Assembly (NCBI RefSeq): GCF_005870035.1
Contig: NZ_SWJG01000002.1
Span: forward strand, 1-64,000
Length of the DNA stretch: 64,000 nt
Direction of reading: 5' to 3'
DNA from: Spirosoma lacussanchae
Lineage (GTDB): Bacteria; Bacteroidota; Bacteroidia; Cytophagales; Spirosomataceae
Shown here: piece by piece, positions 1 to 64,000 of the stretch
Numbering within the stretch: position 1 is the stretch's first letter
How the letters are laid out: the number at the start of each line of letters is the position of its first letter
Position numbers and translations under genes: made by a program
Notes under the pieces: model-generated
What the model saw: only the letters and a program-made list of their open reading frames with translations
What the model was told of the DNA's origin: nothing
The model's database searches: none

Positions 1-457
1 CCTCATTGGCCGCGTGTACGTCCGCTACCCAAAGTCGCCCCTGCGCATCAACCACCCACTGCCGCTTGCGCCCATTAACGGCCTTGTGGCCATCCATGCC
101 GCGTGCCACGCTGCCCATTGGGGCTAGCTTAACCGATTGTGAATCAATGCAAAGTAGCGAAGGTGACGCTTCCTGGCCAGCTCGGATTCGGTCGGCTTGA
201 TTCAAGGCAGCATTAAGTTTCTCAATGGTTCCATCCAGCTTCCAGCGGTGGAAGTAGTAGCAGATGGTCTGCCAGGGCAGGTGCTCGAATGGCAGATTGC
301 GCCATTGACAGCCCGTGCGGAGTTGCCAGAGCAGAGCGTTGACGATAGGGCGAAGATCATGTTTTCGTTTGCGCTGAAGCGGTAAAAAAGGCGAACCGGG
401 TCGCCGGAGCGATTGCATCCCACTGAGCGTCGGTCAGTGGCTTCTACTGTTTGGTCA
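1..457 (-). pseudogene. IS5-type transposase, decayed and cut by the window edge
   Basis: Reading leftwards, one frame gives LTDAQWDAIA and, after a shift, LPLQRKRKHDLRPIVNALLW, then CQWRNLP and a stretch ending WVVDAQGRLWVADVHAANE. This is the N-terminal DDE region of IS5-family (IS427-like) transposases. It is broken twice. The ATG at 457 is followed four codons later by TAG. A run of six T on the coding strand (about 395-400) moves the reading frame, and removing one T would restore it. IS427-group elements can use programmed frameshifting, so the T-run alone would not prove decay, but the early stop suggests an inactive copy. The C-terminal part lies outside the window. The element end may lie near 511-525 (ttcccaaacaacttc), a guess from the usual look of such ends. 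Confidence 0.75.
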
Positions 458-996
458 TTGCTTTGCATCCTGGTCGATACAAAAATGGCCCGACGCTCAG
501 CCTTTAACAATTCCCAAACAACTTCTAAAGAGCAGTTGGTAGAACACTATTTTGTCAAAAGGGATCAATACTAATCCTTTCTTTTTTACAGTCCGTAAAA
601 ACGGACTGTCGGTTCTACCTGGCATTTTTTTCAAAACGGCACTGGGTACTGAAAAAATTGTGCTTTTATGCAGTCATTCAGGGGGTTAAGACACCGAATT
701 CATAGCCAGAAAACCGCCACTTATCACCAGGTAAACAACATAACTAGCGTGTTTCAAGAGATTGGAATAAGACCGTCTGGTGTAGTAACAGGCTTACTGT
801 CCTATACTTACTTTTATTTTGAAAGAGCAAAAACAAATTGTCAGTAGAAAGCAAAACCACCTTTCTGTACAGTCGAAGGTTCAGCACTGAGGTCTCCTTA
901 AAAGAACTCCTCCTAAACCACAGGAGCAAACGTACAATGAACTTCTCGGCAAACTAATTTGGACTTTTCAGCAAAACCTTGCCCCGGAGCGTACGC
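458..996. other. Gene-free stretch with one small perfect hairpin
   Basis: No convincing coding frame is seen between the transposase remnant and the reductase. The only clear structure is a perfect 9-base inverted repeat at 588-596 and 601-609 (acagtccgt / acggactgt) with an AAAA loop, preceded by six T. It lacks a T-tail after the stem on either strand, so it is not a normal intrinsic terminator. It could be an operator or debris from the neighbouring insertion sequence. Confidence 0.4.
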
Positions 997-1004
997 TAAC
1001 TTTG
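997..1004 (+). promoter_or_regulatory. Candidate Bacteroidota -7 element
   Basis: The octamer taactttg matches the Bacteroidota sigma-A -7 consensus TAnnTTTG and ends 20 bases before the ATG of the reductase at 1025. No TTG lies at the usual spacing (19-21 bases) upstream, so the match is partial. Confidence 0.3.
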
Positions 1005-1024
1005 CTTCATAAACAATTACAACT

Positions 1025-1833
1025 ATGGCAAAGACAGTTTTGATTACAGGGCTTCGGCAGGAATTGGCAAAGCAACGGCTATTTTACTCGCCCAGAACGG
1101 GTACAACGTCTACGGGGCGGCACGCAGAACCGAGAAAATGCACGATCTCAGCAGTTACGGCATCAAGCCAATTGCATTGGACGTAACTGCTGAGGAAAGC
1201 ATCGTTAACTGTGTGCAACAAATTACCAAAGAGGCCGGAACAATTGATATTCTGGTCAATAACGCCGGCTTCGGTTCGAGTGGGGCGGTAGAAGATCTAT
1301 CCATTGAGGATGCCCGTTATCAGTTAGATGTTAATTTGTTTGGGGCCATGCGGTTGACTCAATTGGTTTTACCAGCAATGCGGGCTAATAAATGGGGCAA
1401 AATTGTAAATATTTCGTCCATAGGCGGCAAAGTTGCCTTTCCGCTGGCCGGTTGGTATCATGCCAGTAAGTTTGCCTTGGAGGCATTAAGTGACAGCTTA
1501 TGCATGGAAGTAAACCAGTTCGGAATTGACGTCATTGTTATTGAACCGGGTGGAATCAAGTCCGAGTGGGCTGACATTTCCAATGAAAAAATGACCGCTG
1601 TCTCAGGACATACAGCCTACAAAGACATGGTGGCCTCCACACAGAAAGCCACCACGAACCTGGCTCTCCCGGAACCAATCGTTATTGCAAAATTGATCAA
1701 AGAAGGCATTGAAGCGAAACGACCTAGAACGCGATATGTCGGCGGCTATGGCGCAAAACCAATCCTTTTTCTGCGGAAAATTTTGCCAGATACCTTGTTT
1801 CAAAAGGTAATCTTGAGTCAAACAAAAGGCTAA
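1025..1833 (+). pseudogene. Classical SDR-family oxidoreductase with a 1-base frameshift
   Basis: The protein would be about 269 residues: a short-chain dehydrogenase/reductase using NAD(P)H. The ATG at 1025 reads MAKTVLIT and then loses frame at 1049-1051. Adding one base after ACAGG gives ITGASAGIGKATAILLAQNG, the standard TGxxxGIG cofactor motif, and joins to the long frame containing ILVNNAGFGS (NNAG), NISSIGGK (catalytic Ser) and the YHASK catalytic Tyr/Lys. Without the repair, translation could only start at 1138, giving a protein lacking the cofactor-binding glycines. The missing base falls in a G run, so a homopolymer sequencing error is as likely as a real mutation. The AraC gene at 1846 follows 12 bases later, suggesting one operon. 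The substrate is unknown. Confidence 0.85.
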
Positions 1834-1845
1834 TTCCCGACGGCT

Positions 1846-2682
1846 ATGCAACAGCAACCCCAGCAACATATCGTCTTGTACGCCTGTACAAAAGATGAAT
1901 TCGGCCATGACCCTTTTGTATCCGAGCATTGGCTGGTACTGATTGTTTCGGGGAGCTCAGAATTGTTTTCGCAGCAGGGCATTGTTTCACATCCCGCAGG
2001 GACACTGGGCTTGATCCGGAAAAATCAGTTGGTAAAAGCGGTGAAGAAGGTGGGCGATACCCACACGTTTTCTTCCATCAGCATTTGTTTGGATCAAAAA
2101 ACGCTACAGAAATTCAGCGCAGATTATGGCGTTGTGTCAGACAGTCCGTACGTTGGCGAATTGAATGTGATCATGGACGTAGATCCAGTTATGAAAAGCT
2201 ACTTCGATTCGCTAATGCCCTACTTTGCGCAGCCCGAAAAACTGACTCCGGCCCTTGCGCACATAAAAACAATGGAGGCCATCGAGTTATTATTACGTAA
2301 GGCTTCGCTGAAAAATTTTTTATTCGATTTCAGCGAACCGCATAAGCTGTACCTAGAAGCGTATATGAATCGGCATTTTTCATACAACGTACCCCTGGCC
2401 CAATTTGCGAAACTGACTGGCCGGAGTCTTTCGGCGTTCAAACGCGACTTCGCGGTCATCTTTCGATCAACCCCTGAGCGATGGCTGCAAAAAAAGAAGC
2501 TGGAAATGGCTTACTTTCTCATTGCCCAGAAAAAGAGAAAGCCATCCGACGTTTATTTAGAAACCGGCTTTGAAAACCTGTCTCATTTTTCCATCGCATT
2601 TAAGAAACAGTATGGTGTAAATCCCTCCGTATTATTACGCAACAACAGCTCGCCGTCTTCCATCGAATGCCCTCAAGACTGA
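1846..2682 (+). CDS. AraC-family transcriptional regulator
   Basis: This 278-residue protein has an N-terminal ligand-binding-type half and a C-terminal pair of helix-turn-helix motifs of the AraC/XylS family at roughly residues 165-265. The first helix pair lies near LAQFAKLTGRSLSAFKRDF, and the second contains KPSDVYLETGFENLSHFS, the signature of the second helix-turn-helix. It follows the SDR gene by 12 bases on the same strand and may control it. It closely resembles, in length and motifs, the regulator at 2807-3616, which is transcribed toward it. The inducer is unknown. Confidence 0.9.
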   Translation: MQQQPQQHIVLYACTKDEFGHDPFVSEHWLVLIVSGSSELFSQQGIVSHPAGTLGLIRKNQLVKAVKKVGDTHTFSSISICLDQKTLQKFSADYGVVSDSPYVGELNVIMDVDPVMKSYFDSLMPYFAQPEKLTPALAHIKTMEAIELLLRKASLKNFLFDFSEPHKLYLEAYMNRHFSYNVPLAQFAKLTGRSLSAFKRDFAVIFRSTPERWLQKKKLEMAYFLIAQKKRKPSDVYLETGFENLSHFSIAFKKQYGVNPSVLLRNNSSPSSIECPQD

Positions 2683-2806
2683 CTAACTAGCCAACGCATG
2701 TAAAATTTCCCAATACTCTTTTGCTCAGAACGCGTCACGTTTGTTCGCCACTACAATGACGACAAATCGCTATTGAGAAGGTCATTTGCAACGAGCTGGT
2801 TATAAA

Positions 2807-3616
2807 CTATCTGCTGCCTTGTGCCTTGCTGCTTGTCGCCACTTCAGAAGGCGTTTTTCCGAAGGTCTTTTTAAAAACAAAGGAGAAATGAGACAAGTCT
2901 TCGAAACCGACTTCCAGATAGACGGTGCTTGGTTTCTGATGTTGGCTGCTGAGCTGGAAATAAGCCTCGTCCAATCGTTTCTTCAGCAGCCAGCTTCCGG
3001 GTGTCATGCCAAAGGTTCTTTTGAAATCCCGTTTGAACAATGAAACGCTTCGTCCGGTCAGAAAGGCAAATCGCTCCAGACTGATATCGAACCGAAAATT
3101 TTGCTGCATGTACTCTTCTAAATCAATTTTGTGGGGGACGCTAAAATTGAAAAAGATCGACGCCAATTCGGGTTGTGACCTTAACAGAATCAGCAAAAGT
3201 TCTTCCCGTTTAATATCGGCAAACGTTTGGTCCAGCTCTGAATCGCTGGAGTAATACGGCTCCAGCGATTGAATATACTGCTTAATGAATGGATTCGGGT
3301 TGACAAACAGGAAGGAATCGCCGTAGGTTGAGGGGCCTGACGGGTAAGCATGTCGTTCGATAAAGCGTTTCAAGAATGGCTCGTCCAACGTAATGATGAT
3401 CTTAATAAACTGATCATCATCCTTGAACTTGGTATAGCGAATCAAATGATTTTTTCGGGCAATAAAGCAATCGCCTGATTGCATACCATACTGTTTTTTG
3501 CCGTCATACGCTTTCATCGATCCCTTCAGCAGGAACATAAAATAATGGTCTGAAATAAACTGCTCTGGTGAAAGTTCAGGTCCTAAATGACAGGAATGGA
3601 TTTGATAGGTAGTCAT
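2807..3616 (-). CDS. AraC-family transcriptional regulator, paralogue of the one at 1846
   Basis: This 269-residue protein has the same layout as the 1846 gene. Shared landmarks include FxFSxPHK before the DNA-binding half, LAxLTGRSxSxFKRDF in the first helix-turn-helix and KPSxVYLExGFExLSHFS in the second, followed by FKKxxGxxPS. The N-terminal half (PEQFISDHYFMFLLKGSMKA, then SGDCFIARKNHLIRY) looks like a cupin-type sensor domain. It lies downstream of a reductase gene (start 4608) with a 29-base gap on the same strand, mirroring the SDR-AraC pair on the opposite strand. It is convergent with the 1846 gene, with 124 bases between the stop codons. Confidence 0.9.
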   Translation of the reverse strand: MTTYQIHSCHLGPELSPEQFISDHYFMFLLKGSMKAYDGKKQYGMQSGDCFIARKNHLIRYTKFKDDDQFIKIIITLDEPFLKRFIERHAYPSGPSTYGDSFLFVNPNPFIKQYIQSLEPYYSSDSELDQTFADIKREELLLILLRSQPELASIFFNFSVPHKIDLEEYMQQNFRFDISLERFAFLTGRSVSLFKRDFKRTFGMTPGSWLLKKRLDEAYFQLSSQHQKPSTVYLEVGFEDLSHFSFVFKKTFGKTPSEVATSSKAQGSR

Positions 3617-3645
3617 TTTTTGAAGTCTGACAATAGCCCATAAAG

Positions 3646-4608
3646 TTACGCTGGAATCTCACTATCCAGGCTGGCCAAAATAGCCTCTTCTTTGCTTCGT
3701 GGGTACCTGTCTAACATGTCTTTCGCTTTTTGATTAGACATGTTTATGTAATAGGTTGAATCAATAGGCTTCAACTCAGCTATCATCCCGGCTTTTTGGG
3801 TACGTTCTTTTTTGATAAGCTGGGCCACGTCATAAAAACTAACCACACTATCTGAGGTAGCCAGAAAGCGCTGGCCTTTGGCTTCGGGTAGTACCATTGC
3901 TTTGATATGAATATCGGCTACATCACGTACGTCAACCACGCCAAAGGTAAATTGGGGGCTTTCGGTAACCGTACCGTCAACGAGTGCTTTAATCACGCCC
4001 TCATACGAAGCCGGAAAAATCCCGCCAATAATGGGACCAAAAATGCCTACCGGATTGATCACCGTCAGTTCTAACCCCTCTCCCTGATCCCGAATAAAAT
4101 TCCAGGCCGCTTTTTCTGCTATCGTTTTGGACCTGATGTAGGCTTGAACCTGGGCGTTTTCGTCAGTCCAGTCGTTCTCCGTAAATGTATGCCCGCTGGG
4201 ATCGATACTGTAGCCAATCGCAGCAAACGAAGAGGTCATCACCACCCGTTTGACGTCCGCTTTCCGGGCCGCTTTCAAGACCCTCAGCGAACCATCACGA
4301 GCCGGTATGATGAGTTCGTTCTCGTCTTCAGGCGGCACTAATGGAAAGGGAGAGGCTACGTGCAACACATAGGTGCATCCCCGGGCCGCATCCTCCCAAC
4401 CCTCATCGGCGGTCAGGTCGGCTTCCACATAAGACAATTGGTCCAGATCGACGATGCCGGATTCATTCAGAGCCTGAACGATAGCCTCTTTTTTAGCCAA
4501 CGAACGGACGGTCGTTTTGACAGTGTAGCCTTTTTGGAGCAGTCTCAAAATTGTGTGAACCCCCACGAATCCGGTGCCCCCGGTTACCAATACGGTTTGA
4601 TTAGTCAT
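3646..4608 (-). CDS. Extended-SDR NAD(P)-dependent aldehyde/dihydroflavonol reductase-like protein
   Basis: This 320-residue protein begins MTNQTVLVTGGTGFVGVHT, with the TGGxGFxG Rossmann motif of the extended short-chain dehydrogenases. YVLHVASPFP, VVMTSSFAAIGY and YIRSKTIAEKAAW (the catalytic Tyr-x-x-x-Lys, here YIRSK) are typical of dihydroflavonol-4-reductase-like and methylglyoxal/aldehyde reductases. I start at the ATG at 4608. The longer frame to 4635 begins with TTG and adds residues the family does not have. The gene lies upstream of, and probably co-transcribed with, the AraC gene at 2807. A 17-base direct repeat sits 53-92 bases upstream of the start. The substrate cannot be read from sequence. 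Confidence 0.88.
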   Translation of the reverse strand: MTNQTVLVTGGTGFVGVHTILRLLQKGYTVKTTVRSLAKKEAIVQALNESGIVDLDQLSYVEADLTADEGWEDAARGCTYVLHVASPFPLVPPEDENELIIPARDGSLRVLKAARKADVKRVVMTSSFAAIGYSIDPSGHTFTENDWTDENAQVQAYIRSKTIAEKAAWNFIRDQGEGLELTVINPVGIFGPIIGGIFPASYEGVIKALVDGTVTESPQFTFGVVDVRDVADIHIKAMVLPEAKGQRFLATSDSVVSFYDVAQLIKKERTQKAGMIAELKPIDSTYYINMSNQKAKDMLDRYPRSKEEAILASLDSEIPA

Positions 4609-4660
4609 TGTCTCCTGTTTTAAATACAGGGGCAAAATTGGGAGGTAAAGCAGCGGGGAG

Positions 4661-4700
4661 GTTTGTTGTGAAGGTCACATTTTGTTTGTTGTGAAGGTCA
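4661..4700. repeat. Two perfect 17-base direct repeats, candidate operator
   Basis: The sequence gtttgttgtgaaggtca occurs at 4661-4677 and again, exactly, at 4684-4700, a period of 23 bases or about two helical turns. It lies 53-92 bases upstream of the reductase start at 4608. AraC-family proteins often bind direct repeats spaced about two turns apart on one face of the helix, so this is a plausible binding site for one of the two neighbouring AraC regulators. Confidence 0.6.
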
Positions 4701-4863
4701 ATAGATCGTTCAAACAATCATTTAACAGAGTAGGTGTGTTTGTTATTCGTTATTTTCTGTAGCTATTCGACGCCTGAAGTATGTTCGTGTGACGAAAAAC
4801 TGTATCGATCTATTAGTATACTAACTGTTTTGTTTGATAAGCAGGCGCATTAATTCCTATTTA

Positions 4864-4891
4864 TCTCACGTTGGGGAGTGATTTGTAAGAC
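4864..4891. repeat. Dispersed intergenic element, copy A
   Basis: This short imperfect element begins tctcacgt and ends gagtgatttgtaagac. It resembles the stretch at 21279-21304 (ending gagtgattcgtgagac) and, more loosely, 19642-19667 and 11269-11290. The ends tend to pair (TCTCA with TGAGA-like). Apart from this and the repeat at 4661-4700, the gap 4609-5018 shows no gene. Confidence 0.35.
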
Positions 4892-5018
4892 AAACCAACT
4901 AAAGCCTACCACGGATGATGGTATTGCCGGCAAAAGCATTCCGTTCAGGCATGAATTGGTTATGACCAGCATCTGAGTGGGTAGAGGGTAGGGCTATTCG
5001 CTCACCTCGCCACCCTCA

Positions 5019-6335
5019 CTACCCACTAGCTCCCTGGTCGGCTTTACCCGCTTGTTCCGATTTCGTCTGGTCAGTCAGCAGTCGAATCCGAATCAGCGTG
5101 CCACGACCAGGTGTCGTTTCGATATCCATACCGGCCTTGAGCAACTGGCTCAGTCGCTTCACCACAAACAAGCCGATCCCCTCACTATGGGCTTGACGCG
5201 TTGTCGTTGTTCCTTGGCCCGCCTGCGTGGCCGGGACACGTTCCGAGGCATAATCAGCCAGGCTTTCTGATTGATGAACGCGGGTCGGCTCCGGGTGTGG
5301 CTTTAGCTGCTCGGCCAGCAGCGCCACCGGCCCCTCACGTAAACCGGAACCCGTATCCTGCACACTGACGAGCCAGCGCGTATCGTTTTCCGCAGCCCAT
5401 GACACATTGATCCAGCCATTGGTCGAGTAGTTCAGGGCGTTGATCAGCAAGTTTTGAACCATATGTTGCACTTTGGCGGGGTCACTTTTCACCAGCAGCT
5501 GATCAGGACCATTTGCCCTAAGCACTATATGGCGCTCATTGGCCAAACCCTGGGCTCCTTTTACCAGGTCCCGTACCAACTGGGCAGCATCAAAGGCTTT
5601 GATGGTCAACGGGTCCTGGTCAGCCTCCAGACGAGCATAATTAGTCAGTTGTTCCAGCAGCGATACCGCCTTACCCACGTTACGGCTCAACATATCCAGA
5701 AATTGCTGGCGTTCCCCCTCCTTGAGGGGCATCTTGAGCAAACTGGCTGCTCCGGAGACCAAGCCGAAGTTGCCCCGTAGATCATGAGTCATTTCGCGGA
5801 GGTGTTCACTGCGTCGGTGGGTTAGCTGCTGGAGGTGGTCCAGCGCCAGTTGCAGGCTTTGGGCCTGCTCAGCGGCACTAGTTTGGCGTAAGCTGTCGTA
5901 GTAGATAATACTGCCGGCGTTGACTTCGGTAGCCAGACGAACCAGGTGCTGATTGACGAGGGCAATCACCGAAGCGGGTGTGTCGGGATAAAGCTGCAGA
6001 TACTGATAGATTTCCTCCGTCAGGGTGAGGTAAAAGTGATTCAACTCCTGGAGCAGCTCCTGAAAGGAATAGCCGCGTTGCCAGCGGTGTAGCCCATGCT
6101 GACCCGCCAGCTCTACGGGGTCGGTTTTGACCTCTTGTTCCAGCAGTCGCTGAGCCAGAATGTCAAGTAGAACCGGCATCTGATCATTGAATTCTTCGCG
6201 TGAAAAGCTCGTGCGGGTGAGTAAGTCGATATCGACCGAACACCGGGTCCGCCATGTGGTAAGAATAGCTTCGCGCCGGGCGTAGAGATAGTCGGTCAAT
6301 TGCCGCATGGGTGGGGGAGAAGATTTTTTAGCCAT
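5019..6335 (-). CDS. Sensor histidine kinase with RsbRD-like N-terminal domain
   Basis: This 438-residue protein probably starts at the ATG at 6335; longer frames begin at TTG and add a region of no clear family. Residues 1-150 form an all-helical domain (LTDYLYARREAILTTWR, then QHGLHRWQRGYSFQELLQEL) like the RsbRD/globin-related sensors in front of some kinases. The dimerisation helix carries the H-box LREMTHDLRGNFG, with His184. The ATPase domain has the N-box NLLINALNYS, DTGSGL, and SEGIGLFVVKRLSQLL. An insert of about 50 residues rich in Pro/Glu/Thr interrupts the ATP lid. It follows the multi-PAS hybrid kinase on the same strand with a 137-base gap and has no response regulator next to it. 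The signal is unknown. Confidence 0.85.
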   Translation of the reverse strand: MAKKSSPPPMRQLTDYLYARREAILTTWRTRCSVDIDLLTRTSFSREEFNDQMPVLLDILAQRLLEQEVKTDPVELAGQHGLHRWQRGYSFQELLQELNHFYLTLTEEIYQYLQLYPDTPASVIALVNQHLVRLATEVNAGSIIYYDSLRQTSAAEQAQSLQLALDHLQQLTHRRSEHLREMTHDLRGNFGLVSGAASLLKMPLKEGERQQFLDMLSRNVGKAVSLLEQLTNYARLEADQDPLTIKAFDAAQLVRDLVKGAQGLANERHIVLRANGPDQLLVKSDPAKVQHMVQNLLINALNYSTNGWINVSWAAENDTRWLVSVQDTGSGLREGPVALLAEQLKPHPEPTRVHQSESLADYASERVPATQAGQGTTTTRQAHSEGIGLFVVKRLSQLLKAGMDIETTPGRGTLIRIRLLTDQTKSEQAGKADQGASG

Positions 6336-6472
6336 CGGATTGGTTCGCTTACGGAGTAAATACCCGTTTGAAAAGTTGGCCGGCCTATTTTTCACCTTTT
6401 TTATGGCCATCCTGAGTAGGAAGAGGTACGCGTAGGGGTTGGTGTGTGCTGGCAACGCCCCGCTACGTCCTA

Positions 6473-7729
6473 CTACCCCGATGGGGTCTTGCCCAGTAGG
6501 GCGGTGAGCAGGTTTGTCAGCTCGTCCACATCCACTGGCTTCACCAGATGCCCATCAAAGCCCGCTTCCCGGGTTCGCTGCCGATCTTCCTGCTGGCCGT
6601 AGCCCGTCAAGGCAATCACGGCCAAACCCTGGCCCCAGGCTTGCTCACGGATCAGCCGACACGTGGCATACCCATCCAGCTCCGGCATCCCAATATCCAG
6701 CAGAATAGCCGCTGGCTGTAAGCGTTCGGCGGCTTCCAGACCCGCCTGACCGCTGGTTCGGCTATAGGCTTCATACCCTTTCAGCTTGAGCAGCATGGTC
6801 ATCATCAGCGCTGCATCCGCGTTATCATCAATGACCAGAATACGGCTCGCTGCGGCTGAGTCTGTCGTCTGGGGAGCCGGCATTGGGCTGGACTCTGCAG
6901 CGGTGGTGAGCGTTGGTAAATGAACCGTGAAAGTGCTGCCTTTGCCCAGCCCTTCACTGTAAACGTCCACCCGTCCCCCATGCATCTCGACTAATTGCTT
7001 CACCAATGTCAGGCCCAGGCCTAAGCCGCCTTTTGAGCGAGCCACCGAGTTGTCCACCTGCACAAACAGCTCAAAGATGGCCGATTGCTGATCCTTCGCT
7101 AAACCGATGCCATTATCCCGCACCTGAAGAATGGCTTCCTGGTGTTGGTGAATGAGACTCACCCATACCTGGCCATCCTCACCGGTATAGCGCAGGCCAT
7201 TGGTCAGCAGATTAGCCACCACCTGGATCAGCCGGGTGGCATCTCCTTCCAGGTCAACCGGTGTGCTGGGCAAGTGGATATGAAGAACCTTTCCTTGCAG
7301 CTCAAACTCAGCGGCTATACTCTGCCGAGCCTGGCGAACCAACTCGACTAGATTGACCCGACTCTTTTTCAGCTCGATCTTACCCCGGCTGATGCGACTC
7401 ACATCCAGCAGGTCGTCCACCATGCGCACCAGATGAGCCGTCTGACGATTCATCATGGCCACCGTCGAATGGGTAGTCTCATCCCCGGCGGTGGTCAAGG
7501 TCAGGATGTTCAGACCGGATCGGATGGTGGCCATGGGATTACGCAGTTCGTGGGCCAGCATGGCCAGAAATTCGTCTTTTCGGCGATCCGCTAAGCGAAG
7601 CGCATCGTCGGCCCGTCGTCGCTCATCCACATCGAACATGACCCCACTCATACGAACTGGCTGACTATCCCGCTCTTCGGTGATGCGCCCGTAGCCGCTC
7701 ATCCAGCGTTGGGAACCGTCTTCCAGCAC
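6473..7729 (-). CDS. Hybrid histidine kinase, C-terminal part (HisKA, HATPase, receiver) after a frameshift
   Basis: This open frame holds the end of a PAS/PAC region (LEDGSQRWMSGYGRI), the phosphoacceptor helix KDEFLAMLAHELRNP (His60 in this frame), an ATPase domain (NLLTNGLRYT, DNGIGL, GGLGLGLTLVKQLV) and a receiver domain with Asp345 (ILLDIGMPELDGY) and KPVD. It overlaps the end of the 7699-10524 frame in a different phase. The true gene is almost certainly a single frame of about 1350 residues: adding one base at about 7771-7772 joins VHPHER to VIAERGVYDTEFCAVLEDGS, a continuous PAS domain. The ATG at 7729 is therefore unlikely to be a natural start. The missing base lies in a short C run on the plus strand. 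Confidence 0.85.
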   Translation of the reverse strand: MLEDGSQRWMSGYGRITEERDSQPVRMSGVMFDVDERRRADDALRLADRRKDEFLAMLAHELRNPMATIRSGLNILTLTTAGDETTHSTVAMMNRQTAHLVRMVDDLLDVSRISRGKIELKKSRVNLVELVRQARQSIAAEFELQGKVLHIHLPSTPVDLEGDATRLIQVVANLLTNGLRYTGEDGQVWVSLIHQHQEAILQVRDNGIGLAKDQQSAIFELFVQVDNSVARSKGGLGLGLTLVKQLVEMHGGRVDVYSEGLGKGSTFTVHLPTLTTAAESSPMPAPQTTDSAAASRILVIDDNADAALMMTMLLKLKGYEAYSRTSGQAGLEAAERLQPAAILLDIGMPELDGYATCRLIREQAWGQGLAVIALTGYGQQEDRQRTREAGFDGHLVKPVDVDELTNLLTALLGKTPSG

Positions 7730-10524
7730 GGCACAGAACTCCGTATCATAAACGCCCCGCTCGGCAATGACCGTTCGTGGGGATGAACATGGCGCATGAA
7801 GTCATCCGGGCTTACGGGATTAGGACCGGGTGTCATGCCAAATAGCTTAAAGTGCTGCTCGTTCCAATACACCTGGTTAGTTTCCAGGTTCCACTCCCAG
7901 GTGGCCAGTTCGGTGGCTTCAATGACCAGCCGAAGCCGTTTTTCGGATTCTTGCATGGCCTCTTCAACTCTTGCTCGTTCCAGGGCAGCCCAGGTACGTT
8001 CGGTTACCTCCTCGATCAGTTGAATCTCGTTGGGGGTCCAGCGCCGGGGAACGGCCGAAACCGCCACAATCGCCCAGTATGGGTTGTTCTCGCCTTTGCG
8101 CAAAGTAGCGGCTACGAGTGCCCGCAGGCCGAGGGTGCCGATGTTTCGCTTATCGGTATCGGATAGGCCTTCCGTCTGGGAAAAGTCGTCAATCACCAGC
8201 GTACGCTCGAAGGAGATGCGCAGGGCTTGGGGAAAGTCGGACAGGCAAATGGTATCAGGCATGGGCGGCACCCGGGTGTTCCCCACCTGGTGAGTGATGT
8301 CGGCCCGATCCTGGGCCGGCTGATAGACACCGATGTAACAGCGATCCAGCTCTAACTGCTCGGCCAGCAGTTGAAGAGCCCGGTTGGCGAGGGCATCCGG
8401 GTTGGGCTGTATCCGCAAACTATCCGAAAACCGGAGCAGGAACGTTTGCTGGCGCTCGCGGGCCTTGCGCTCGGTGATGTCTTCATAGACGGCAACGACT
8501 TGGCGGCTGCCTTCACCACCGATGCGCGAAAAGTGTGCGCTGATCCAGCGCTGCAGACTCTCGACCGGGTATTCGGTGCGCACCCGCTCGCCGGTGCGGG
8601 CAACCCCGCAGATGGTTTCAATCCAATACGGTTCAACGGTAGGCAGAAACTCACGGACGGTTTTGCCCACCGGCCATTCAAATCCGAAGATGGTCTTCAC
8701 CACCGGATTGTTTTCGAGATAGCGGTAATCGACCGCCTTGCCCTCCTCGTCGAAGATGGCTTCGAGCGTGCTGACGCCCTCGTCAATCGACTGGAAAACC
8801 GTGCGGAATTTTTCTTCGCTTTCACGCAGGGCGGCTTCGGCCTTGGCTCGTTCCACGGCTGCCCAGGTGCGTTCGGCCGTTTCCTGTAAGAGCCCAACTT
8901 CGTGGTCCTGCCAATGGCGTGGCGTTGTTTGGTGAACAGAGAGATCGGCCACTAGCTTCCCGTTTTTAACCAGCGGTACGGCAACAACGGCTAGCACATC
9001 GATCGAGTAAAACGCTTTTTGTGCATCCTCATCGACCTCTGTACGGACATCATCAATGACCAGGCTCTCCCCTTTTTTGAGTAGTTCGCCGGCAGGACCA
9101 AATGCCGTAAAGGGAAAACGCCCCGTTACGGGTTGAACGGATTTACGGGTATACGTATCGGTTGCGTCAAACCAGTCTTCATCCAGGTTCACCTCCGCAT
9201 AGATGGCCCGGTCAACCCCTAAGTGCTCCCCGAGGATGCGCATGGCCGCCCGTTGAATGGCTATCGGATCAGCCATAGAACGAAGGACATCATTCAGGTC
9301 TAAAAGATAGGCCTGCTGTTGTTCCCGGCGTTTGCGCTCGGTGATATCCTGAAAAACAGCCGCGATGAAGGGGCTGCCTGCGCCACCGACTGGCGAATAA
9401 TGGGCCGTGAGCCAGCGCTGTGTGTCTACGTTGTAGCCTTCCGTCCGTTGGGCAACGCCCGTTTGATACACGCGCTGGAGGGCCCCGAACCAGTTGGGCT
9501 CAATATGGGGAAACACCTCGCTCGCTCGTTTGCCGTTTATGTCAGCAAAACCCGTGTGCCGCTCGAAGGCCTGATTTGCTTCGTGGTAAATCAGATCGTC
9601 GACCTCCCCGTGTTGGTCGAAGAGCAGTTCCTGCACACAGAACCCTTCGTCAATGGTCTCGAACAGGATGCGGTATTTATCGGTAGCCTTTCTGGCTATT
9701 TCTTCCTTCAGCCGAAGCACTTCCCCCTCGGCTCGTTTCTGGCGGCTAATGTCGCGCGTTGTCATGGCCACGCCATCATCGGTCTTCACCAGGGCCAGGT
9801 AGAACCAGCCATCAAACTGCTCGTGGTTGTAGTACTGTTCATGCTCATAAGCCACTCCGGTTTGGGCCACCTCGACCATGTGGTCAAAAATGCCCGCCTG
9901 AACCACGCCAGGGTTCAATTCCAACAGACTTTTGCCGATGACCTCCCCATTTTGGGCAACGGCTTTCTGGTTGTTCATAACCCAGACAAAATCCAGGATC
10001 TGGCCAGCCTCACCCCGTACCGCTTTGAAGACCTGAATAATATCCAGGGAGCTATCAATCACCGATTGCAAGAATGCCCGGCTCTGCTGAAGCTGCTGCT
10101 CGGCTGTTTTGCGGCTGGTAATGTTGGCGGTGGTGGTGGCTACGCCATCATTGAGCTTGACCACCGATTGATGGAACCAGCCATTGAACTGCTCGTGAAC
10201 GTAATGCTTTTCGTAGTGCTGGGGCTCACCCGTGTCCACTACTTGTTTGAAAATCTCAAAAATGCCTTCTTCTACCACGCCGGGTTGGCGTTGCAAGAGA
10301 CTTTTACCCACTACATCGCCGTAGACTTTTTCGGCCGCATGGTTGTTGAGTAGCCAGGTAAAATCAATAATGTGGCCCTGCTCATTACGAATGGCCTGGA
10401 AGACCTGAATCATGTCCATAGACGCATCCAGTGTCGCTCTGAGCAGTTTTTGAATCTCTGGTAGTTCGTCGGCCCACTGGTCACCGGCTGAGTAAGAAGA
10501 AGCCTTTGGGGGCATGTTGTTCAT
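7699..10524 (-). CDS. Hybrid histidine kinase, N-terminal part (five PAS, two GAF domains)
   Basis: This 941-residue frame carries sensor domains in tandem: PAS1 (about 25-140), PAS2 (145-262), PAS3 (285-395), GAF1 (405-565), PAS4 (575-685), GAF2 (690-850) and the start of PAS5. PAS1 and PAS2 are close copies (DMIQVFQAIR/DIIQVFKAVR; HEQFNGWF/HEQFDGWF). PAS3-GAF1 and PAS4-GAF2 form a second duplicated pair (FETIDEG/FQSIDEG; DITERKRREQQQ/DITERKARERQQ). No membrane segments are seen, so it is probably cytoplasmic. The frame ends in an out-of-phase tail just after VHPHER and continues in the 6473-7729 frame after a 1-base shift. If the shift is real the product is a sensor array without a kinase; if it is a sequencing error this is one hybrid kinase. 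The kinase at 5019 follows. Confidence 0.85.
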   Translation of the reverse strand: MNNMPPKASSYSAGDQWADELPEIQKLLRATLDASMDMIQVFQAIRNEQGHIIDFTWLLNNHAAEKVYGDVVGKSLLQRQPGVVEEGIFEIFKQVVDTGEPQHYEKHYVHEQFNGWFHQSVVKLNDGVATTTANITSRKTAEQQLQQSRAFLQSVIDSSLDIIQVFKAVRGEAGQILDFVWVMNNQKAVAQNGEVIGKSLLELNPGVVQAGIFDHMVEVAQTGVAYEHEQYYNHEQFDGWFYLALVKTDDGVAMTTRDISRQKRAEGEVLRLKEEIARKATDKYRILFETIDEGFCVQELLFDQHGEVDDLIYHEANQAFERHTGFADINGKRASEVFPHIEPNWFGALQRVYQTGVAQRTEGYNVDTQRWLTAHYSPVGGAGSPFIAAVFQDITERKRREQQQAYLLDLNDVLRSMADPIAIQRAAMRILGEHLGVDRAIYAEVNLDEDWFDATDTYTRKSVQPVTGRFPFTAFGPAGELLKKGESLVIDDVRTEVDEDAQKAFYSIDVLAVVAVPLVKNGKLVADLSVHQTTPRHWQDHEVGLLQETAERTWAAVERAKAEAALRESEEKFRTVFQSIDEGVSTLEAIFDEEGKAVDYRYLENNPVVKTIFGFEWPVGKTVREFLPTVEPYWIETICGVARTGERVRTEYPVESLQRWISAHFSRIGGEGSRQVVAVYEDITERKARERQQTFLLRFSDSLRIQPNPDALANRALQLLAEQLELDRCYIGVYQPAQDRADITHQVGNTRVPPMPDTICLSDFPQALRISFERTLVIDDFSQTEGLSDTDKRNIGTLGLRALVAATLRKGENNPYWAIVAVSAVPRRWTPNEIQLIEEVTERTWAALERARVEEAMQESEKRLRLVIEATELATWEWNLETNQVYWNEQHFKLFGMTPGPNPVSPDDFMRHVHPHERSLPSGAFMIRSSVPCWKTVPNAG

Positions 10525-10752
10525 ACACTAAGAAGACGGGTGCTTCTTATTAACCAATAAATGGAGGGCCTACACCATATGTTAAACGTTTTTGTTTGCT
10601 TAATTAGCTATCGGTCTCATTAAGTAGCCTGCTATCATCTGTTCTCTCGAAACACCCGTTTTGTGAGCAGAGCCATGAACGCTCACTTGCCTCAGGTAGG
10701 CGAAAGCGCCTACCGATGAAGTTACCCTAAGCTTTTGCCTGAGGACATGAAC

Positions 10753-11169
10753 TCAGACGCTTCTTTTTAGCCCAACTTCAATGTCCGGCTTTCGATGGAG
10801 TAATTCAGCGATGAAGTCCATCTTGTCAGTAGGTGAAATGAGTACACTATCGAATCGATTATAAACTATTTCCAGGCGATCCAGCGAAAGGGCGGGGGAG
10901 CTGATGGGGTTTCGGGTTTCGATGATTTTTTTGATAGACGTAATGGGTAGCTTCTGGTGAAAGAAAAAACCGGCTTGAATATGGAGGGTGTTTTTGTCGA
11001 GTTTATAGCGTGTGGTGCTAAACAAGTGTAGGATCAGTAGGAAAATCACTAGCACAATGGCTACTCCTGGGTAAATCCCTTTGTAGATCATCAGGCTACC
11101 CAATCCAACGAATAAACCGGACAAGGGAATCGCGAGCTCAAGTCCTATTTTCGATTTATAGGTTTTCAT
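10753..11169 (-). CDS. Small membrane protein with bacterial PH-like domain
   Basis: This protein of about 138 residues starts at the ATG at 11169; the longer frame begins with TTG. Two hydrophobic segments (LELAIPLSGLFVGLGSLMI and GVAIVLVIFLLILHL) form a membrane hairpin. They are followed by TTRYKLDKNTLHIQAG and LPITSIKKI...ISSPALSLDRLEIVYNRFDSVLISP, the pattern of bacterial PH-domain proteins in which a beta-rich domain follows a two-helix anchor. The final FIAELLHRKPDIEV helix fits the family. No operon partner is evident. The role is unknown. Confidence 0.7.
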   Translation of the reverse strand: MKTYKSKIGLELAIPLSGLFVGLGSLMIYKGIYPGVAIVLVIFLLILHLFSTTRYKLDKNTLHIQAGFFFHQKLPITSIKKIIETRNPISSPALSLDRLEIVYNRFDSVLISPTDKMDFIAELLHRKPDIEVGLKRSV

Positions 11170-11268
11170 GGTTTCGGTCTTTTTATCGATCTGCTTACTC
11201 CTCAAGAGTTAAGATAGGAAAAAACAACTATCGCGCGTAGCTAAGAGTGAAACAGGATTAGTTATTCG

Positions 11269-11290
11269 TCTCAGGAAGGAGCCTTTTTTG
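11269..11290. repeat. Dispersed intergenic element, weak copy D
   Basis: The stretch begins tctca and continues ggaaggagccttttttg. It resembles the copy at 19642-19667 (tctca...gagccttttgtaag) more than the copies at 4864 and 21279. It lies between the barstar stop and the PH-domain gene start. The assignment to the family is tentative. Confidence 0.2.
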
Positions 11291-11363
11291 AAAATTGATA
11301 CCCATGGCTTCAGATCAGGGAGAAGATCATCTTTCAGCTGAAGTCTTGCCCAACCCAAAAATT

Positions 11364-11756
11364 TTATTCACTAATCACTCGAATGCTTGGATGCTCGGCA
11401 AGTATGGCCATTACCGTGTCAAAATACGTTTTGCCAGTGCCCTTCTCCAGCGCTTCCAACTTTTCTTTAAATAGCTTTTTGTTGTAGGGCGAGCCAGGCT
11501 GCAGCTTCTCCAAATAGTAAGCACGGGTAGTATGATACCCCAAAGCATTCCGGCTGTGGTCCATATGGTACCAGACAAGCTCAACCGACTCGGCTCCTTG
11601 TAGGGCACCGTAGCCCCCATACAGTAAATCATCAAACGCGTCGAGGCTCTGACCGATCTGCCAGCTTTCGACTCCCACAAAGACTCGGTTGATCTCCTCG
11701 TAAAAGGAGGCAATGTCGTTAATGGCATTTCCTTCAATTTCAATCTGTTTAACCAT
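11364..11756 (-). CDS. Barstar-family ribonuclease inhibitor, orphan
   Basis: This 130-residue protein has the barstar fold pattern. An initial strand (VKQIEIEGNAI) is followed by DIASFYEEINRVF, the key helix region QSLDAFDDLLYGGYG and VELVWYHMDHSRNALGY. The Asp-rich LDAFDDLLYGGxG segment corresponds to the part of barstar that plugs the barnase active site. Barstar proteins bind and block a cognate secreted or contact-delivered RNase. No barnase-like gene is visible nearby, so it may be an orphan immunity gene. Its start codon lies only 13 bases from the left end of a decayed IS3-type element, so its original upstream region, and perhaps its partner, may have been displaced. Confidence 0.85.
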   Translation of the reverse strand: MVKQIEIEGNAINDIASFYEEINRVFVGVESWQIGQSLDAFDDLLYGGYGALQGAESVELVWYHMDHSRNALGYHTTRAYYLEKLQPGSPYNKKLFKEKLEALEKGTGKTYFDTVMAILAEHPSIRVISE

Positions 11757-11769
11757 CGTTTATCGAGCT

Positions 11770-12564
11770 CCCAAAAAAGCTGGACAGGTAGTTTAACTTA
11801 AGCCGTCAAGGGTTTGACTACAAATGTCCTATTATGACCAAATATCCCCGTCGTGTTCACGACGCTGCCTTCAAGACCAAGGCCGTCCTGGAAGCTCTCG
11901 AAGGAGCCAAAACCCAACCTGTCCAAGCCGCAGCAAGGCCACTTCATCTATCCTGATCTGCTAAGAGGACTGGCCATTGAATGGCCCAATCAGGTCTGAT
12001 CAACCGCACAGGCGGCCCGGCGACATCACCGACGTGCCGATGGCGAACAGGTTTCTCTACCTCTGCGCGATCATTGACTGGTTCAGTCGTTACATTCTAA
12101 GCTGGCGATTGAGCAACACGCTGCTGGACGATTTTGTGTCGATGCGCAGGAAGAAGCACTCTCGAAGTAGGGTAAGCCAACCATCTTCAACACAGTTCAG
12201 GGCAGTCAGTTCACCAGTCATAATTTTGTCAATCCATTGACAGATAATGAGATATTTGTAAGTATGGACTTCAAAGGGCGGGCTTTGGACAGTATTTTCA
12301 TCGAGCGGTTTTGGCGAACCATTGAGTATGAGCCGCACGGGCGGCCCCGATCTTTATCTGAGAGCCTACACTGATGGACACAGCTCATATGAAGGCCTGA
12401 CGGAGTACTTTTGTTTCTACGATCACGAGCGGAGGTACCAATCATTGGGCTACTAAACCCCGGCCAGGTGGTACGTGGCTGATGGGAGAGGGGAGGGGAA
12501 AGTACAATTCTCAGGCTTGGCACGTCAAGTTTGAAAACACTGAAATCCTGTCCAACTATTGGGG
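11770..12564 (+). mobile_element. Decayed IS3-family insertion sequence with imperfect terminal inverted repeats
   Basis: The left end cccaaaaaagctggacagg (11770-11788) and the right end cctgtccaactattgggg (12547-12564) pair as an imperfect inverted repeat sharing TGGACAGG. The interior holds remnants of both IS3 open reading frames in the expected order. At about 795 bases it is shorter than an intact IS3 element (usually 1.2-1.5 kb), so internal sequence has been lost. No clear target-site duplication is seen at the two edges. Confidence 0.65.
11834..12475 (+). pseudogene. IS3-family transposase OrfA/OrfB remnants
   Basis: The ATG at 11834 reads MTKYPRRVHDAAFKTKAVLE, the OrfA helix-turn-helix start, and stops soon after. 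The rest shows OrfB fragments: IYPDLLRGLAIEWPNQV, then DITDVPMANRFLYLCAIIDW and FSRYILSWRLSNTLLDDF (the first catalytic Asp is in the DITDVPM strand), then in another frame KPTIFNTVQGSQFTS, followed by MDFKGRALDSIFIERFWRT and a final region ending YDHERRYQSLGY-like. Usual NTDQGSQFTS has become NTVQGSQFTS, so the second catalytic Asp is lost. There are multiple stops and frameshifts, so it is inactive. Confidence 0.75.
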
Positions 12565-12730
12565 AACGCTATACATGCGGTCACTACCTTCTCTCTATCC
12601 GGTACCATTGCTGGATTGATTCTGCTACAAGTATTCTCCTCGCCAGAAGCAAATTTTATTCTATTGATTGTATATATAGTTTTCTTATATATTTTTGTTT
12701 GAAAATTAAATTAACGATTAACTACAGCCA

Positions 12731-13084
12731 ATGGAATCAGGTAATCAGGAATTTTTACGAGGAACACTGAAAACCCTTGTTCTTCAATTACTGGCTCAAC
12801 AGGGGCAGATGTATGGGTATGAAATTACGCAGGCTGTTGAAGAGCGGACAGGCGGAGGAATCACGCTTACGTTTGGCGCACTTTATCCGCTACTCCATAA
12901 GTTGGAAGATGAAGGCTTACTAATAACGCAAAGTCTGGAGGTGGACGGACGATTGCGGAAATACTATCAACTCACACCAGCAGGGAGTGAAACTGCGGTT
13001 CGGAAGGCGGGTGAATTTGAGCGATTTATCCAACTTGTGCGATTGATCATCAACCCCGCGCCCGATGTAGCCTTTGGCCAATAA
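12731..13084 (+). CDS. PadR-family transcriptional regulator
   Basis: This 117-residue protein has a winged helix of the PadR type. LRGTLKTLVLQLLAQQGQMYGYEI, then GITLTFGALYPLLHKLEDEGLL and RKYYQLTPAG are the family hallmarks. PadR proteins repress neighbouring transport or stress genes and release DNA on ligand binding. It heads an operon with the short prefix protein at 13121 and the FtsX-type permease at 13667 (gaps of 36 and 48 bases), a common arrangement in Cytophagales, so it most likely controls that transporter. Confidence 0.92.
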   Translation: MESGNQEFLRGTLKTLVLQLLAQQGQMYGYEITQAVEERTGGGITLTFGALYPLLHKLEDEGLLITQSLEVDGRLRKYYQLTPAGSETAVRKAGEFERFIQLVRLIINPAPDVAFGQ

Positions 13085-13120
13085 TGCGAACTCTATTCCC
13101 CTTTAACCCTACGCTTAGTT

Positions 13121-13618
13121 ATGAACAAACTGTCACGCACCCAACTTGACCAAATCACCCAGCAGCTTCAGCGAACCGGCCCTCATCTGGCGCTAGAAGC
13201 TGAACTCCTGGATCATATAGCCTCCCTAATTGAACAGCGAATGGATCAAGGGCAAACGTTCACTGTTGCGTCGGAGCAGGTTATGCAGCAGGCTAATTCG
13301 CAGGTCATCGCTCAGTTGAAACAAGTGTATCACCAGGAATTGGGCCCAAAGCATTCATTAGGAATGCCTAAAACATCAAGAGCCAGGTTCCGCATGAAAC
13401 GGCGTCCGACCACCAGGCCCTTTCAGTTTATGCAACTCTCCAGCATCCTCACGTTTCTGCTGTTAATCGGTTTTCTACTTGTCGTTAGCCGCCCCTTGGC
13501 CATCCCGATGGCCGCTTTTCGAACGGCCTGGGGTGCAGCAGGATTAGCGGGTATACTACTCCTTGGAGGATGGCTGACCAATAAGCTTCGCAAATCAAAA
13601 CGGCCGCTAACTGCTTAA
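13121..13618 (+). CDS. Small membrane protein between PadR regulator and ABC permease
   Basis: This 165-residue protein begins with a helical soluble region (QLDQITQQLQRTGPHLALEAELLDHIASLIEQRMDQGQTFTVASEQVM). That resembles the prefix domain fused to the N-terminus of many PadR-linked permeases. A basic linker (RFRMKRRPTTRPF) leads to two hydrophobic helices (SILTFLLLIGFLLVVSRP and AAGLAGILLLGGWL) and a basic tail. The context suggests it is the detached prefix partner of the permease at 13667. No enzymatic motif is seen. Confidence 0.75.
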   Translation: MNKLSRTQLDQITQQLQRTGPHLALEAELLDHIASLIEQRMDQGQTFTVASEQVMQQANSQVIAQLKQVYHQELGPKHSLGMPKTSRARFRMKRRPTTRPFQFMQLSSILTFLLLIGFLLVVSRPLAIPMAAFRTAWGAAGLAGILLLGGWLTNKLRKSKRPLTA

Positions 13619-13666
13619 TCCTTCGCTTAGCTGTCAGCTGGCCATTTGCCTTAAAATCCTTTCCTG

Positions 13667-16069
13667 ATGATTATTCACTACCTCACAGTGGCCAGGCGTC
13701 ACCTGTGGCAGCATTGGCATGTCAACTTGATTAGCCTACTAGGGTTGTCGGTAGGCTTAACGAGTGGTTTAGTCATTTTTCTAGTCGTCAATTACCTGTT
13801 CAGTTTTGATCGCTACCACCCTCATTTAGATCGTACCTATTGGCTAGTGACCGATATTAAAGGGGAGAGGACTGTGCCCACCGATGCAGCCCCTCGCCCG
13901 TTGGCCGAAGTGCTTCGGCGGAATTATGCATTTGTTGAGAATGCGGCACGGCTGGAGACTTTTTTCGGTCGTACGTTGAGTGTCCCGAACGGCAAAGGCG
14001 GCTGGATTAAAAAATTTGCAGAAGCCCGTAACGTCTGTTTTACTGAGCCTCAGTATTTTGATTTATTTGGCGTAGAGTGGGTTAGCGGCAATCGTAAAAC
14101 AGCTTTGGCAGCTCCCAACACGATTGTACTCAGTGAACGATACGCGCGTAAATTTTTCGACTCAGCCTCGGCTATAGGACGTACGCTACGACTGGATAAC
14201 CGCACCGACCTAACCGTAACGGGTATTGTTAAAGATCCACCCACGAACACCCAACTTCGGTATGATGCCTTTGTGTCTTACGCTACCATTCCCGTATTGG
14301 AAGGCCCAACCGCTTTAAACGACTGGAAAGGCTTACAGGCCATGTGCTTTGTGCGACTTCGGGAAGGAACCGACCCAATCCTTCTCTATCAAAGTTTACC
14401 CCTCATTCGACGTAAGAATCTACCCGCTAAAGAAGCCCAACATTACGACTACCAGGTTTTACCGCTGGCCGAACTCAATCACGAACGTAGTGGTATGGCC
14501 CCCCGGCCAGTCCTCTATGCCTTACTAGGGGTCGGTGTGCTACTCGTGCTGGCAGGTTGCATCAACTTTATTAATCTGTCTACAGCCAGAGCCTTAAAAC
14601 GAGTCCGGGAAGTCGGGGTTCGCAAAGTGATGGGGAGTACGCAGGGGCAATTGATGGGTCAACTTATGCTGGAAACGGCCCTTCTGGTAATTGGGGCGAT
14701 GCTGGTTGCCCTGCTGTTCACTCAACTGTGTTTACCGTTCATTAACCGCACACTAGCCGCGAGCGCCGATATGCTCCGACCGAATCTGTCTATTCTCGAT
14801 GTAACTCAGCCTCGGGCAGTAGGCTGGTTTCTGGGATTACTCATTGGGGTTGTTTTGCTCTCAGGTTTATATCCAGCGTTCGTTTTGGCCCGTTTCAATC
14901 CAGCCAACGCATTGGCCAGCCAATTGACAACTCGGCTGGCTGGTAAACTGACGGTTCGGCAGGGGCTCATTTGGGGGCAATTCGTGTTAATGCAATTTTT
15001 CATTCTGAGTGTGCTCGTCATCACATTGCAACTCCGACACATGCAGCAAGTTCCGTGGGGCTTTCAACCGGCATCGACCCTCGCCGTTTTTCTACCCCAA
15101 CATAGTCCTGCCCCCCTCTCGACCCTACGCGAGCAGTGGGGACAAATTCCAGGCGTCGAGCAGGTGGCATTCGGCAGTGACCCGCCTGCTTCCCCTTATA
15201 ATCGGCCCAGTCCGTTTAGCTATCATTCCGCTACCGGGCCGGAACCGTTTGAAACGCGCGTTCGGGCAATTGACGCTAATTACTTGTCGGTTTTTGCTTT
15301 ATCACTGGTGGCGGGTCAAAACGTCCGCTCCACCGACACCACTGGCCGCGATGTGCTGGTGAATGAAACAATGGTCAGGCAGTTAGGGGTTTCCTCGCCA
15401 ACGGCGATTGTGGGGAAATCCATTCGGGTGAAAGATGTTGAACGGGTTATTGTCGGCGTGGTGCGGGATTTTCGCAGTGGCGATTTACACCAGCCCATTT
15501 TACCCATCACCTTAGTCAATGACGGTCTCCATAGCCGGGTAGCCATGCTTCGGTTGACTCCAACTCATTCCGGTCAGACTCGCCGGGCCATCCAACAGGT
15601 CTGGGATCGGGTGCTACCAAATCAGGTTTACCATGCCGAGACCGTTACCGATCTCCTGGAAAGCTTTACCGAACTTGAGCGATTATTGGCCGCTTTTGTC
15701 CAAGCCTTTGCGCTGGTTGCCATTGGATTAAGTTGCCTGGGCTTGTATGGGCTGGTTACCTTCCTGACCGAGACGAAAGCCAAAGAAATTGGTGTTCGTC
15801 GGGTACTAGGCGCCAGGACCGGACAACTGGTTTGGCTGCTGGGGCAAGAATTCGGTAAGTTATTGGGCCTGGGCTTTTCAGTAGCGGCACCCGTGGGAGT
15901 CTGGCTATTATCGAATTGGTTACAGCAATACACCCACCGAATCTCGGTCAATGGCTGGTTGCTAGCCTGTACGCTCCTGTTAACCGGTCTTATTACGGGC
16001 CTGACCGTCTCGCGGCAAGCGCTGAAAGCGGTTCGGGACAACCCAATTCGCTATCTAAAAAGCGACTGA
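13667..16069 (+). CDS. MacB/FtsX-type ABC transporter permease
   Basis: This 800-residue protein has an N-terminal transmembrane helix (about 17-40) and a large extracytoplasmic MacB-like domain containing FGVEWVSGN and TIVLSERYARKFF. The first FtsX core follows (LLGVGVLLVLAGCINFINLSTARALKRVREVGVRKVMGST), then a second periplasmic domain and a second FtsX core (FVQAFALVAIGLSCLGLYGLV ... KEIGVRRVLGA). The repeated ExGVRxVxG motif is the coupling helix region. These duplicated permeases move substrates or mechanical signals across the inner membrane with a separate ATPase, which is not next to this gene. It is in one operon with PadR and the prefix protein. Confidence 0.9.
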   Translation: MIIHYLTVARRHLWQHWHVNLISLLGLSVGLTSGLVIFLVVNYLFSFDRYHPHLDRTYWLVTDIKGERTVPTDAAPRPLAEVLRRNYAFVENAARLETFFGRTLSVPNGKGGWIKKFAEARNVCFTEPQYFDLFGVEWVSGNRKTALAAPNTIVLSERYARKFFDSASAIGRTLRLDNRTDLTVTGIVKDPPTNTQLRYDAFVSYATIPVLEGPTALNDWKGLQAMCFVRLREGTDPILLYQSLPLIRRKNLPAKEAQHYDYQVLPLAELNHERSGMAPRPVLYALLGVGVLLVLAGCINFINLSTARALKRVREVGVRKVMGSTQGQLMGQLMLETALLVIGAMLVALLFTQLCLPFINRTLAASADMLRPNLSILDVTQPRAVGWFLGLLIGVVLLSGLYPAFVLARFNPANALASQLTTRLAGKLTVRQGLIWGQFVLMQFFILSVLVITLQLRHMQQVPWGFQPASTLAVFLPQHSPAPLSTLREQWGQIPGVEQVAFGSDPPASPYNRPSPFSYHSATGPEPFETRVRAIDANYLSVFALSLVAGQNVRSTDTTGRDVLVNETMVRQLGVSSPTAIVGKSIRVKDVERVIVGVVRDFRSGDLHQPILPITLVNDGLHSRVAMLRLTPTHSGQTRRAIQQVWDRVLPNQVYHAETVTDLLESFTELERLLAAFVQAFALVAIGLSCLGLYGLVTFLTETKAKEIGVRRVLGARTGQLVWLLGQEFGKLLGLGFSVAAPVGVWLLSNWLQQYTHRISVNGWLLACTLLLTGLITGLTVSRQALKAVRDNPIRYLKSD

Positions 16070-16147
16070 TCCGATTTCTTCTAATTGGTTGACTGTTGAT
16101 CATCAACCTCCCTTCGGCTTCTTATCTATCTATTCCCTTTCCTGTAT

Positions 16148-18247
16148 ATGAACTATAGTATCGTTTGCTTTTTGCTGATGAGTCTGATGGCTACGGCCCA
16201 ACCGACCACGTATAAGACGGTAAAGACAGGTAATTCTGCCGCTTCGACCGTCGAGATTTTATGGGATACGGCGGGCGTGCCTCACGTATATGGGCAAACG
16301 GTAGAAGCCATGTATTATGGCTTTGGCTACGCCCAAATGGAGAATCACGCCAACCTGCTGCTTCGGCTCTACGGTCAGGCCAGAGGGCGGGCTGCCGAGT
16401 ATTGGGGACCTTCTTTTCTAGATTCGGATAAGATCGTGACCTTATTTGGTGTCGCTGAACAAGCGAAGAAACACTATACCCAACAGCCAAGCGATTATAA
16501 GCCCTGTCTGGACAGTTTCGTCAGGGGTTTAAATGCCTACGCCAAAGCGCACCCTGAAGCTATCGGGGACGAGTTCAAACAAGTGTTACCCATAACGCCC
16601 CAGGATGTCCTGGCGCATATTACTCGCGTGATTTGTCTGGAATTTATCGGCGGATCAGAAGCGGGAGCAGCCCGGGTCATGCTGCCCGGTTCAAACGCCT
16701 ACGCCATTGCCCCCATTAAGTCAGCCTCAAAGAAAGCGATGCTGATGGCCAATCCGCACCTGCCCTGGGAAAACTTCTTTCTGTTTTTTGAAGCACATCT
16801 GAACGGCCCTGCTTTTATGGCCTACGGAGCATCCCTAGTGGGTCAACCCGTGCTCAACATTGCCTTTAATGAGCAGCTTGGTTGGACACATACCGTCAAT
16901 ACCATCGATGCGGCAGACCGGTATGCGCTCACGTTGCAGGATGATGGCTATAGGCTGGACGGTTCGAAACAAGCCTTTGAAACAAAAGTCGTTACGCTCC
17001 AGGTCCGCCAACCCGATGGACAACTCAAGCCGCAGTCGATTACCTACCGCTACAGCCAGCATGGGCCGGTCATGCAGACCAAAGATGGGAAAACATATGC
17101 CTTCCGATTTGCTGGGCTAACGAATCCGGGCATTGCTGCCCAGCATCATGCAATGGCTAAAGCGAAAAATCTGGCGGACTTTGAAACGGCTGTTCAGCGC
17201 ATGCAGCTGCCCATGTTTAACATCATTTATGCTGATAAGACTGGAAACATTCTGTATTTGTTTAATGGGAATGTTCCTGTCCGTAGTGAAGGTGACTGGC
17301 CTTTCTGGCAGGGAGCTATCGACGGGGCTAGCTCGAAATACATCTGGACGAAAACACATCCCTATCAAGATCTACCCCGCGTTTTAAACCCAGCATCCGG
17401 TTTTGTACAGAATGCCAACGATGCCCCCTGGAGCTGCACGTTTCCTAGTGTAGTAAATCCAGGGCCCTTTCCCTCATATATGTCGCCAGTGATTCCCTTA
17501 CGGCTCCGCCCCCAGCGGTCAATTAATTTAGTGAAAGACGATGCAGCGATTAGCTTCGGGGAATTGGCGGGTTACAAACTGAACACGGGTCTGGAAGCCG
17601 CTGATCGATTCTTGGATGACCTACTGGCAGCCACGGAGCAATACCCTGATTCTTTAATCCAGCAGGCGGCTTCAGTATTGAAAGCTTGGGACAAAACGAC
17701 CAATGGGGATAGCCGGGGGGCTGTTTTATTTACGTCCTGGTTTGATCAGTTCAATCCGGGAATGGTTGCCATTGGCTGGGATGCTGGGCGTCCTGTCAGT
17801 ACACCCGATGGCTTAAAAGACCCTAAAAAAGCAGTTGACCTACTGCGTAATGCCGCCAATCAGGTACTTAAAAAATACGGCCGTTTGGATATTGCTTGGG
17901 GAGACATAAACCGATTCGGGCCAGCCGGAAAAGATTACCCAGCCAATGGTGGCTCCGAACAATATGGCATCTACCGAACCATTCATTTTGTCCCGGACCG
18001 CAGTCAACCACAAATCAATCGGGCTGTTGCTGGCGATACCTATGTCGCCATTACGGAGTTTGGTGAAAAGCCGCGAGCGCAGGTATCGCTCAGCTACGGA
18101 AATGCAAGTCAACCGGGTCATAAGCACAATGGTGATAGCTGGAAACGCATGTCTGAGAAAAAACTTCGGGAGGCCTTGCTCGAGAAGCCAGCTATCCTCC
18201 AGCAACTGGAGAGGCAGGAAACGCTACGGCTTACTCTAACCCCTTAA
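16148..18247 (+). CDS. Penicillin acylase / acyl-homoserine lactone acylase-like Ntn hydrolase (S45)
   Basis: This 699-residue secreted protein has a signal peptide (first about 18 residues, ending MATAQ). The alpha region holds VEILWDTAGVPHVYG and FGYAQMENHANLLLRLYGQARG. The predicted autocatalytic site is LPGSNAYAI with Ser182, which becomes the N-terminal nucleophile after cleavage of the Gly-Ser bond. The beta region contains MANPHLPW, LGWTHTVNTIDAADRY, YRYSQHGPV, FVQNANDAPW and a late GNASQPGHKHNGDSW. S45 enzymes hydrolyse amide bonds of beta-lactams, N-acyl homoserine lactones or related acylated compounds; which one applies cannot be read here. It is 78 bases after the permease and possibly shares its transcript. 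Confidence 0.88.
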   Translation: MNYSIVCFLLMSLMATAQPTTYKTVKTGNSAASTVEILWDTAGVPHVYGQTVEAMYYGFGYAQMENHANLLLRLYGQARGRAAEYWGPSFLDSDKIVTLFGVAEQAKKHYTQQPSDYKPCLDSFVRGLNAYAKAHPEAIGDEFKQVLPITPQDVLAHITRVICLEFIGGSEAGAARVMLPGSNAYAIAPIKSASKKAMLMANPHLPWENFFLFFEAHLNGPAFMAYGASLVGQPVLNIAFNEQLGWTHTVNTIDAADRYALTLQDDGYRLDGSKQAFETKVVTLQVRQPDGQLKPQSITYRYSQHGPVMQTKDGKTYAFRFAGLTNPGIAAQHHAMAKAKNLADFETAVQRMQLPMFNIIYADKTGNILYLFNGNVPVRSEGDWPFWQGAIDGASSKYIWTKTHPYQDLPRVLNPASGFVQNANDAPWSCTFPSVVNPGPFPSYMSPVIPLRLRPQRSINLVKDDAAISFGELAGYKLNTGLEAADRFLDDLLAATEQYPDSLIQQAASVLKAWDKTTNGDSRGAVLFTSWFDQFNPGMVAIGWDAGRPVSTPDGLKDPKKAVDLLRNAANQVLKKYGRLDIAWGDINRFGPAGKDYPANGGSEQYGIYRTIHFVPDRSQPQINRAVAGDTYVAITEFGEKPRAQVSLSYGNASQPGHKHNGDSWKRMSEKKLREALLEKPAILQQLERQETLRLTLTP

Positions 18248-18363
18248 TTGGTCTAAACCGGCTCGGTAGGCTGTCTGGAATGATCATGAGTCCGGAAATG
18301 CAGCTTGAAACCTAGTGTACGCTAAGTTCTGGTCACGGATACGATTGCTGTAGAAATCTGTTT

Positions 18364-19446
18364 ATGAAACCACTCATAGTTCTTCGGTACATGCTGCTTA
18401 GTCTGCTGGCACAACAGGCATGGGCTCAGTCAGGATTGAGAGGTGATTACTACGTCGGAACAAATTTTGAGCAGAAAGCTTTCTCCCGAATCGATCCAGC
18501 GATCAGTTTCAACTGGGACAAACGGAGTCCGGGAGAGGGTCTTTCCCGCTCCTACTATTCGATTCGCTGGACGGGTAAACTGCTGGCTCCCACGACGGGG
18601 GAGTATGAGTTTTTTGCGAAAGTGAATGATGGCATCCGGGTTTGGGTGGGCAACAAGCTCGTGCTGGATTCCTGGCAGCTAAACGCCTATAAACGTTATA
18701 ATGGTACCATCGCGCTGAAAGCCGGCCAGTATTACGATCTGCGGGTTGATTATTTCAATGCCATCGAATGGGGCGAAATTTACCTCTACTGGAAGCCCCC
18801 GCCAACGCCCCAATCCACCCTGAATCCGTTCGTCGAGAGTGGAGAATTCATACCCGCGCAGTATTTTTTTCAAAAAGCTCCCCTACTGAGGGAAGCTCCT
18901 AAAGGGGTAACTACACCCATTACCAAGCCACCAGCCGTTGTGTCAACGCTGGCTAAACCGACACTACTCAAAAAACGAAAGACCGCTGAGACGAAGCTAA
19001 TCCCGGCACCAGTACCCCCGAGAGTCATAACGGCTACTGATTCATTAACCGCCGTATCTTTGCCCATCCGTCGTGTGGATGCCGAACCGCAACCGGCTAT
19101 CAGCATCGGCGTTGCCTTTATTTTACAGACGGTGCAGTTTGAACAAAGTAGCTACGTATTGCTGACTGAGGCATCGATGGAATTAACCCAGCTGGTTCAA
19201 GCCCTGAACGACAATCCGCACTGGCACATCCACATTGCCGGCCACACGGACAATGTGGGTGATCCCCGGCTGAATTGGGCCTTATCCGAGCAGCGGGCGA
19301 AAGTGGTAGCAACGTACCTGATCCGGCGAGGGGTCGCTGATGAACGGATAACCACCGAAGGGTTTGGCAGTACCCAGCCGCTCGGCGACAACATGACCGA
19401 AGGCGAGCGGAGCAAAAACCGACGGGTCGTGATTACCATTCGTTGA
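18364..19446 (+). CDS. Secreted PA14-OmpA domain protein
   Basis: This 360-residue protein has a signal peptide ending WAQS. Residues about 20-150 form a PA14 domain (GLRGDYYVGTNFEQKAF, SIRWTGKLLAPTTGEYEF, VWVGNKLVLDSW, YYDLRVDYFN), a carbohydrate- or glycan-binding beta-barrel module. A Pro/Thr/Lys-rich linker (about 155-235) leads to an OmpA C-terminal domain (IAGHTDNVGDPRLNWALSEQRA, GFGSTQPLGDN, NRRVVITI) that binds peptidoglycan. The design suggests an envelope protein anchored to the cell wall that presents a sugar-binding domain. PA14-OmpA proteins occur in Cytophagales; the ligand is unknown. Confidence 0.88.
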   Translation: MKPLIVLRYMLLSLLAQQAWAQSGLRGDYYVGTNFEQKAFSRIDPAISFNWDKRSPGEGLSRSYYSIRWTGKLLAPTTGEYEFFAKVNDGIRVWVGNKLVLDSWQLNAYKRYNGTIALKAGQYYDLRVDYFNAIEWGEIYLYWKPPPTPQSTLNPFVESGEFIPAQYFFQKAPLLREAPKGVTTPITKPPAVVSTLAKPTLLKKRKTAETKLIPAPVPPRVITATDSLTAVSLPIRRVDAEPQPAISIGVAFILQTVQFEQSSYVLLTEASMELTQLVQALNDNPHWHIHIAGHTDNVGDPRLNWALSEQRAKVVATYLIRRGVADERITTEGFGSTQPLGDNMTEGERSKNRRVVITIR

Positions 19447-19641
19447 GTTAGATTTGCTCGTCTACGGAAGGATACCAATCGGAATCAATTCTTCCGGACT
19501 TGGATTGAGTCCAGTCCCTTTTTAATAGAAGAAGCAGTTCGTTTAATGATAGAAGTTGATTCACTAAACGCCCGATTGATTAGGCAGATACATCGATACC
19601 TCGTCATCTCCGGCACGAGCCTATTCATGTACGTTTCTTCG

Positions 19642-19667
19642 TCTCACGTGCGAGCCTTTTGTAAGAA
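19642..19667. repeat. Dispersed intergenic element, copy C
   Basis: The stretch begins tctcacgt, as at 4864, and ends ttttgtaagaa, similar to the end of copy A. It lies in the convergent gap between the PA14-OmpA gene and the MATE gene. The same gap also holds an imperfect 10-base inverted repeat at 19540-19549 and 19561-19570 (cgtttaatga / tcactaaacg). Confidence 0.3.
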
Positions 19668-19729
19668 TGGGACAAGTCGGTAGCTAATGCTATTAGTGAT
19701 TCGCTTTAGCCACCCGAGATTGTTTAGCC

Positions 19730-21097
19730 TTAAGCAGCGGGTAATAGAGTGCTTTCAGCGTAATACTTGCTTCGGTAATACAACGTGTACAGACTCACTA
19801 GCAGCAACGTTAGGATTTCGGCCAGGGAGCGTGATAGCCACACCCCGCTTAAGCCCAACCGATCAGGCAACACCCCTAGACAAAGGACGACCAGCACAAA
19901 ACCCTTCAAACAGTTGATCAAGATTGATAAAGTTGGTTTACCGGTGCTTTGCAAGTAAGCGGCCAAAAGATAGTTGGGGCCAGCGGCCAAGAACAGCAGA
20001 AAATACAAGCTCATCGCTTGGCTCGCCACTTGATGATACTGAGCTGATTGATCACCAGAAAATAAGGTGACGAGTTGATCCGGTACTAGAAAACCCAATG
20101 CTGCGATCAGTACACCCAATGCCAGCGTATAGAGTAAGGAAAAGCGAAGCGTTTCCAGGACCCGATGAGGCTGCCGAGCGCCAATATTGAAGGACATGAT
20201 GGGCAGGGCCGCAATCATAGCCGCTGTGAATAATCGTACGAGAATAAAGCTTAAATAATTGATTAAGCCGAAGGCGGCAATGGCCGTAGAACCATATTTA
20301 ATCAGCTTTTGATTGATGAGCAGCAGACCCGATGAGAAGGCAATTTCGGAGGCAAACGAAGGTAGACCTATCTTGATATAATCACGCCATTCATCGAGTC
20401 TAAGGCTGAAGCGAAACGATGGAATGCTGTAGTGGGTAGTGCCCTTAAGCATATAAACGAATAAGTAGATAGGGCCACAAACGAAAGCCATCGCGGTAGC
20501 CATTGATGCGCCTTCTACCCCTTTATGAAAGCCGACGATCAGTATCAAGTCCAGGACAACATTAACCCCAGCGGCCAGGATAGAGGCATTTCTAGATACT
20601 TTGGGGGCGTTGTCGGCGCGTACGAAGTTGCCCCATATCATGCCCAGAAAGAAGAAGGGTAGACTGATGAGTTGCCAGAAAGCGTAGTTGGCCGTGTTAC
20701 GGGCTAAAGCCGTATTGCCACTGCCAGCCAGGAATTGGGCTAGCGGTTTGGCTACCAGAGGAGCGGTTAAGGCCAGCATTCCCCCCAGCAGCAGGACCAA
20801 TGTGGTAGCGAACTGAAATACCTGTTGTGCTTTTTGGTAGTTAGCGGCTCCCAAGCTTTTTCCAATCAGCACCCCCCCGCCGATCATGATGGGTAGGGTT
20901 AGGGAGACGAGTACAATAATGACGGGACCGTAGAGCCCAACCGCGGCTAATCCTTCCTTGCCTACTTGTTGGCCTATGATAATACCGTTGATGACCTGAT
21001 GAGCCGTCGAGGAGAGCATACTAATCAGCGCCGGCCCATAATACTGAAAAAACAGGGCCTTGATTGGGGCCCGGCCTAATGGATTGGTCGTGGACAT
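19730..21097 (-). CDS. MATE-family multidrug/cation antiporter
   Basis: This 455-residue integral membrane protein has about twelve hydrophobic helices. The N-terminal half contains MLSSTAHQVINGIIIGQQVG and IMIGGGVLIGKSLGA; the second half contains GLPSFASEIAFSSGLLLINQ, FTAAMIAALPIMSFNIGA and SGVWLSRSLAEI. The MatE domain repeats fit the Na+- or H+-coupled exporters that move cationic drugs or metabolites out of the cell. The length is normal. It is convergent with the PA14-OmpA gene and upstream of nothing obvious, so it is probably a single gene. Confidence 0.9.
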   Translation of the reverse strand: MSTTNPLGRAPIKALFFQYYGPALISMLSSTAHQVINGIIIGQQVGKEGLAAVGLYGPVIIVLVSLTLPIMIGGGVLIGKSLGAANYQKAQQVFQFATTLVLLLGGMLALTAPLVAKPLAQFLAGSGNTALARNTANYAFWQLISLPFFFLGMIWGNFVRADNAPKVSRNASILAAGVNVVLDLILIVGFHKGVEGASMATAMAFVCGPIYLFVYMLKGTTHYSIPSFRFSLRLDEWRDYIKIGLPSFASEIAFSSGLLLINQKLIKYGSTAIAAFGLINYLSFILVRLFTAAMIAALPIMSFNIGARQPHRVLETLRFSLLYTLALGVLIAALGFLVPDQLVTLFSGDQSAQYHQVASQAMSLYFLLFLAAGPNYLLAAYLQSTGKPTLSILINCLKGFVLVVLCLGVLPDRLGLSGVWLSRSLAEILTLLLVSLYTLYYRSKYYAESTLLPAA

Positions 21098-21278
21098 GAG
21101 CGGGATTTCAGGAGGGGGAGCGAAAGTATGTTTTTAGCTACCCAAATGCAACTGAGCCCCGTATCCCATTAAATGATACAAAAGAACAATATAGACTGTA
21201 TCGACAAACCGTTACGGCTCTAAAAGCCTCTTACTAAACGCCAGAATGCCGAAGCCTATATGCGGAATAGATTCTTCG

Positions 21279-21304
21279 TCTCAATTAGGAGTGATTCGTG
21301 AGAC
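21279..21304. repeat. Dispersed intergenic element, copy B
   Basis: Seven-base arms cgtctca (21277-21283) and tgagacg (21299-21305) form a perfect inverted repeat around a 15-base loop. The segment gagtgattcgtgagac matches gagtgatttgtaagac of copy A at 14 of 16 positions. It lies about 180 bases upstream of the MATE start. Confidence 0.35.
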
Positions 21305-21378
21305 GGTGAAGTTTTTAGTTGCTGAGCTTAACGCTGCTATAATGAAGTCTACTAATAAGGGCCTGATTACTCAACCTT

Positions 21379-21918
21379 TTAATACCGTATCCCCAAAAAC
21401 TTGGCTACCCAACCCAGCGCTTTGATGGCCCCATCCGGCGGATTTTTAGCAATAATTTCGGCTCGATACTTATTCATCAGCACACTCATATAGAGCATCG
21501 TTCGTAGATTCATCCGAAAACGGTTTCGACGCTGGTCGGTAAGCTTGTCAAGTACTTTACAGACATCCTCAAAATAGTTTTCCATTTTCAAGGCTGGCTG
21601 ATGGGTGTTTAAGACGCGTACTACCTTATCGGTCGGGTTGCGGAAACAGTGGGTTACCCCCTTGGGAACCGAGAGTTGATCCCCCTCTCTGGCGGCAATC
21701 CACCGATCATGGATATAGAATTCCATATCTCCCTCCAGCACCTCATAGGTTTCAATGGCATCGGGGTGGGCATGCACTAAGGGGTCCTTCATGTTACAAC
21801 CCGGCAACAATTCCCAGTGAAGGTTTAAAGACTTACCCAAGGTGTCAGCACTGGCTTGTAGGACGGTGAACTTCATACCGACGGGAGTCATATCCAGGAG
21901 TTGCCCTTTAGTAGCCAT
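21379..21918 (-). CDS. Cupin-domain protein
   Basis: This protein of about 179 residues starts at the ATG at 21918; a TTG at 21930 is less likely. The cupin barrel is at residues about 20-115: HAHPDAIETYEVLEGDMEFYI gives cupin motif 1 with two metal-ligand histidines and a Glu, and VPKGVTHCFRNPTDKVVRVL gives motif 2 with a third histidine. The C-terminal helical region (FEDVCKVLDKLTDQRRNRFR, MLYMSVLMNKYRAEI) is seen in uncharacterised small cupins. It may be a metal-dependent small-molecule enzyme or a binding protein. No operon partner is present. Confidence 0.8.
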   Translation of the reverse strand: MATKGQLLDMTPVGMKFTVLQASADTLGKSLNLHWELLPGCNMKDPLVHAHPDAIETYEVLEGDMEFYIHDRWIAAREGDQLSVPKGVTHCFRNPTDKVVRVLNTHQPALKMENYFEDVCKVLDKLTDQRRNRFRMNLRTMLYMSVLMNKYRAEIIAKNPPDGAIKALGWVAKFLGIRY

Positions 21919-22223
21919 GCTGATAGTCAACGATTTGTACTTGTGAAAATAAGCGACGATTGGTTAAAAAGCCAGTTGGTTCCACGCCATCAATAATCTT
22001 GCAAAGCACCCTAGCTTACCATCACTTAAATCGTCTTTTCAAGGAACAACCGCCAACTTATTTTGATCATATCAATTATAGCTGGGCTCAAACTCAGATT
22101 CCTATCCCAGGAATCAACATATAGTTCTCAGCGATTCTCTGAGTTCAGGCGACAAATCGTTACCTTAATTTTGACGTTATATAAGTGCATTTAGGTGAAG
22201 CCATACCATCTAACAATTCAAAA

Positions 22224-22275
22224 AACAGTGTTACACAGGTAAAGTCAATACTCTCTTTGCCTGTGTAACACTGTT
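22224..22275. terminator. Long perfect-type hairpin, possible minus-strand terminator
   Basis: Arms at 22224-22244 and 22255-22275 pair over 21 bases with a single G-T wobble around a 10-base loop; the core is acagtgttacacagg. On the minus strand the stem is followed by TTTTTT (complement of 22219-22225), as in an intrinsic terminator. However, no minus-strand gene lies upstream to be terminated. It may instead mark a small untranslated RNA or a miniature mobile element. Confidence 0.45.
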
Positions 22276-22333
22276 GTAAAAAAACCACTGTCAAGCATAA
22301 GTCTGGCTTACACTCTCCCGCATCGGCGGCCGT

Positions 22334-22361
22334 CCGCTGCCGCGACCGCCCGCGGCAGCGG
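22334..22361. repeat. G+C-rich perfect palindrome
   Basis: Arms ccgctgccgcg (22334-22344) and cgcggcagcgg (22351-22361) are exact reverse complements around accgcc. No T-tail follows. The position, about 300 bases before guaB, would allow a leader-RNA role only if transcription began further upstream than the -7 element suggests. Confidence 0.5.
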
Positions 22362-22621
22362 TCCGATCTCGATATACTGTCGTTACGCGATCGGGCAAGG
22401 CCTTACGAGTCAACTAGGCAAAAAAATACTTATACGTAATCAAATACGGCACTACACAATCCCGAGGTTCGGTAGACTCCATTTTCCGATGCCGTACAGT
22501 CAATACCCCATTGCTCCCGTAGTCGGTTTGTCTACTGTCCAGTATAAACCTGTCAAAATCAGTACTTGCGTTTAATCTCGTGAATTATTGCCCGTTTAGC
22601 CGAACGCATTGAAAAAATCCG

Positions 22622-22629
22622 TAGTTTTG
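22622..22629 (+). promoter_or_regulatory. Candidate -7 element for guaB
   Basis: tagttttg fits TAnnTTTG and ends 31 bases before the guaB ATG, a normal distance. No clear TTG lies at the expected -33 spacing. Confidence 0.3.
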
Positions 22630-22660
22630 TCTGGCAAATAACACCACCTGCTTATTTGCC

Positions 22661-24133
22661 ATGAGCTTAGACTCCAGTAAGTTTCTTTACGAAGCTCTCA
22701 CCTACGACGACGTTCTGCTTTTACCTGCCTATTCGGAGGTTCTACCGCGCGATACGACGACCGTCACCCAGCTTACCCGCAACATCCAGCTCAACATTCC
22801 GCTCATCTCGGCGGCTATGGACACGGTTACTGAATCGTCGCTGGCGATTGCGATGGCCCAGGAAGGCGGCATTGGCATCATCCACAAAAACATGAGCGTA
22901 GAGGCTCAGGCCGACCAGGTACGGAAGGTGAAACGCTCCGAAAGCGGTATGATCATTGACCCGATCACCCTGCCCGAAAGCGCCACCCTGGCCGATGCCC
23001 ACAAAATCATGCGTGAGTTCAAAATCGGTGGCATACCGGTTGTTGACGAAGCGGGCAAACTGGTCGGTATCCTGACCAACCGCGATCTGCGGTTTCAGCG
23101 TAACCTGGCCCGGCCCGTTACCGAAATCATGACACGGCAGAACCTGATTACGGCTAAAGCCGGACTCTCGCTCGAAGACGCCGAGAGCATTTTACAGGAA
23201 TACAAAATTGAAAAGCTGCCCATCGTCAACGAAGATTACAAACTCGTTGGCCTCATTACGTACAAAGACATCCTGAAGCGAAAAAGCCACCCTAACGCCT
23301 GCAAAGACAGTCTGGGGCGCCTGCGCGTCGGCGCTGCCGTTGGCGTAACCCCCGACCTGACCCGGCGCATCGAAGCGCTCGTGAAGGCGGGCGTCGACGT
23401 GATCAGCGTCGATACGGCCCACGGTCACTCGAAAGGTGTGCTCGATGCCGTACGCAATATCAAGCTGCAGTTCCCCAACCTGGAAGTTATTGCCGGCAAC
23501 GTAGCCACCGGCGAAGGGGCGAAAGCCCTGGCCGACGCAGGGGCCGATGCCGTTAAAGTAGGCGTAGGACCCGGTAGTATCTGCACCACCCGCATCATTG
23601 CCGGTATTGGGATGCCCCAGCTGACGGCCGTTTACGAATCGGCCAAGGCGCTGCAGGGCACGGGCGTTCCGGTCATTGCCGACGGGGGAATCCGTTTCTC
23701 GGGCGACATCACCAAGGCGCTGGCAGGCGGTGCCAGCACGGTCATGATCGGCTCGCTGCTGGCCGGTACCGAAGAGGCTCCCGGCGAGGTAGTGCTTTAC
23801 GAAGGACGCCGGTTCAAAACCTACCGGGGCATGGGGTCGGTAGAGGCCATGGAAGATGGCTCAAAGGACCGCTACTTCCAGGATGCCGAAGACGACATCA
23901 AGAAACTCGTACCCGAAGGCATTGTAGGCCGCGTACCGTTCAAAGGCAAGGTAGCCGAGATCATCTATCAGATGGTGGGTGGCCTGAAAGCCGGTATGGG
24001 CTACTGCGGAGCCAAGGACATTCCGGCGCTCCAGCAGGCCAAATTCGTGAAGATTACGACCGCAGGATCGCGCGAAAGCCATCCGCACGATATCCAGATT
24101 CAGAAAGAAGCGCCGAACTATTCGTCGCGGTAA
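22661..24133 (+). CDS. guaB: Inosine-5'-monophosphate dehydrogenase
   Basis: This 490-residue protein oxidises IMP to XMP with NAD+, the committed step to GMP. The barrel begins [15 protein letters not shown]. Two CBS domains (about 95-205) are inserted in the usual place and sense nucleotides. The catalytic loop is [10 protein letters not shown] with Cys308. [21 protein letters not shown] and [15 protein letters not shown] bind phosphate. The mobile flap is [10 protein letters not shown]. The C-terminus has [11 protein letters not shown]. Length and motifs are complete. It stands alone, 78 bases before the convergent phosphoesterase. Confidence 0.98.
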
Positions 24134-24208
24134 TCGCCTGTTCTACCCGGCCGCTGGCAGGACCGTTTTGCGCAAAAGCACGACGCGGCCCCGTCAGCGG
24201 CCGGTTGT

Positions 24209-24943
24209 TTAGCCAATATAATGCACAGTGCTGGTGGTGCCATGGGTATCGAGGTTGATCTCGCGAACACCTACTCGGTAATGATCAACGGCGAAACCGT
24301 CGCTGTCCTGCTTCATCTGGTAATAGGTAGACGGCGATAAGAGCGTCAGCAGGTTACCCCGCTGTACGACTTTGTCGACATGATAATGGCCGCACACAAC
24401 CGTAACGTGGCAAGGAAGTTCACGCACCAGCGACAGAAACTGCTCAGTCTGTAAAAACGGGTGATGCGCGTCCATGAACGCTACGTCGGCGGGCAGGGGC
24501 GGGTGATGCATGAATACCAGCACGTTGTTATCACGCAGGGCCAGCAGGTACTCCCGCAGCCAGGCCCACTGCTTAGCCGAAAACTGGCCTTTCGATGAAT
24601 CCAGAAACAGGGCCGGGTGCCCTTCCAGCGGCAGCGCGTAGTAGAGTTCGGACCCGGTCAGAAAATTGGACCGGCCAAATACCTCTGCCATCAGCACCGA
24701 ATCGTCATGGTTACCCGAAATGATATAATGCGGAAACGGTAAACCGCTGAGCAATTCTTTCACCCAGGTGTAGGTCTCCCGATCACCGGCCTGGTAACAG
24801 ATGTCTCCGCCGATAACCAGTCCGTTGGGACGTATGTGTTCCAGATGAGCCAGGGCCTGTAAGAAGTTCTGCCGAACGTCGACACCCATTGGTTTTTCGC
24901 CCTCGGCACCAATATGCGGGTCAGTAATAAAGGCAATACGCAT
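24209..24943 (-). CDS. Calcineurin-like metallophosphoesterase
   Basis: This 244-residue protein has the full metallophosphoesterase motif set: DPHIG (metal ligands Asp and His), GGDICYQAGDRET, GNHDD, MHHPPLP and CGHYHVDK. It belongs to the small CpdA-like group, which acts on cyclic nucleotides or other phosphodiesters. The substrate is not determined by sequence. Its ATG overlaps the mazG stop by one base (TGATG), so the two are translationally coupled, which may point to a nucleotide-housekeeping role. Confidence 0.9.
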   Translation of the reverse strand: MRIAFITDPHIGAEGEKPMGVDVRQNFLQALAHLEHIRPNGLVIGGDICYQAGDRETYTWVKELLSGLPFPHYIISGNHDDSVLMAEVFGRSNFLTGSELYYALPLEGHPALFLDSSKGQFSAKQWAWLREYLLALRDNNVLVFMHHPPLPADVAFMDAHHPFLQTEQFLSLVRELPCHVTVVCGHYHVDKVVQRGNLLTLLSPSTYYQMKQDSDGFAVDHYRVGVREINLDTHGTTSTVHYIG

Positions 24944-25767
24944 CAGACGGTTTTTGCTTCGTTCCAGTATACATCCATTTCGGCCAGGGTCATGTCGGCC
25001 AGCGCCTTACCATTGGCGCGGGCGCGCTCTTCCAGGTACTGAAATCGTTTGATGAATTTTTTGTTTGTACGCTCCAGCGCGGTCTCCGGATTTATGTCGA
25101 TAAAGCGGGCGTAGTTGACCAGCGAAAACAGCAGATCGCCAAATTCACCTTCGGCCCGCTGGCTGTCGATAGCCTCGCCGGTATCGCCGTTGAATTCGGC
25201 TTTAAATTCCTGCATTTCTTCTTCTACTTTTTCCCAGACCTGCTGCCGTTCTTCCCAGTCAAAGCCGGCTCCGCGGGCTTTCTCCTGAATACGCATAGCT
25301 TTTACCAGCGCAGGCAGCGAGCCCGGTACGCCACCCAGGACCGATTTATTGCCCTCTTTGAGCTTGAGCTGCTCCCAGTTGGCTTTTACCTGCTCTTCGG
25401 TTTCGGCCACCACCGTACCACCTGCGGCATCGGGGTAGATATGCGGATGCCGGCGAATGAGTTTTTCGCAGATGCTGTTCAGCACGTCGGCCATGTCGAA
25501 CCGACCCAGTTCGGAGGCAATTCGGGCGTAGAAAACCAGGTGAAGCTGAATGTCGCCCAGTTCTTTCCGGATCTCGGGGAGGTCGTTCTCCAAAATAGCG
25601 TCTGACAGTTCGTAGGTTTCTTCGATGGTGAGGTGGCGCAGGCTTTCGAGCGTCTGTTTCCGGTCCCAGGGGCACTGCTCCCGCAGCTCGTCCATGATAG
25701 TCAGCAACCGATCGAAGGCCATCAGCTGCTCCTGACGACGCGGGGGTAATTCGTGAAATGGCTTCAT
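24943..25767 (-). CDS. mazG: Nucleoside triphosphate pyrophosphohydrolase MazG
   Basis: This 274-residue protein hydrolyses (d)NTPs to NMP and pyrophosphate, clearing damaged or excess nucleotides. It has two MazG domains. The first has CPWDRKQTLESLRHLTIEETYEL, EIRKELGDIQLHLVFYARI and EKLIRRHPHIYPD; the second has GAFDWEER-like GAGFDWEERQQVW, EFGDLLFSLVNYARF and ALERTNKKFIKRF. The acidic ExxE...ExxD metal ligands are present in both. The length matches the bacterial two-domain enzyme. The metallophosphoesterase gene follows with a one-base overlap. A TATCTTTG -7 element lies 70 bases upstream. Confidence 0.96.
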   Translation of the reverse strand: MKPFHELPPRRQEQLMAFDRLLTIMDELREQCPWDRKQTLESLRHLTIEETYELSDAILENDLPEIRKELGDIQLHLVFYARIASELGRFDMADVLNSICEKLIRRHPHIYPDAAGGTVVAETEEQVKANWEQLKLKEGNKSVLGGVPGSLPALVKAMRIQEKARGAGFDWEERQQVWEKVEEEMQEFKAEFNGDTGEAIDSQRAEGEFGDLLFSLVNYARFIDINPETALERTNKKFIKRFQYLEERARANGKALADMTLAEMDVYWNEAKTV

Positions 25768-25836
25768 GTTGTGTATGAACCGACACCCGACCCTGACTCC
25801 CTGTTACCGGACCCGCCCGAATGCCATGACAAACAA

Positions 25837-25844
25837 CAAAGATA
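25837..25844 (-). promoter_or_regulatory. Candidate -7 element for mazG operon
   Basis: On the minus strand this reads TATCTTTG, a perfect match to the Bacteroidota -7 consensus, 70 bases upstream of the mazG ATG. No TTG lies at the standard -33 spacing. Confidence 0.35.
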
Positions 25845-25872
25845 CGAGCAGATCGGCTGACTTAGTCCCGGC

Positions 25873-27414
25873 TTATGTCTTAACCATGCGCATCACGGCC
25901 TGCCCCGAGTCGGTGTGCAGGCTGTAGAGGTAGTGTCCCGCCACCAGTCCGGTACCATTCAGCGGCACGACGTAATTGCCGGCATCGTAAAAACCGTCGC
26001 GCAGAACCTGGAGGGGGCGGCCCTGGAGGTCAAATACCGTCAGGCGGGCATACTGGGCTTTTTTGAGCGTAAATTGAATTTCTGTCGTGTCGGCAAACGG
26101 GTTCGGCGCATTTTGTCCGAGTGCAAACGAACCCGAGGTCACCTCAAGGGCCGATGTCTGACGGAAGATCGGGAGCGTCTCAAACGAACGCCCTAGCAGC
26201 TGTTGGGAGGTGTCGGCACTGACGCCCAAATGGTCCTGCAACACGCTGGCGTACACCTGCCGGAAGTCGTTTTTGAACCGGATATCGCCACTCGGGTCCA
26301 GGTCGCCCAGGCTGGGCGCGCTTCCGATAATACCTCCGCGTACGGTTTTGCCGATAACAAACAACGGAGCCGCGGTACCGTGGTCCGTGCCAGTAGTGCC
26401 GTTCTGGTTTAACCGGCGGCCAAACTCCGAAAACGTCATAATGGTAACCCGGTCGGCCAGATTCTGACGAGTGAGGTCTTTCTGAAACGCGCTTATGGCT
26501 TCAGATACGGTTTGAAGCAGGGTGGCGTGCAGGCCTGCGGTTGGGTTGCCGGCCGTAACCTGGTTGGCGTGCGTATCGAACCCGTTCAGCGTGGTCAGGT
26601 AAACGGGGGTCGTCAGCCCGCCCGAAATCAGGTCGGCCACGATAGCGAGTTGCTTAGCCAGATTGGTATTGGGATAGGTGACAGTGTTTTTTCCTGCATC
26701 GGCTTTTTGCTTGATCACGTCCGAATACCGGATCGACTGGGCAGCCACCTGGTTCAAAAACCGAAGCTCATCGCCCGCCAGCGTATTCTGAAGCGCACCG
26801 GCATCGTGGCTGGTCCCCTTCACGAGCTGATAAAACGCATCCGGATTGTCAAAAACGGTACCCATTGACCCAACGTTACTTTGCAGCAGCATCGACTCAA
26901 CGGAACCGAGCTGTATGGCCATTGGCTGCAGGGGCAGGGTAACGGGGTAAGCCGGAAACTTTTTCTGGAGATAGCGCCCTACCCATCCCTCCTCTTCCTG
27001 TACATTGGCGTCGGACCCCGACAACCAGATATCCGTCGATCGAAAATGGGACCGATTGGGCGACTCATAGCCTACGTTCTGAACAATGGTCAGCTGCGCG
27101 TTATGGTACAGGTCCCGAAAACCGGCCAGCGCCGGATTCAGGCCCAGCTGGTCGGTCAGCTTCAGCACGCTATCTTTTGCAATGGCAATGGCAGGCCGTT
27201 TCTGGTAATAGATATCGTTTTCGAACGGTACCACCGTGTTGAGCCCGTCGTTTCCTCCCTGCAACTGAACCAGCACCAGAATGGTATCGGCAGGCGCGGA
27301 GCCGTTGACCAGCCACGGATTGTAGGCAGAAGCCCGCACCGGAATGCCCTGTACGCCAACCGCGACACCGCCCATCAGCAGGCTCATCTGGCGAAGAAAA
27401 TCATGACGGTTCAT
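25873..27414 (-). CDS. DUF1501 protein with type IX secretion sorting domain
   Basis: This 513-residue exported protein starts MNRHDFLRQMSLLMGG, the twin-arginine-like or Sec leader usual for DUF1501. The domain (about 45-400) has VLVQLQGGNDGLNTVVPFEND, NRSHFRSTDIWLSG, TIMTFSEFGRRLNQNGTTGTDHGTAAP and IRFKNDFRQVYASVLQDHLG, patterns of the sulfatase/alkaline-phosphatase-like fold. The last 85 residues (FALGQNAPNPFADTTEIQF, GRPLQVL, GHYLYSL, MVKT) are a type A C-terminal sorting domain, which sends it through the type IX system to the cell surface. It lies 57 bases after the DUF1800 gene on the same strand; the two families almost always occur together. The function is unknown. Confidence 0.93.
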   Translation of the reverse strand: MNRHDFLRQMSLLMGGVAVGVQGIPVRASAYNPWLVNGSAPADTILVLVQLQGGNDGLNTVVPFENDIYYQKRPAIAIAKDSVLKLTDQLGLNPALAGFRDLYHNAQLTIVQNVGYESPNRSHFRSTDIWLSGSDANVQEEEGWVGRYLQKKFPAYPVTLPLQPMAIQLGSVESMLLQSNVGSMGTVFDNPDAFYQLVKGTSHDAGALQNTLAGDELRFLNQVAAQSIRYSDVIKQKADAGKNTVTYPNTNLAKQLAIVADLISGGLTTPVYLTTLNGFDTHANQVTAGNPTAGLHATLLQTVSEAISAFQKDLTRQNLADRVTIMTFSEFGRRLNQNGTTGTDHGTAAPLFVIGKTVRGGIIGSAPSLGDLDPSGDIRFKNDFRQVYASVLQDHLGVSADTSQQLLGRSFETLPIFRQTSALEVTSGSFALGQNAPNPFADTTEIQFTLKKAQYARLTVFDLQGRPLQVLRDGFYDAGNYVVPLNGTGLVAGHYLYSLHTDSGQAVMRMVKT

Positions 27415-27471
27415 CAGAATAGAGAGTAGTAGGGTGTGATACCGGATCCGTGTGTCAAGCGCGTATCTCGA

Positions 27472-28830
27472 TCAGGTTAGTTGAAATTCAGGAAGACGCA
27501 TCAGCGCTTTCAGAAACTTTTGAATGCGGGCGTCGGCATTGGGCGTATTGGTCGACCAGTTGGTAACCACCGTACCGTCGAGCAGCGTATCCAGCAGCAG
27601 TTTCTCCCGGCTGGCTGGTGGGTCGACCGCCAGCAGCACACGAAGCACGTCTTTAACGAACTGGGGCGCATTTTCGGAGCTGCTGAACGAACGGGCAAAA
27701 TCAAGCGGGTTTACCCTGAACGGCAGGGTTTGTCCATTGCTCTTGCGGCCGTTGATCAGCGAATCGGAATAGCCCCCCCGGGCCGGGTAGGTGTTGGAGC
27801 TGATCCAGTCGCGCTGACCGGGCCATCCGGCTACGTCGGGCGGATAGAACAGGTACTGTTGCAGCACCCGGCCCATGTCACCCAGATAAACCAGATCCGG
27901 GGCGGTAACGCCCAGGCCTTTCAGCGCACCAACCATCAACTCGGTCGGACTCTTTATTTTAGCCCCCCGGTACTCGGGCCGGTAGAACTCATCGGCGGTA
28001 AAGAGAAACTGCAAAACAGCCCGGATGCTGTAGCTGGCCTTCCGGAACACATCAGCCATTTGCCCAACGAACATCTCATTAGGCTTGTAGTACACAAACT
28101 CCCGGTACAGCTTCCGGCAGATGAATTCGGCAACGACGTCTTTGCTCAGGATGATATCCACCACATCGGCATAGGTGAAGTTACCGGTTCGGCCCAGCAG
28201 GGTTTTACTGACGTCGGCAAAATTGGCTTTGCTGAACACGGCCGTCAATCCATCGACCCGCCACCCCGTCAGGGCTAGGGCTGCCTGCTTCACATCTGTT
28301 TCGGTGTAGTTACCGATGCCCATGGTAAACAGCTCCATCAGCTCGCGGGCGTAGTTTTCGTTCGGGGCGTTTTTATTGTTCTGCCGACCATCCAGGTAGA
28401 TGAGCATGGCCGGGTTGACGCTGACCTCTTTCGTAAACTGGCGAAAATCGCCAAACACATGCTGCCGGAACAAAGCATTCTGCTGGTACATGTACTGCGG
28501 ATACTCTACCTTGGCCCGGTCCGACACGAAATGATTATGCCAGAACAGCACCATTTTTTCGCGCAGGCTGGTGCCTTCGGTCAGCATCCGATTCAGCCAC
28601 CAGCTGGTCAGTTCGGTATAACGAACGCCCCGCATGGTGTCGTTGGCCACGGGGCGCTCGGTTACCCAGCTCGCGGGAGGAGCAGGCTGCGGCCGATCGG
28701 CCAGAAGCTCCTGGCTCACAAAGTCAGCCGCCGATGGGTACGACAGCGCTTTGGCCAGATCGGCCCGGGTGTAACCGAACAGACAACGGGCCAGCAGATG
28801 GCGGGCTGAGTCGGCGTTCCAAACCTGCAT
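27472..28830 (-). CDS. DUF1800 family protein
   Basis: This 452-residue protein shows the DUF1800 pattern throughout: ARHLLARCLFGYTRADLAKAL at the start, REKMVLFWHNHFVSDRAKV, NENYARELMELFTMGIGNYTE, ALTGWRVDGL and KSPTELMVGALKGLG, then PPDVAGWPGQRDWIS. There is no obvious signal peptide, which is common for the family. It is the upstream partner of the DUF1501 gene in one operon. The pair is widespread in Bacteroidota and Planctomycetota without an assigned reaction; a role in handling an exported substrate is only inferred. Confidence 0.93.
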   Translation of the reverse strand: MQVWNADSARHLLARCLFGYTRADLAKALSYPSAADFVSQELLADRPQPAPPASWVTERPVANDTMRGVRYTELTSWWLNRMLTEGTSLREKMVLFWHNHFVSDRAKVEYPQYMYQQNALFRQHVFGDFRQFTKEVSVNPAMLIYLDGRQNNKNAPNENYARELMELFTMGIGNYTETDVKQAALALTGWRVDGLTAVFSKANFADVSKTLLGRTGNFTYADVVDIILSKDVVAEFICRKLYREFVYYKPNEMFVGQMADVFRKASYSIRAVLQFLFTADEFYRPEYRGAKIKSPTELMVGALKGLGVTAPDLVYLGDMGRVLQQYLFYPPDVAGWPGQRDWISSNTYPARGGYSDSLINGRKSNGQTLPFRVNPLDFARSFSSSENAPQFVKDVLRVLLAVDPPASREKLLLDTLLDGTVVTNWSTNTPNADARIQKFLKALMRLPEFQLT

Positions 28831-29070
28831 GATGTACGAGTGTTATGTCAGCGAACAATATATAAACTTGATTAGCCCTTCTGTTAACAACTCAACAGAT
28901 AAGTCAACTAATTAGCAGTCAGCCACTTGAATATAACCACGCAGCTGCGTTTCAACTTATTTTTTCGATAAATAATCATACCGACAGGCGTCTGGACCGG
29001 CGGTATCAATTGCCCCCCTCCCAGGATTATAGTGCAGTCGAGAGCATTCAAATGATTTCCTGAAAAAACG

Positions 29071-29101
29071 TTGGAAATTAAAAAGTGGCATCGTTACTTT
29101 G
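29071..29101 (+). promoter_or_regulatory. Candidate promoter for the DUF1361 gene
   Basis: TTG at 29071-29073 and ttactttg at 29094-29101 are separated by 20 bases, matching the Bacteroidota TTG-N19/20-TAnnTTTG layout with one mismatch. The expected start of transcription is about 17 bases before the ATG at 29125. This also argues against the TTG at 29071 being a start codon. Confidence 0.4.
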
Positions 29102-29124
29102 ACAAACAAAGTACTTTACGTTTT

Positions 29125-29820
29125 ATGCAACATTTACTTACTCCATTTGCTCAGACGCTGGTCAGCCAGCCAGGACAGACCAGGCCCGGGAAAGGGTTAA
29201 CGGCGCTGGCTGGTTTAATCCTGGCGGGTCTGAGTCTGGTCACGATGCGGGGGCTTCTGACAGGAAACTGGTGGTTTTTTATCGTGCTCATCCGGAATTT
29301 GTTTCTGGCCTTTTTCCCGCTGGGTGTAGTGCTGGTCCTCCGCGACCTGCGCACGGCGGGGTTCCTGAACCGGTGGTTGTTACTGGGCAGCCTGGCCGTA
29401 TGGCTCGCGTTTCTGCCCAATGCGCCTTACATCATCACCGACCTCTTCCATATTCAGCATATTAAGCCGCCCCTGCTCTGGTTCGACACGATGACCCTGT
29501 TTCTCTTTGCCCAGACCGGGTTGCTGGCCGGCCTCTACTCGACACTGATTGTGCATCGGATCGTGCGCCCCCTGGCGGGCATGTGGCCAACCTGGGGACT
29601 CATGCTGGGCAGTCAGGTCTTGTCGGGACTGGGCATATACCTGGGTCGGTTTGGCCGCTGGAACAGCTGGGACGTTCTAACTAGCCCCCTTGCTCTGACG
29701 CGGGCGCTGACCAGGGTGTACCAGGACCATCTGAGCCTCAAAATGACGGTATCGTACGGATTTGTGCTGGTGGTCGTCTATGTTGCATTTTACTGGTATG
29801 TAGAAGACGCCCGGCGGTAA
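29125..29820 (+). CDS. DUF1361 family integral membrane protein
   Basis: This protein of about 231 residues begins at the ATG at 29125; an upstream TTG frame overlaps the likely promoter. It has five to six hydrophobic helices and the family landmarks WLAFLPNAPYIITDLFHI, WFDTMTLFLFAQTGLLAG and GIYLGRFGRWNSWDVLTSP. DUF1361 proteins are of unknown function, and the conserved PNAPYxxTDLxH stretch between helices may be the active or binding part. The diacylglycerol kinase gene follows after 81 bases. Confidence 0.88.
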   Translation: MQHLLTPFAQTLVSQPGQTRPGKGLTALAGLILAGLSLVTMRGLLTGNWWFFIVLIRNLFLAFFPLGVVLVLRDLRTAGFLNRWLLLGSLAVWLAFLPNAPYIITDLFHIQHIKPPLLWFDTMTLFLFAQTGLLAGLYSTLIVHRIVRPLAGMWPTWGLMLGSQVLSGLGIYLGRFGRWNSWDVLTSPLALTRALTRVYQDHLSLKMTVSYGFVLVVVYVAFYWYVEDARR

Positions 29821-29901
29821 GGAGTCTGTTTTGCGCCCGTATGGCCGCAGTTTTGCCCCGCCTGGCAGCTATCTACCCTGTTTCAACTGTATGTTTGCCG
29901 A

Positions 29902-30276
29902 ATGATCGACTGGCAGAAGGTAGTACGCAGCTTTCGATTTGCAGGGCAGGGCATCCTGGATCTGTTCCGTTTCGAAAACAACGCCCGGGTCCATCTGCTC
30001 CTGGCGGGGCTGGTGGTCGGCGCGGGCCTGTGGCTGCAGCTCAGCCGGACGGAGTGGGCCATTATAGTAACGCAGATCGGTCTGGTCTGGGCCGCTGAAG
30101 CCGTCAATACCGCCATCGAGAAGTTGTGCGATCTGGTATCGCCGGGCTATCATCCGCAGATCAAAGCCGTCAAGGATCTTTCGTCGGGCGCGGTCCTGAT
30201 ACTGGCCATCACGGCGGTGGTAGTCGGCGTTCTGATTCTGGGCGGACACCTGCTCGAGCGTTTCATGAGTAACTAA
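29902..30276 (+). CDS. dgkA: Diacylglycerol/undecaprenol kinase family protein
   Basis: This 124-residue membrane protein has three helices. Its first part holds FRFAGQGILDLFRFENNARVH; the catalytic signature is AAEAVNTAIEKLCDLVSP with the key Glu and Asn, followed by KAVKDLSSGAVLI. These trimeric kinases phosphorylate diacylglycerol or undecaprenol at the inner membrane with ATP. In Bacteroidota and Gram-positives the short form is usually the undecaprenol kinase. It is complete in length. Confidence 0.9.
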   Translation: MIDWQKVVRSFRFAGQGILDLFRFENNARVHLLLAGLVVGAGLWLQLSRTEWAIIVTQIGLVWAAEAVNTAIEKLCDLVSPGYHPQIKAVKDLSSGAVLILAITAVVVGVLILGGHLLERFMSN

Positions 30277-30339
30277 ACCGTTGACCAGCCAACCCAGCCG
30301 TTGAGGCCCGGTTGACTCCTTTAAATTGAACACGATCTT

Positions 30340-30987
30340 ATGTACGAATCTCACGAACATCTGCAGACGCTGACAGAGATCCGCAGCCTGATGGAACGGT
30401 CGTCCAAATTCCTGTCCCTGAGCGGGCTGTCGGGCGTATCGGCGGGGGTGGTGGCGCTGGCCGGGGCAGCCGTTGTCTACACACGACTTCGCGCCGACTG
30501 GGTCAGTGCATTAGGCTATCTGCCCGCCGGTCCGAATACCGATACGACCCGCGCAGCCCTCGTGCCGTTTCTGGTGCAGGTGGCGGTAGCGGTGCTGGTA
30601 CTGGCCTTGCTGTCAGGAACCTACTTTACCGTTCGGAAAGCCCGCCGGCAGGAGCAACGCGTCTGGAATGCCAGCTCACGGCGGTTACTGTGGGCTATGC
30701 TGGTTCCGCTGGCTACGGGGGGCTTATTTTGCCTGGTTCTGCTGATGCACAAGCTCATCTGGCTGGCCTTTCCGGCTACGCTGATCTTTTACGGCCTGGC
30801 CCTGCTGAACGGCAGTCGGTACACCGTCCGGGATGTAGAATCGCTGGGCTATTGCGAAATTGGGCTGGGGTTGCTGGCGTTAGTCTGGCCCGGCTATAAC
30901 CTGCTGGCGTGGGCCATCGGGTTTGGTGTGCTGCACATTGTCTACGGCCTCACCATGTATTATAAATATGAACGAAATACGGCATGA
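30340..30987 (+). CDS. Membrane protein paired with a winged-helix regulator
   Basis: This 215-residue protein has a short polar N-terminus (YESHEHLQTLTEIRSLMERSSKFLSLSG) and about six hydrophobic segments. The last region is LGYCEIGLGLLALVWPGYNLLAWAIGFGVLHIVYGLTMYYKYER. It has no enzyme motif. It overlaps the following regulator gene by 4 bases (ATGA), so the two are co-translated; such pairs are frequent in Cytophagales. It may be a sensor or effector for that regulator. Confidence 0.8.
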   Translation: MYESHEHLQTLTEIRSLMERSSKFLSLSGLSGVSAGVVALAGAAVVYTRLRADWVSALGYLPAGPNTDTTRAALVPFLVQVAVAVLVLALLSGTYFTVRKARRQEQRVWNASSRRLLWAMLVPLATGGLFCLVLLMHKLIWLAFPATLIFYGLALLNGSRYTVRDVESLGYCEIGLGLLALVWPGYNLLAWAIGFGVLHIVYGLTMYYKYERNTA

Positions 30988-31280
30988 TCGATCTGCTCGC
31001 TCAATTTAACAAAGCCTTCGAGAGCAAAGCGCGTCTGAATATCATGTCAGTACTGATGGTAAATGACTCCATGAGTTTTAACGCGCTGAAGGAGTTGCTC
31101 GGTCTTACCGACGGCAACCTGGCAACGCATTTGCGGGCGTTGGAAGAGTCGGGGTATGTTACTGTATCCAAGCAGTTTGTGGGTCGAAAGCCAAACACCA
31201 CCTACGCAGCCACCGACACCGGCCGCCAGGCTTTTCAGGACCACCTCAACGCCCTCGAAGCCTTCATCAAAAACCTGTAA
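30984..31280 (+). CDS. Winged-helix transcriptional regulator (MarR/ArsR-like)
   Basis: This 98-residue single-domain DNA-binding protein reads FESKARLNIMSVLMVNDSMSFNALKELLGLTDGNLATHLRALEESGYV, then a beta wing VSKQFVGRKPNTTYAATDTGRQAF. That fits the small winged-helix family that replaces ArsR/MarR regulators in Bacteroidota. It has no effector domain, so signal input may come from the co-translated membrane protein upstream, with which it shares ATGA. Confidence 0.88.
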   Translation: MIDLLAQFNKAFESKARLNIMSVLMVNDSMSFNALKELLGLTDGNLATHLRALEESGYVTVSKQFVGRKPNTTYAATDTGRQAFQDHLNALEAFIKNL

Positions 31281-31420
31281 CCCCGCAATCATAGTGGCTA
31301 TACTATGTATGGGTCAGTAAGCTATAAACTGACACGGGCGCGCGTCGACAGGGCCTGCGGGGCTGGCCAGTAAAATGATTGAGGCCGACGGTCTCGCTGA
31401 ACCGGATGCGGAAGGAACAG

Positions 31421-31843
31421 TTACTCTAACCGGATGCTGATTGCCTTGCCGCTCTCGTTAACGCTGAAGCGGCAGTCGCCGAATTTTGGAGCCGACATTA
31501 CCGGCCGGAAATTATTACTGAAGCCATACGGTTCTTTGGGAATGCCGAATACCCGTTTGTCCATTTTTCCGTTGCCGTTTTCGTCGTGGTACACCGCCAC
31601 CGCATATTCGCCGGGCTCTACCGAAAAAGTGGCTTTTACGCTGCTGCCGGTTACGTCGAGTTTCCGGCCTTCCATCGGGTTACCTTCAGGAAATGTTTTG
31701 CCGGGCTCGAACAGGGCTATGTACACAGCGCCCTGCTTTTTGCGGATATTCTGAATATCAATCGTTAAACCTACTTTGGCGGGTGGGGATGCGGACTGAA
31801 AACCGGTGAAAAACAGGTTGATGAACGATAGCAAAAGAAGCAT
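31421..31843 (-). CDS. DUF2141 secreted protein
   Basis: This protein of about 140 residues has an N-terminal hydrophobic signal (LLLLSFINLFFTGFQSAS). The DUF2141 domain has GLTIDIQNIRKKQGAVYIALFE, VKATFSVEPGEYAVAVYHDENGNGKMDKRVFGIPKEPYGFSNN and AISIRL. The DENGNGKMD acidic loop, which looks calcium-binding, is the family hallmark. It is predicted to be periplasmic or outer-membrane associated; the role is unknown. A GTG at 31849 could be used in place of the ATG at 31843. It is divergent from recJ with a 40-base gap. Confidence 0.88.
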   Translation of the reverse strand: MLLLLSFINLFFTGFQSASPPAKVGLTIDIQNIRKKQGAVYIALFEPGKTFPEGNPMEGRKLDVTGSSVKATFSVEPGEYAVAVYHDENGNGKMDKRVFGIPKEPYGFSNNFRPVMSAPKFGDCRFSVNESGKAISIRLE

Positions 31844-31883
31844 AGACACGAAGTTTCTCTAAAAACGGATTTATTTTGCATTT

Positions 31884-33635
31884 ATGATAGCCCAGTCGAC
31901 ACCACCCGCCAAACGATGGATTAGGAAACCCTTTCCCGATGCTGTTCCACAACAGACTGCTATTGAGTCATTGACGGCGTCGTTGGGGGTTAGTCCGTTT
32001 CTGGCGGCTTTGCTGGTGCAGCGGGGTGTGCATACCTACGAGGAGGCCCGGGCCTTTTTCAGGCCTGAAATTAATCACTTACACGATCCTTTTCTAATGC
32101 GCGATATGGATCGGGCCATCAGTCGTCTGGATCGGGCTATGGATCCGGAACAGCCGGAGAAAATTCTGATCTATGGCGATTACGATGTAGATGGTACCAC
32201 CTCGGTTGCGCTGGTCTATGGCTTTCTGAAACAGTACCATTCGGCTATCGACTACTACATTCCGGATCGCTATAAGGAAGGCTACGGCATTTCGCAGCAG
32301 GGCGTCGAATGGGCAGCCGAGAACGGATTTACACTGATCATTGCGCTCGACTGTGGCATCAAATCGGTTGATCGGGTGGCTCATGCTACAGCGCTGGGTG
32401 TCGACTTTATCATCTGTGATCACCACCGGCCGGGTAGCGAGATTCCGGCTGCGGCTGCTGTACTCGATCCGAAACGCGACGACTGCGACTATCCCTACAA
32501 AGAACTGAGCGGCTGTGGCGTCGGCTTCAAATTGTTGCAGGCGTTTTGCCAGTGCCGCCAGATCCCGCTCACCGACCTGTTTCCGCATCTCGATCTGGTA
32601 GCGGTCAGCATCGCGTCAGACATTGTACCCATTACGGGCGAGAACCGGGTAATGGCCTACTATGGGTTAAAATATCTTAACGCAGCACCCCGAACCGGGC
32701 TGAAAGCGTTAATCAATATAGCAGGCTTCCGGAGCGAGCTGGATATTACGAACGTGGTGTTCGGGATTGGGCCGCGGATCAATGCCGCCGGACGCATCCA
32801 GCACGCCAAAGCAGCCGTACAGTTGTTACTGGCCGAAGATGACGAGGAAGCAGATGCGTTTGCGATGGCCATCAACAAACACAACAACGACCGGAGGCAA
32901 TTTGACAGCAGCATGACCGAGCAGGCACTGGAAATGATCCGGCGGAGCGAAGCGCTGACCAACGCCAAAAGTACCGTCCTGTTCGATGCCAGCTGGCATA
33001 AGGGTGTAATTGGGATTGTGGCGTCGCGGTGTATCGAGCATTTTCACCGCCCCACCATTATCCTGACGCGCTCCAACGATAAAGCGGCCGGTTCGGCCCG
33101 GTCGGTGCCGGGGTTCGATGTGTACGAAGCCATTGAAGAGTGTGCTGACCTGCTCGAGCAGTTTGGGGGACATACGTTTGCCGCCGGCATGACCATGGCC
33201 GAAGACAAGATTGACGCCTTTCGGCAGAAGTTTGAAGAAGTGGTGGCGCGTAAGATCAAAGAAGAGCATCTGACGCCCCTGATCGACATCGATCTGCCCA
33301 TGGACTTCAGCGAGATCGACGCCAAGTTTGTCCGGATACTGAGGCAGATGGGGCCGTTCGGGCCGCACAATATGCAGCCAACGTTCATGACCGAGGAGGT
33401 GTATCTGGCCAGCGAGCCGACGATCATGAAAGAGAAACACCTGAAAATTCAGGTGCGGCAGCGGACCACTCACCGGCCGAGCCCAACGCTGACAGCCGTC
33501 GGTTTCGGTATGGCCCACATGGCCGGGCACCTGCGGGCGGGTAGTCCGTTTTCGATCTGCTACCATGTTGAGCAGAACGTATATAACGGCAACATATCGA
33601 CCCAGCTGATGCTGAAAGATATTCGGTGTTCGTGA
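31884..33635 (+). CDS. recJ: Single-stranded-DNA-specific exonuclease RecJ
   Basis: This 583-residue enzyme digests single-stranded DNA 5' to 3' in recombination and mismatch repair. The DHH domain has YGDYDVDGTTS (Asp99, 101, 103), LDCGIKS and CDHHRPG (179-181). GIGPRINAAGRI and DASWHKGVIGIVASR follow. The DHHA1 domain has RSVPGFDVYEAIEECADLLEQFGGH and AAGMTM. The C-terminal OB region is present. Length and motifs are those of a full RecJ. Confidence 0.97.
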   Translation: MIAQSTPPAKRWIRKPFPDAVPQQTAIESLTASLGVSPFLAALLVQRGVHTYEEARAFFRPEINHLHDPFLMRDMDRAISRLDRAMDPEQPEKILIYGDYDVDGTTSVALVYGFLKQYHSAIDYYIPDRYKEGYGISQQGVEWAAENGFTLIIALDCGIKSVDRVAHATALGVDFIICDHHRPGSEIPAAAAVLDPKRDDCDYPYKELSGCGVGFKLLQAFCQCRQIPLTDLFPHLDLVAVSIASDIVPITGENRVMAYYGLKYLNAAPRTGLKALINIAGFRSELDITNVVFGIGPRINAAGRIQHAKAAVQLLLAEDDEEADAFAMAINKHNNDRRQFDSSMTEQALEMIRRSEALTNAKSTVLFDASWHKGVIGIVASRCIEHFHRPTIILTRSNDKAAGSARSVPGFDVYEAIEECADLLEQFGGHTFAAGMTMAEDKIDAFRQKFEEVVARKIKEEHLTPLIDIDLPMDFSEIDAKFVRILRQMGPFGPHNMQPTFMTEEVYLASEPTIMKEKHLKIQVRQRTTHRPSPTLTAVGFGMAHMAGHLRAGSPFSICYHVEQNVYNGNISTQLMLKDIRCS

Positions 33636-33759
33636 GCTAAGTCAGCATTACGACCGCCGGCAAGACAGAACGACGTTGAACCATACTGGTTTCCCCCGAG
33701 GTGCCAGCCCACTTTAGGGAGCAAGCTACAGGCCGGCGTACTCCATACCGATTAAGTCA

Positions 33760-34491
33760 ATGATTCTTAGAACCGAAAATTTAGTTAAAAAATACGGGGC
33801 GCGGTTTGTGAACAACAACGTGTCGTACCAGGTGGCCCAGGGTGAGATCGTCGGTCTGCTGGGACCCAACGGAGCCGGTAAAACAACGTCGTTCTACATG
33901 GCGGTGGGGCTGGTAAAACCCAACAGCGGCAAGGTCTTTATCGACGATATCGACGTAACGGACCTGCCCATGTACAAACGCGCCCGGCTTGGACTGGGTT
34001 ATCTGGCGCAGGAGGCTTCGGTATTCCGGGATCTATCGGTCGAGGAAAACGTGCTGGCGGTGCTCGAAATGACCGACCTGCCCAAGAAACAGCAGCGCGA
34101 TAAGGTTGAGGAGCTGCTGGACGAGTTCAGCCTGACGCACGTTCGGAAAAGTAAGGGCAAGGTGCTATCAGGTGGTGAGCGTCGGCGCACCGAAATTGCC
34201 CGCGCGCTGGCTGTTGATCCTAAGTTTATCCTGCTCGATGAGCCATTTGCGGGCGTTGACCCTATTGCCGTTGAAGATATCCAGAGCATTGTGGCCAAGC
34301 TCAAGCACCGCAACATTGGCATTCTCATTACCGACCACAACGTAAACGAAACCCTGTCGATCACCGACCGGGCCTATCTGCTGTTCGAAGGAAAAATCCT
34401 GAAACAAGGCTCCGCCGAAGAACTGGCCAGCGATGAGCAGGTACGGCGGCTCTACCTGGGTCAGCACTTCGAACTGAAGCGGAAGATATAG
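33760..34491 (+). CDS. lptB: LPS export ABC transporter ATP-binding protein
   Basis: This 243-residue ATPase powers lipopolysaccharide transport from the inner membrane by the LptBFG complex. Walker A is GPNGAGKTT (35-43), the Q-loop is near [13 protein letters not shown] (typical of LptB), the signature is [15 protein letters not shown] (from 134), and Walker B is [13 protein letters not shown], followed by the H-loop [10 protein letters not shown]. The YLAQE and SGGERRR wording separates LptB from amino-acid ABC ATPases. LptF/G are not next to it. Confidence 0.95.
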
Positions 34492-34507
34492 CCGTCGTCT
34501 GTGGGGT

Positions 34508-36973
34508 TTATTCGTTACGCAGCGAGTTTACGGGGTTCTGCAGGGCGGCCCGGATCGTTTGAAAGCTGGCGGTTAGCAGGGCAATACCCAGGGCGAGTAT
34601 GCCCGTTGCGGCAAACAACCACCAGGGGATCGTGGCCTGATAGGCAAAATGCTGGAGCCAGCGGTTCATAGCGAACCAGGCCATTGGGCAGGCGATCAGG
34701 AACGCAGCACCCATCCAGCGGATATAATCGCGGTTCAGCGTCAGCAGCACATCCGCTAAACTCGCTCCGATCACCTTTCGAATGCCGATTTCCTTGGTTC
34801 GGCGCTGCACCATCAGCAGGGTTAGCCCGAAGAGACCCACCGCGGCTACCAGAATGGTAAGACCAGTCAGTATAGCCAGCACCTGGCTCAGGCTACGTTC
34901 GGTTTTGTAGAGCGTATCCAGCTGAGAATCCAGAAACGAATACTCAAACGGGATACCGGGCAGCCGTTTCTCCCATACCTGCCGGATAGCGGCCAGGTGC
35001 TGATCCGGATTGCCGGGCTTAACCCGGATGGATATGTACGAACCGTTCTGATCGAGAAAAATAGCCATCGGCAGAATGGCTTTGTGCAGCGACTCGAAGT
35101 TGAAGTCTTTTACTACCCCAATCACCTCGTAGGTTTGCTCTTCCAGTTTAAGTACATTCAGGTTTTTGGTGACGATCTGAGCATGAATGGGTGTTTTCAG
35201 CCCCAGCATCCGGACTGCCGTTTCGTTAAGGATAACCCGTTTGGGGCTGGCATCGTCGAACGTCTTCGCAAAATCGCGTCCCTCCAGCAGGTTGATCGAA
35301 AAGGTCTTCAGAAAATCGTATCCCGCGGTGAAATTATATAGGAGCTGATCCGCTGATTCGCCTTTGCGCCGGGCCGCGATGGGAAACGAGTAACTGCCGC
35401 TGCCCGGATAGTCGGAGCAGACGCTGGCACTGTTGATACCCGGAAAACGGGAAAGTTCCTGTATGAACACCTCCGACTGATCGCGCAGCTTGACAGAAGG
35501 GTCGGCCACCATGATCACGTTGTCTTTCTGAAAACCAGCTGACTGTGATCGAAGTAGATTCAGTTGCCGATAGACAACCAGAGAGCAGATGGCCAGGGTG
35601 ATGGAAATAGCAAACTGGGCGGTTACCAAAACCCCCTGAAAGCTTACCGTGCCTGAGCGGGGGCTAACTTTCCCCTTCAGGGCCAGTGTGGTCGTAAACG
35701 TAGACAGGTAGTAAGCCGGATAAGCGCCACCCAATAGCGTTACCAGGCTAAAAATGCCTCCCAGCAGGAGCCATGTGGTACCCTCACGCAATGGGTTAGT
35801 TGGTAAAGAAGCGCCCAGTATCTCGGTAAACGGGTTCAGCAGCAGCATGATCAGTAGGGTGGCCAGCACCAGCGCCAACCCGCTCATCAGCGCCGACTCC
35901 GTAAAAAACTGGGCGCGCAGCTGCCCGACCGTCGATCCCAGCACCTTCCGCACACCGACCTCCCGCGAGCGCTCGATAGCCCCTGCCATGGTCAGGTTGG
36001 TGTAGTTGATACAGGCAATGAGCAGCATGAAAAAGGCAACCGCCATCAGCAACGTAACATTGTTCCGGTTGCCATTGGGCTCCAGCTCCCGGGCAAAGTT
36101 AGAGCCCAGGTGGATGTCGGTCAGCGGCAATAGTTTGTAGTCCCAGTACTCGCCCCGCTTCCGGAGAGCATCGTAACTGACCCCGAAATTTACCTGTAGC
36201 TGCGGGTTCAGGTGGGTGCGGATGAGCGAAGGCAGCTTAGCCTCCAGTGCTTTGGGATTGCTGCCGGGGCGTAGCAACACGTAGGTGTAATAGGTGTTGT
36301 CGACCCAGACGTTGGAGTTACACCAGGGATCGGTGACGTTAGACAGGATGAGGTCGTAGTGGAAATGCGAGTTGGCCGGTACGTTTTCGGTGATGCCCGT
36401 TACTTCGCAGTCGTATTTTTTGCCGAAGAAAGTGATGGACAGACTTTTACCCAGGGCTTTGCCCGAGCGGTAAACGGCTTCGCCAAAATACCGAATGGCC
36501 GTTTCTTCGGTGATGACCATTTTGAAGGGTACCGTCAGGGCTTTTCTGGCATCGCCCTGGAGCATCCGGATGTTGAATAGATCGAAGAATGTGGAGTCAG
36601 CCTGATACAGTCGTTTCTCGTTGAAAGCCTTCGTTTCGTGGCCTTCCTGCTCGTAGCTAACCAGTTTGTTCGGGTAACTCCAGATACGTGTGCTGGCCAT
36701 AACTTCCGGAAAGTCGCGGGTGAGAACGCGCATCAGTGGGGGCGGGGCCATGGCATTGCTGAAATCTTTACCATTGACGCTGATTTCCGGATAGACACGG
36801 TAAATATTGTCGGCGTTGCTGAAATGCCGGTCGAAGCTGATTTCGTGGTTTACCCACAAAAAAATAAGAGTCGTGGCCGCAATGGCTACCGACAGTCCGA
36901 ACAGATTGATAAAAAAATGACTCTTTCGCTGAGCGGTTCGTCGCCAGAAGAGTTTGAGAGACTGGCCATTCAT
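34508..36973 (-). CDS. MacB/FtsX-type ABC transporter permease
   Basis: This 821-residue protein has the same plan as the permease at 13667. A first helix (INLFGLSVAIAATTLIFLWV) leads to a MacB periplasmic domain and a first FtsX core (LLMAVAFFMLLIACINYTNLTMAGAIERSREVGVRKVLGSTVGQL). A second periplasmic domain precedes the second core (ILTGLTILVAAVGLFGLTLLMVQRRTKEIGIRKVIGA). It ends LQNPVNSLRNE, a tail shared by this family. It has no PadR regulator beside it and no cognate ATPase nearby. The substrate is unknown. Confidence 0.9.
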   Translation of the reverse strand: MNGQSLKLFWRRTAQRKSHFFINLFGLSVAIAATTLIFLWVNHEISFDRHFSNADNIYRVYPEISVNGKDFSNAMAPPPLMRVLTRDFPEVMASTRIWSYPNKLVSYEQEGHETKAFNEKRLYQADSTFFDLFNIRMLQGDARKALTVPFKMVITEETAIRYFGEAVYRSGKALGKSLSITFFGKKYDCEVTGITENVPANSHFHYDLILSNVTDPWCNSNVWVDNTYYTYVLLRPGSNPKALEAKLPSLIRTHLNPQLQVNFGVSYDALRKRGEYWDYKLLPLTDIHLGSNFARELEPNGNRNNVTLLMAVAFFMLLIACINYTNLTMAGAIERSREVGVRKVLGSTVGQLRAQFFTESALMSGLALVLATLLIMLLLNPFTEILGASLPTNPLREGTTWLLLGGIFSLVTLLGGAYPAYYLSTFTTTLALKGKVSPRSGTVSFQGVLVTAQFAISITLAICSLVVYRQLNLLRSQSAGFQKDNVIMVADPSVKLRDQSEVFIQELSRFPGINSASVCSDYPGSGSYSFPIAARRKGESADQLLYNFTAGYDFLKTFSINLLEGRDFAKTFDDASPKRVILNETAVRMLGLKTPIHAQIVTKNLNVLKLEEQTYEVIGVVKDFNFESLHKAILPMAIFLDQNGSYISIRVKPGNPDQHLAAIRQVWEKRLPGIPFEYSFLDSQLDTLYKTERSLSQVLAILTGLTILVAAVGLFGLTLLMVQRRTKEIGIRKVIGASLADVLLTLNRDYIRWMGAAFLIACPMAWFAMNRWLQHFAYQATIPWWLFAATGILALGIALLTASFQTIRAALQNPVNSLRNE

Positions 36974-37074
36974 GGGAGTGTATGGTTAGGTTGGCCTGCA
37001 GGTGGTAGTGCCCCTAAAAGCAGTATTAGTCAGTATTTCTAACCTTTTCATGACCCACCCTTTTCTCTCTATTC

Positions 37075-38559
37075 ATGCAATCGATTAAAGCTGCGCACAC
37101 GGCCTTTCTGCTGCTGATCACTCTGTTTATCCGAACCGGTTCGCCCGTTCATGCCCAACCTTACCAACCCAACTGGGCGTCGCTCGACCAGCGGCCTATT
37201 CCCGATTGGTTCCGGAAAGCCAAGTTTGGCATCTTTATCCACTGGGGCACGTATTCTGTGCCGGCTTATGCGCCCGTTCGGCCCGACGGGTATTCTGAAT
37301 GGTACTGGAGTAATCTGATGGAGACCGACCGGCACAGCCACAAGGAGGTGAAAGCGTTCCACGCGAAGAATTACGGAGCCAGCTTCGACTATAAGGAGTT
37401 TGCCCCCCAGTTTCGGGCGGAGCTGTTCGAGCCGGACCACTGGGCCGAGGTGTTCAGGAAATCGGGCGCGCGGTACGTGGTGCTGACCAGCAAACACCAC
37501 GAAGGCTTTACCCTTTGGCCCAGCGCCGAAGCCGATCGGTCGTGGGGTCGGCCCTGGAATGCGGTTTCGGTCGGGCCTAAGCGTGACCTGCTCGGCGATC
37601 TGAGCAATTCGGTTCGGAAAGCCGGGCTAAAGATGGGCATTTATTATTCGCTGTATGAATGGTACAACCCGGTATGGCTGCAGGCCGACAAAAGCCGGTT
37701 TGTCAACGAACACCTGTTTCCGCAGTTTAAGGATGTGGTAACGCGCTACAAGCCGTCTGTTATCTTCTCGGATGGCGAGTGGGACCTGACCGATACGCAG
37801 TGGCGAAGCCCCGACCTGCTGGCCTGGCTCTATAACGAATCGCCGGTGAAGAACGAAGTAGTGGTCAACGACCGCTGGGGCAAGAACACCCGGAAGGTGC
37901 ATCGGAGCACGTACTTCACCTCCGAATACGGGTCGGGTATGGATGCCAGTGTGGTGTGGGAAGAGAACCGGGGTATGGGGCAGTCGTTCGGGTACAACCG
38001 CATGGAAACCGTTACCGACTACAAAAGCGGAGCCGACCTCGTACTGATTCTGGCTGATATTGTATCGAGGGGCGGTAACCTGCTGCTCGACATCGGCCCT
38101 ACCGCCGACGGGCGCATTCCTGACCTGATGGAAGACCGGTTGAGGCAACTGGGGGACTGGCTGGATCGGAATGGCGAAGCCATATTCGACGCGGAAGCTT
38201 GGACAGTGCCGCGTCAGTGGAGCGCTGGTCAGCGACCCGACGTCAAGGAAGGAGGCTACCAGACCAGCTATGACGTAAGCGAGCTGACCAAACCGCAACC
38301 GGGCGGGAAAGCGCATATCAACGCCTTTTTTACCCGAAAAGCCAATACCCTCTATGCCATCGTGCCCCGTTACGTGCCGCAGCTAACCCTTCAGAATGTA
38401 CTCATGACCGAAACGTCGACCGTTACACTGCTGGGTTCGGCCAAAAAACTGCCCTGGAAACGGGTGGGCACTGATCTGAGCATTGACCTGTCGGGCCTGC
38501 AGCCGGGCGATGTGCTGGACGGAGCCGGTGTCGTGAAAGTTACGTCCGTAAAGCTATGA
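37075..38559 (+). CDS. GH29 alpha-L-fucosidase
   Basis: This 494-residue secreted enzyme has a signal peptide ending VHAQ. It shows the GH29 barrel: WFRKAKFGIFIHWGTYSVPA, LTSKHHEGFTLWPS, GIYYSLYEWYNP and KPSVIFSDGEWD. Asp233 in SDGEW is at the position of the catalytic nucleophile. Later motifs are NDRWG, TSEYG and RGGNLLLDIGPTADGRIP. A C-terminal beta-sandwich begins near residue 380. It removes terminal alpha-fucose from glycans. There is no SusC/SusD pair next to it, so it is not in an obvious utilisation locus. Confidence 0.95.
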   Translation: MQSIKAAHTAFLLLITLFIRTGSPVHAQPYQPNWASLDQRPIPDWFRKAKFGIFIHWGTYSVPAYAPVRPDGYSEWYWSNLMETDRHSHKEVKAFHAKNYGASFDYKEFAPQFRAELFEPDHWAEVFRKSGARYVVLTSKHHEGFTLWPSAEADRSWGRPWNAVSVGPKRDLLGDLSNSVRKAGLKMGIYYSLYEWYNPVWLQADKSRFVNEHLFPQFKDVVTRYKPSVIFSDGEWDLTDTQWRSPDLLAWLYNESPVKNEVVVNDRWGKNTRKVHRSTYFTSEYGSGMDASVVWEENRGMGQSFGYNRMETVTDYKSGADLVLILADIVSRGGNLLLDIGPTADGRIPDLMEDRLRQLGDWLDRNGEAIFDAEAWTVPRQWSAGQRPDVKEGGYQTSYDVSELTKPQPGGKAHINAFFTRKANTLYAIVPRYVPQLTLQNVLMTETSTVTLLGSAKKLPWKRVGTDLSIDLSGLQPGDVLDGAGVVKVTSVKL

Positions 38560-38562
38560 TCA

Positions 38563-39255
38563 TCAGCCAAGTACCTCGCGCAGGACGGGTAGTGATTTTA
38601 CGTCGCCAACCGTATCGATATGGATCTGGTAGTACGCAACCAGCGCATTAGCCAATTCGTTTCGGGCCGTTCGGGTCAGCGAGATAGGCGTGCCAAAGGG
38701 TTTCCGAAGCATGGTGTTCAGCGCTTCCTCAACAGCCGCATCGGGTAAGAAGGGGTAGGAGTTCTCGCGCAGCTGGTCTTCGAACTCGCGCGCGCCTTCG
38801 GGACCGAAACCCAGGAAAAACGACAGTTTGAGCAGGAAGATCAGGTGGAAATTTTCGTAGTTGGACCGGGCTTCTTCCAGAAACAGGACCGAGTCGAGCA
38901 GAAACCGGAACAGCACTGGGCTGCCGGCCTCTTCTTTCAGGACCTTATTGAGCATCTCCGTAACGAAGAGTGCAATGGTCGATTTGGTCACCTCGAACGG
39001 CAGGCTCTGAAACGGATGCAGCGTTTTTACCTCCGAAAGCCGATGCAGATCGCGGTCGTTCTTGTAATAGACGACCATATCCAGTAACGTTAGCGGCTGA
39101 AAGAGGGCAATGCGGTTATTTTTGCTCTTGGCCGACCGTACGCCGTTCACAATGTAGCTTTGCAAACCGAATTCTTCGGTGTAAACGCGGGCAATGATCG
39201 ACGTTTCGCGGTAGCGGATGTAGCTAAGGGCAATGCCCCGGGTTTTCTGCAGCAT
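38563..39255 (-). CDS. recO: DNA repair protein RecO
   Basis: This 230-residue protein helps load RecA on gapped DNA with RecR. The N-terminal OB-fold has [41 protein letters not shown]. The C-terminal helical region has [14 protein letters not shown] and [18 protein letters not shown], with no zinc-binding cysteines, as is usual in Bacteroidota. It is convergent with the fucosidase gene, with 3 bases between stops. Confidence 0.93.
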
Positions 39256-39389
39256 CAGGACTCAAGGAAAGGGAACCGTATACCTGGTTAACAACGAATG
39301 CAGCAAAAAAAGCAGCCGACGTCAGTAATTCTACGCCCGCCTGGCATTTATTCACTGTACTATTATCACGATCTAGTTTTAGCGTTCCT

Positions 39390-40226
39390 ATGCATCTGTA
39401 TAAAACCCGCTCCGGTATCGTTCTGAGTGATCAGCAGCAGTATTATCACCTCCCCGTTACGGACTGGGACGAACTCGTCAATCAGGATGACCTCCATACC
39501 ATACTGCGCCAGTACACCACCCAGAACACGCCATCTGACGAGTACCAACAGTGGGCCGAAATCGACCTGCTGGCTCCCATCGGCCGGCAGGAAGTATGGG
39601 CTTCGGGCGTAACCTACCTGCGGAGCCGCGACGCCCGGATGGAAGAGTCGAAAAAATCGGGGGGCGATAATTTCTACGACCGCGTTTACGACGCTGAGCG
39701 GCCCGAACTCTTTTTTAAATCCACGGCCGAGCGGGTCGTTGGACCGGGCGACGCCGTCCGGATTCGGGCCGATTCGACCTGGAATGTGCCGGAGCCCGAA
39801 CTGACCCTGTTTATGACCTCGTTGGGTAAGATTGTTGGTTACACCTGCGGTAACGACATGAGTTCACGCAGCATTGAGGGCGAAAATCCGCTTTACCTGC
39901 CGCAGGCCAAAACCTACGACGGCAGCGCGGCTCTCGGGCCTTGTTTGTACGTGCCCGAATCGCCCATCGCGCCCGATGCGCAGATACAGCTGGATATTCT
40001 CCGGGCGGGTCAGCCTGTTTTCAGCAACCGCATTGCCATCAGCCAGATGAAGCGTCAGCATAACGAACTGGTTTCGTTTCTGTTTCGGGAGTGCTCGTTT
40101 CCGAACGGTTGCTACCTCATGACCGGCACCGGTATCGTTCCGCCCGATGATTTTACCCTGGCCAGTCAGGATGAGGTTCGTATCACCATTGACGGAATCG
40201 GAACGCTGACCAATCGGGTAGCCTAG
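39390..40226 (+). CDS. Fumarylacetoacetate hydrolase family protein
   Basis: This 278-residue protein has the FAH core: [24 protein letters not shown] near the front, [28 protein letters not shown] (metal-ligand acidic residues), [35 protein letters not shown] and [14 protein letters not shown]. The family covers hydrolases and isomerases acting on acylpyruvates and sugar acids. The group with an intact [11 protein letters not shown] stretch is often linked to 2-keto-3-deoxy sugar-acid metabolism, but the substrate is not settled. It overlaps the end of purK by 4 bases on the other strand. Confidence 0.88.
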
Positions 40227-41359
40227 GTCACTACCCGGATTCCCGTTTTTACAGCCGATACTTTCTTGCGAAGGGCATCCATGTCGGTGTCCATAACCGT
40301 AACGTGGCCCATCTTCCGGAATGGCTTGGTAATGGCTTTGCCGTAAAAGAAGGGGAACACCCCCGGCATGGTCAGCAGCGTTTCGAGTCCTTCGTAGCGC
40401 GCCGGGCCGGTATGCCCGTCTTCGCCCAGCAGGTTGAGCATGGCGGCTGGCTGGTAGGCGTCGGTGTTGCCCAGGGGGTAGTTCAGGATGGCCCGCCAGT
40501 GTTGTTCAAACTGGGAGGTTACGTTGGCCCGGATGGTATGATGACCACTGTTGTGGGGCCGGGGCGCTACTTCATTGATGAGTACGTTACCGGCTTTGTC
40601 GAGAAACAGCTCAACGGCCAGCAGCCCGACAATGCCAAACGCATCGGCCGTCTGGCGGGCTATGGCCTGCGCCTGCCGGTCTATGTCGGCGGTAATTTCG
40701 GCGGGGGCGAAGAGGTACTCGACCAGGTTCAGCTCCGGATGAAAAACCATCTCTACGGTCGGGAACGTCTGCACGTCGCCCCCTTCGTTACGGGCCACGA
40801 TAACGGCCAGCTCTTTCTCGAAGTCGACCGCTTTTTCGAGTACGCCCGGCGCGTCGAAGGCTTTGTCGGCGTCGGCTGCGGTAGCGATTCGCTGAACGCC
40901 CCGCCCGTCGTACCCGTCGCGGCCGAGTTTATGAAAGGCGGGCAGTAACGCCGGGTTCTGGTTGATCTGCCGGATGGCGTCAGCGCGGTTGTCGGTCAGG
41001 ATAAAGTCGGCCGTGGGCAGGTTATTGTCGCGGTAGAACTGCTTCTGAAGTCGTTTATCCTGAATAACGCGGATAACGGCGGGCTGGGGGTATACGCGCT
41101 TTCCTTCGCGTTCGAGGGCTTCGAGTGCGTCTACATTAACGCGCTCAATCTCAATCGTCAGCACATCGACTCCCTGGCCGAACTGATACACGGTATCGTA
41201 GTCGGTCAGGGAGCCGGTGTTGAATTGAGTACACAAATGGCGGCAGGGTGCGTCGGCGTCGGGGTCGAGCACGTGCACACGCAGGTTCCAGTCAATGGCG
41301 GCTTGCAGGAGCATAAGGCCCAGCTGCCCTCCGCCCAGAATTCCGAGAGTCGGTGTCAA
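40223..41359 (-). CDS. purK: N5-carboxyaminoimidazole ribonucleotide synthase
   Basis: This 378-residue ATP-grasp enzyme of purine synthesis carboxylates AIR to N5-CAIR with ATP and bicarbonate. It begins [20 protein letters not shown] and shows [71 protein letters not shown] and [11 protein letters not shown]. The start is the TTG at 41359: no in-frame ATG lies upstream, and the first internal ATG would delete the GGGQLG nucleotide loop. It lies 30 bases downstream of the NOS gene on the same strand, so it may be the last gene of that transcript. Confidence 0.95.
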
Positions 41360-41389
41360 GAGCGTGAACGGATGAATGAGTGGGCAAAA

Positions 41390-44300
41390 TTACCCGATTC
41401 GATCCATTAACCAGCGTTCTCCCTGCGTATACTTGGCGGCCTGCACTTCGGCCATCGACTGTTTGAAGTTGAGCAATACCCCCCAGACGTCCATGAAGAA
41501 ACGGTTTTCGTGCTGCATGGTCCTGAAAAACTCGACCGCTTCGGTAGCCGACAGACCGCCATACGTGCGGGCCACATTGAGCAGAACGGCAAATACGTCG
41601 TCGGCCATCTTGGCGTCTCCGCAGACATAATAGTGACAATCGGGCTGCGACAGCACCTCCCAGATGGCGGCTCCCTGCCGTCCCATCAGATCCTGCACGT
41701 AGATGCGGTCTTCGCCCAGCCGGGAAAAGGCAACGTCGAGGTGGGTCAGGATGCCTTCTTCGTGCCAGGTTTCCAGTTCCTGCTGGTAGAGGTAGTCGTT
41801 CAGGTTGCGGCAGCCGAAAAACAGGCGTGTTTCGCCCGGCCGGGCCGAACTCCAGCCGGTTTTGGGTCGGCCGTTCATGGCTTTCAGCAGCGGGCTTACG
41901 GGGTAGTTGAGCGTAGCCGACGGCGCATCGGACAGAGCATGGCCGCTGGCCGACTGCTGCGCCTGCCGGAGCATACGAAGCTGTACTTCGCGGTGCTGCA
42001 GAAAACCAACCAGGGGCGACAGGCCCGTTCCGGGTCCGACCATGAGCATTGGCGCCTGCGGATCGCGCGGGGGGCGGAAGTTGGAGGTGCGTACCGATAG
42101 CCTGACATGATCACCCGTGGTTAGCCGGGCCAGATAGTTAGAGCACAGACCCGGTCGCGTATAGCCTTCATCGGTGGTGATCTGCACAACGCCAACCGTA
42201 ACGTGGATCTCAGTCGGGTACACCAGCGAGCAGGATGAGATCGAATACAGGCGGGGGCGCTGGCGGGGTAGCAGCTCAATGAGCTGACCGAATGTGAGCG
42301 CTGCCGACGGAAACGCATCCAGCAAATCGCAGACGCTCATAAATGCGTCGGTAATGTGTTTTTTGAGGGCCTGCCCATCGGGGTCATACTCGTCGCGGTT
42401 CAGCAGTTCGCTCCAGCTCTCCAGCATGGCGCGTTCGGCCGGGTCCTGGGCAGCCGCCAGCAGGGCATCGACAAGCTCGTCGTAGGGTTCGCGGAGCGAC
42501 AGATCGAGGTCTTTGGTCAGCACGTCGCCTACCCGCACCGGAGCCGGGTACGTATGATCGCCCAGGACGTCGGCTCCTTCCGGGGTTGTCAGAGAGGTAT
42601 AAAAATAGGCGTCGGCGTCTATGTTGATCTGATGGCAAATCCGCTCCACCAGGTCGGGTGGATTGTGTGGGTAAATGACAACGTGATCGCCGGTTTCGTA
42701 GGTAAGGCCGGTCTCTGAAATATCGAACGCGATGAATCGGGTTGACCGGCTGCCTACAATCACCTCTTTGAGCAGCTCGCGGTTGGTGATTACGGGCACG
42801 TCGACGCCGGGGTGGCGATGGAGCCGCTTATCCGTCTCGGCGGTATCGACCTGCTCCGCATCAACAAACGACACCTGAAGTTTCCAGTCGGCCTGGCTGG
42901 TCTGCTCCTCGGTCGATCGGCTCGGATCTTCGCCCAGCAAGCGGGCTACCAGACCCAGCCACTGCCGGAAGGTAGCGGCCTGGCCGTTGATTTCGTCGGC
43001 TTTGTGCAGGGCGGCTGCCCGGTTAGCGCCCAGCCGGGCCAGCTGCTGGTCCAGCATGATACCAGCTGCGCAGAAGTGCGGGTAAACGGTATTGCCCAGG
43101 GCCAGTACCGCGAAATGAAGTTTGTTGAAGGCTCCATCGGGCAACTGTCTGATCTGGGCGTAAAAGTGCTGAGCGTTGGCTGGTAGTTCCCCTTTTCGGA
43201 ACGTGGATGAGATAATCAGAAGCCACTGTTCCTGAGGGAGTTGCGCCAGATCGTATTCGTCGAGCGCCATAACCCGCGGATGATATCGACTCAGCCGGCG
43301 GGCGGTTTGGTGGGCGTAGCTTTCAGACGTGCCGGTTTCCGATCCGTACAGGATGAGCAGCCGCTGCGCAACCGGTGTCGAGGCCATCACCTGATCATCA
43401 GCCATGACGTACTGATCATCAATAACTGACCAGCGGTCGGCCGCGTAGTGAAAGCTGGGGTTCAGGTAAAAATCCCGCATTTCGTGGTGCCAGACGGGCG
43501 TCGTACTGCCGCCAGCCGACGGCACCACCCACGACCACTGGGCAGGACACTCGCGACCGGCTCGTTTTTCGCGCTGATCGTGGGTCATAAACTGGCGGGC
43601 GGCCGTCTGGTGATCGACCAGCGTAACCCGGGCTTTGGTGAAGGAGTGCAGTACGGCTACATTCAGCTCCAGAAAGGCGCGGTCGTGCCAGAGTGCGCTG
43701 GAGGTGTCCAGGTTGAAGCTGCGGGCAATGGGTTCGGCCAGGTTGTAGCGGCCTTCTTCCCAGAGGTTGCGGGCAATTTCGGTTTCCATAAACCAGCCGT
43801 TGAACGGCACACAACCGTACTGAACGCCCCCGATGTCGAGCCGGAAGTTGGTAATGGCCGGCACCGCACACCATTGCAGGTTGAGGGCATCAAACGCCGG
43901 GTACTGCGGGTGTTCGAGCGTTACCCGCAGCACATCGTCGGGTTGAAACGAATACAGACGCGGCTGCTGCCCCGGTACGTCAATGACCAGTGGCAGGTAG
44001 TCGAAGGCGGTTTTTTCGGCCGGGGGTGTCCAGCCCTGCCGGACAATGGCCTGAGTGAGTTTCAGGTTGGCGGGGTCGCCCAGTATCGATCCGTCGGGTT
44101 GTTCGTAAGCCGCAAACCGGACGTACTGGCTGTTCCAGATGCGCGGTCCCCAGCGTTCGGCCGGTTTTTTGGGGCGGAAAACGGTCATTACCGTCTGGAT
44201 GATGCCGCCGTTGGTAGCCAGCCGCATGTGTTCAACGCACTCGCGGAACATCGCGTCGGGGTCGTTCACGTGCCGCATATCCCGAACCAGCATGTTCCGC

Positions 44301-45502
44301 CACGAGATGCGCCCAATGCATTTGGTGGCGTTTCGCCAGGCCAGCTGTGCGCCGTATGACAGTTCGTCGTAGGTCTGCGTATAGGTACCTGTCGCCTTGA
44401 TTTCCCGTTCCACTTCGCCCCAACGCCGAATCCGATCGGCCTGGGTCCACTCCAGCTCGGTGGCCAGCTGGTCAATAAACTCGCGGGCTGAGGCCAGTAG
44501 CCGCTGTACGCTGATCATGGGCTGTTGCAGCACATGGCTCACCCGGATGAGGAGCATCGACCAGGCCTTCTCCTGCTCGGCGGAGAAGTTGGGCAGATGC
44601 CGTTTCATGACCGCCAGCATGGGGGCCACCAGTTTAGGATAGGCCTCCGGCGGAATGCCGGCCCGCAGGTGGGTACGGCCCAGGTCGCGGAGTTCCGTAG
44701 CTACATCACGGCCTGCTTCGAGCGAGCGCGTCAGAAACACCAGCGTATGCATCAGGTGTTCGGCCAGCCCGTCAACGTCGGTACGGCCGAAGTAGGGGAG
44801 TAGCTCGGGCTGGGTCTGAAACAGCTCCTGATAAAACTCCGTACCGGTGGCCAGTGCGTTGGCCGCCATAATCTCGCAGCTTTTCCGCATGACCTGCACC
44901 ATGTCCGGCGTCAGCATGCTGGCATAGGCCCGATCCACGTCAAAAGCAGTGGGCAGCAGCTGGAGCGAGAAAAAGCGGTAGAAGGCCGACTCGTTGCCCT
45001 TGGCTATATTATCCCGATCGTAATCTTCAAGGTGTGGCACCTGAGCGATGGTCCACATCCACACCCGGCGGGCCGAGATCCAGTGAACGGGGCGCATACC
45101 CAGATCGGTCAGGAGCGCTATCTGCTGGTCGATTGATTGATGGTGAGCCGGTTGGGATGGGTATACACCCCGGTAACTTTCCCGCAGAATACGCTCGGTT
45201 TGCGGAATCAGCTGCCGCACGCTCTGGTCGAACAGCTGCGCGAAATAACCCGGAACCAGATCGACCGAATCGCCCAGCCGTTCGGCCAGGTCGGGGTTCT
45301 CGTGCAGGAGCCGCTCGAAGAACAACTCAACCAGCATATCCTGAAAAGCCAGGAATTTATTCCATACATCCTTGACAAGCACCTTTTCGGGGGCTGTCAG
45401 GAGTGGCATGGCAGCCAGCTCATCCTGAATGGCAGAGACCGTTGCCGGGGCAAGGTCAGGACCACGGGAGTGAGCCGGATCGTGAACGGAGAAAGTATTC
45501 AT
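41390..45502 (-). CDS. nos: Tandem globin - nitric oxide synthase - flavoreductase fusion
   Basis: This 1370-residue cytoplasmic protein would make NO and citrulline from arginine, O2 and NADPH. Residues about 35-190 are a degenerate globin-like domain. Residues about 195-330 are a clearer globin with a likely proximal His278 (DLGRTHLRAGIPPEAY). The NOS oxygenase (about 335-695) has the heme ligand Cys395 in AWRNATKCIGRISW, substrate Glu575 in GWFMETEIARNLW and pterin-stacking Trp656/Trp658 in CPAQWSWVVP. An FMN domain follows (LYGSETGTSES, 718-728), then the FAD (RLYSISS, 1084-1090) and NADPH (MVGPGTGLSPLVGF, 1154-1167; YVCGDAKMADDV) domains. The oxygenase-FMN linker is short and lacks an evident calmodulin site. 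A polar insert of about 45 residues follows the NADPH glycine motif. It is the fourth gene of the H-NOX operon. Confidence 0.95.
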   Translation of the reverse strand: MNTFSVHDPAHSRGPDLAPATVSAIQDELAAMPLLTAPEKVLVKDVWNKFLAFQDMLVELFFERLLHENPDLAERLGDSVDLVPGYFAQLFDQSVRQLIPQTERILRESYRGVYPSQPAHHQSIDQQIALLTDLGMRPVHWISARRVWMWTIAQVPHLEDYDRDNIAKGNESAFYRFFSLQLLPTAFDVDRAYASMLTPDMVQVMRKSCEIMAANALATGTEFYQELFQTQPELLPYFGRTDVDGLAEHLMHTLVFLTRSLEAGRDVATELRDLGRTHLRAGIPPEAYPKLVAPMLAVMKRHLPNFSAEQEKAWSMLLIRVSHVLQQPMISVQRLLASAREFIDQLATELEWTQADRIRRWGEVEREIKATGTYTQTYDELSYGAQLAWRNATKCIGRISWRNMLVRDMRHVNDPDAMFRECVEHMRLATNGGIIQTVMTVFRPKKPAERWGPRIWNSQYVRFAAYEQPDGSILGDPANLKLTQAIVRQGWTPPAEKTAFDYLPLVIDVPGQQPRLYSFQPDDVLRVTLEHPQYPAFDALNLQWCAVPAITNFRLDIGGVQYGCVPFNGWFMETEIARNLWEEGRYNLAEPIARSFNLDTSSALWHDRAFLELNVAVLHSFTKARVTLVDHQTAARQFMTHDQREKRAGRECPAQWSWVVPSAGGSTTPVWHHEMRDFYLNPSFHYAADRWSVIDDQYVMADDQVMASTPVAQRLLILYGSETGTSESYAHQTARRLSRYHPRVMALDEYDLAQLPQEQWLLIISSTFRKGELPANAQHFYAQIRQLPDGAFNKLHFAVLALGNTVYPHFCAAGIMLDQQLARLGANRAAALHKADEINGQAATFRQWLGLVARLLGEDPSRSTEEQTSQADWKLQVSFVDAEQVDTAETDKRLHRHPGVDVPVITNRELLKEVIVGSRSTRFIAFDISETGLTYETGDHVVIYPHNPPDLVERICHQINIDADAYFYTSLTTPEGADVLGDHTYPAPVRVGDVLTKDLDLSLREPYDELVDALLAAAQDPAERAMLESWSELLNRDEYDPDGQALKKHITDAFMSVCDLLDAFPSAALTFGQLIELLPRQRPRLYSISSCSLVYPTEIHVTVGVVQITTDEGYTRPGLCSNYLARLTTGDHVRLSVRTSNFRPPRDPQAPMLMVGPGTGLSPLVGFLQHREVQLRMLRQAQQSASGHALSDAPSATLNYPVSPLLKAMNGRPKTGWSSARPGETRLFFGCRNLNDYLYQQELETWHEEGILTHLDVAFSRLGEDRIYVQDLMGRQGAAIWEVLSQPDCHYYVCGDAKMADDVFAVLLNVARTYGGLSATEAVEFFRTMQHENRFFMDVWGVLLNFKQSMAEVQAAKYTQGERWLMDRIG

Positions 45503-45548
45503 CGTAAGTATATTGAGTTTAATGGAGTCGGCAGGCGTCGTTGATCAG

Positions 45549-46241
45549 TCATAACAGGTTCAGCCGGTTCATCAGTTCGGACTTGTTGGCCCGACTGATT
45601 GGAATTACCTTGTTTTGAATAACCAGCGTATTCTCTTCGATATCCACGATCTTGCCGAGGTGAACGATATACGATCGATGAACCCGCAGAAACTGTGGGC
45701 CCAGCTTCTCCTCGATATACTTCATGGTAGCGTACACAATATAGGTTTGTGTCGTGGTGAAGATCTTGACGTAGTCGCCCATATTCTCAATATAAGCGAT
45801 GGTGTCGAACGGGAGCCGGATATAGCGCCCGTCGGTTTTGATGTAAATTTCCTGCCGATCCTGCGATACCGTCGGCCGATTACGCGCCCCCAGTTCCAGC
45901 GCCCGCTCAACGGCAATTTTAAACCGGGGCAGGGTAATTGGCTTCTTCAGGTAGTCGGTTACCTGATACTGGTACGCATCGTAGGCATACTCGGTCTTAC
46001 TGGTGGTGAGCACCACCAGCGGAATAGACGACAGTTGCTCGAGCAGTCCGAAGCCCGACAGGTCCGGCATTTCGACATCGAGCCAGATCAGGTCAACGCT
46101 GTGTTCGGCCAGGTAATTCAGCGCTGGTGCTGCGCTGGCAAAGGTACCCACCACACTCAGGGCCTCGTGCTGTTCGCACATGCGCTGCAACGCGTTCCGC
46201 GCCATCAGCTCGTCATCTACAATGATACATGTCAAGCTCAT
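45549..46241 (-). CDS. LytTR-family response regulator
   Basis: This 230-residue two-domain regulator has a receiver (1-120) with acidic Asp9/Asp10, phospho-acceptor Asp55 (LIWLDVEMPD), the switch Thr in VVLTTSKTEYA and LKKPI. The LytTR DNA-binding domain (about 130-230) has IYIKTDGRYIRLPFDTIAYIENMGDYVKI, MKYIEEKLGPQFLRVHRSYIVHL and VIPISRANKSEL. LytTR proteins usually bind pairs of short direct repeats upstream of targets. It starts 3 bases after the hybrid kinase and ends 46 bases before the NOS gene, so it is the natural output of that kinase and a candidate regulator of its own operon. Confidence 0.95.
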   Translation of the reverse strand: MSLTCIIVDDELMARNALQRMCEQHEALSVVGTFASAAPALNYLAEHSVDLIWLDVEMPDLSGFGLLEQLSSIPLVVLTTSKTEYAYDAYQYQVTDYLKKPITLPRFKIAVERALELGARNRPTVSQDRQEIYIKTDGRYIRLPFDTIAYIENMGDYVKIFTTTQTYIVYATMKYIEEKLGPQFLRVHRSYIVHLGKIVDIEENTLVIQNKVIPISRANKSELMNRLNLL

Positions 46242-46244
46242 CGA

Positions 46245-48374
46245 TTAAGCTTTTGGAGAAAGCGTTTTTATCTCGTTCCGTAAGACCGGCAGCAGGTCTG
46301 TAACCTCTTCGACCAGCGCCTGACAACGTTGCACCAGCGGCTCTTTGTCTGCGTTCTGACCCAGGCTCCGTTCAATCTGGCGCAGTTCATCTTCCAGTCT
46401 CGACAGGCCCACCATACCCAGCGTTGGCTTCAGCTTATGGGCCATAGAAGCCAGCATCGACCAGTTCTGGTCGGTACAAAGGTCCGGTAACTGGAGTAGT
46501 TCAGGCACCACATCGTCCAGAAACGTGGCGAACATCTCGGCGGCATGCTCTTTATCCGAACCGTATAGTTCAAACAGTCGCTGCCGGTCCAGAACATCAT
46601 CGGCTGGTAAGGTGGGTTTCGGCTTAACCGAAGGGTCTGTTTTACGGGGGGCGGCTTCCGACGCGGCCGTTGGGGCGTATCGCTCCAGTATGTTCAGCAG
46701 CTGACTTGGCTCGAAAGGCTTGGTCAGGAAATCGTTCATTCCTACTTCCATTGCCAGGCTTTTGTGATCGAGCATGGCGGAGGCTGTCAGGGCGATGATG
46801 GGTATGTGCTGGTTGGGGTTGTGGGTGCTCCGGATGGCCACAGTGGCTTCGTAGCCGTCCATAATCGGCATCTGAATATCCATCAGGATCATGTCGAACC
46901 GCTGCTGTTTGGCTTCCTCAACGGCTTTTTTCCCGTCCGACGCCAGCGTGAACGGAATCTTCCACTTGGTGAGCAGACTGCCGATATAGGTCTGGTTCAT
47001 CAGGTTGTCTTCAACGACCATAACGTGGCTGACGGGCAGTTTACCCACTGTCTTCAGAACAGGGTTGCCAGCATCCCGGTTGTCGGTCGTGGCCGTAGCG
47101 CGGACGTAGGGTAATTTGAACGTAAAGGTACTTCCCTGTCCGTTCTGGCTTCTGACGCTGATGGTTCCTTCCTGAATCTCAACCAGCTCTTTGGTGATAG
47201 CCAGGCCGAGACCGGTTCCTTTGTACTTGTGTCCCTGCGGATTTACTTGTCTGAATTTCTTGAAAATCAGACCCTGTTTATCTTCTGGAATACCGACGCC
47301 CGTATCGGTCACGCTAAACTCGATCCAGCAGCGGTTGTCGTCCTCCTGTACAATCCGGGCGGTGATCTGAATACTGCCTTCTTCCGTGAATTTTTCGGCG
47401 TTGCCGATCAGGTTCATCAGAATCTGGTTCAGCATGACATCGTCGCCGATAAAATCGCCCGAAATACGGGCGTCGTGCATCACGTCGATGGTAACGGGGC
47501 GGTTATGCAGTTTGATCTCGAACACCTTCTGGGTTGCCCGCAGCAGCCCCGCCAGGTCGAAGGGGCGCGGACTCACTTCAATGCGGCCTGCTTCAATTTT
47601 GGTCATGTCGAGCAGATCGGAAATCAGGCTGTGCAGAAAGTCGGCCGATGTTTTCAGGATATCGATGTACTCGCGTTGCTGGCGGGTCGGCTGTGTATCG
47701 AACAGCAGGTGCGACATTCCGATAATGGCGTTGAGGGGCGTTCTGATCTCATGGCTCATGTTGGTCAGAAACTGCTTTTCGGCCCGTTGGGCTTCTTCGG
47801 CTACCTGACGGGCTTTGGCCAGCTCCTGTTCGGCCAGTTTGCGGTCCGACACGTCACGGGCCACGGCTACCAGTTCTACAATCTGACCATCGACGGTAAT
47901 CGGCCGTACGGTCTGACCAATCCAGACGTGGCGACCGTCTTTTGACCGGATCGGAAACTCGTTGTAGGTACTGTCCTGGCCTTCGGTCATCATGGCCAGG
48001 TAAAAATCGGTCAGGGGTTTGCGGTAGTCGTCATCGACGAAGCGCGTAAAATGCGTACCGACAAATTCCGCTTCCGTATAGCCGAGCGATTTCTCAACTA
48101 CCGGACTAACGAACGTGAAATACCCCCTGGGCGAAATTTTGTAGATGATGTCCTGTACCGATTCGATCAGTTGCCGATAGCGTTGTTCGCTTTGCTCCAG
48201 CTCGCCCAGCTTGTCGCGCACCTGCTGTTCGAGGTGGTCGTTAAGGTGCTGGAGCTGGTTGTTGGCATTGTAGAGGGCCAGTGCTTTTTTTTCAAGTATG
48301 GCCTCTGCCTGTAAGCGGGCTGCTTTTTCCCGCGCCAACCGCCTTTTGATCAGGTCTATGTCGTTGTCGGGCAT
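46245..48374 (-). CDS. Hybrid sensor kinase (coiled coil-PAS-HisKA-HATPase-REC-HPt)
   Basis: This 709-residue protein has no membrane helix. It has an N-terminal coiled coil (about 10-65, LARE...LEQQVRDKLGELEQ), PAS (65-180, YKISPRGYFTFVSPVVEKSLGY), dimerisation helix with His208 (FLTNMSHEIRTPLNAIIG), ATPase (N-box NLIGNAEKFT, DTGVGIPEDK, GTGLGLAITKELVE), receiver with Asp499 (MILMDIQMPIMDG) and an HPt domain with His646 (MAHKLKPTLGMVG). The parts predict a full phosphorelay, His208 to Asp499 to His646, then Asp55 of the LytTR regulator 3 bases downstream. It starts 4 bases after the H-NOX gene. H-NOX proteins are known to control such kinases by direct contact, so the signal is probably NO bound to H-NOX. 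Confidence 0.95.
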   Translation of the reverse strand: MPDNDIDLIKRRLAREKAARLQAEAILEKKALALYNANNQLQHLNDHLEQQVRDKLGELEQSEQRYRQLIESVQDIIYKISPRGYFTFVSPVVEKSLGYTEAEFVGTHFTRFVDDDYRKPLTDFYLAMMTEGQDSTYNEFPIRSKDGRHVWIGQTVRPITVDGQIVELVAVARDVSDRKLAEQELAKARQVAEEAQRAEKQFLTNMSHEIRTPLNAIIGMSHLLFDTQPTRQQREYIDILKTSADFLHSLISDLLDMTKIEAGRIEVSPRPFDLAGLLRATQKVFEIKLHNRPVTIDVMHDARISGDFIGDDVMLNQILMNLIGNAEKFTEEGSIQITARIVQEDDNRCWIEFSVTDTGVGIPEDKQGLIFKKFRQVNPQGHKYKGTGLGLAITKELVEIQEGTISVRSQNGQGSTFTFKLPYVRATATTDNRDAGNPVLKTVGKLPVSHVMVVEDNLMNQTYIGSLLTKWKIPFTLASDGKKAVEEAKQQRFDMILMDIQMPIMDGYEATVAIRSTHNPNQHIPIIALTASAMLDHKSLAMEVGMNDFLTKPFEPSQLLNILERYAPTAASEAAPRKTDPSVKPKPTLPADDVLDRQRLFELYGSDKEHAAEMFATFLDDVVPELLQLPDLCTDQNWSMLASMAHKLKPTLGMVGLSRLEDELRQIERSLGQNADKEPLVQRCQALVEEVTDLLPVLRNEIKTLSPKA

Positions 48375-48378
48375 ACGC

Positions 48379-48918
48379 TTAGTCTTTCACGATGTCGAAC
48401 AAAACCTGGCTGCCATCGGCGGTCAACTCCGTTTTCCGGATGGTGGCCGTTTCTCCATAATGAGCCAGGCACCCTTCGATCAGACCATAGGCGAAATCAG
48501 ATAGTTTCCGCTCTGACTGGTAATACATCTTCAGGTGGTTTTCTGAAGGCTGCTCCATGGCGAAGTGGGGTAGCTCCGCATCCGGATATAGCTTTCTCAC
48601 TTCAACATGTATGTAATGCTGAATGGAGTTTAGTAAACTAAAAGCAGAGGTAGACCGCTCGATAAACTGGTAGTAGTTGCGGGTAAAGGAACCAAACATA
48701 TACCGGCCGTAGGCCCGCAGCAGCTCATGAACGGGGGTTGTTGTATGCTGGCTGAGACTGTGCAGCAAAGTAACCATCTCGGCATGATCATACGTCCCAA
48801 TAGCCGTATAAATGCCTCCGGAAGGAAGATTACTTTGGTCCAATATGGTGTCTACCAGCGCGTAACCATACTGGTCCTCAACCATTTCTAAAAGCTCCGT
48901 AAATACAATTCCTTTCAT
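48379..48918 (-). CDS. H-NOX heme NO-binding sensor protein
   Basis: This 179-residue protein starts at the ATG at 48918 (MKGIVFTELLEMVEDQYG); a TTG two codons earlier is not needed. The proximal heme ligand is His104 in YIHVEVRKLYPDAELPHF. The heme propionate motif Y-x-S-x-R is Tyr133/Ser135/Arg137 in MYYQSERKL. At the place where O2-binding H-NOX proteins carry a distal Tyr (three residues before the conserved Gly145) this one has Phe142, which favours NO over O2. H-NOX proteins switch partner kinases or cyclases on NO binding. It is the first gene of the operon leading through the hybrid kinase and LytTR regulator to NOS. Confidence 0.95.
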   Translation of the reverse strand: MKGIVFTELLEMVEDQYGYALVDTILDQSNLPSGGIYTAIGTYDHAEMVTLLHSLSQHTTTPVHELLRAYGRYMFGSFTRNYYQFIERSTSAFSLLNSIQHYIHVEVRKLYPDAELPHFAMEQPSENHLKMYYQSERKLSDFAYGLIEGCLAHYGETATIRKTELTADGSQVLFDIVKD

Positions 48919-49161
48919 GTACAAGCAGTGAGATTAAAACCTTGGCAATATACCAATATGGGTAACAAATTATAAAATTATTAGATGAAATAATTACAAA
49001 TCATAATGGAATATCGACTTAGGTTTTCCAAAAATCGGCAAAACGGTACAGTTCATCGAATAATTGGCCACAAACTATAACAGTAAGATCAAATTTGGGT
49101 CATCAAAGAACAAAATAGTACTTAAGTCAACTACGCCAAAACTTCTACCATTTTCAAACGT

Positions 49162-49716
49162 ATGAAACCAGCATTGAATGACGAAGAAGTTATTCGTCAG
49201 TACCGTAATACTAACCCTAACGAGTGTTTTGAGCTGTTGTATAACCGATATGTACGCAAGGTATACAACAGATGTTATTCAATGACAAAAAATTCGGAGC
49301 AGGCTCAGGATTTTACTCATGATATTTTCCTGCGCATGTTTGCTCACCTGGATCGTTTTCAGGAGCGGTCGTCGTTTTCAACCTGGCTTTATTCGATCTC
49401 TTACAACTACTGCATCGATCAGATCAAGCGGTCGAACCGGCTGGCCACAACCGATCTGGATCAGGAAACCGAATACGCTGTAGCGCAGTCGGCCGATAGT
49501 GACAGTGCAGAAAATAACCTGCAGCAGCTGGCCAAAGCCATGGAATCCATTGCTCCGCAGGAAGCGCTGATTCTGCGGATGAAGTATCAGGAAGGGCTGG
49601 ATGTGCTTCAGATTGCCAAGAAGCTGAACCTGAAAGAAAGTGCCGTGAAAATGCGCCTGAAACGGTCGCGCGATAAAGTTCGTACCCTTTGCGAAGCATC
49701 ACTATGGGCGTCCTGA
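49162..49716 (+). CDS. RNA polymerase sigma factor, ECF type
   Basis: This 184-residue sigma-70 family protein has region 2 at about 25-95 (FELLYNRYVRKVYNRCYSMTKNSEQAQDFTHDIFLRMFAHLDRF, SFSTWLYSISYNYCIDQIKR) and region 4 at about 120-175 (MESIAPQEALILRMKYQEGLDVLQIAKKLNLKESAVKMRLKRSRDKV). Region 3 is absent, as expected for ECF sigma factors. No anti-sigma gene is recognised; the small protein at 49704 overlaps its end by 13 bases. It is divergent from the H-NOX operon across 243 bases. Confidence 0.94.
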   Translation: MKPALNDEEVIRQYRNTNPNECFELLYNRYVRKVYNRCYSMTKNSEQAQDFTHDIFLRMFAHLDRFQERSSFSTWLYSISYNYCIDQIKRSNRLATTDLDQETEYAVAQSADSDSAENNLQQLAKAMESIAPQEALILRMKYQEGLDVLQIAKKLNLKESAVKMRLKRSRDKVRTLCEASLWAS

Positions 49717-49973
49717 ACCATGATTTCTGCGTTACCGGGCTGCTGGCAACGTCGCCGGCGCCCCGCTATATCGCGTGTCAGCATACCGAAAAACGTACCC
49801 ATCTGACGGGCTTCGATACCTATGACGAAGCCCGGACCTACCTCACTACCCACACCAGTGCAGGCCGGGCCACCACGCTGGCCATCGTACAAACGCAGTA
49901 CGACCGGGTCGTTTATTACAAACGCCCGGTCGCATCGTGGTCAGCTGGTCGGCTGTTTAGTTTCTTTTTGTAA
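49704..49973 (+). CDS. Small unrecognised protein overlapping the sigma factor gene end
   Basis: This protein of about 89 residues starts at the ATG at 49704, 13 bases inside the sigma gene, and ends 17 bases inside the convergent DUF2807 gene. Its codon choice is like its neighbours (GCC, ACC, CTG, GTC endings). The middle (YIACQHTEKRTHLTGFDTYDEARTYLTT...IVQTQYDRVVYYKRP) reads like a small alpha/beta protein. I do not recognise a family. The overlap with the sigma gene suggests co-translation, so it may be an accessory of that sigma factor. Confidence 0.5.
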   Translation: MGVLNHDFCVTGLLATSPAPRYIACQHTEKRTHLTGFDTYDEARTYLTTHTSAGRATTLAIVQTQYDRVVYYKRPVASWSAGRLFSFFL

Positions 49974-50661
49974 TATCAGACCCGCCCGACTCGCTCTTGC
50001 CCAGCACCCGGGCCGAGCCGTAGTAGTAAATATCAGAGCCGCCCGAGGCTTTCAGACTTAACTCGCGGGTGGCGTTGATGTAGACGTCAGACCCACCCGA
50101 CGAGACCGCATTGCCAACTTCGACAACCAGCTTGCGGGCGTCGAGGTCGGCCCCGCCCGAGCCGCTGGCGTTGAGTACCTGGGCCGACCCTTCGATGAGC
50201 AGATCAGCTCCGCCCGAGGCCGACGCATTCAGGTCGTTTGCTTTCAGGCTCAGCTTAATATCAGCCCCACCCGATGCGTCGATGTTCAGATCGTTGAACG
50301 AGAGCGTTCCCTGGCCCAGTATATCGGCGCCCCCCGATGCCTGCAGATCGGTCAGTTGTTTGAACGTCAGGTAAGCCTTGACGTAGCGGTCACGCCCGAA
50401 GTTGAACCCCCAGTTTCCTCCTTTGCGCTCGATGTACAGCCGGAGGGTGCCGTTGCGAACCTCCGACTTCACGTCTTCTTCGTCAACCCCTTTGGATTCG
50501 ATCGTCAGCCTTTCGCTGTTGCCCTGCGTCAGATAGACGTCAATGCCACTCGAAACGCTTAGTTTCGTAAAGCTCGATATAGGCCGGTCTTTTTTCCAGT
50601 CACGGCTGGTCGTACTCAGACTCGCCGTAAAGAGAACCAGCAGCACAGTAAGTATTTTCAT
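49957..50661 (-). CDS. DUF2807 head GIN domain secreted protein
   Basis: This 234-residue protein has a signal peptide (ILTVLLVLFTASLSTTS) and then a right-handed beta-helix-like DUF2807 domain. The second half is built from rungs of about 19-21 residues each ending in a variant of ASGGADI/GSGGADL/SGGSDI, about seven in all (LQASGGADILG, DASGGADIKL, ASGGADLLIE, GSGGADLDAR, SSGGSDVYI, ASGGSDIYY, SGGSDITK). The family is common in Bacteroidota envelopes; the function is unknown. Confidence 0.9.
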   Translation of the reverse strand: MKILTVLLVLFTASLSTTSRDWKKDRPISSFTKLSVSSGIDVYLTQGNSERLTIESKGVDEEDVKSEVRNGTLRLYIERKGGNWGFNFGRDRYVKAYLTFKQLTDLQASGGADILGQGTLSFNDLNIDASGGADIKLSLKANDLNASASGGADLLIEGSAQVLNASGSGGADLDARKLVVEVGNAVSSGGSDVYINATRELSLKASGGSDIYYYGSARVLGKSESGGSDITKRN

Positions 50662-50932
50662 GGCTGAAACAAGTTAATGATTTGATACAAGATGCGAGTT
50701 AATGGCTTATTGTTGCATGAAGCCCAAAAAAAAGTGTCCGGTTTTAGAGGAATTCCTGTCCGCTATCGGACGTCATAGTGGTTTTATTTTAGGTAATTAA
50801 CTGACAGACAACCAGAAAAGGAAGCTGGCACGGCGCTTGAACAGGGTGTCGGGGTCAGAGCGCCGGGCTGCAGCCGCGGCCCGCAAATTACGGAATATCA
50901 GCGCGACTGAAGTAACTCAAAATAAATCGATT

Positions 50933-51628
50933 ATGATTCAACTTCGCAACGTGTCGAAATACTATCCGGCCGGATTTGGTCGGGTTTATGTACTGCGGAC
51001 TATCAATCTTAGCATCGCGCAGGGCGAGTTTGTGTCGATCATGGGGCCGAGCGGATCGGGTAAAAGTACGCTGCTCCATATTCTGGGCCTGCTCGAAGAA
51101 CCATCGGAAGGGGAGTATCTGTTTGCCGATCAGCCCGTTCAGAAACTGAGCGAAAAACGCCGGACCGAACTCCACCGAACGCAGATCGGCTTTGTGTTTC
51201 AGGCCTATCACCTGATTGACGAACTGACGGTCTATGAAAATATTGAAACCCCGCTGCTGTACAAAGGCGTAGGCAGCTCGGAGCGTAAAAGTCGGGTGGC
51301 TGAGCTGCTCGACCGGTTCAATATGGTGGCCAAAAAAGATCTGTTCCCGGCTCAGCTGTCGGGCGGGCAGCAGCAGCTGGTCGGTATTGCGCGGGCGCTG
51401 GCGGCCCAGCCGAGCGTCATCTTTGCCGACGAGCCTACCGGCAACCTGCATTCCGATCAGGCCCGCGATATTATGGAACTGTTTCGGGAGTTGAACCAGA
51501 AAGACGGGGTTACCATCGTGCAGGTGACACACTCCGAGCTGAACGCCGAATACGGGTCTCGCATCGTGCGGCTGAAAGACGGATGGCTCGAAGAGAGCGG
51601 CCAGCCGGCTGTTGGTACTACCCTGTGA
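50933..51628 (+). CDS. ABC transporter ATP-binding protein (MacB/LolD type)
   Basis: This 231-residue ATPase begins MIQLRNVSKYYPAG at the ATG at 50933; the upstream in-frame extension is not family sequence. Walker A is GPSGSGKSTL, the Q-loop is QTGFVFQAYHL-like IGFVFQAYHLIDELTVYENIETPLLY, the signature is LSGGQQQLVGIARAL, and Walker B is VIFADEPTGNLHS, a wording of the MacB/LolD group that couples to FtsX-type permeases. It fits with the TolC and adaptor genes at 52513-55511, separated only by a gene on the other strand. No permease lies beside it. Confidence 0.92.
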   Translation: MIQLRNVSKYYPAGFGRVYVLRTINLSIAQGEFVSIMGPSGSGKSTLLHILGLLEEPSEGEYLFADQPVQKLSEKRRTELHRTQIGFVFQAYHLIDELTVYENIETPLLYKGVGSSERKSRVAELLDRFNMVAKKDLFPAQLSGGQQQLVGIARALAAQPSVIFADEPTGNLHSDQARDIMELFRELNQKDGVTIVQVTHSELNAEYGSRIVRLKDGWLEESGQPAVGTTL

Positions 51629-51639
51629 GCGGGTAGTTA

Positions 51640-52437
51640 TCAGGCCGGGCTGAACAGGGTCAGGAGCCTGGCCTGAAGCGTTTCGCTCAGCTGCCCTTTA
51701 TACACCTGGATACCCATAACGTTGGCAGTAAACAGCAACTCCGCTTCGTCCAGGCTGGCGGGCAGGAAAAACCCCTCCCGAACGATGGGAAAGGCCCGCA
51801 GCAGCTGGCGCCGGGCAATACCGTTGATGCAGCCGGTCTGTAGCGACGGGGTATGCAGCACAGCCTGTTGAAACCAGAACAGGTTAGACGCTACGCACTC
51901 TGCCAAATGACCCTGCTGGTCGAGCAGAATGGCGTCCTGGTAGCCTTGCTCTTGCTTAAATAACCCCGCCAGTACATACGGTAACGCATTGGCGGTTTTG
52001 TAGCCTGAAATGGGAGAATATGCTAATTGTATATCTGGATAAATACCTATTTTTGTCTGATTGGTTATAGCAAATGGCTGACCGGGCCGGGCTGTTATCA
52101 GCAGGTTATACTGGTTGGTTGTGGGCGTATAGAGGCCTCCGGTCTGCCGCCAGACCTGAACTCTGATCCGGGCGCAGGCCTGCGTCAGCCCGTTGGCCGC
52201 CAGCAGGGCCAGAACACGCTGCTGCAGCGTCTCTGACCAGGCCGCAGCCGGTGCCAACAGGTGGAGCGCGGCCATGCCTGCTGTTAATCGGCTGAGGTGA
52301 TCCTCCCAGAACCAGAGTTGCCCGGCTTCGTAACGAATGGTCTCAAAAAGACCGTCACCATATTGAAATGCCCGGTCGTTGGCCGTCAGTTGAAAGGCAT
52401 CTTCAGCGAGTAAATCCGAATTATAAACCAGAAACAT
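51640..52437 (-). CDS. Class IV aminotransferase / aminodeoxychorismate lyase-like
   Basis: This 265-residue PLP enzyme has RAFQYGDGLFETIRYEAGQLWFWEDHLSRL near the start, SGYKTANALPYVLAGLFK with the likely PLP lysine, DAILLDQQGHLAECVASNLFWFQ and LQTGCINGIARRQLL. It fits the fold-IV group that includes 4-amino-4-deoxychorismate lyase (PabC, for folate), D-amino-acid and branched-chain aminotransferases. PabC is the likeliest assignment by length but is not proven. It is convergent with the ABC ATPase gene. Confidence 0.88.
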   Translation of the reverse strand: MFLVYNSDLLAEDAFQLTANDRAFQYGDGLFETIRYEAGQLWFWEDHLSRLTAGMAALHLLAPAAAWSETLQQRVLALLAANGLTQACARIRVQVWRQTGGLYTPTTNQYNLLITARPGQPFAITNQTKIGIYPDIQLAYSPISGYKTANALPYVLAGLFKQEQGYQDAILLDQQGHLAECVASNLFWFQQAVLHTPSLQTGCINGIARRQLLRAFPIVREGFFLPASLDEAELLFTANVMGIQVYKGQLSETLQARLLTLFSPA

Positions 52438-52482
52438 GCTTGGTTTGCGCCGTTTATCCTAAAACGATAGCTGCGCCGAAGG

Positions 52483-52490
52483 TAAGTTTG
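52483..52490 (+). promoter_or_regulatory. Candidate -7 element for the TolC-adaptor operon
   Basis: taagtttg matches TAnnTTTG exactly and ends 22 bases before the ATG at 52513. No clear -33 TTG is found at the usual spacing. Confidence 0.35.
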
Positions 52491-52512
52491 TAACATTGAA
52501 TCATCAAACACA

Positions 52513-54018
52513 ATGAATACAAGACGCATGCGCTTTCTACGAATCGGAGTAATGGGGTGTTGTTTTGGCTGGAGCGCGCTGACCAGTCTGGCTCAGTCGA
52601 CCACCAATCCACCAGCGGCCGTTTCGCCCGCAACGGGCGACGCAGCCATCGCTCCGTCGCAGCAGCTCAGCCTGCAGCAGTGCATCGAAATTGCGCTGAA
52701 AAATAACATCACTGTTCGGCAAAGCCAGCTTCAGGTGAACAACAGCAATGTTCAGCTGCAACAGTCCAAGCTCAACCGGCTGCCTAACCTGAACGGATTT
52801 GCTACCCAGAACTTCAGCTCGGGTTTTAACGTAAACCCCGTAACCAACCAGTTTGTTGAGCGCTCCATTTTGTCGAACAACTTTCAGCTGACTTCGTCGG
52901 TAACGGTTTATAACGGCGGTATTCTGCAAAACACCATCCGGCAGAATGCGCTGCTGGTTCAGTCGAACGAACAGAACCTGCTGGCCACTCAGAACAACGT
53001 CATCCTGCTGGTGGTGCAGAACTACCTGAACGTACTGACGGGGCAGGAGCAGCTGGCCATTGCCCAGCGGCAGGCCGATGTGAGCCGGTCGCAGTACGAG
53101 CGGACGCAGAAACTGGTCAATGCCGGCGCTGCGGCCGAGTCGGCCCTGTTCGATTTGCAGGCTCAGCGGGCTACTGACGATCTGGCCATCGTAAACGCAC
53201 AGAACAACATCGATCTGGCTAAGGTAGCCCTGCTTCAGGCCATGAACCTGTTTGGCAATCAGGCCATCAGTGTGCAGCCCGTGTCGCTGCCCGATCCGAA
53301 CGTAGCCGATTATGATGCGTCGCCCCAGCAGGTCTACGACATTGCGACCAATAACATGCCCGATGTGCGGGCCGCCGACCTGCGGGTGCGGAGCGATGAG
53401 GTAGGGGTTCGGGTAGCCCGGGGCAACTACATGCCGCTGCTGACCCTGAACGGCGGTATAACGACCCTGTACTCCAACTTCGGTGCCCAGCGTCGGATCG
53501 AGAATGGCGTTACGCAGATTCCGCAAACGATTACGATCAACGGCATACAGCAAACGATTCTGATCGATCAGCCGAATTACTCGTTCGAGAATTTTAACTT
53601 CGCCGAGCAGTTCAAAAACAACCAGAACCGGTCGCTGGGTCTTACGCTTCAGGTGCCGATCTTTAACCGGTATCAGGCCCGCACCCGGGTGCAGCTGGCT
53701 ACGCTTAACCGGCAGAACTCTGAGTTGCAGGCCGACAACACCCGGCTGGCGCTGCGGCAGAATATTGAAAATGCCTACGCTAACTTAGTAGCATCGGGCA
53801 ACCGGTACCGGGCTACCCTGACGCAGGTAACGGCGTTTGAGCAGGCCTTCCGGGCGTCGGAAAACCGGTTCAATGCCGGGGCCATCAATGCCGTAGATTA
53901 TAACATTGCAAAGAGTAACCTCGACCGGGCGCGCGCCAGCCTGGTGCAGGCCAAGTACGATTACGTATTCCGAACCAAGATATTAGACTTTTATCAGAAT
54001 AAACCGCTTACGTTTTAA
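52513..54018 (+). CDS. TolC-family outer membrane efflux protein
   Basis: This 501-residue protein has a signal peptide ending SLAQS. It shows two outer-membrane-efflux repeats: LSLQQCIEIALKNNITVRQSQLQV, SNNFQLTSSVTVYNGGILQNTIRQ and VQNYLNVLTGQEQLAIAQRQADVSRSQYERTQKLVNAGAAAESALFDLQAQ in the first half, and LTLQVPIFNRYQARTRVQLATLN and FRASENRFNAGAINAVDYNIAKSNLDRARASLVQAKYDYVFRTKILDFY in the second. It forms a trimeric channel-tunnel across the outer membrane and periplasm. The adaptor gene follows after 83 bases. Confidence 0.95.
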   Translation: MNTRRMRFLRIGVMGCCFGWSALTSLAQSTTNPPAAVSPATGDAAIAPSQQLSLQQCIEIALKNNITVRQSQLQVNNSNVQLQQSKLNRLPNLNGFATQNFSSGFNVNPVTNQFVERSILSNNFQLTSSVTVYNGGILQNTIRQNALLVQSNEQNLLATQNNVILLVVQNYLNVLTGQEQLAIAQRQADVSRSQYERTQKLVNAGAAAESALFDLQAQRATDDLAIVNAQNNIDLAKVALLQAMNLFGNQAISVQPVSLPDPNVADYDASPQQVYDIATNNMPDVRAADLRVRSDEVGVRVARGNYMPLLTLNGGITTLYSNFGAQRRIENGVTQIPQTITINGIQQTILIDQPNYSFENFNFAEQFKNNQNRSLGLTLQVPIFNRYQARTRVQLATLNRQNSELQADNTRLALRQNIENAYANLVASGNRYRATLTQVTAFEQAFRASENRFNAGAINAVDYNIAKSNLDRARASLVQAKYDYVFRTKILDFYQNKPLTF

Positions 54019-54101
54019 TAAGTAATTAGGTGAATCTGTGATGGAGCGGCTGGCTCAGAAGGCGCCGAATCACGCATCGCTCGATCACTCAATAATGAAC
54101 T

Positions 54102-55511
54102 ATGAAGAAGAAATCGAACCGCATCTGGTGGATATTGGGTGGACTCGTTGTGCTACTCGTGGGAGGTCTCGTAGCCGCCAAGCAGGCTGGCATGATCGGG
54201 AAGCCCAAGATGACCGAAGTAGACTTTGCAACGGTTAAACGGACCAATATTACCGAGCGCGTCAGTGCGTCGGGCCGGGTTCAGCCTCAGGTAGAGGTGA
54301 AAATCAGCCCCGACGTATCAGGCGAAATTATTGGCCTGTACGTAAACGAAGGTGATCCGGTCAAGGCGGGTCAGCTGCTGGTTCGTATCCGGCCCGACAA
54401 CTACGAGTCGCTGCTGGCGCGGGCGCGGGCCACGGTGAACCAGAGCCGGGCACAGCTGGAGCAGTCGAAAGCATCAGTATCACAATCGAGTGCGCGGATG
54501 ATCCGGGCTAAGGCCGATTATGACCGGAACCGGAAACTGTTTGCGGATAAAGTGATTTCTTCGGCCGATCTGGAAACCAGCGAGGCCAACTACAACGTAG
54601 CCCAGCAGGAAGTTGAAGCGGCAAAAGCAAACGTACGGGCCGCTCAGTTCAGCATTCAAAGTGCCGAAGCGAGCCTGCGGGATGCTACCGAAAACCTGCG
54701 CAAAACAACCATCTACGCCCCCGTAAACGGCACGGTTTCCAAACTGAACGTTGAGCTGGGCGAGCGCGTGGTTGGTACATCGCAGATGGCCGGTACCGAA
54801 ATTATGCGTATCGCAAACCTCCAGAATATGGAAGTGCGCGTGAACGTCAACGAAAACGACATTGTCCGGGTGAACCTGGGCGATACGGCCGACATTGAAG
54901 TGGATTCGTACACCACGGCGGGTCGTAAGTTCAAAGGGGTTGTCTACGAAATTGCCAATACGGCCAACGGACTTACGAGTTCGTCGGGAGCTACAGCCGC
55001 AGCGCTATCGTCGGATGCCGTAACGGAGTTTGAAGTCAAAATCAAGATTCTCAACAGCTCGTATGCCGACCTGCTGGCCCAGAAAGACAAGAAAGGATAT
55101 CCTTTCAAACCAGGCATGACGGCTTCGGTGGAGGTAATTACCGACCGAAAATCGGGCGTGCTGGCGGTGCCGATTGCAGCGGTAACGACGCGCGGTGCGG
55201 AGGTAGAGACGCCGGAACAGACTGATCGACCCAGCGGCACAGTTGATGAGAAGCCCGCCGGTCAGGTCGAAAAGAAGGAAGCGGTGAAGGAGCTGGTGTT
55301 TGTAAACGTCGGCGGTAAGGCCGTGCAGCGCGAGGTGAAAACCGGGATCAGCGATTTTGAGAATATCGAAGTGATATCGGGACTGAAGCCGGGCGAGCAG
55401 ATCATTTCCGGTCCGTTCATTGCGGTATCCAAAAAGCTGAAAGACGGCGAGCTGGTGACGAAACGTGATCCGAATAAAGCCAAGAAAAAGACAGAAGAAA
55501 AAGAAGAGTAA
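54102..55511 (+). CDS. Periplasmic adaptor (HlyD/MacA type) of an efflux pump
   Basis: This 469-residue membrane-fusion protein has one N-terminal helix (IWWILGGLVVLLVGGLVAA). A beta-barrel and lipoyl half-motif (VEVKISPDVSGEIIGLYVNEGDPVKAGQLLVRI) leads to a helical hairpin of about 110 residues (ARATVNQSRAQLEQSKASV ... AQFSIQSAEASLRDA). The second lipoyl half is TTIYAPVNGTVSKLNVELGERV. A basic/acidic low-complexity tail ends the protein. It bridges an inner-membrane pump and TolC. The nearest pump component is the ABC ATPase at 50933, making a MacAB-like system likely, but no permease is adjacent. A strong hairpin follows. Confidence 0.93.
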   Translation: MKKKSNRIWWILGGLVVLLVGGLVAAKQAGMIGKPKMTEVDFATVKRTNITERVSASGRVQPQVEVKISPDVSGEIIGLYVNEGDPVKAGQLLVRIRPDNYESLLARARATVNQSRAQLEQSKASVSQSSARMIRAKADYDRNRKLFADKVISSADLETSEANYNVAQQEVEAAKANVRAAQFSIQSAEASLRDATENLRKTTIYAPVNGTVSKLNVELGERVVGTSQMAGTEIMRIANLQNMEVRVNVNENDIVRVNLGDTADIEVDSYTTAGRKFKGVVYEIANTANGLTSSSGATAAALSSDAVTEFEVKIKILNSSYADLLAQKDKKGYPFKPGMTASVEVITDRKSGVLAVPIAAVTTRGAEVETPEQTDRPSGTVDEKPAGQVEKKEAVKELVFVNVGGKAVQREVKTGISDFENIEVISGLKPGEQIISGPFIAVSKKLKDGELVTKRDPNKAKKKTEEKEE

Positions 55512-55531
55512 TCGGCTTCTGACTGTGTGAT

Positions 55532-55569
55532 GCCAAAACGCCCGACGCTGTTCTGTCGGGCGTTTTGGC
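55532..55569 (+). terminator. Bidirectional hairpin terminator
   Basis: A perfect 15-base stem (gccaaaacgcccgac / gtcgggcgttttggc) surrounds an 8-base loop, 20 bases after the adaptor stop. The outer part of the stem supplies AAAA on one arm and TTTT on the other, as in Bacteroidota terminators. Confidence 0.8.
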
Positions 55570-55710
55570 GTTTATAACCAGCCCGGATACCGGGGGCAGT
55601 TGCTGCCACTTATGGACAAAATGAGCCATTTGTCCAGATAGGCGTAACGTTTGGTTTGCTGCGTGTCTTTATCACGCGACTAAGCACAAAACAACTAACC
55701 TCTTACTACT

Positions 55711-56100
55711 ATGAACAGGCTTGCAACAACACTGCTTCTGACCTTACTGGTCAACCTGACCATGGCCGCCCCGCTGCCCCGGCGCGACCGACCAACCAAA
55801 CTAGCCCACTATCAGATGGGGGCCTACGTGTCTATACGTGGCAAATTGGTGGTGAACATCGATAAAGAACTGGGGGGCGAGGTGTCGATCCAGCTGCTGG
55901 ATCAGAAAGGGAATGCCTGCTTCAACCGGACTATGCTCCAGACCGAAACCAAAACTCGCCTGCAACTGGATCTGAGCGAACTAGCCTCGGGAACCTATAC
56001 CCTCAAACTATCAAACGGACTCGACGTGGTTATTCGTGAAATCAGCGTGTCGACCCCCGTCGAAACACCGGTGCATCGATCAGTTACGGTTATCCCATAA
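55711..56100 (+). CDS. Small secreted beta-sandwich protein (sorting-domain-like)
   Basis: This 129-residue protein has a signal peptide (TTLLLTLLVNLTMAAP). The mature part (YVSIRGKLVVNIDKELGGEVSIQLLDQKGNACFNRTMLQTE...LDLSELASGTYTLKLSNGLDVVIREISV) resembles DUF3244 or a type IX C-terminal domain alone, with the ASGTYTLKLSNG strand pair. It is a hypothetical exported protein with no clear partner. Confidence 0.75.
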   Translation: MNRLATTLLLTLLVNLTMAAPLPRRDRPTKLAHYQMGAYVSIRGKLVVNIDKELGGEVSIQLLDQKGNACFNRTMLQTETKTRLQLDLSELASGTYTLKLSNGLDVVIREISVSTPVETPVHRSVTVIP

Positions 56101-56118
56101 AGGTGCTGGTTGACGGGT

Positions 56119-57354
56119 TCAGGAAACGGGGCGTTGCATCTCCTTGATCAGTCGGTACGATTGAATGGCCATGATCAGCAGGGCCAGGCCGAGCGCGGGC
56201 CAGATGAACCACCTGTTATCGATCGAACCTGCATCACTGATCGTGTCGGTATTCGTCGGGCTGAGTGGAGCCAGGTTGATGATCGGTAACGCATCGGGAA
56301 GCGGATTGCTGAACGCTGTCAGATCGTATTGGGGCGCTGACAGCTGCTCGTTGCCTAGGAGCAACGCGTAGGGCGTACCGGCGTTCAGATCGGCCGTGAG
56401 CCAGGTCGTGCGCTGGTACGCCCGAATACGCCCAGGCTGTAAAGGGGGGCTGTCTCCGTTGTGAATGATCAGATGCAGGCTGGGTGTACGCAGACCCGAA
56501 AGTAGCACCACCGCACTGTCGCCGGAGCGGAGCGTGAATGACCGGAGTACCTCAAATTCCGTCTCGACCCGCCGACGACGGCCCCTCCGCCGGCTGATCA
56601 GGCCGAGTTCGGCCCGGCGCTCAAACCGGGCGGGCCTATCGATCGGAATAACGAGTCGGTCAATCCGGGCCGGGGCCGGAAAAGTCAGCCGTATATCGGT
56701 ATGGGTTGTCGTTTTGACGGCTAGCTGCTGCTGCCGCAGGCCCTTGATCGGCGTATACGATGGGGTTACGACTACCGGCTGATACCCACCAATCTGGAGA
56801 ATGTTCAATGGCGCCGTCAGCGAATCGGCCAGGTCGAGCCGATAAAACCGGTAGTCGCTCAGCGGAAAGTCCAGCTGCAGGTGACCGGATGTATGGTCTT
56901 TACTGTCAGGCGATTCGAGCACGATGTTTTCCCGCAGGCCAAACCACTGCCGGTTGTCGTTACTGCCGCTGAGTCGGGCCTGTTTCTGAAGACGCGCATT
57001 TTTGACCAACAGGGTCAGCGATTGAATCGGTTTCCGGTTGGGTGGCTGAACAACCAGCGTCGTATGCCGGTCCGGTACGCTGTTCCGGCTGATGATCGGG
57101 TAAGCCACGAACCGGCTGGCCGGGCCTACTCCCGATTGGCGGAGCCGGTATGGAACTTCCCGGCCTTGCTTGTCGACCAGCCGGATGTCGCCCAGTGTGT
57201 TGTTAAGCTGGCCCACTACGGCTGGTGGGAGCATAATCCGGTGGAAGCCCGACTGCCGTACCGGCTGCAGATCGGCCCGGTACCGGTACGACTGCGCCAC
57301 GCTGAGTCGTATGAGTAAACACAGCACAGCGCACATACAAATTAATCTTCTCAT
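56119..57354 (-). CDS. DUF3999-like exported protein
   Basis: This protein of about 411 residues starts at the ATG at 57354, which overlaps the DUF2339 stop by 4 bases (ATGA). The open frame extends to 57777, but that part is only the other frame of the DUF2339 gene. A signal peptide (RLICMCAVLCLLIRLSVAQS) is followed by RSGFHRIMLPP-like QSGFHRIMLPPAVVGQLNNTLGDIRLVDKQGREVPYRL, strands typical of DUF3999, and a C-terminal membrane helix (WFIWPALGLALLIMAIQSYRLI). It is probably a periplasmic domain held in the inner membrane, acting with the DUF2339 protein. Confidence 0.82.
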   Translation of the reverse strand: MRRLICMCAVLCLLIRLSVAQSYRYRADLQPVRQSGFHRIMLPPAVVGQLNNTLGDIRLVDKQGREVPYRLRQSGVGPASRFVAYPIISRNSVPDRHTTLVVQPPNRKPIQSLTLLVKNARLQKQARLSGSNDNRQWFGLRENIVLESPDSKDHTSGHLQLDFPLSDYRFYRLDLADSLTAPLNILQIGGYQPVVVTPSYTPIKGLRQQQLAVKTTTHTDIRLTFPAPARIDRLVIPIDRPARFERRAELGLISRRRGRRRRVETEFEVLRSFTLRSGDSAVVLLSGLRTPSLHLIIHNGDSPPLQPGRIRAYQRTTWLTADLNAGTPYALLLGNEQLSAPQYDLTAFSNPLPDALPIINLAPLSPTNTDTISDAGSIDNRWFIWPALGLALLIMAIQSYRLIKEMQRPVS

Positions 57355-59825
57355 AGAACGGGCGTATCGGGCTGGTCGGCACTGAGCAGTTTTTTGATGC
57401 GCTGGTACATGAACGAGATTATGAGCAGCAGCACACCCAGAATGATAAATGCGGCTACCCGGCCTCCTTCCGAAATATCGCGCATGTCGTACAGGAACAG
57501 CTTGAGCAGGGTCAGCGCAAACAAGGCCAGCGACAGAATCCGGTAGCTCCGGTTTTTGCGCGACAGCCCCAGCCACATAAACACGAAGGCGCAAATGCCC
57601 CACAGAATGGGCAGCCCAACCGTGGTCACCTGTTGAAGAACGGCGTCGAACTGGTCGTAGGAAAGGACTTTCTGCCCGCTGGTTTGGGCGATAGCCACCC
57701 CCGGAAAACGGCTGAACACAACATGGTTGTACAGCTCCCAGCTGGCCGTATACACCACCACGAACCCCAGTACCCACGGCCAGTACCGGGCAACAGCGGC
57801 CGGCAACGGGTCGAGCCGGGCAATAATTCGCTGAAGCAGGATCAATATACCGGCCAGCGAGGCCAGGCTGAGGTAATGCCAGCCAAAACCTGCCAGCGAT
57901 GGGCTTGTCCCATAATAATGGTCAGCCAGCACGCTCAGCGGGGCTGCTGCGAACACAAAGACGTACAGAAGCAGGGCCACTAGCCCTAGGCCGGCGGCCT
58001 GGCGTAGCCAGCTCTGCATACCCGACCGGTAGGCCAGCGCTAGCACAACACCCGCGAACAGCATGTTGTAGGCACCCAGAATAACAAGTCGGTTGGGGCC
58101 GAAGCTATACTGGTTAATAGCCTGATAGTTCGTTTCCAGAGCACCGGCCAGGTAGATCGTAATCAGGAGGACATAGCTCAGGAACTGGCGATACCGGCTG
58201 ATGCCCAGACTGGCGGGCCAGAAAGGAATAGGCGCTTCCTGCCGATTCAGTAACTGACGGGAGCCGACCAGACCCCCAATGGCCACCAGGCTGGTAATAA
58301 CGGCTTTGTTGAGGATAACAGGCAGCCATTGAACGGCCCCGTCGCCGTACATCGATTCCCAGTCCATCCATAGGCTGATGAGCATCAGTCCGGTAACCAG
58401 TACGGCACTGGTAGCCATGAACCGAAGACCGGATTTCTGCGATAACCACAGGAGCAGAACGGCCTCCAGCGCCCAGAACATGGTAATGTAGTTACCTTCT
58501 AACTGAACCGGTATCGCCAGACTGCCGAAGGTTACCACCAGGCCGATCAGCAAATAGAGCAGGGTACGATCAACGCCCGACTGGCGGGAGAGAAACCGGG
58601 CCAGCGCCAGGTTGACAACCGCCAGTCCAGCTGTAAAGGCTCCCTGCCAGCGTCCACCGTCGATGTGAGCAAGGGTGATCATGCCCGCGCTATAGTAGAG
58701 CGCCGTGTTACTCAGCAGCAGGCTGATATCGACCCGGGTAAATGGCGTTTTCTCTTTCAGGTTGTGCAGCAAATTCATGGTTAGAAACAGCGCATAAAAC
58801 AAACTGGCAAACACCCAGGCGCCGATATAAGGCGCGCTGGGCTGGTCTACCACGCTGCCCGACAGCCAGAAACCATACAGCAGAACCGTACATACATAGG
58901 ACAGCAGGTGAACCTGCAGCCATTTTCTGAAGTAAGACAGAACCAGCATGCCTACGTCGAGAATCAGGATATAAGTAAACAGTACGATGTAGTTTCCTTC
59001 GCCCGAGCTGACCATAAAGGGAGTCGCAAAACCGCCGAGCAGTGTCATAATGCCCAGCTCGACCCGATTGTAGGCCAGCGTCAGCAGCACCCCGAAACCC
59101 GTTATGACAACCATAATCGCGAACGCGCCGGTCTGGCTAAACAGGTTATAGTAATGAAAGGCAATAGCAATCGTAAAGTAAAGAACCGTCAGACCACCGC
59201 CGACCAGCACCGAACTAAAGGCTGTAAACGTCTTCCGAAGCCGGTGGGCCATGCCAAGCAGCAGAGCGCCCGCCGTTATCCCGATCGCTACTCGTCCGGC
59301 TTCGCTGAGCCACTGCTGATCGATGGCGTACTTCACAAAATAGCCAATGCCCAGCACCAGAATGGCAATGCCGATTTTGTTGATGAGGTTTTCGCCAATG
59401 AATTTTTCCAGGTCCGGATTGTCGGTCAGAAACCGGCGGATGAGCGACGGGCGGGGCGGGACCGGTTGCCGAACCGCGGGCGGTACTGCCAAGCGGACGG
59501 GGGCTGGCTGCGGAGCGGATTTAGTAACGGGCTGCGAGACTGGTTCGGGAGTCGGTACCGGTTGAGGTACTGCCACGGGCGGCACCGGCTCGGCAACGGG
59601 CCGAGCAAGGGGGGCCGCTACGGGGGGCGTTGGGCGGGCCGGGCTGATCAGCGCCGAACCTGTCTCGCCGGCAGTGCCCCGAATCTCGTCGCGCAGCCGA
59701 AGCAATTCTGCCCGCAGCTGGCCCATATCGGTACGCTGCTGCTCGAGCAGTTGTTTTACGGAGCCAAAGCGGCTGTATAAAAGGAAAGCGGTAAGCGTAA
59801 GGATGAGCAGTAAGAACAGTTCCAT
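57351..59825 (-). CDS. DUF2339 multi-spanning membrane protein
   Basis: This 824-residue protein has an N-terminal helix, a short coiled coil (VKQLLEQQRTDMGQLRAELLRLRDEI) and a Pro/Val-rich linker (about 60-125). The family start is LIRRFLTDNPDLEKFIGENLINKIGIAILVLGIGYFVKYAID. More than twenty hydrophobic helices follow, with NRVELGIMTLLGGFATPFMVSSGEGNYIVLFTYILILD and YITMFWALEAVLLLWLSQKSGLRFM. DUF2339 and DUF3999 genes are commonly paired and are translationally coupled here. The function is unknown; large helix count and envelope location suggest cell-surface or lipid work, by inference only. Confidence 0.9.
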   Translation of the reverse strand: MELFLLLILTLTAFLLYSRFGSVKQLLEQQRTDMGQLRAELLRLRDEIRGTAGETGSALISPARPTPPVAAPLARPVAEPVPPVAVPQPVPTPEPVSQPVTKSAPQPAPVRLAVPPAVRQPVPPRPSLIRRFLTDNPDLEKFIGENLINKIGIAILVLGIGYFVKYAIDQQWLSEAGRVAIGITAGALLLGMAHRLRKTFTAFSSVLVGGGLTVLYFTIAIAFHYYNLFSQTGAFAIMVVITGFGVLLTLAYNRVELGIMTLLGGFATPFMVSSGEGNYIVLFTYILILDVGMLVLSYFRKWLQVHLLSYVCTVLLYGFWLSGSVVDQPSAPYIGAWVFASLFYALFLTMNLLHNLKEKTPFTRVDISLLLSNTALYYSAGMITLAHIDGGRWQGAFTAGLAVVNLALARFLSRQSGVDRTLLYLLIGLVVTFGSLAIPVQLEGNYITMFWALEAVLLLWLSQKSGLRFMATSAVLVTGLMLISLWMDWESMYGDGAVQWLPVILNKAVITSLVAIGGLVGSRQLLNRQEAPIPFWPASLGISRYRQFLSYVLLITIYLAGALETNYQAINQYSFGPNRLVILGAYNMLFAGVVLALAYRSGMQSWLRQAAGLGLVALLLYVFVFAAAPLSVLADHYYGTSPSLAGFGWHYLSLASLAGILILLQRIIARLDPLPAAVARYWPWVLGFVVVYTASWELYNHVVFSRFPGVAIAQTSGQKVLSYDQFDAVLQQVTTVGLPILWGICAFVFMWLGLSRKNRSYRILSLALFALTLLKLFLYDMRDISEGGRVAAFIILGVLLLIISFMYQRIKKLLSADQPDTPVL

Positions 59826-59851
59826 GGTACGGCAAAAGGCTTGAGAGAAAA

Positions 59852-59859
59852 CAAAGCTA
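59852..59859 (-). promoter_or_regulatory. Candidate -7 element for DUF2339-DUF3999
   Basis: On the minus strand this reads TAGCTTTG, fitting TAnnTTTG, 26 bases upstream of the DUF2339 ATG. Confidence 0.3.
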
Positions 59860-59999
59860 GAACAAAGACGAGTAATTGTGCTGTATGCCAGTTAGTTAGC
59901 GGTAAGCCTTTGAGTTGCCGGTAAAGAGGAGCGAGGAATGATAGCCCGAATCTGTGATATTTACCGCTCTGTTCTGACCCAACCCCAAGCCGTCTTCCT

Positions 60000-61031
60000 A
60001 TGCCCGCTTTTCGTGTAGCCATTATTGGCGGAGGCAGTATTGCCGATACGAACCACATTCCTGCCCTGAAAGCCTGTTCAGATCGGGTTGAGATCGTAGC
60101 CGTTTGCAGCCGCGACCAGACCAAAGCTCGTGCGCTGGCCGACAAACACGCCATTCCGTACGCGTTTGCCGATGCCGAAGCTATGTACCAGGAGTGCCAG
60201 CCGAACCTGGTGGTGATCTGTACACCCAACAAATTTCATTACCCGTATACCAGGCAGGCGCTATCGTGGGGATGCCACGTTTTCTGCGAAAAACCACCGG
60301 CGCTAACGGCGCAGGAAGCCCGCGACATGGCCGAACTGGCTACGGAAAAAGGGCTGGTGCTGGGCTACAACTTCCAGCTTCGGCAAACGCCCGAGTGGCA
60401 ACTGCTGATGCGCTGCAAGGCGGAGGGGCGGCTGGGGGCTATTTACCACATCAAAGCCAACTTCCTGCGTCGGCGGGGAATTCCGGGCTGGGGCTACTTC
60501 ACCAACAAAGAAATGCAGGGGGGCGGGGCGCTGATGGACCTGGGGGTTCACGTGCTCGATCTGGCCCTGATGGCTTTCGACTACGAACTGCCCGACCGGG
60601 TGGTTGGCAATACCTACGATTTTATTGGCAAAGCGGGTGGCAAGGGGCTGAAGGGCACCTGGAACCCCCAAACGTTCGAGGTAGAAGATGCTGGTATGGC
60701 GTACCTGTCGTTCCCAAATAAGGCCTCAATTATGCTGTCGGCCACGTTTGCGCTCAACAACCAGGTCGATGTAGACCGGAATCTGGAGGTATTCGGCAGC
60801 CAGGGCGGAGCGCAGCTGTTCCCGTTTGTGCTGCATACCGAGGTGGCTGGCGAGCTGGCCGACATCACGTTTCCATATTTGGATGAAGTCGATATCCAGC
60901 TGAAAAATACCGTTGCGTTTCTGGATGCCTGCGCCGGCAAACCCTCTACCATCTGCACCGGCGAAGAGGGGGCCCGGCTGATGACGGTTATCGATGCCAT
61001 TTATGCATCGGCACAGGGCGGGGCGGGGTGA
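60000..61031 (+). CDS. Gfo/Idh/MocA-family oxidoreductase
   Basis: This 343-residue NAD(P)-dependent enzyme has a Rossmann start (FRVAIIGGGSIADTNHIPAL) and VAVCSRDQTKARALADKHAIP. The dinucleotide-binding region continues LVVICTPNKFHY and GCHVFCEKPPALTAQEA; the EKP motif carries the conserved Lys. MQGGGALMDLGVHVLDLALMAF supplies the typical GGxxxDxGxHxxD residues. Members act on sugars and inositols. The substrate is not given by sequence or by neighbours. gpsA follows after 48 bases and may share its transcript. Confidence 0.9.
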   Translation: MPAFRVAIIGGGSIADTNHIPALKACSDRVEIVAVCSRDQTKARALADKHAIPYAFADAEAMYQECQPNLVVICTPNKFHYPYTRQALSWGCHVFCEKPPALTAQEARDMAELATEKGLVLGYNFQLRQTPEWQLLMRCKAEGRLGAIYHIKANFLRRRGIPGWGYFTNKEMQGGGALMDLGVHVLDLALMAFDYELPDRVVGNTYDFIGKAGGKGLKGTWNPQTFEVEDAGMAYLSFPNKASIMLSATFALNNQVDVDRNLEVFGSQGGAQLFPFVLHTEVAGELADITFPYLDEVDIQLKNTVAFLDACAGKPSTICTGEEGARLMTVIDAIYASAQGGAG

Positions 61032-61079
61032 TAAACGCCATTTTATTGAACCAGACGAGCTTTTTCCTAGCTTTACCCA

Positions 61080-62084
61080 ATGAAATCTCAACAACCAACC
61101 CGTATAACGATGGTGGGTGGGGGAAGCTGGGCTACGGCGCTCATCAAGATCCTGTCCGAAAACAATGTGCTTATCAAATGGTGGCTCCGGAGTAAAGCCG
61201 ATGCCGACCACATCCGGCAGTTTCATCACAACAAGAGTTACCTCAGCGATGTCCAGATCAACCCGCGCAAAGTAAAAATCTGCACCAAAATACGGGAAGC
61301 GTTTAAAGACAGCGATTATATCATCCTGGCCGTACCGGCGGCTTTCGTAGGCGACGCGCTGGGCGGACTGGAAACCCGCGACTTTACCGGAAAATGCGTT
61401 ATCTCAGCGATCAAGGGTATGATTCCCGAGAAAAACCAGCTCGTAACCGACTGGGTCAGCGATCAGTATGGCGTGCCAACCAGCCGGATGGCGGTTATTG
61501 CCGGGCCGTGTCATGCCGAAGAAGTAGCCCTCGAAAAGCAGTCCTACCTGACCATCGGCTCTACCGACCTCGACTGCGCCGATGAAGTAGCCCGACTGCT
61601 GACCTGCCGCTTTGTCCAGGCATCGCCCCTGGCCGATATCTACGGCATCGAATACAGTGCCGTCATGAAAAATATTATCGCGCTGGCGTCGGGTATTACG
61701 CGCGGTATTGGCTACGGCGATAATTTTCAGGCCGTACTGGTCTCCAACGCTATGCAGGAAATTAAGCGGTTTGTCGATGCCGTATACCCGCAGCACCGCG
61801 ACCTCAGCGGCTCGGCCTATCTGGGCGATCTGCTCGTTACGGCCTATTCGCCCTTCAGCCGCAACCGCACCTTCGGTACGCTCATTGGCCGGGGATACAC
61901 CATCCAGTCGGCCCAGGCCGAAATGAACATGATTGCCGAAGGGTATTATGCCGTTAAAAGCATTCACGCTATCAACCAACAGTACCAGGTCGATATGCCT
62001 ATTGTAGAGGCTGTATATAACGTTCTGTACGAACGAGCCTCGCCCGTTACGGAGATGAAAACTCTGCAACAGAAGCTTAAATAA
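61080..62084 (+). CDS. gpsA: NAD(P)H-dependent glycerol-3-phosphate dehydrogenase
   Basis: This 334-residue enzyme reduces dihydroxyacetone phosphate to glycerol-3-phosphate for phospholipids. The cofactor loop is MVGGGSWATALIKIL (GxGxWxTA variant). IILAVPAAFVGDAL and VISAIKGMIPEKN follow, then VIAGPCHAEEVALEKQSYLTIGS. YGIEYSAVMKNIIALASGITRGIGYGDNFQAVLVSNAMQEIKRF contains the catalytic Lys and the G3P-binding residues, with GSAYLGDLLVTAYSPFSRNRTFG after it. Length is normal. Confidence 0.95.
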   Translation: MKSQQPTRITMVGGGSWATALIKILSENNVLIKWWLRSKADADHIRQFHHNKSYLSDVQINPRKVKICTKIREAFKDSDYIILAVPAAFVGDALGGLETRDFTGKCVISAIKGMIPEKNQLVTDWVSDQYGVPTSRMAVIAGPCHAEEVALEKQSYLTIGSTDLDCADEVARLLTCRFVQASPLADIYGIEYSAVMKNIIALASGITRGIGYGDNFQAVLVSNAMQEIKRFVDAVYPQHRDLSGSAYLGDLLVTAYSPFSRNRTFGTLIGRGYTIQSAQAEMNMIAEGYYAVKSIHAINQQYQVDMPIVEAVYNVLYERASPVTEMKTLQQKLK

Positions 62085-62228
62085 GCCCGGCGCCATCTGG
62101 ACTTGCCGTATACCTGCACCGTTAATTTGTTAGTAATTCGGTAGATTAAATAGTTCTATGAAGCTATGCGGATCGGGAAGCCGTCACGACATTTGCTCCT
62201 GTAAGCGGGCCTACGTATTGACTACTAA

Positions 62229-64000
62229 ATGGCACAAGGTATTGGTATAAAGGGTGGAGCCGGCTGGCTGTTCGTTCTGGCAGCGATTGCGAGTCAGAAC
62301 CTGGCCGTTGCTCAACCCAGATCACTGCATCCCAATGTAACTGTCGATACATATATGCTCCTGTCGAGGGCGGGGGTTCGGCTGGTACAGGATCCGGTTT
62401 CGCGTACACTGTTCTATGCCGATACGGAGGGAAATGTGTTTCAACTCAGACCGACCCATGCCGGAGGGCTGCCTGACGAGGTGCCTGTAGCCGGTGTAGC
62501 TCAGCATGGCATCGATTACCTGCAGGGCATGGCCTTTTCCGATAGTACGCTGATTCTGGTCGGAATTCGCCGGTTTCCGTACGAAGGGGTGGGCCGCGTG
62601 GCCAAGGGGCGTCTTAAGGCTGATGGCTCCCGGCAGTGGTCGACCTTGCTTGAAACGGCGCCATACGCTAATTCAAACACCGCCTTCGATCATGCGTTCA
62701 ATGGTGTTTGTGTGTCGCCTGGTCAGGATTCGGTCTACATTGCCAGTGGCTCCCGAACGGATCATGGCGAAGTACAGGATGCCGGCGGTCGTTTCCTCAA
62801 CCTGCGTGAGACCGCGTTGACAGCCCGTATTTTTCGGTTACCGCTGGCGGCAGAAAATCTGTTTCTGCCCAACAATGAGGAAGCCGTTCGGCAGTCGGGA
62901 CTCCTGTTCTGCGAGGGTGTTCGCAACACATTTGACATGGCCTTCAACAGCGAAGGCCGTCTGTTCGGGGCCGAGAACGCGGGCAATCGGTCTGATCCTG
63001 AAGAATTAAACTGGCTGCGGCCCGGTCGGCATTATGGCTTCCCCTGGCTCATAGGTGGAAACGAAACACCGCAGCAGTTTCCTGACTACAACCCGGATAC
63101 CGACCCGTTGCTTTCGGCCGGTTACCGAACCGAGGGCTTTCGTACGGACCCGGCCTATCCGCCCCGGCCTGCCGGTCCGTTCACGGCAGCTATCGTCAAT
63201 ACCGGACCCGACGCCTGGTTTGTGATCGATCCGGCAACCCGCCAGGCCGTACCATCGAATGAAATCTCCAGCTTTACGCCCCATGCATCGCCCCTGGGGC
63301 TGGTATTCGACGCTGATAGCAGTCTGGCCGATTTCACCGGTTCAGGATTCGTACTGGGCTATACCAACGGGCGCGGGCTGGATCTGAGTTCGATTCGGCT
63401 TCAGTACGACCCGACTGTGGATAATTACCGAATGCAGGTTAGCCGGGTAGCGGAAGGTTTCAACCTGCCGGTCGATGCCGCGCTGGTCGGAACAACACTC
63501 TACGTACTCGAACGGGGTAGACAGGCTATTAGCCGGGTACGTTTTCGTCGGCGTGTGTATCCGCAGGCCGATCTGAGCCTGGCCATGACCGTTCAGCAAC
63601 GGACCCCGGCCGTAGGGGAGGAGGTTCAGTTCACTATTGCCGTGGAGAACCAGGGGCCGGCCGCTGCCCAATCGGTTGTAGTAAATAACCGCTTACCTGC
63701 CGGACTGGTGTTTAGTCGGAGTACTGTTTTTCAGCAGGTACCTGGGGGCATTCAGGCTACCGTGCAGTCGCTTTCGCCCTACACCATACGTTTGCTTTCC
63801 TACTGGGCACGGGTGGCGCGGCCGGGTCAGTACCGAAATGCTGCGCAGATTCTGAAAGCCGCGGTAACCGATCCAGACAGTGAGCCAGACACCGGTACGG
63901 CCGATGGAGAGGATGACAACGCCACCGTCGACTTTCGGACCTGTCCTGACAATGGGGCTCTCTATGCATCGGATAATCCGGTTGCCCAGCCGTTGCCAGC
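62229..64000 (+). CDS. Secreted beta-propeller (sugar dehydrogenase-like) protein with DUF11 repeat, cut by window end
   Basis: The frame from the ATG at 62229 stays open to the window edge (at least 590 residues). A signal peptide ends NLAVAQ. Residues about 20-430 read like a glucose/sorbosone dehydrogenase propeller: VRLVQDPVSRTLFYADTEGNVF, HAFNGVCVSPGQDSVYIASG, REGVRNTFDMAF-like CEGVRNTFDMAFNSEGRLFGAENAG and GRHYGFPWLIGGNE. After about residue 455 a DUF11-type beta-sandwich follows (PAVGEEVQFTIAVENQGPAAAQSVVVNNRLPAGLVF), as in large type IX-secreted surface proteins. Its end, where a sorting domain would be, is outside the window. Confidence 0.85.
   Translation, partial: MAQGIGIKGGAGWLFVLAAIASQNLAVAQPRSLHPNVTVDTYMLLSRAGVRLVQDPVSRTLFYADTEGNVFQLRPTHAGGLPDEVPVAGVAQHGIDYLQGMAFSDSTLILVGIRRFPYEGVGRVAKGRLKADGSRQWSTLLETAPYANSNTAFDHAFNGVCVSPGQDSVYIASGSRTDHGEVQDAGGRFLNLRETALTARIFRLPLAAENLFLPNNEEAVRQSGLLFCEGVRNTFDMAFNSEGRLFGAENAGNRSDPEELNWLRPGRHYGFPWLIGGNETPQQFPDYNPDTDPLLSAGYRTEGFRTDPAYPPRPAGPFTAAIVNTGPDAWFVIDPATRQAVPSNEISSFTPHASPLGLVFDADSSLADFTGSGFVLGYTNGRGLDLSSIRLQYDPTVDNYRMQVSRVAEGFNLPVDAALVGTTLYVLERGRQAISRVRFRRRVYPQADLSLAMTVQQRTPAVGEEVQFTIAVENQGPAAAQSVVVNNRLPAGLVFSRSTVFQQVPGGIQATVQSLSPYTIRLLSYWARVARPGQYRNAAQILKAAVTDPDSEPDTGTADGEDDNATVDFRTCPDNGALYASDNPVAQPLP

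What the first reader, a model, noticed from the sequence alone, without database searches (positions are those of the whole stretch)
41390..48918. A complete NO make-and-sense operon: H-NOX, hybrid kinase, LytTR regulator and globin-NOS
Seen: four minus-strand genes with gaps of 4, 3 and 46 bases encode, in order, an H-NOX protein (His104, YxSxR), a PAS-HisKA-HATPase-REC-HPt kinase (His208, Asp499, His646), a LytTR response regulator (Asp55) and a 1370-residue globin-NOS-reductase. Known: H-NOX proteins regulate partner kinases on NO binding, and NOS makes NO from arginine. Inferred: the cell makes NO, the H-NOX senses it, and a four-step phosphorelay feeds back on transcription, possibly of this operon. 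I know of H-NOX/kinase operons and of bacterial NOS, but not of both joined as one unit. It could be an autocrine NO signal, or a governor that caps NO production.
Basis: partly seen in the sequence, partly recalled or inferred. Interest (0 to 1): 0.95.

Follow-up and report, generated by a model that had tools for sequence, protein, structure and literature searches.

The report
Nitric-oxide make-and-sense gene cluster
In Spirosoma bacteria, the gene for a predicted enzyme that would make, and likely also destroy, nitric oxide sits in one row behind genes for a predicted nitric oxide sensor and its signal relay, so these cells likely listen to and tune the nitric oxide that they make.

Summary
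In detail: four minus-strand genes (H-NOX, hybrid kinase, LytTR regulator, multidomain NO synthase), gaps 4, 3 and 46 bases, all named residues present. The genome is Spirosoma, near S. sordidisoli. The order holds in 13 of 14 NOS-bearing Spirosoma genomes; the 14th is split over two contigs. The block, with a divergent ECF sigma gene, keeps together in six different left-hand contexts. Five further Spirosoma keep the sensor trio without NOS. In Rhodobacteraceae the same NOS type has H-NOX and a hybrid kinase beside it, divergently, in 6 of 8 loci; the other two end at the NOS. Sixteen other NOS neighbourhoods have no H-NOX. The enzyme is a syNOS-type fusion that should also oxidise NO; this copy lacks the N-terminal C2 region. 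Best reading: a self-contained NO production-and-sensing unit. Untested: co-transcription, NO binding, sign of control; no LytTR site was found. Not wholly new: NOS plus H-NOX in one bacterium was reported in 2015 (recalled; cited).

The parts
48379..48918 (-). H-NOX (heme NO-binding) protein, 179 aa; His104, Pro117, YxSxR 133-137, Phe142 where the O2-binding Ct H-NOX has Tyr140
   Evidence: Pfam HNOB 1.3e-42; solved H-NOX chains align over residues 1-177, best 6ocv 1e-44; residues
46245..48374 (-). Hybrid histidine kinase, 709 aa: PAS, HisKA (His208), HATPase, REC (Asp499), HPt (His646)
   Evidence: Pfam; residues; shorter than the 946-962 aa kinases of 16 other Spirosoma loci
45549..46241 (-). 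LytTR response regulator, 230 aa, Asp55
   Evidence: Pfam Response_reg and LytTR; residue
41390..45502 (-). NO synthase, 1370 aa: pseudoglobin, globin (Tyr224, Phe238, His278), oxygenase (Cys395, Glu575), FMN and FAD/NADPH reductase; no N-terminal C2 region
   Evidence: Pfam; alignment with syNOS 9q05 over window residues 20-1173 and 1223-1366; N-terminal lengths; residues (their roles are recalled family knowledge)
49162..49716 (+). Divergent ECF sigma factor gene, a fifth member of the conserved block
   Evidence: Pfam Sigma70_r2 and r4; beside 18 of 19 Spirosoma H-NOX loci, once as a fragment
48919..49161 (-). Shared intergenic region: TGTTAC box 49 bases before the H-NOX ATG, and the block TTCGATGAACTGTA...TTTTTGG at 49028-49060
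   Evidence: 18 of 18 promoters have the box, and the start of the block 91-93 bases further up; unique in the window's genome with up to 3 mismatches; function unknown, the block probably belongs to the ECF gene

Best explanation
The four genes form one conserved unit in which the NO synthase likely makes NO, the H-NOX protein is predicted to bind that NO, and the hybrid kinase would pass the signal through a four-step phosphorelay to the LytTR regulator, which likely sets transcription of the NO synthase. Shown here: gene order, domains, catalytic and phosphorelay residues, conservation of the block, and a second lineage with H-NOX and kinase beside the same enzyme type. Inferred: that the globin part oxidises NO to nitrate, as in syNOS, so that the enzyme sets a steady state rather than only making NO. 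Inferred: that NO-bound H-NOX lowers kinase activity, as reviewed for Shewanella and Vibrio cholerae, so that high NO would turn the relay and NOS expression down (a homeostat). The sign and the target genes are the weakest steps. Because five Spirosoma keep the sensor trio without NOS, the relay most likely controls other genes too.
For: Order H-NOX, kinase, LytTR, NOS on one contig in 13 of 14 NOS-bearing Spirosoma genomes; H-NOX in 14 of 14 with NOS and 5 of 20 without, among the 34 same-genus genomes tested. The block stays whole in six left-hand and five right-hand gene contexts. NOS, kinase and LytTR trees share their main groups. Two genomes inside NOS-bearing clades (G204, G212) lack both NOS and H-NOX. 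In Rhodobacteraceae, 6 of 8 globin-NOS loci have H-NOX and a hybrid kinase next to the NOS in another arrangement (Pfam in 4). H-NOX absent from 16 of 16 other NOS neighbourhoods. H-NOX ligand and signature residues invariant and no distal tyrosine in 24 of 24. No copper nitrite reductase over its cut-off in 0 of 19 genomes, i.e. none found. Precedent for NO inhibition of the kinase and for a transcriptional loop: PMC8738867 passages.
Against: No LytTR repeat above shuffles in the promoter. In 8 of the 14 Spirosoma NOS loci the LytTR-NOS gap is 154-312 bases, room for a separate promoter. The sensor trio exists without NOS in 5 genomes. The NOS-free loci have an aldehyde dehydrogenase gene in its place, so adjacency may reflect output rather than signal source. 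The tree-corrected co-occurrence test has only 3 pairs and is not significant. No expression, binding or kinase data. Other enzymatic NO sources, such as cd1 nitrite reductase, were not searched.
Confidence: 0.6

Rival explanations
1. The sensor trio responds mainly to NO from outside (neighbours, hosts, denitrifiers), and NOS is one output gene of the relay rather than the source of the signal.
For: Five Spirosoma genomes keep the trio without any NOS match, with an aldehyde dehydrogenase gene in the NOS position. Known H-NOX systems often read external or host NO (PMC8738867 and PMC7232146 passages).
Against: All 14 NOS-bearing genomes have the trio and none of the 34 has NOS without H-NOX; the Rhodobacteraceae pair NOS with H-NOX as well.
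Confidence: 0.22
2. The unit is mainly nitrogen metabolism: the fusion enzyme turns arginine into nitrate as proposed for syNOS, and the H-NOX relay is a safety sensor for leaked NO that acts on defence or ECF-controlled genes, not on NOS.
For: syNOS lets E. coli grow on arginine and its globin oxidises NO to nitrate (PMC6104048 abstract and passages, PMC12922734 passages). Globin Tyr224, Phe238 and His278 are present. The ECF sigma gene is part of the block in 18 of 19 loci.
Against: Direct placement of NOS behind the regulator genes, 25-46 bases after LytTR in 6 of the 14 loci, points to shared expression; nitrate assimilation genes were not searched.
Confidence: 0.12
3. Linkage without function: the genes hitchhike together by descent.
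For: The Spirosoma copies are related by descent, so 13 genomes are not 13 independent events.
Against: The flanks differ between lineages while the block stays whole, and Rhodobacteraceae have the pairing in another layout with very different H-NOX sequences.
Confidence: 0.04

Closest known systems
Silicibacter sp. TrichCH4B NOS and H-NOX pathway (Rao, Smith, Marletta 2015, mBio e00206-15; recalled, paper not held)
   Same: One bacterium encodes both NOS and H-NOX with a kinase and response regulators; PMC5563961 cites it as the only earlier case and adds Microscilla genome bins (passage).
   Different: Alphaproteobacterium with cyclic-di-GMP output (recalled; PMC8738867 passage, gives a diguanylate cyclase target). 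I could not check whether its NOS and H-NOX genes are adjacent. Here the output is a LytTR regulator and NOS is the fourth gene of the row.
syNOS of Synechococcus PCC 7335 (PMC6104048, PMC12922734; passages)
   Same: Pseudoglobin, globin, oxygenase and diflavin reductase in one chain; window residues 20-1366 align. PMC6104048 already places Spirosoma linguale NOS in this branch.
   Different: The window copy lacks the N-terminal C2 region. 'H-NOX' has 0 occurrences in the main text of both papers.
H-NOX with adjacent kinase in Shewanella and Vibrio (HnoK; PMC8738867 passages)
   Same: H-NOX gene directly before a kinase gene; in S. oneidensis a regulator (HnoC) closes a transcriptional loop.
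   Different: Those reviewed outputs are phosphodiesterases, diguanylate cyclases, LuxU or HnoC; here a LytTR regulator and an NO synthase.
Stand-alone bacterial NOS oxygenases of other Bacteroidota
   Same: Same oxygenase family PF02898.
   Different: Frames of 374-395 aa without globin or reductase; no H-NOX in 0 of 10 fetched neighbourhoods had one.

Membership tests
H-NOX, NO-selective type | HNOB fold with proximal His and YxSxR | tested here: met
   Pfam 1.3e-42; His104, Pro117, YQSER
H-NOX, NO-selective type | No distal tyrosine (Tyr140 of Ct H-NOX) | tested here: met
   Phe142; 22 Phe, 1 Leu, 1 Met in 24 aligned rows; role of Tyr140 from PMC9814294 passage; position by recalled spacing from YxSxR
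H-NOX, NO-selective type | Binds NO and not O2 | not testable with these tools
   Needs spectra of the purified protein
syNOS-type NO synthase | Globin, oxygenase and diflavin reductase in one chain with catalytic residues | tested here: met
syNOS-type NO synthase | N-terminal calcium-responsive C2 region | tested here: not met
   40 residues before the pseudoglobin motif against 179-207 in 10 of 14 Spirosoma frames; alignment begins at syNOS 162. So a C2-less relative of syNOS
H-NOX/kinase two-component system | H-NOX next to a kinase with phosphorelay residues and a response regulator | tested here: met
H-NOX/kinase two-component system | NO changes kinase activity | not testable with these tools
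   Needs phosphotransfer assays
LytTR response regulator with autoregulation | Direct-repeat LytTR site at the operon promoter | tested here: inconclusive
   No repeat above shuffles in 15 promoters, with a recalled consensus
Operon | Same strand, short gaps, conserved order | tested here: met
   Gaps 4, 3, 46; 13 of 14 genomes
Operon | One transcript | not testable with these tools
   Needs RT-PCR or RNA-seq

The most novel reading that the evidence does not exclude
A bacterial NO homeostat carried as one block: a combined NO maker and remover whose expression is set by an H-NOX phosphorelay that reads the enzyme's own product, reached in two arrangements (a Spirosoma operon and a divergent Rhodobacteraceae pair), and in the window's lineage taking over from the enzyme's calcium gate, since the C2 region is gone.
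Probability: 0.3. Interest if true: 0.87.

Novelty: new variant of a known kind. Interest (0 to 1): 0.73.

Why it matters
What bacterial NOS-derived NO is for, and where the NO read by bacterial H-NOX proteins comes from, are open questions. A compact unit with maker, probable remover, sensor, relay and transcription factor side by side makes both directly testable in one genus with named, cultured strains, with natural NOS-free and C2-free variants as built-in comparisons. It would also be a bacterial parallel to the animal pair of NOS and soluble guanylate cyclase.

Tried and rejected
LytTR sites: a recalled half-site consensus with 20-23 bp spacing was scored in 15 of 19 promoters (L042, L048 and L057 dropped as near-copies, L047 for its shifted frame). 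Between 6 and 40 of 40 shuffles reached the real score, so nothing stands out. TGTTAC does not recur on the forward strand of the LytTR-NOS gaps (one reverse-strand match, L042).

Conserved intergenic block: first taken as a relay target. It is unique in the window's genome with up to 3 mismatches, but similar blocks lie at ECF relatives elsewhere (L142 2 mismatches, L144 5, L143 7; 16 other ECF loci 8 or more; the window's own 0), and it is degenerate (7-9 mismatches) in L040-L042, two of which have lost or shortened the ECF gene. I assign it to the ECF gene, tentatively.

Denitrification as NO source: the copper nitrite reductase model passes its cut-off in 0 of 19 genomes, with weak matches in 7 of 19. 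Other sources were not searched.

Plasmid copies: 125 plasmid records match, 0 cover 80% of the enzyme; the 30 rows listed match only from about residue 700, the reductase half.

Co-occurrence on an rpoC tree: 2 of 30 genomes (G205, G207, both NOS-bearing) had no rpoC match and were dropped; 3 independent pairs cannot reach significance. The protein tree of the same gene was poorly resolved.

Structure prediction, fold search and the large protein search were not used.

Full report
What is there. Pfam gives HNOB for the first; PAS, HisKA, HATPase, REC and HPt for the second; REC plus LytTR for the third; Globin, NO_synthase, Flavodoxin, FAD_binding and NAD_binding for the fourth.

The organism. 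The window lies in contig 12 of a 6.3 Mb genome. The closest named relative is Spirosoma sordidisoli TY50, whose NOS is about 98% identical; its contig has the length of the contig of G201, a genome of the same genus group as the window's.

The enzyme. It aligns with syNOS of Synechococcus PCC 7335 over window residues 20-1173 and 1223-1366 (syNOS 162-1314 and 1323-1466). syNOS is described as a six-domain enzyme with a regulatory C2 domain, pseudoglobin and NO-dioxygenase globin modules beside oxygenase and reductase, in which calcium moves the C2 domain between the NOS and globin hemes (PMC12922734, passages). The window protein has 40 residues before the pseudoglobin motif, while 10 of 14 Spirosoma frames have 179-207; one of these, L045, aligns with syNOS from residue 4 on. 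So the window copy, the S. sordidisoli copy and the G192 copy lack the C2 region, as does the short G205 frame. Window Ile550 aligns with syNOS Ile695; PMC6104048 (which prints Ile698 in the text and Ile695 in the legend) says that Ile at this place slows NO synthesis and release in iNOS (passage).

Conservation in Spirosoma. In the family scan NOS was in 14 of 222 genomes, all 14 in this genus. I tested for H-NOX the 34 same-genus genomes that the listing named (at least one more, G216, exists): H-NOX was in 14 of 14 with NOS and 5 of 20 without. The fetched regions show H-NOX, kinase, LytTR, NOS in this order in 13 of 14, one of them (G199) with a frame-shifted H-NOX; in G205 the contigs break inside the kinase gene, with H-NOX on one and LytTR and NOS on the other. 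The 5 NOS-free genomes keep H-NOX, kinase and LytTR, followed after 133-199 bases by an aldehyde dehydrogenase gene (one family, Pfam on L054, gaps). A divergent ECF sigma gene sits beside 18 of 19 H-NOX loci, once as a fragment. Genes of 100 aa or more within the fetched flanks (about 4 kb each side) fall into six left-hand contexts: L040-L042; L044-L045; L043 and L049; L047 and L051; L048, L059 and L053; L050. The first two share right-hand genes, so there are five right-hand contexts; L046 ends before its flanks. The block has stayed whole while its surroundings differ. NOS, kinase and LytTR trees (quick method) share their main groups, which also appear in an rpoC DNA tree of 28 of 30 genomes; that tree needs 4 changes of the NOS label against 9.3 on shuffling. 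This fits descent with losses: two NOS-free genomes inside NOS-bearing clades, G204 and G212, have no H-NOX either. The formal co-occurrence test has only 3 pairs and is not significant. One negative is unreliable: in the 71%-complete G209 the ECF relative and the conserved block lie close to a contig end.

A second lineage. A scan of genome contigs with the window NOS found 16 loci: 7 Spirosoma, 8 that I group as Rhodobacteraceae by record title (placement of some genera recalled) and Paraliomyxa miuraensis. In 6 of the 8 an H-NOX gene and a hybrid kinase lie next to the NOS and point the other way, with 84-515 bases between the H-NOX frame and the NOS; Pfam confirmed H-NOX and HisKA-HATPase-REC in the 4 scanned (L066, L068, L070, L071). 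The other 2 (L067, L073) lie at contig ends; in the genome of L067 an H-NOX and kinase pair begins another contig (L105), which fits but does not prove the same layout. NOS is rare in that family: 3 of 394 genomes, one of them (G798) a broken oxygenase-only gene without H-NOX in the 18 kb fetched.

Controls. Outside Spirosoma, 6 of 390 order-level and 5 of 296 phylum-level genomes have NOS; ten have frames of 374-395 aa (one of them with a stop inside) and one is a short weak match (G443). Ten of these neighbourhoods (not G443) and one stand-alone Myxococcota NOS were fetched: H-NOX in 0 of 11. Four further Myxococcota loci with larger NOS genes (L072, L107, L108, L109): 0 of 4. With G798, 0 of 16; both positive controls in the same run were found. 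Five of the Bacteroidota genomes (G290, G325, G333, G344, G443) were searched whole for H-NOX: 0 of 5. Paraliomyxa has one H-NOX domain in a 735-aa frame on a contig without its NOS genes. The pairing thus goes with the globin-NOS of two groups, not with NOS in general. Cyanobacteria could not be surveyed.

How it most likely works. H-NOX without the distal tyrosine that stabilises O2 in Ct H-NOX (PMC9814294 passage) is expected to be NO-selective; no tyrosine stands at this place in 24 of 24 aligned sequences (18 of 19 Spirosoma, L047 left out, plus 6 Rhodobacteraceae). A review states that NO-bound H-NOX inhibits its kinase in V. cholerae and S. oneidensis and that S. oneidensis HnoC forms a transcriptional loop (PMC8738867 passages). 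By analogy the relay His208, Asp499, His646, Asp55 would fall silent when NO is high. If phospho-LytTR activates this operon, that is negative feedback on NOS expression, on top of the enzyme's own probable NO removal. Sign and target are inference. I looked for LytTR repeats and found none above chance. A TGTTAC box lies 47-80 bases before the H-NOX start in 18 of 18 promoters, and a longer block starts 91-93 bases further up in all 18; that block probably belongs to the ECF gene. The LytTR-NOS gap is 25-46 bases in 6 of 14 loci and 154-312 in 8, so NOS may have its own promoter in the latter.

What is known already. A bacterium with both NOS and H-NOX is not new: Rao and colleagues reported Silicibacter sp. 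TrichCH4B in 2015 (recalled; not held), and PMC5563961 names it as the only earlier lineage while reporting both genes in Microscilla bins (passage). PMC6104048 puts Spirosoma linguale NOS in the globin-NOS branch (passage). I found no description of the joined unit: 'Spirosoma' with 'H-NOX' gives 0 papers, and nothing in the listings of searches or in the passages I read describes it; most subscription papers are not held, and long hit lists were seen only in part.

Verdict. Real, conserved in two lineages, mechanistically plausible and testable: a new variant of a known kind, of clearly more than routine interest.

Noticed in passing
L052:1574-3274 (G205): NOS reduced to pseudoglobin plus oxygenase (566 aa), without globin or reductase, at the same locus and followed by purK; from a fragmented metagenome assembly.
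   Followed up: partly
L047 around 4468 (G199): H-NOX gene frame-shifted: the normal start lies upstream in another frame; real change or sequencing error not known.
   Followed up: no
L054:3496-5118 and the same place in L055-L058: In the five NOS-free Spirosoma with the sensor trio an aldehyde dehydrogenase gene takes the NOS position; no NCBIfam model passes its cut-off on the L054 protein.
   Followed up: partly
window 46245-48374: The window kinase and its S. sordidisoli copy lack a stretch of about 245 aa present in the other full-length Spirosoma kinases aligned; L045 has three PAS matches where the window has one.
   Followed up: partly
window 40223-41359: purK starts 30 bases after the NOS stop on the same strand; seen only in the window, S. 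sordidisoli and G205.
   Followed up: partly
L034-L039 (G196, G200, G201, G215): Second or third H-NOX matches away from the cassette in four NOS-bearing Spirosoma, some with stops inside.
   Followed up: no
L108:3938-5965: A histidine kinase frame lies divergently beside one Paraliomyxa NOS (7580-12307) without H-NOX.
   Followed up: no
L170:3156-4827: Two LytTR-regulator frames near a stand-alone NOS gene of another Cytophagales-order family.
   Followed up: no
window 49028-49060: A conserved 33-bp block at a fixed 91-93 bp from the H-NOX promoter box in 18 of 18 loci, also seen at some ECF genes elsewhere.
   Followed up: partly
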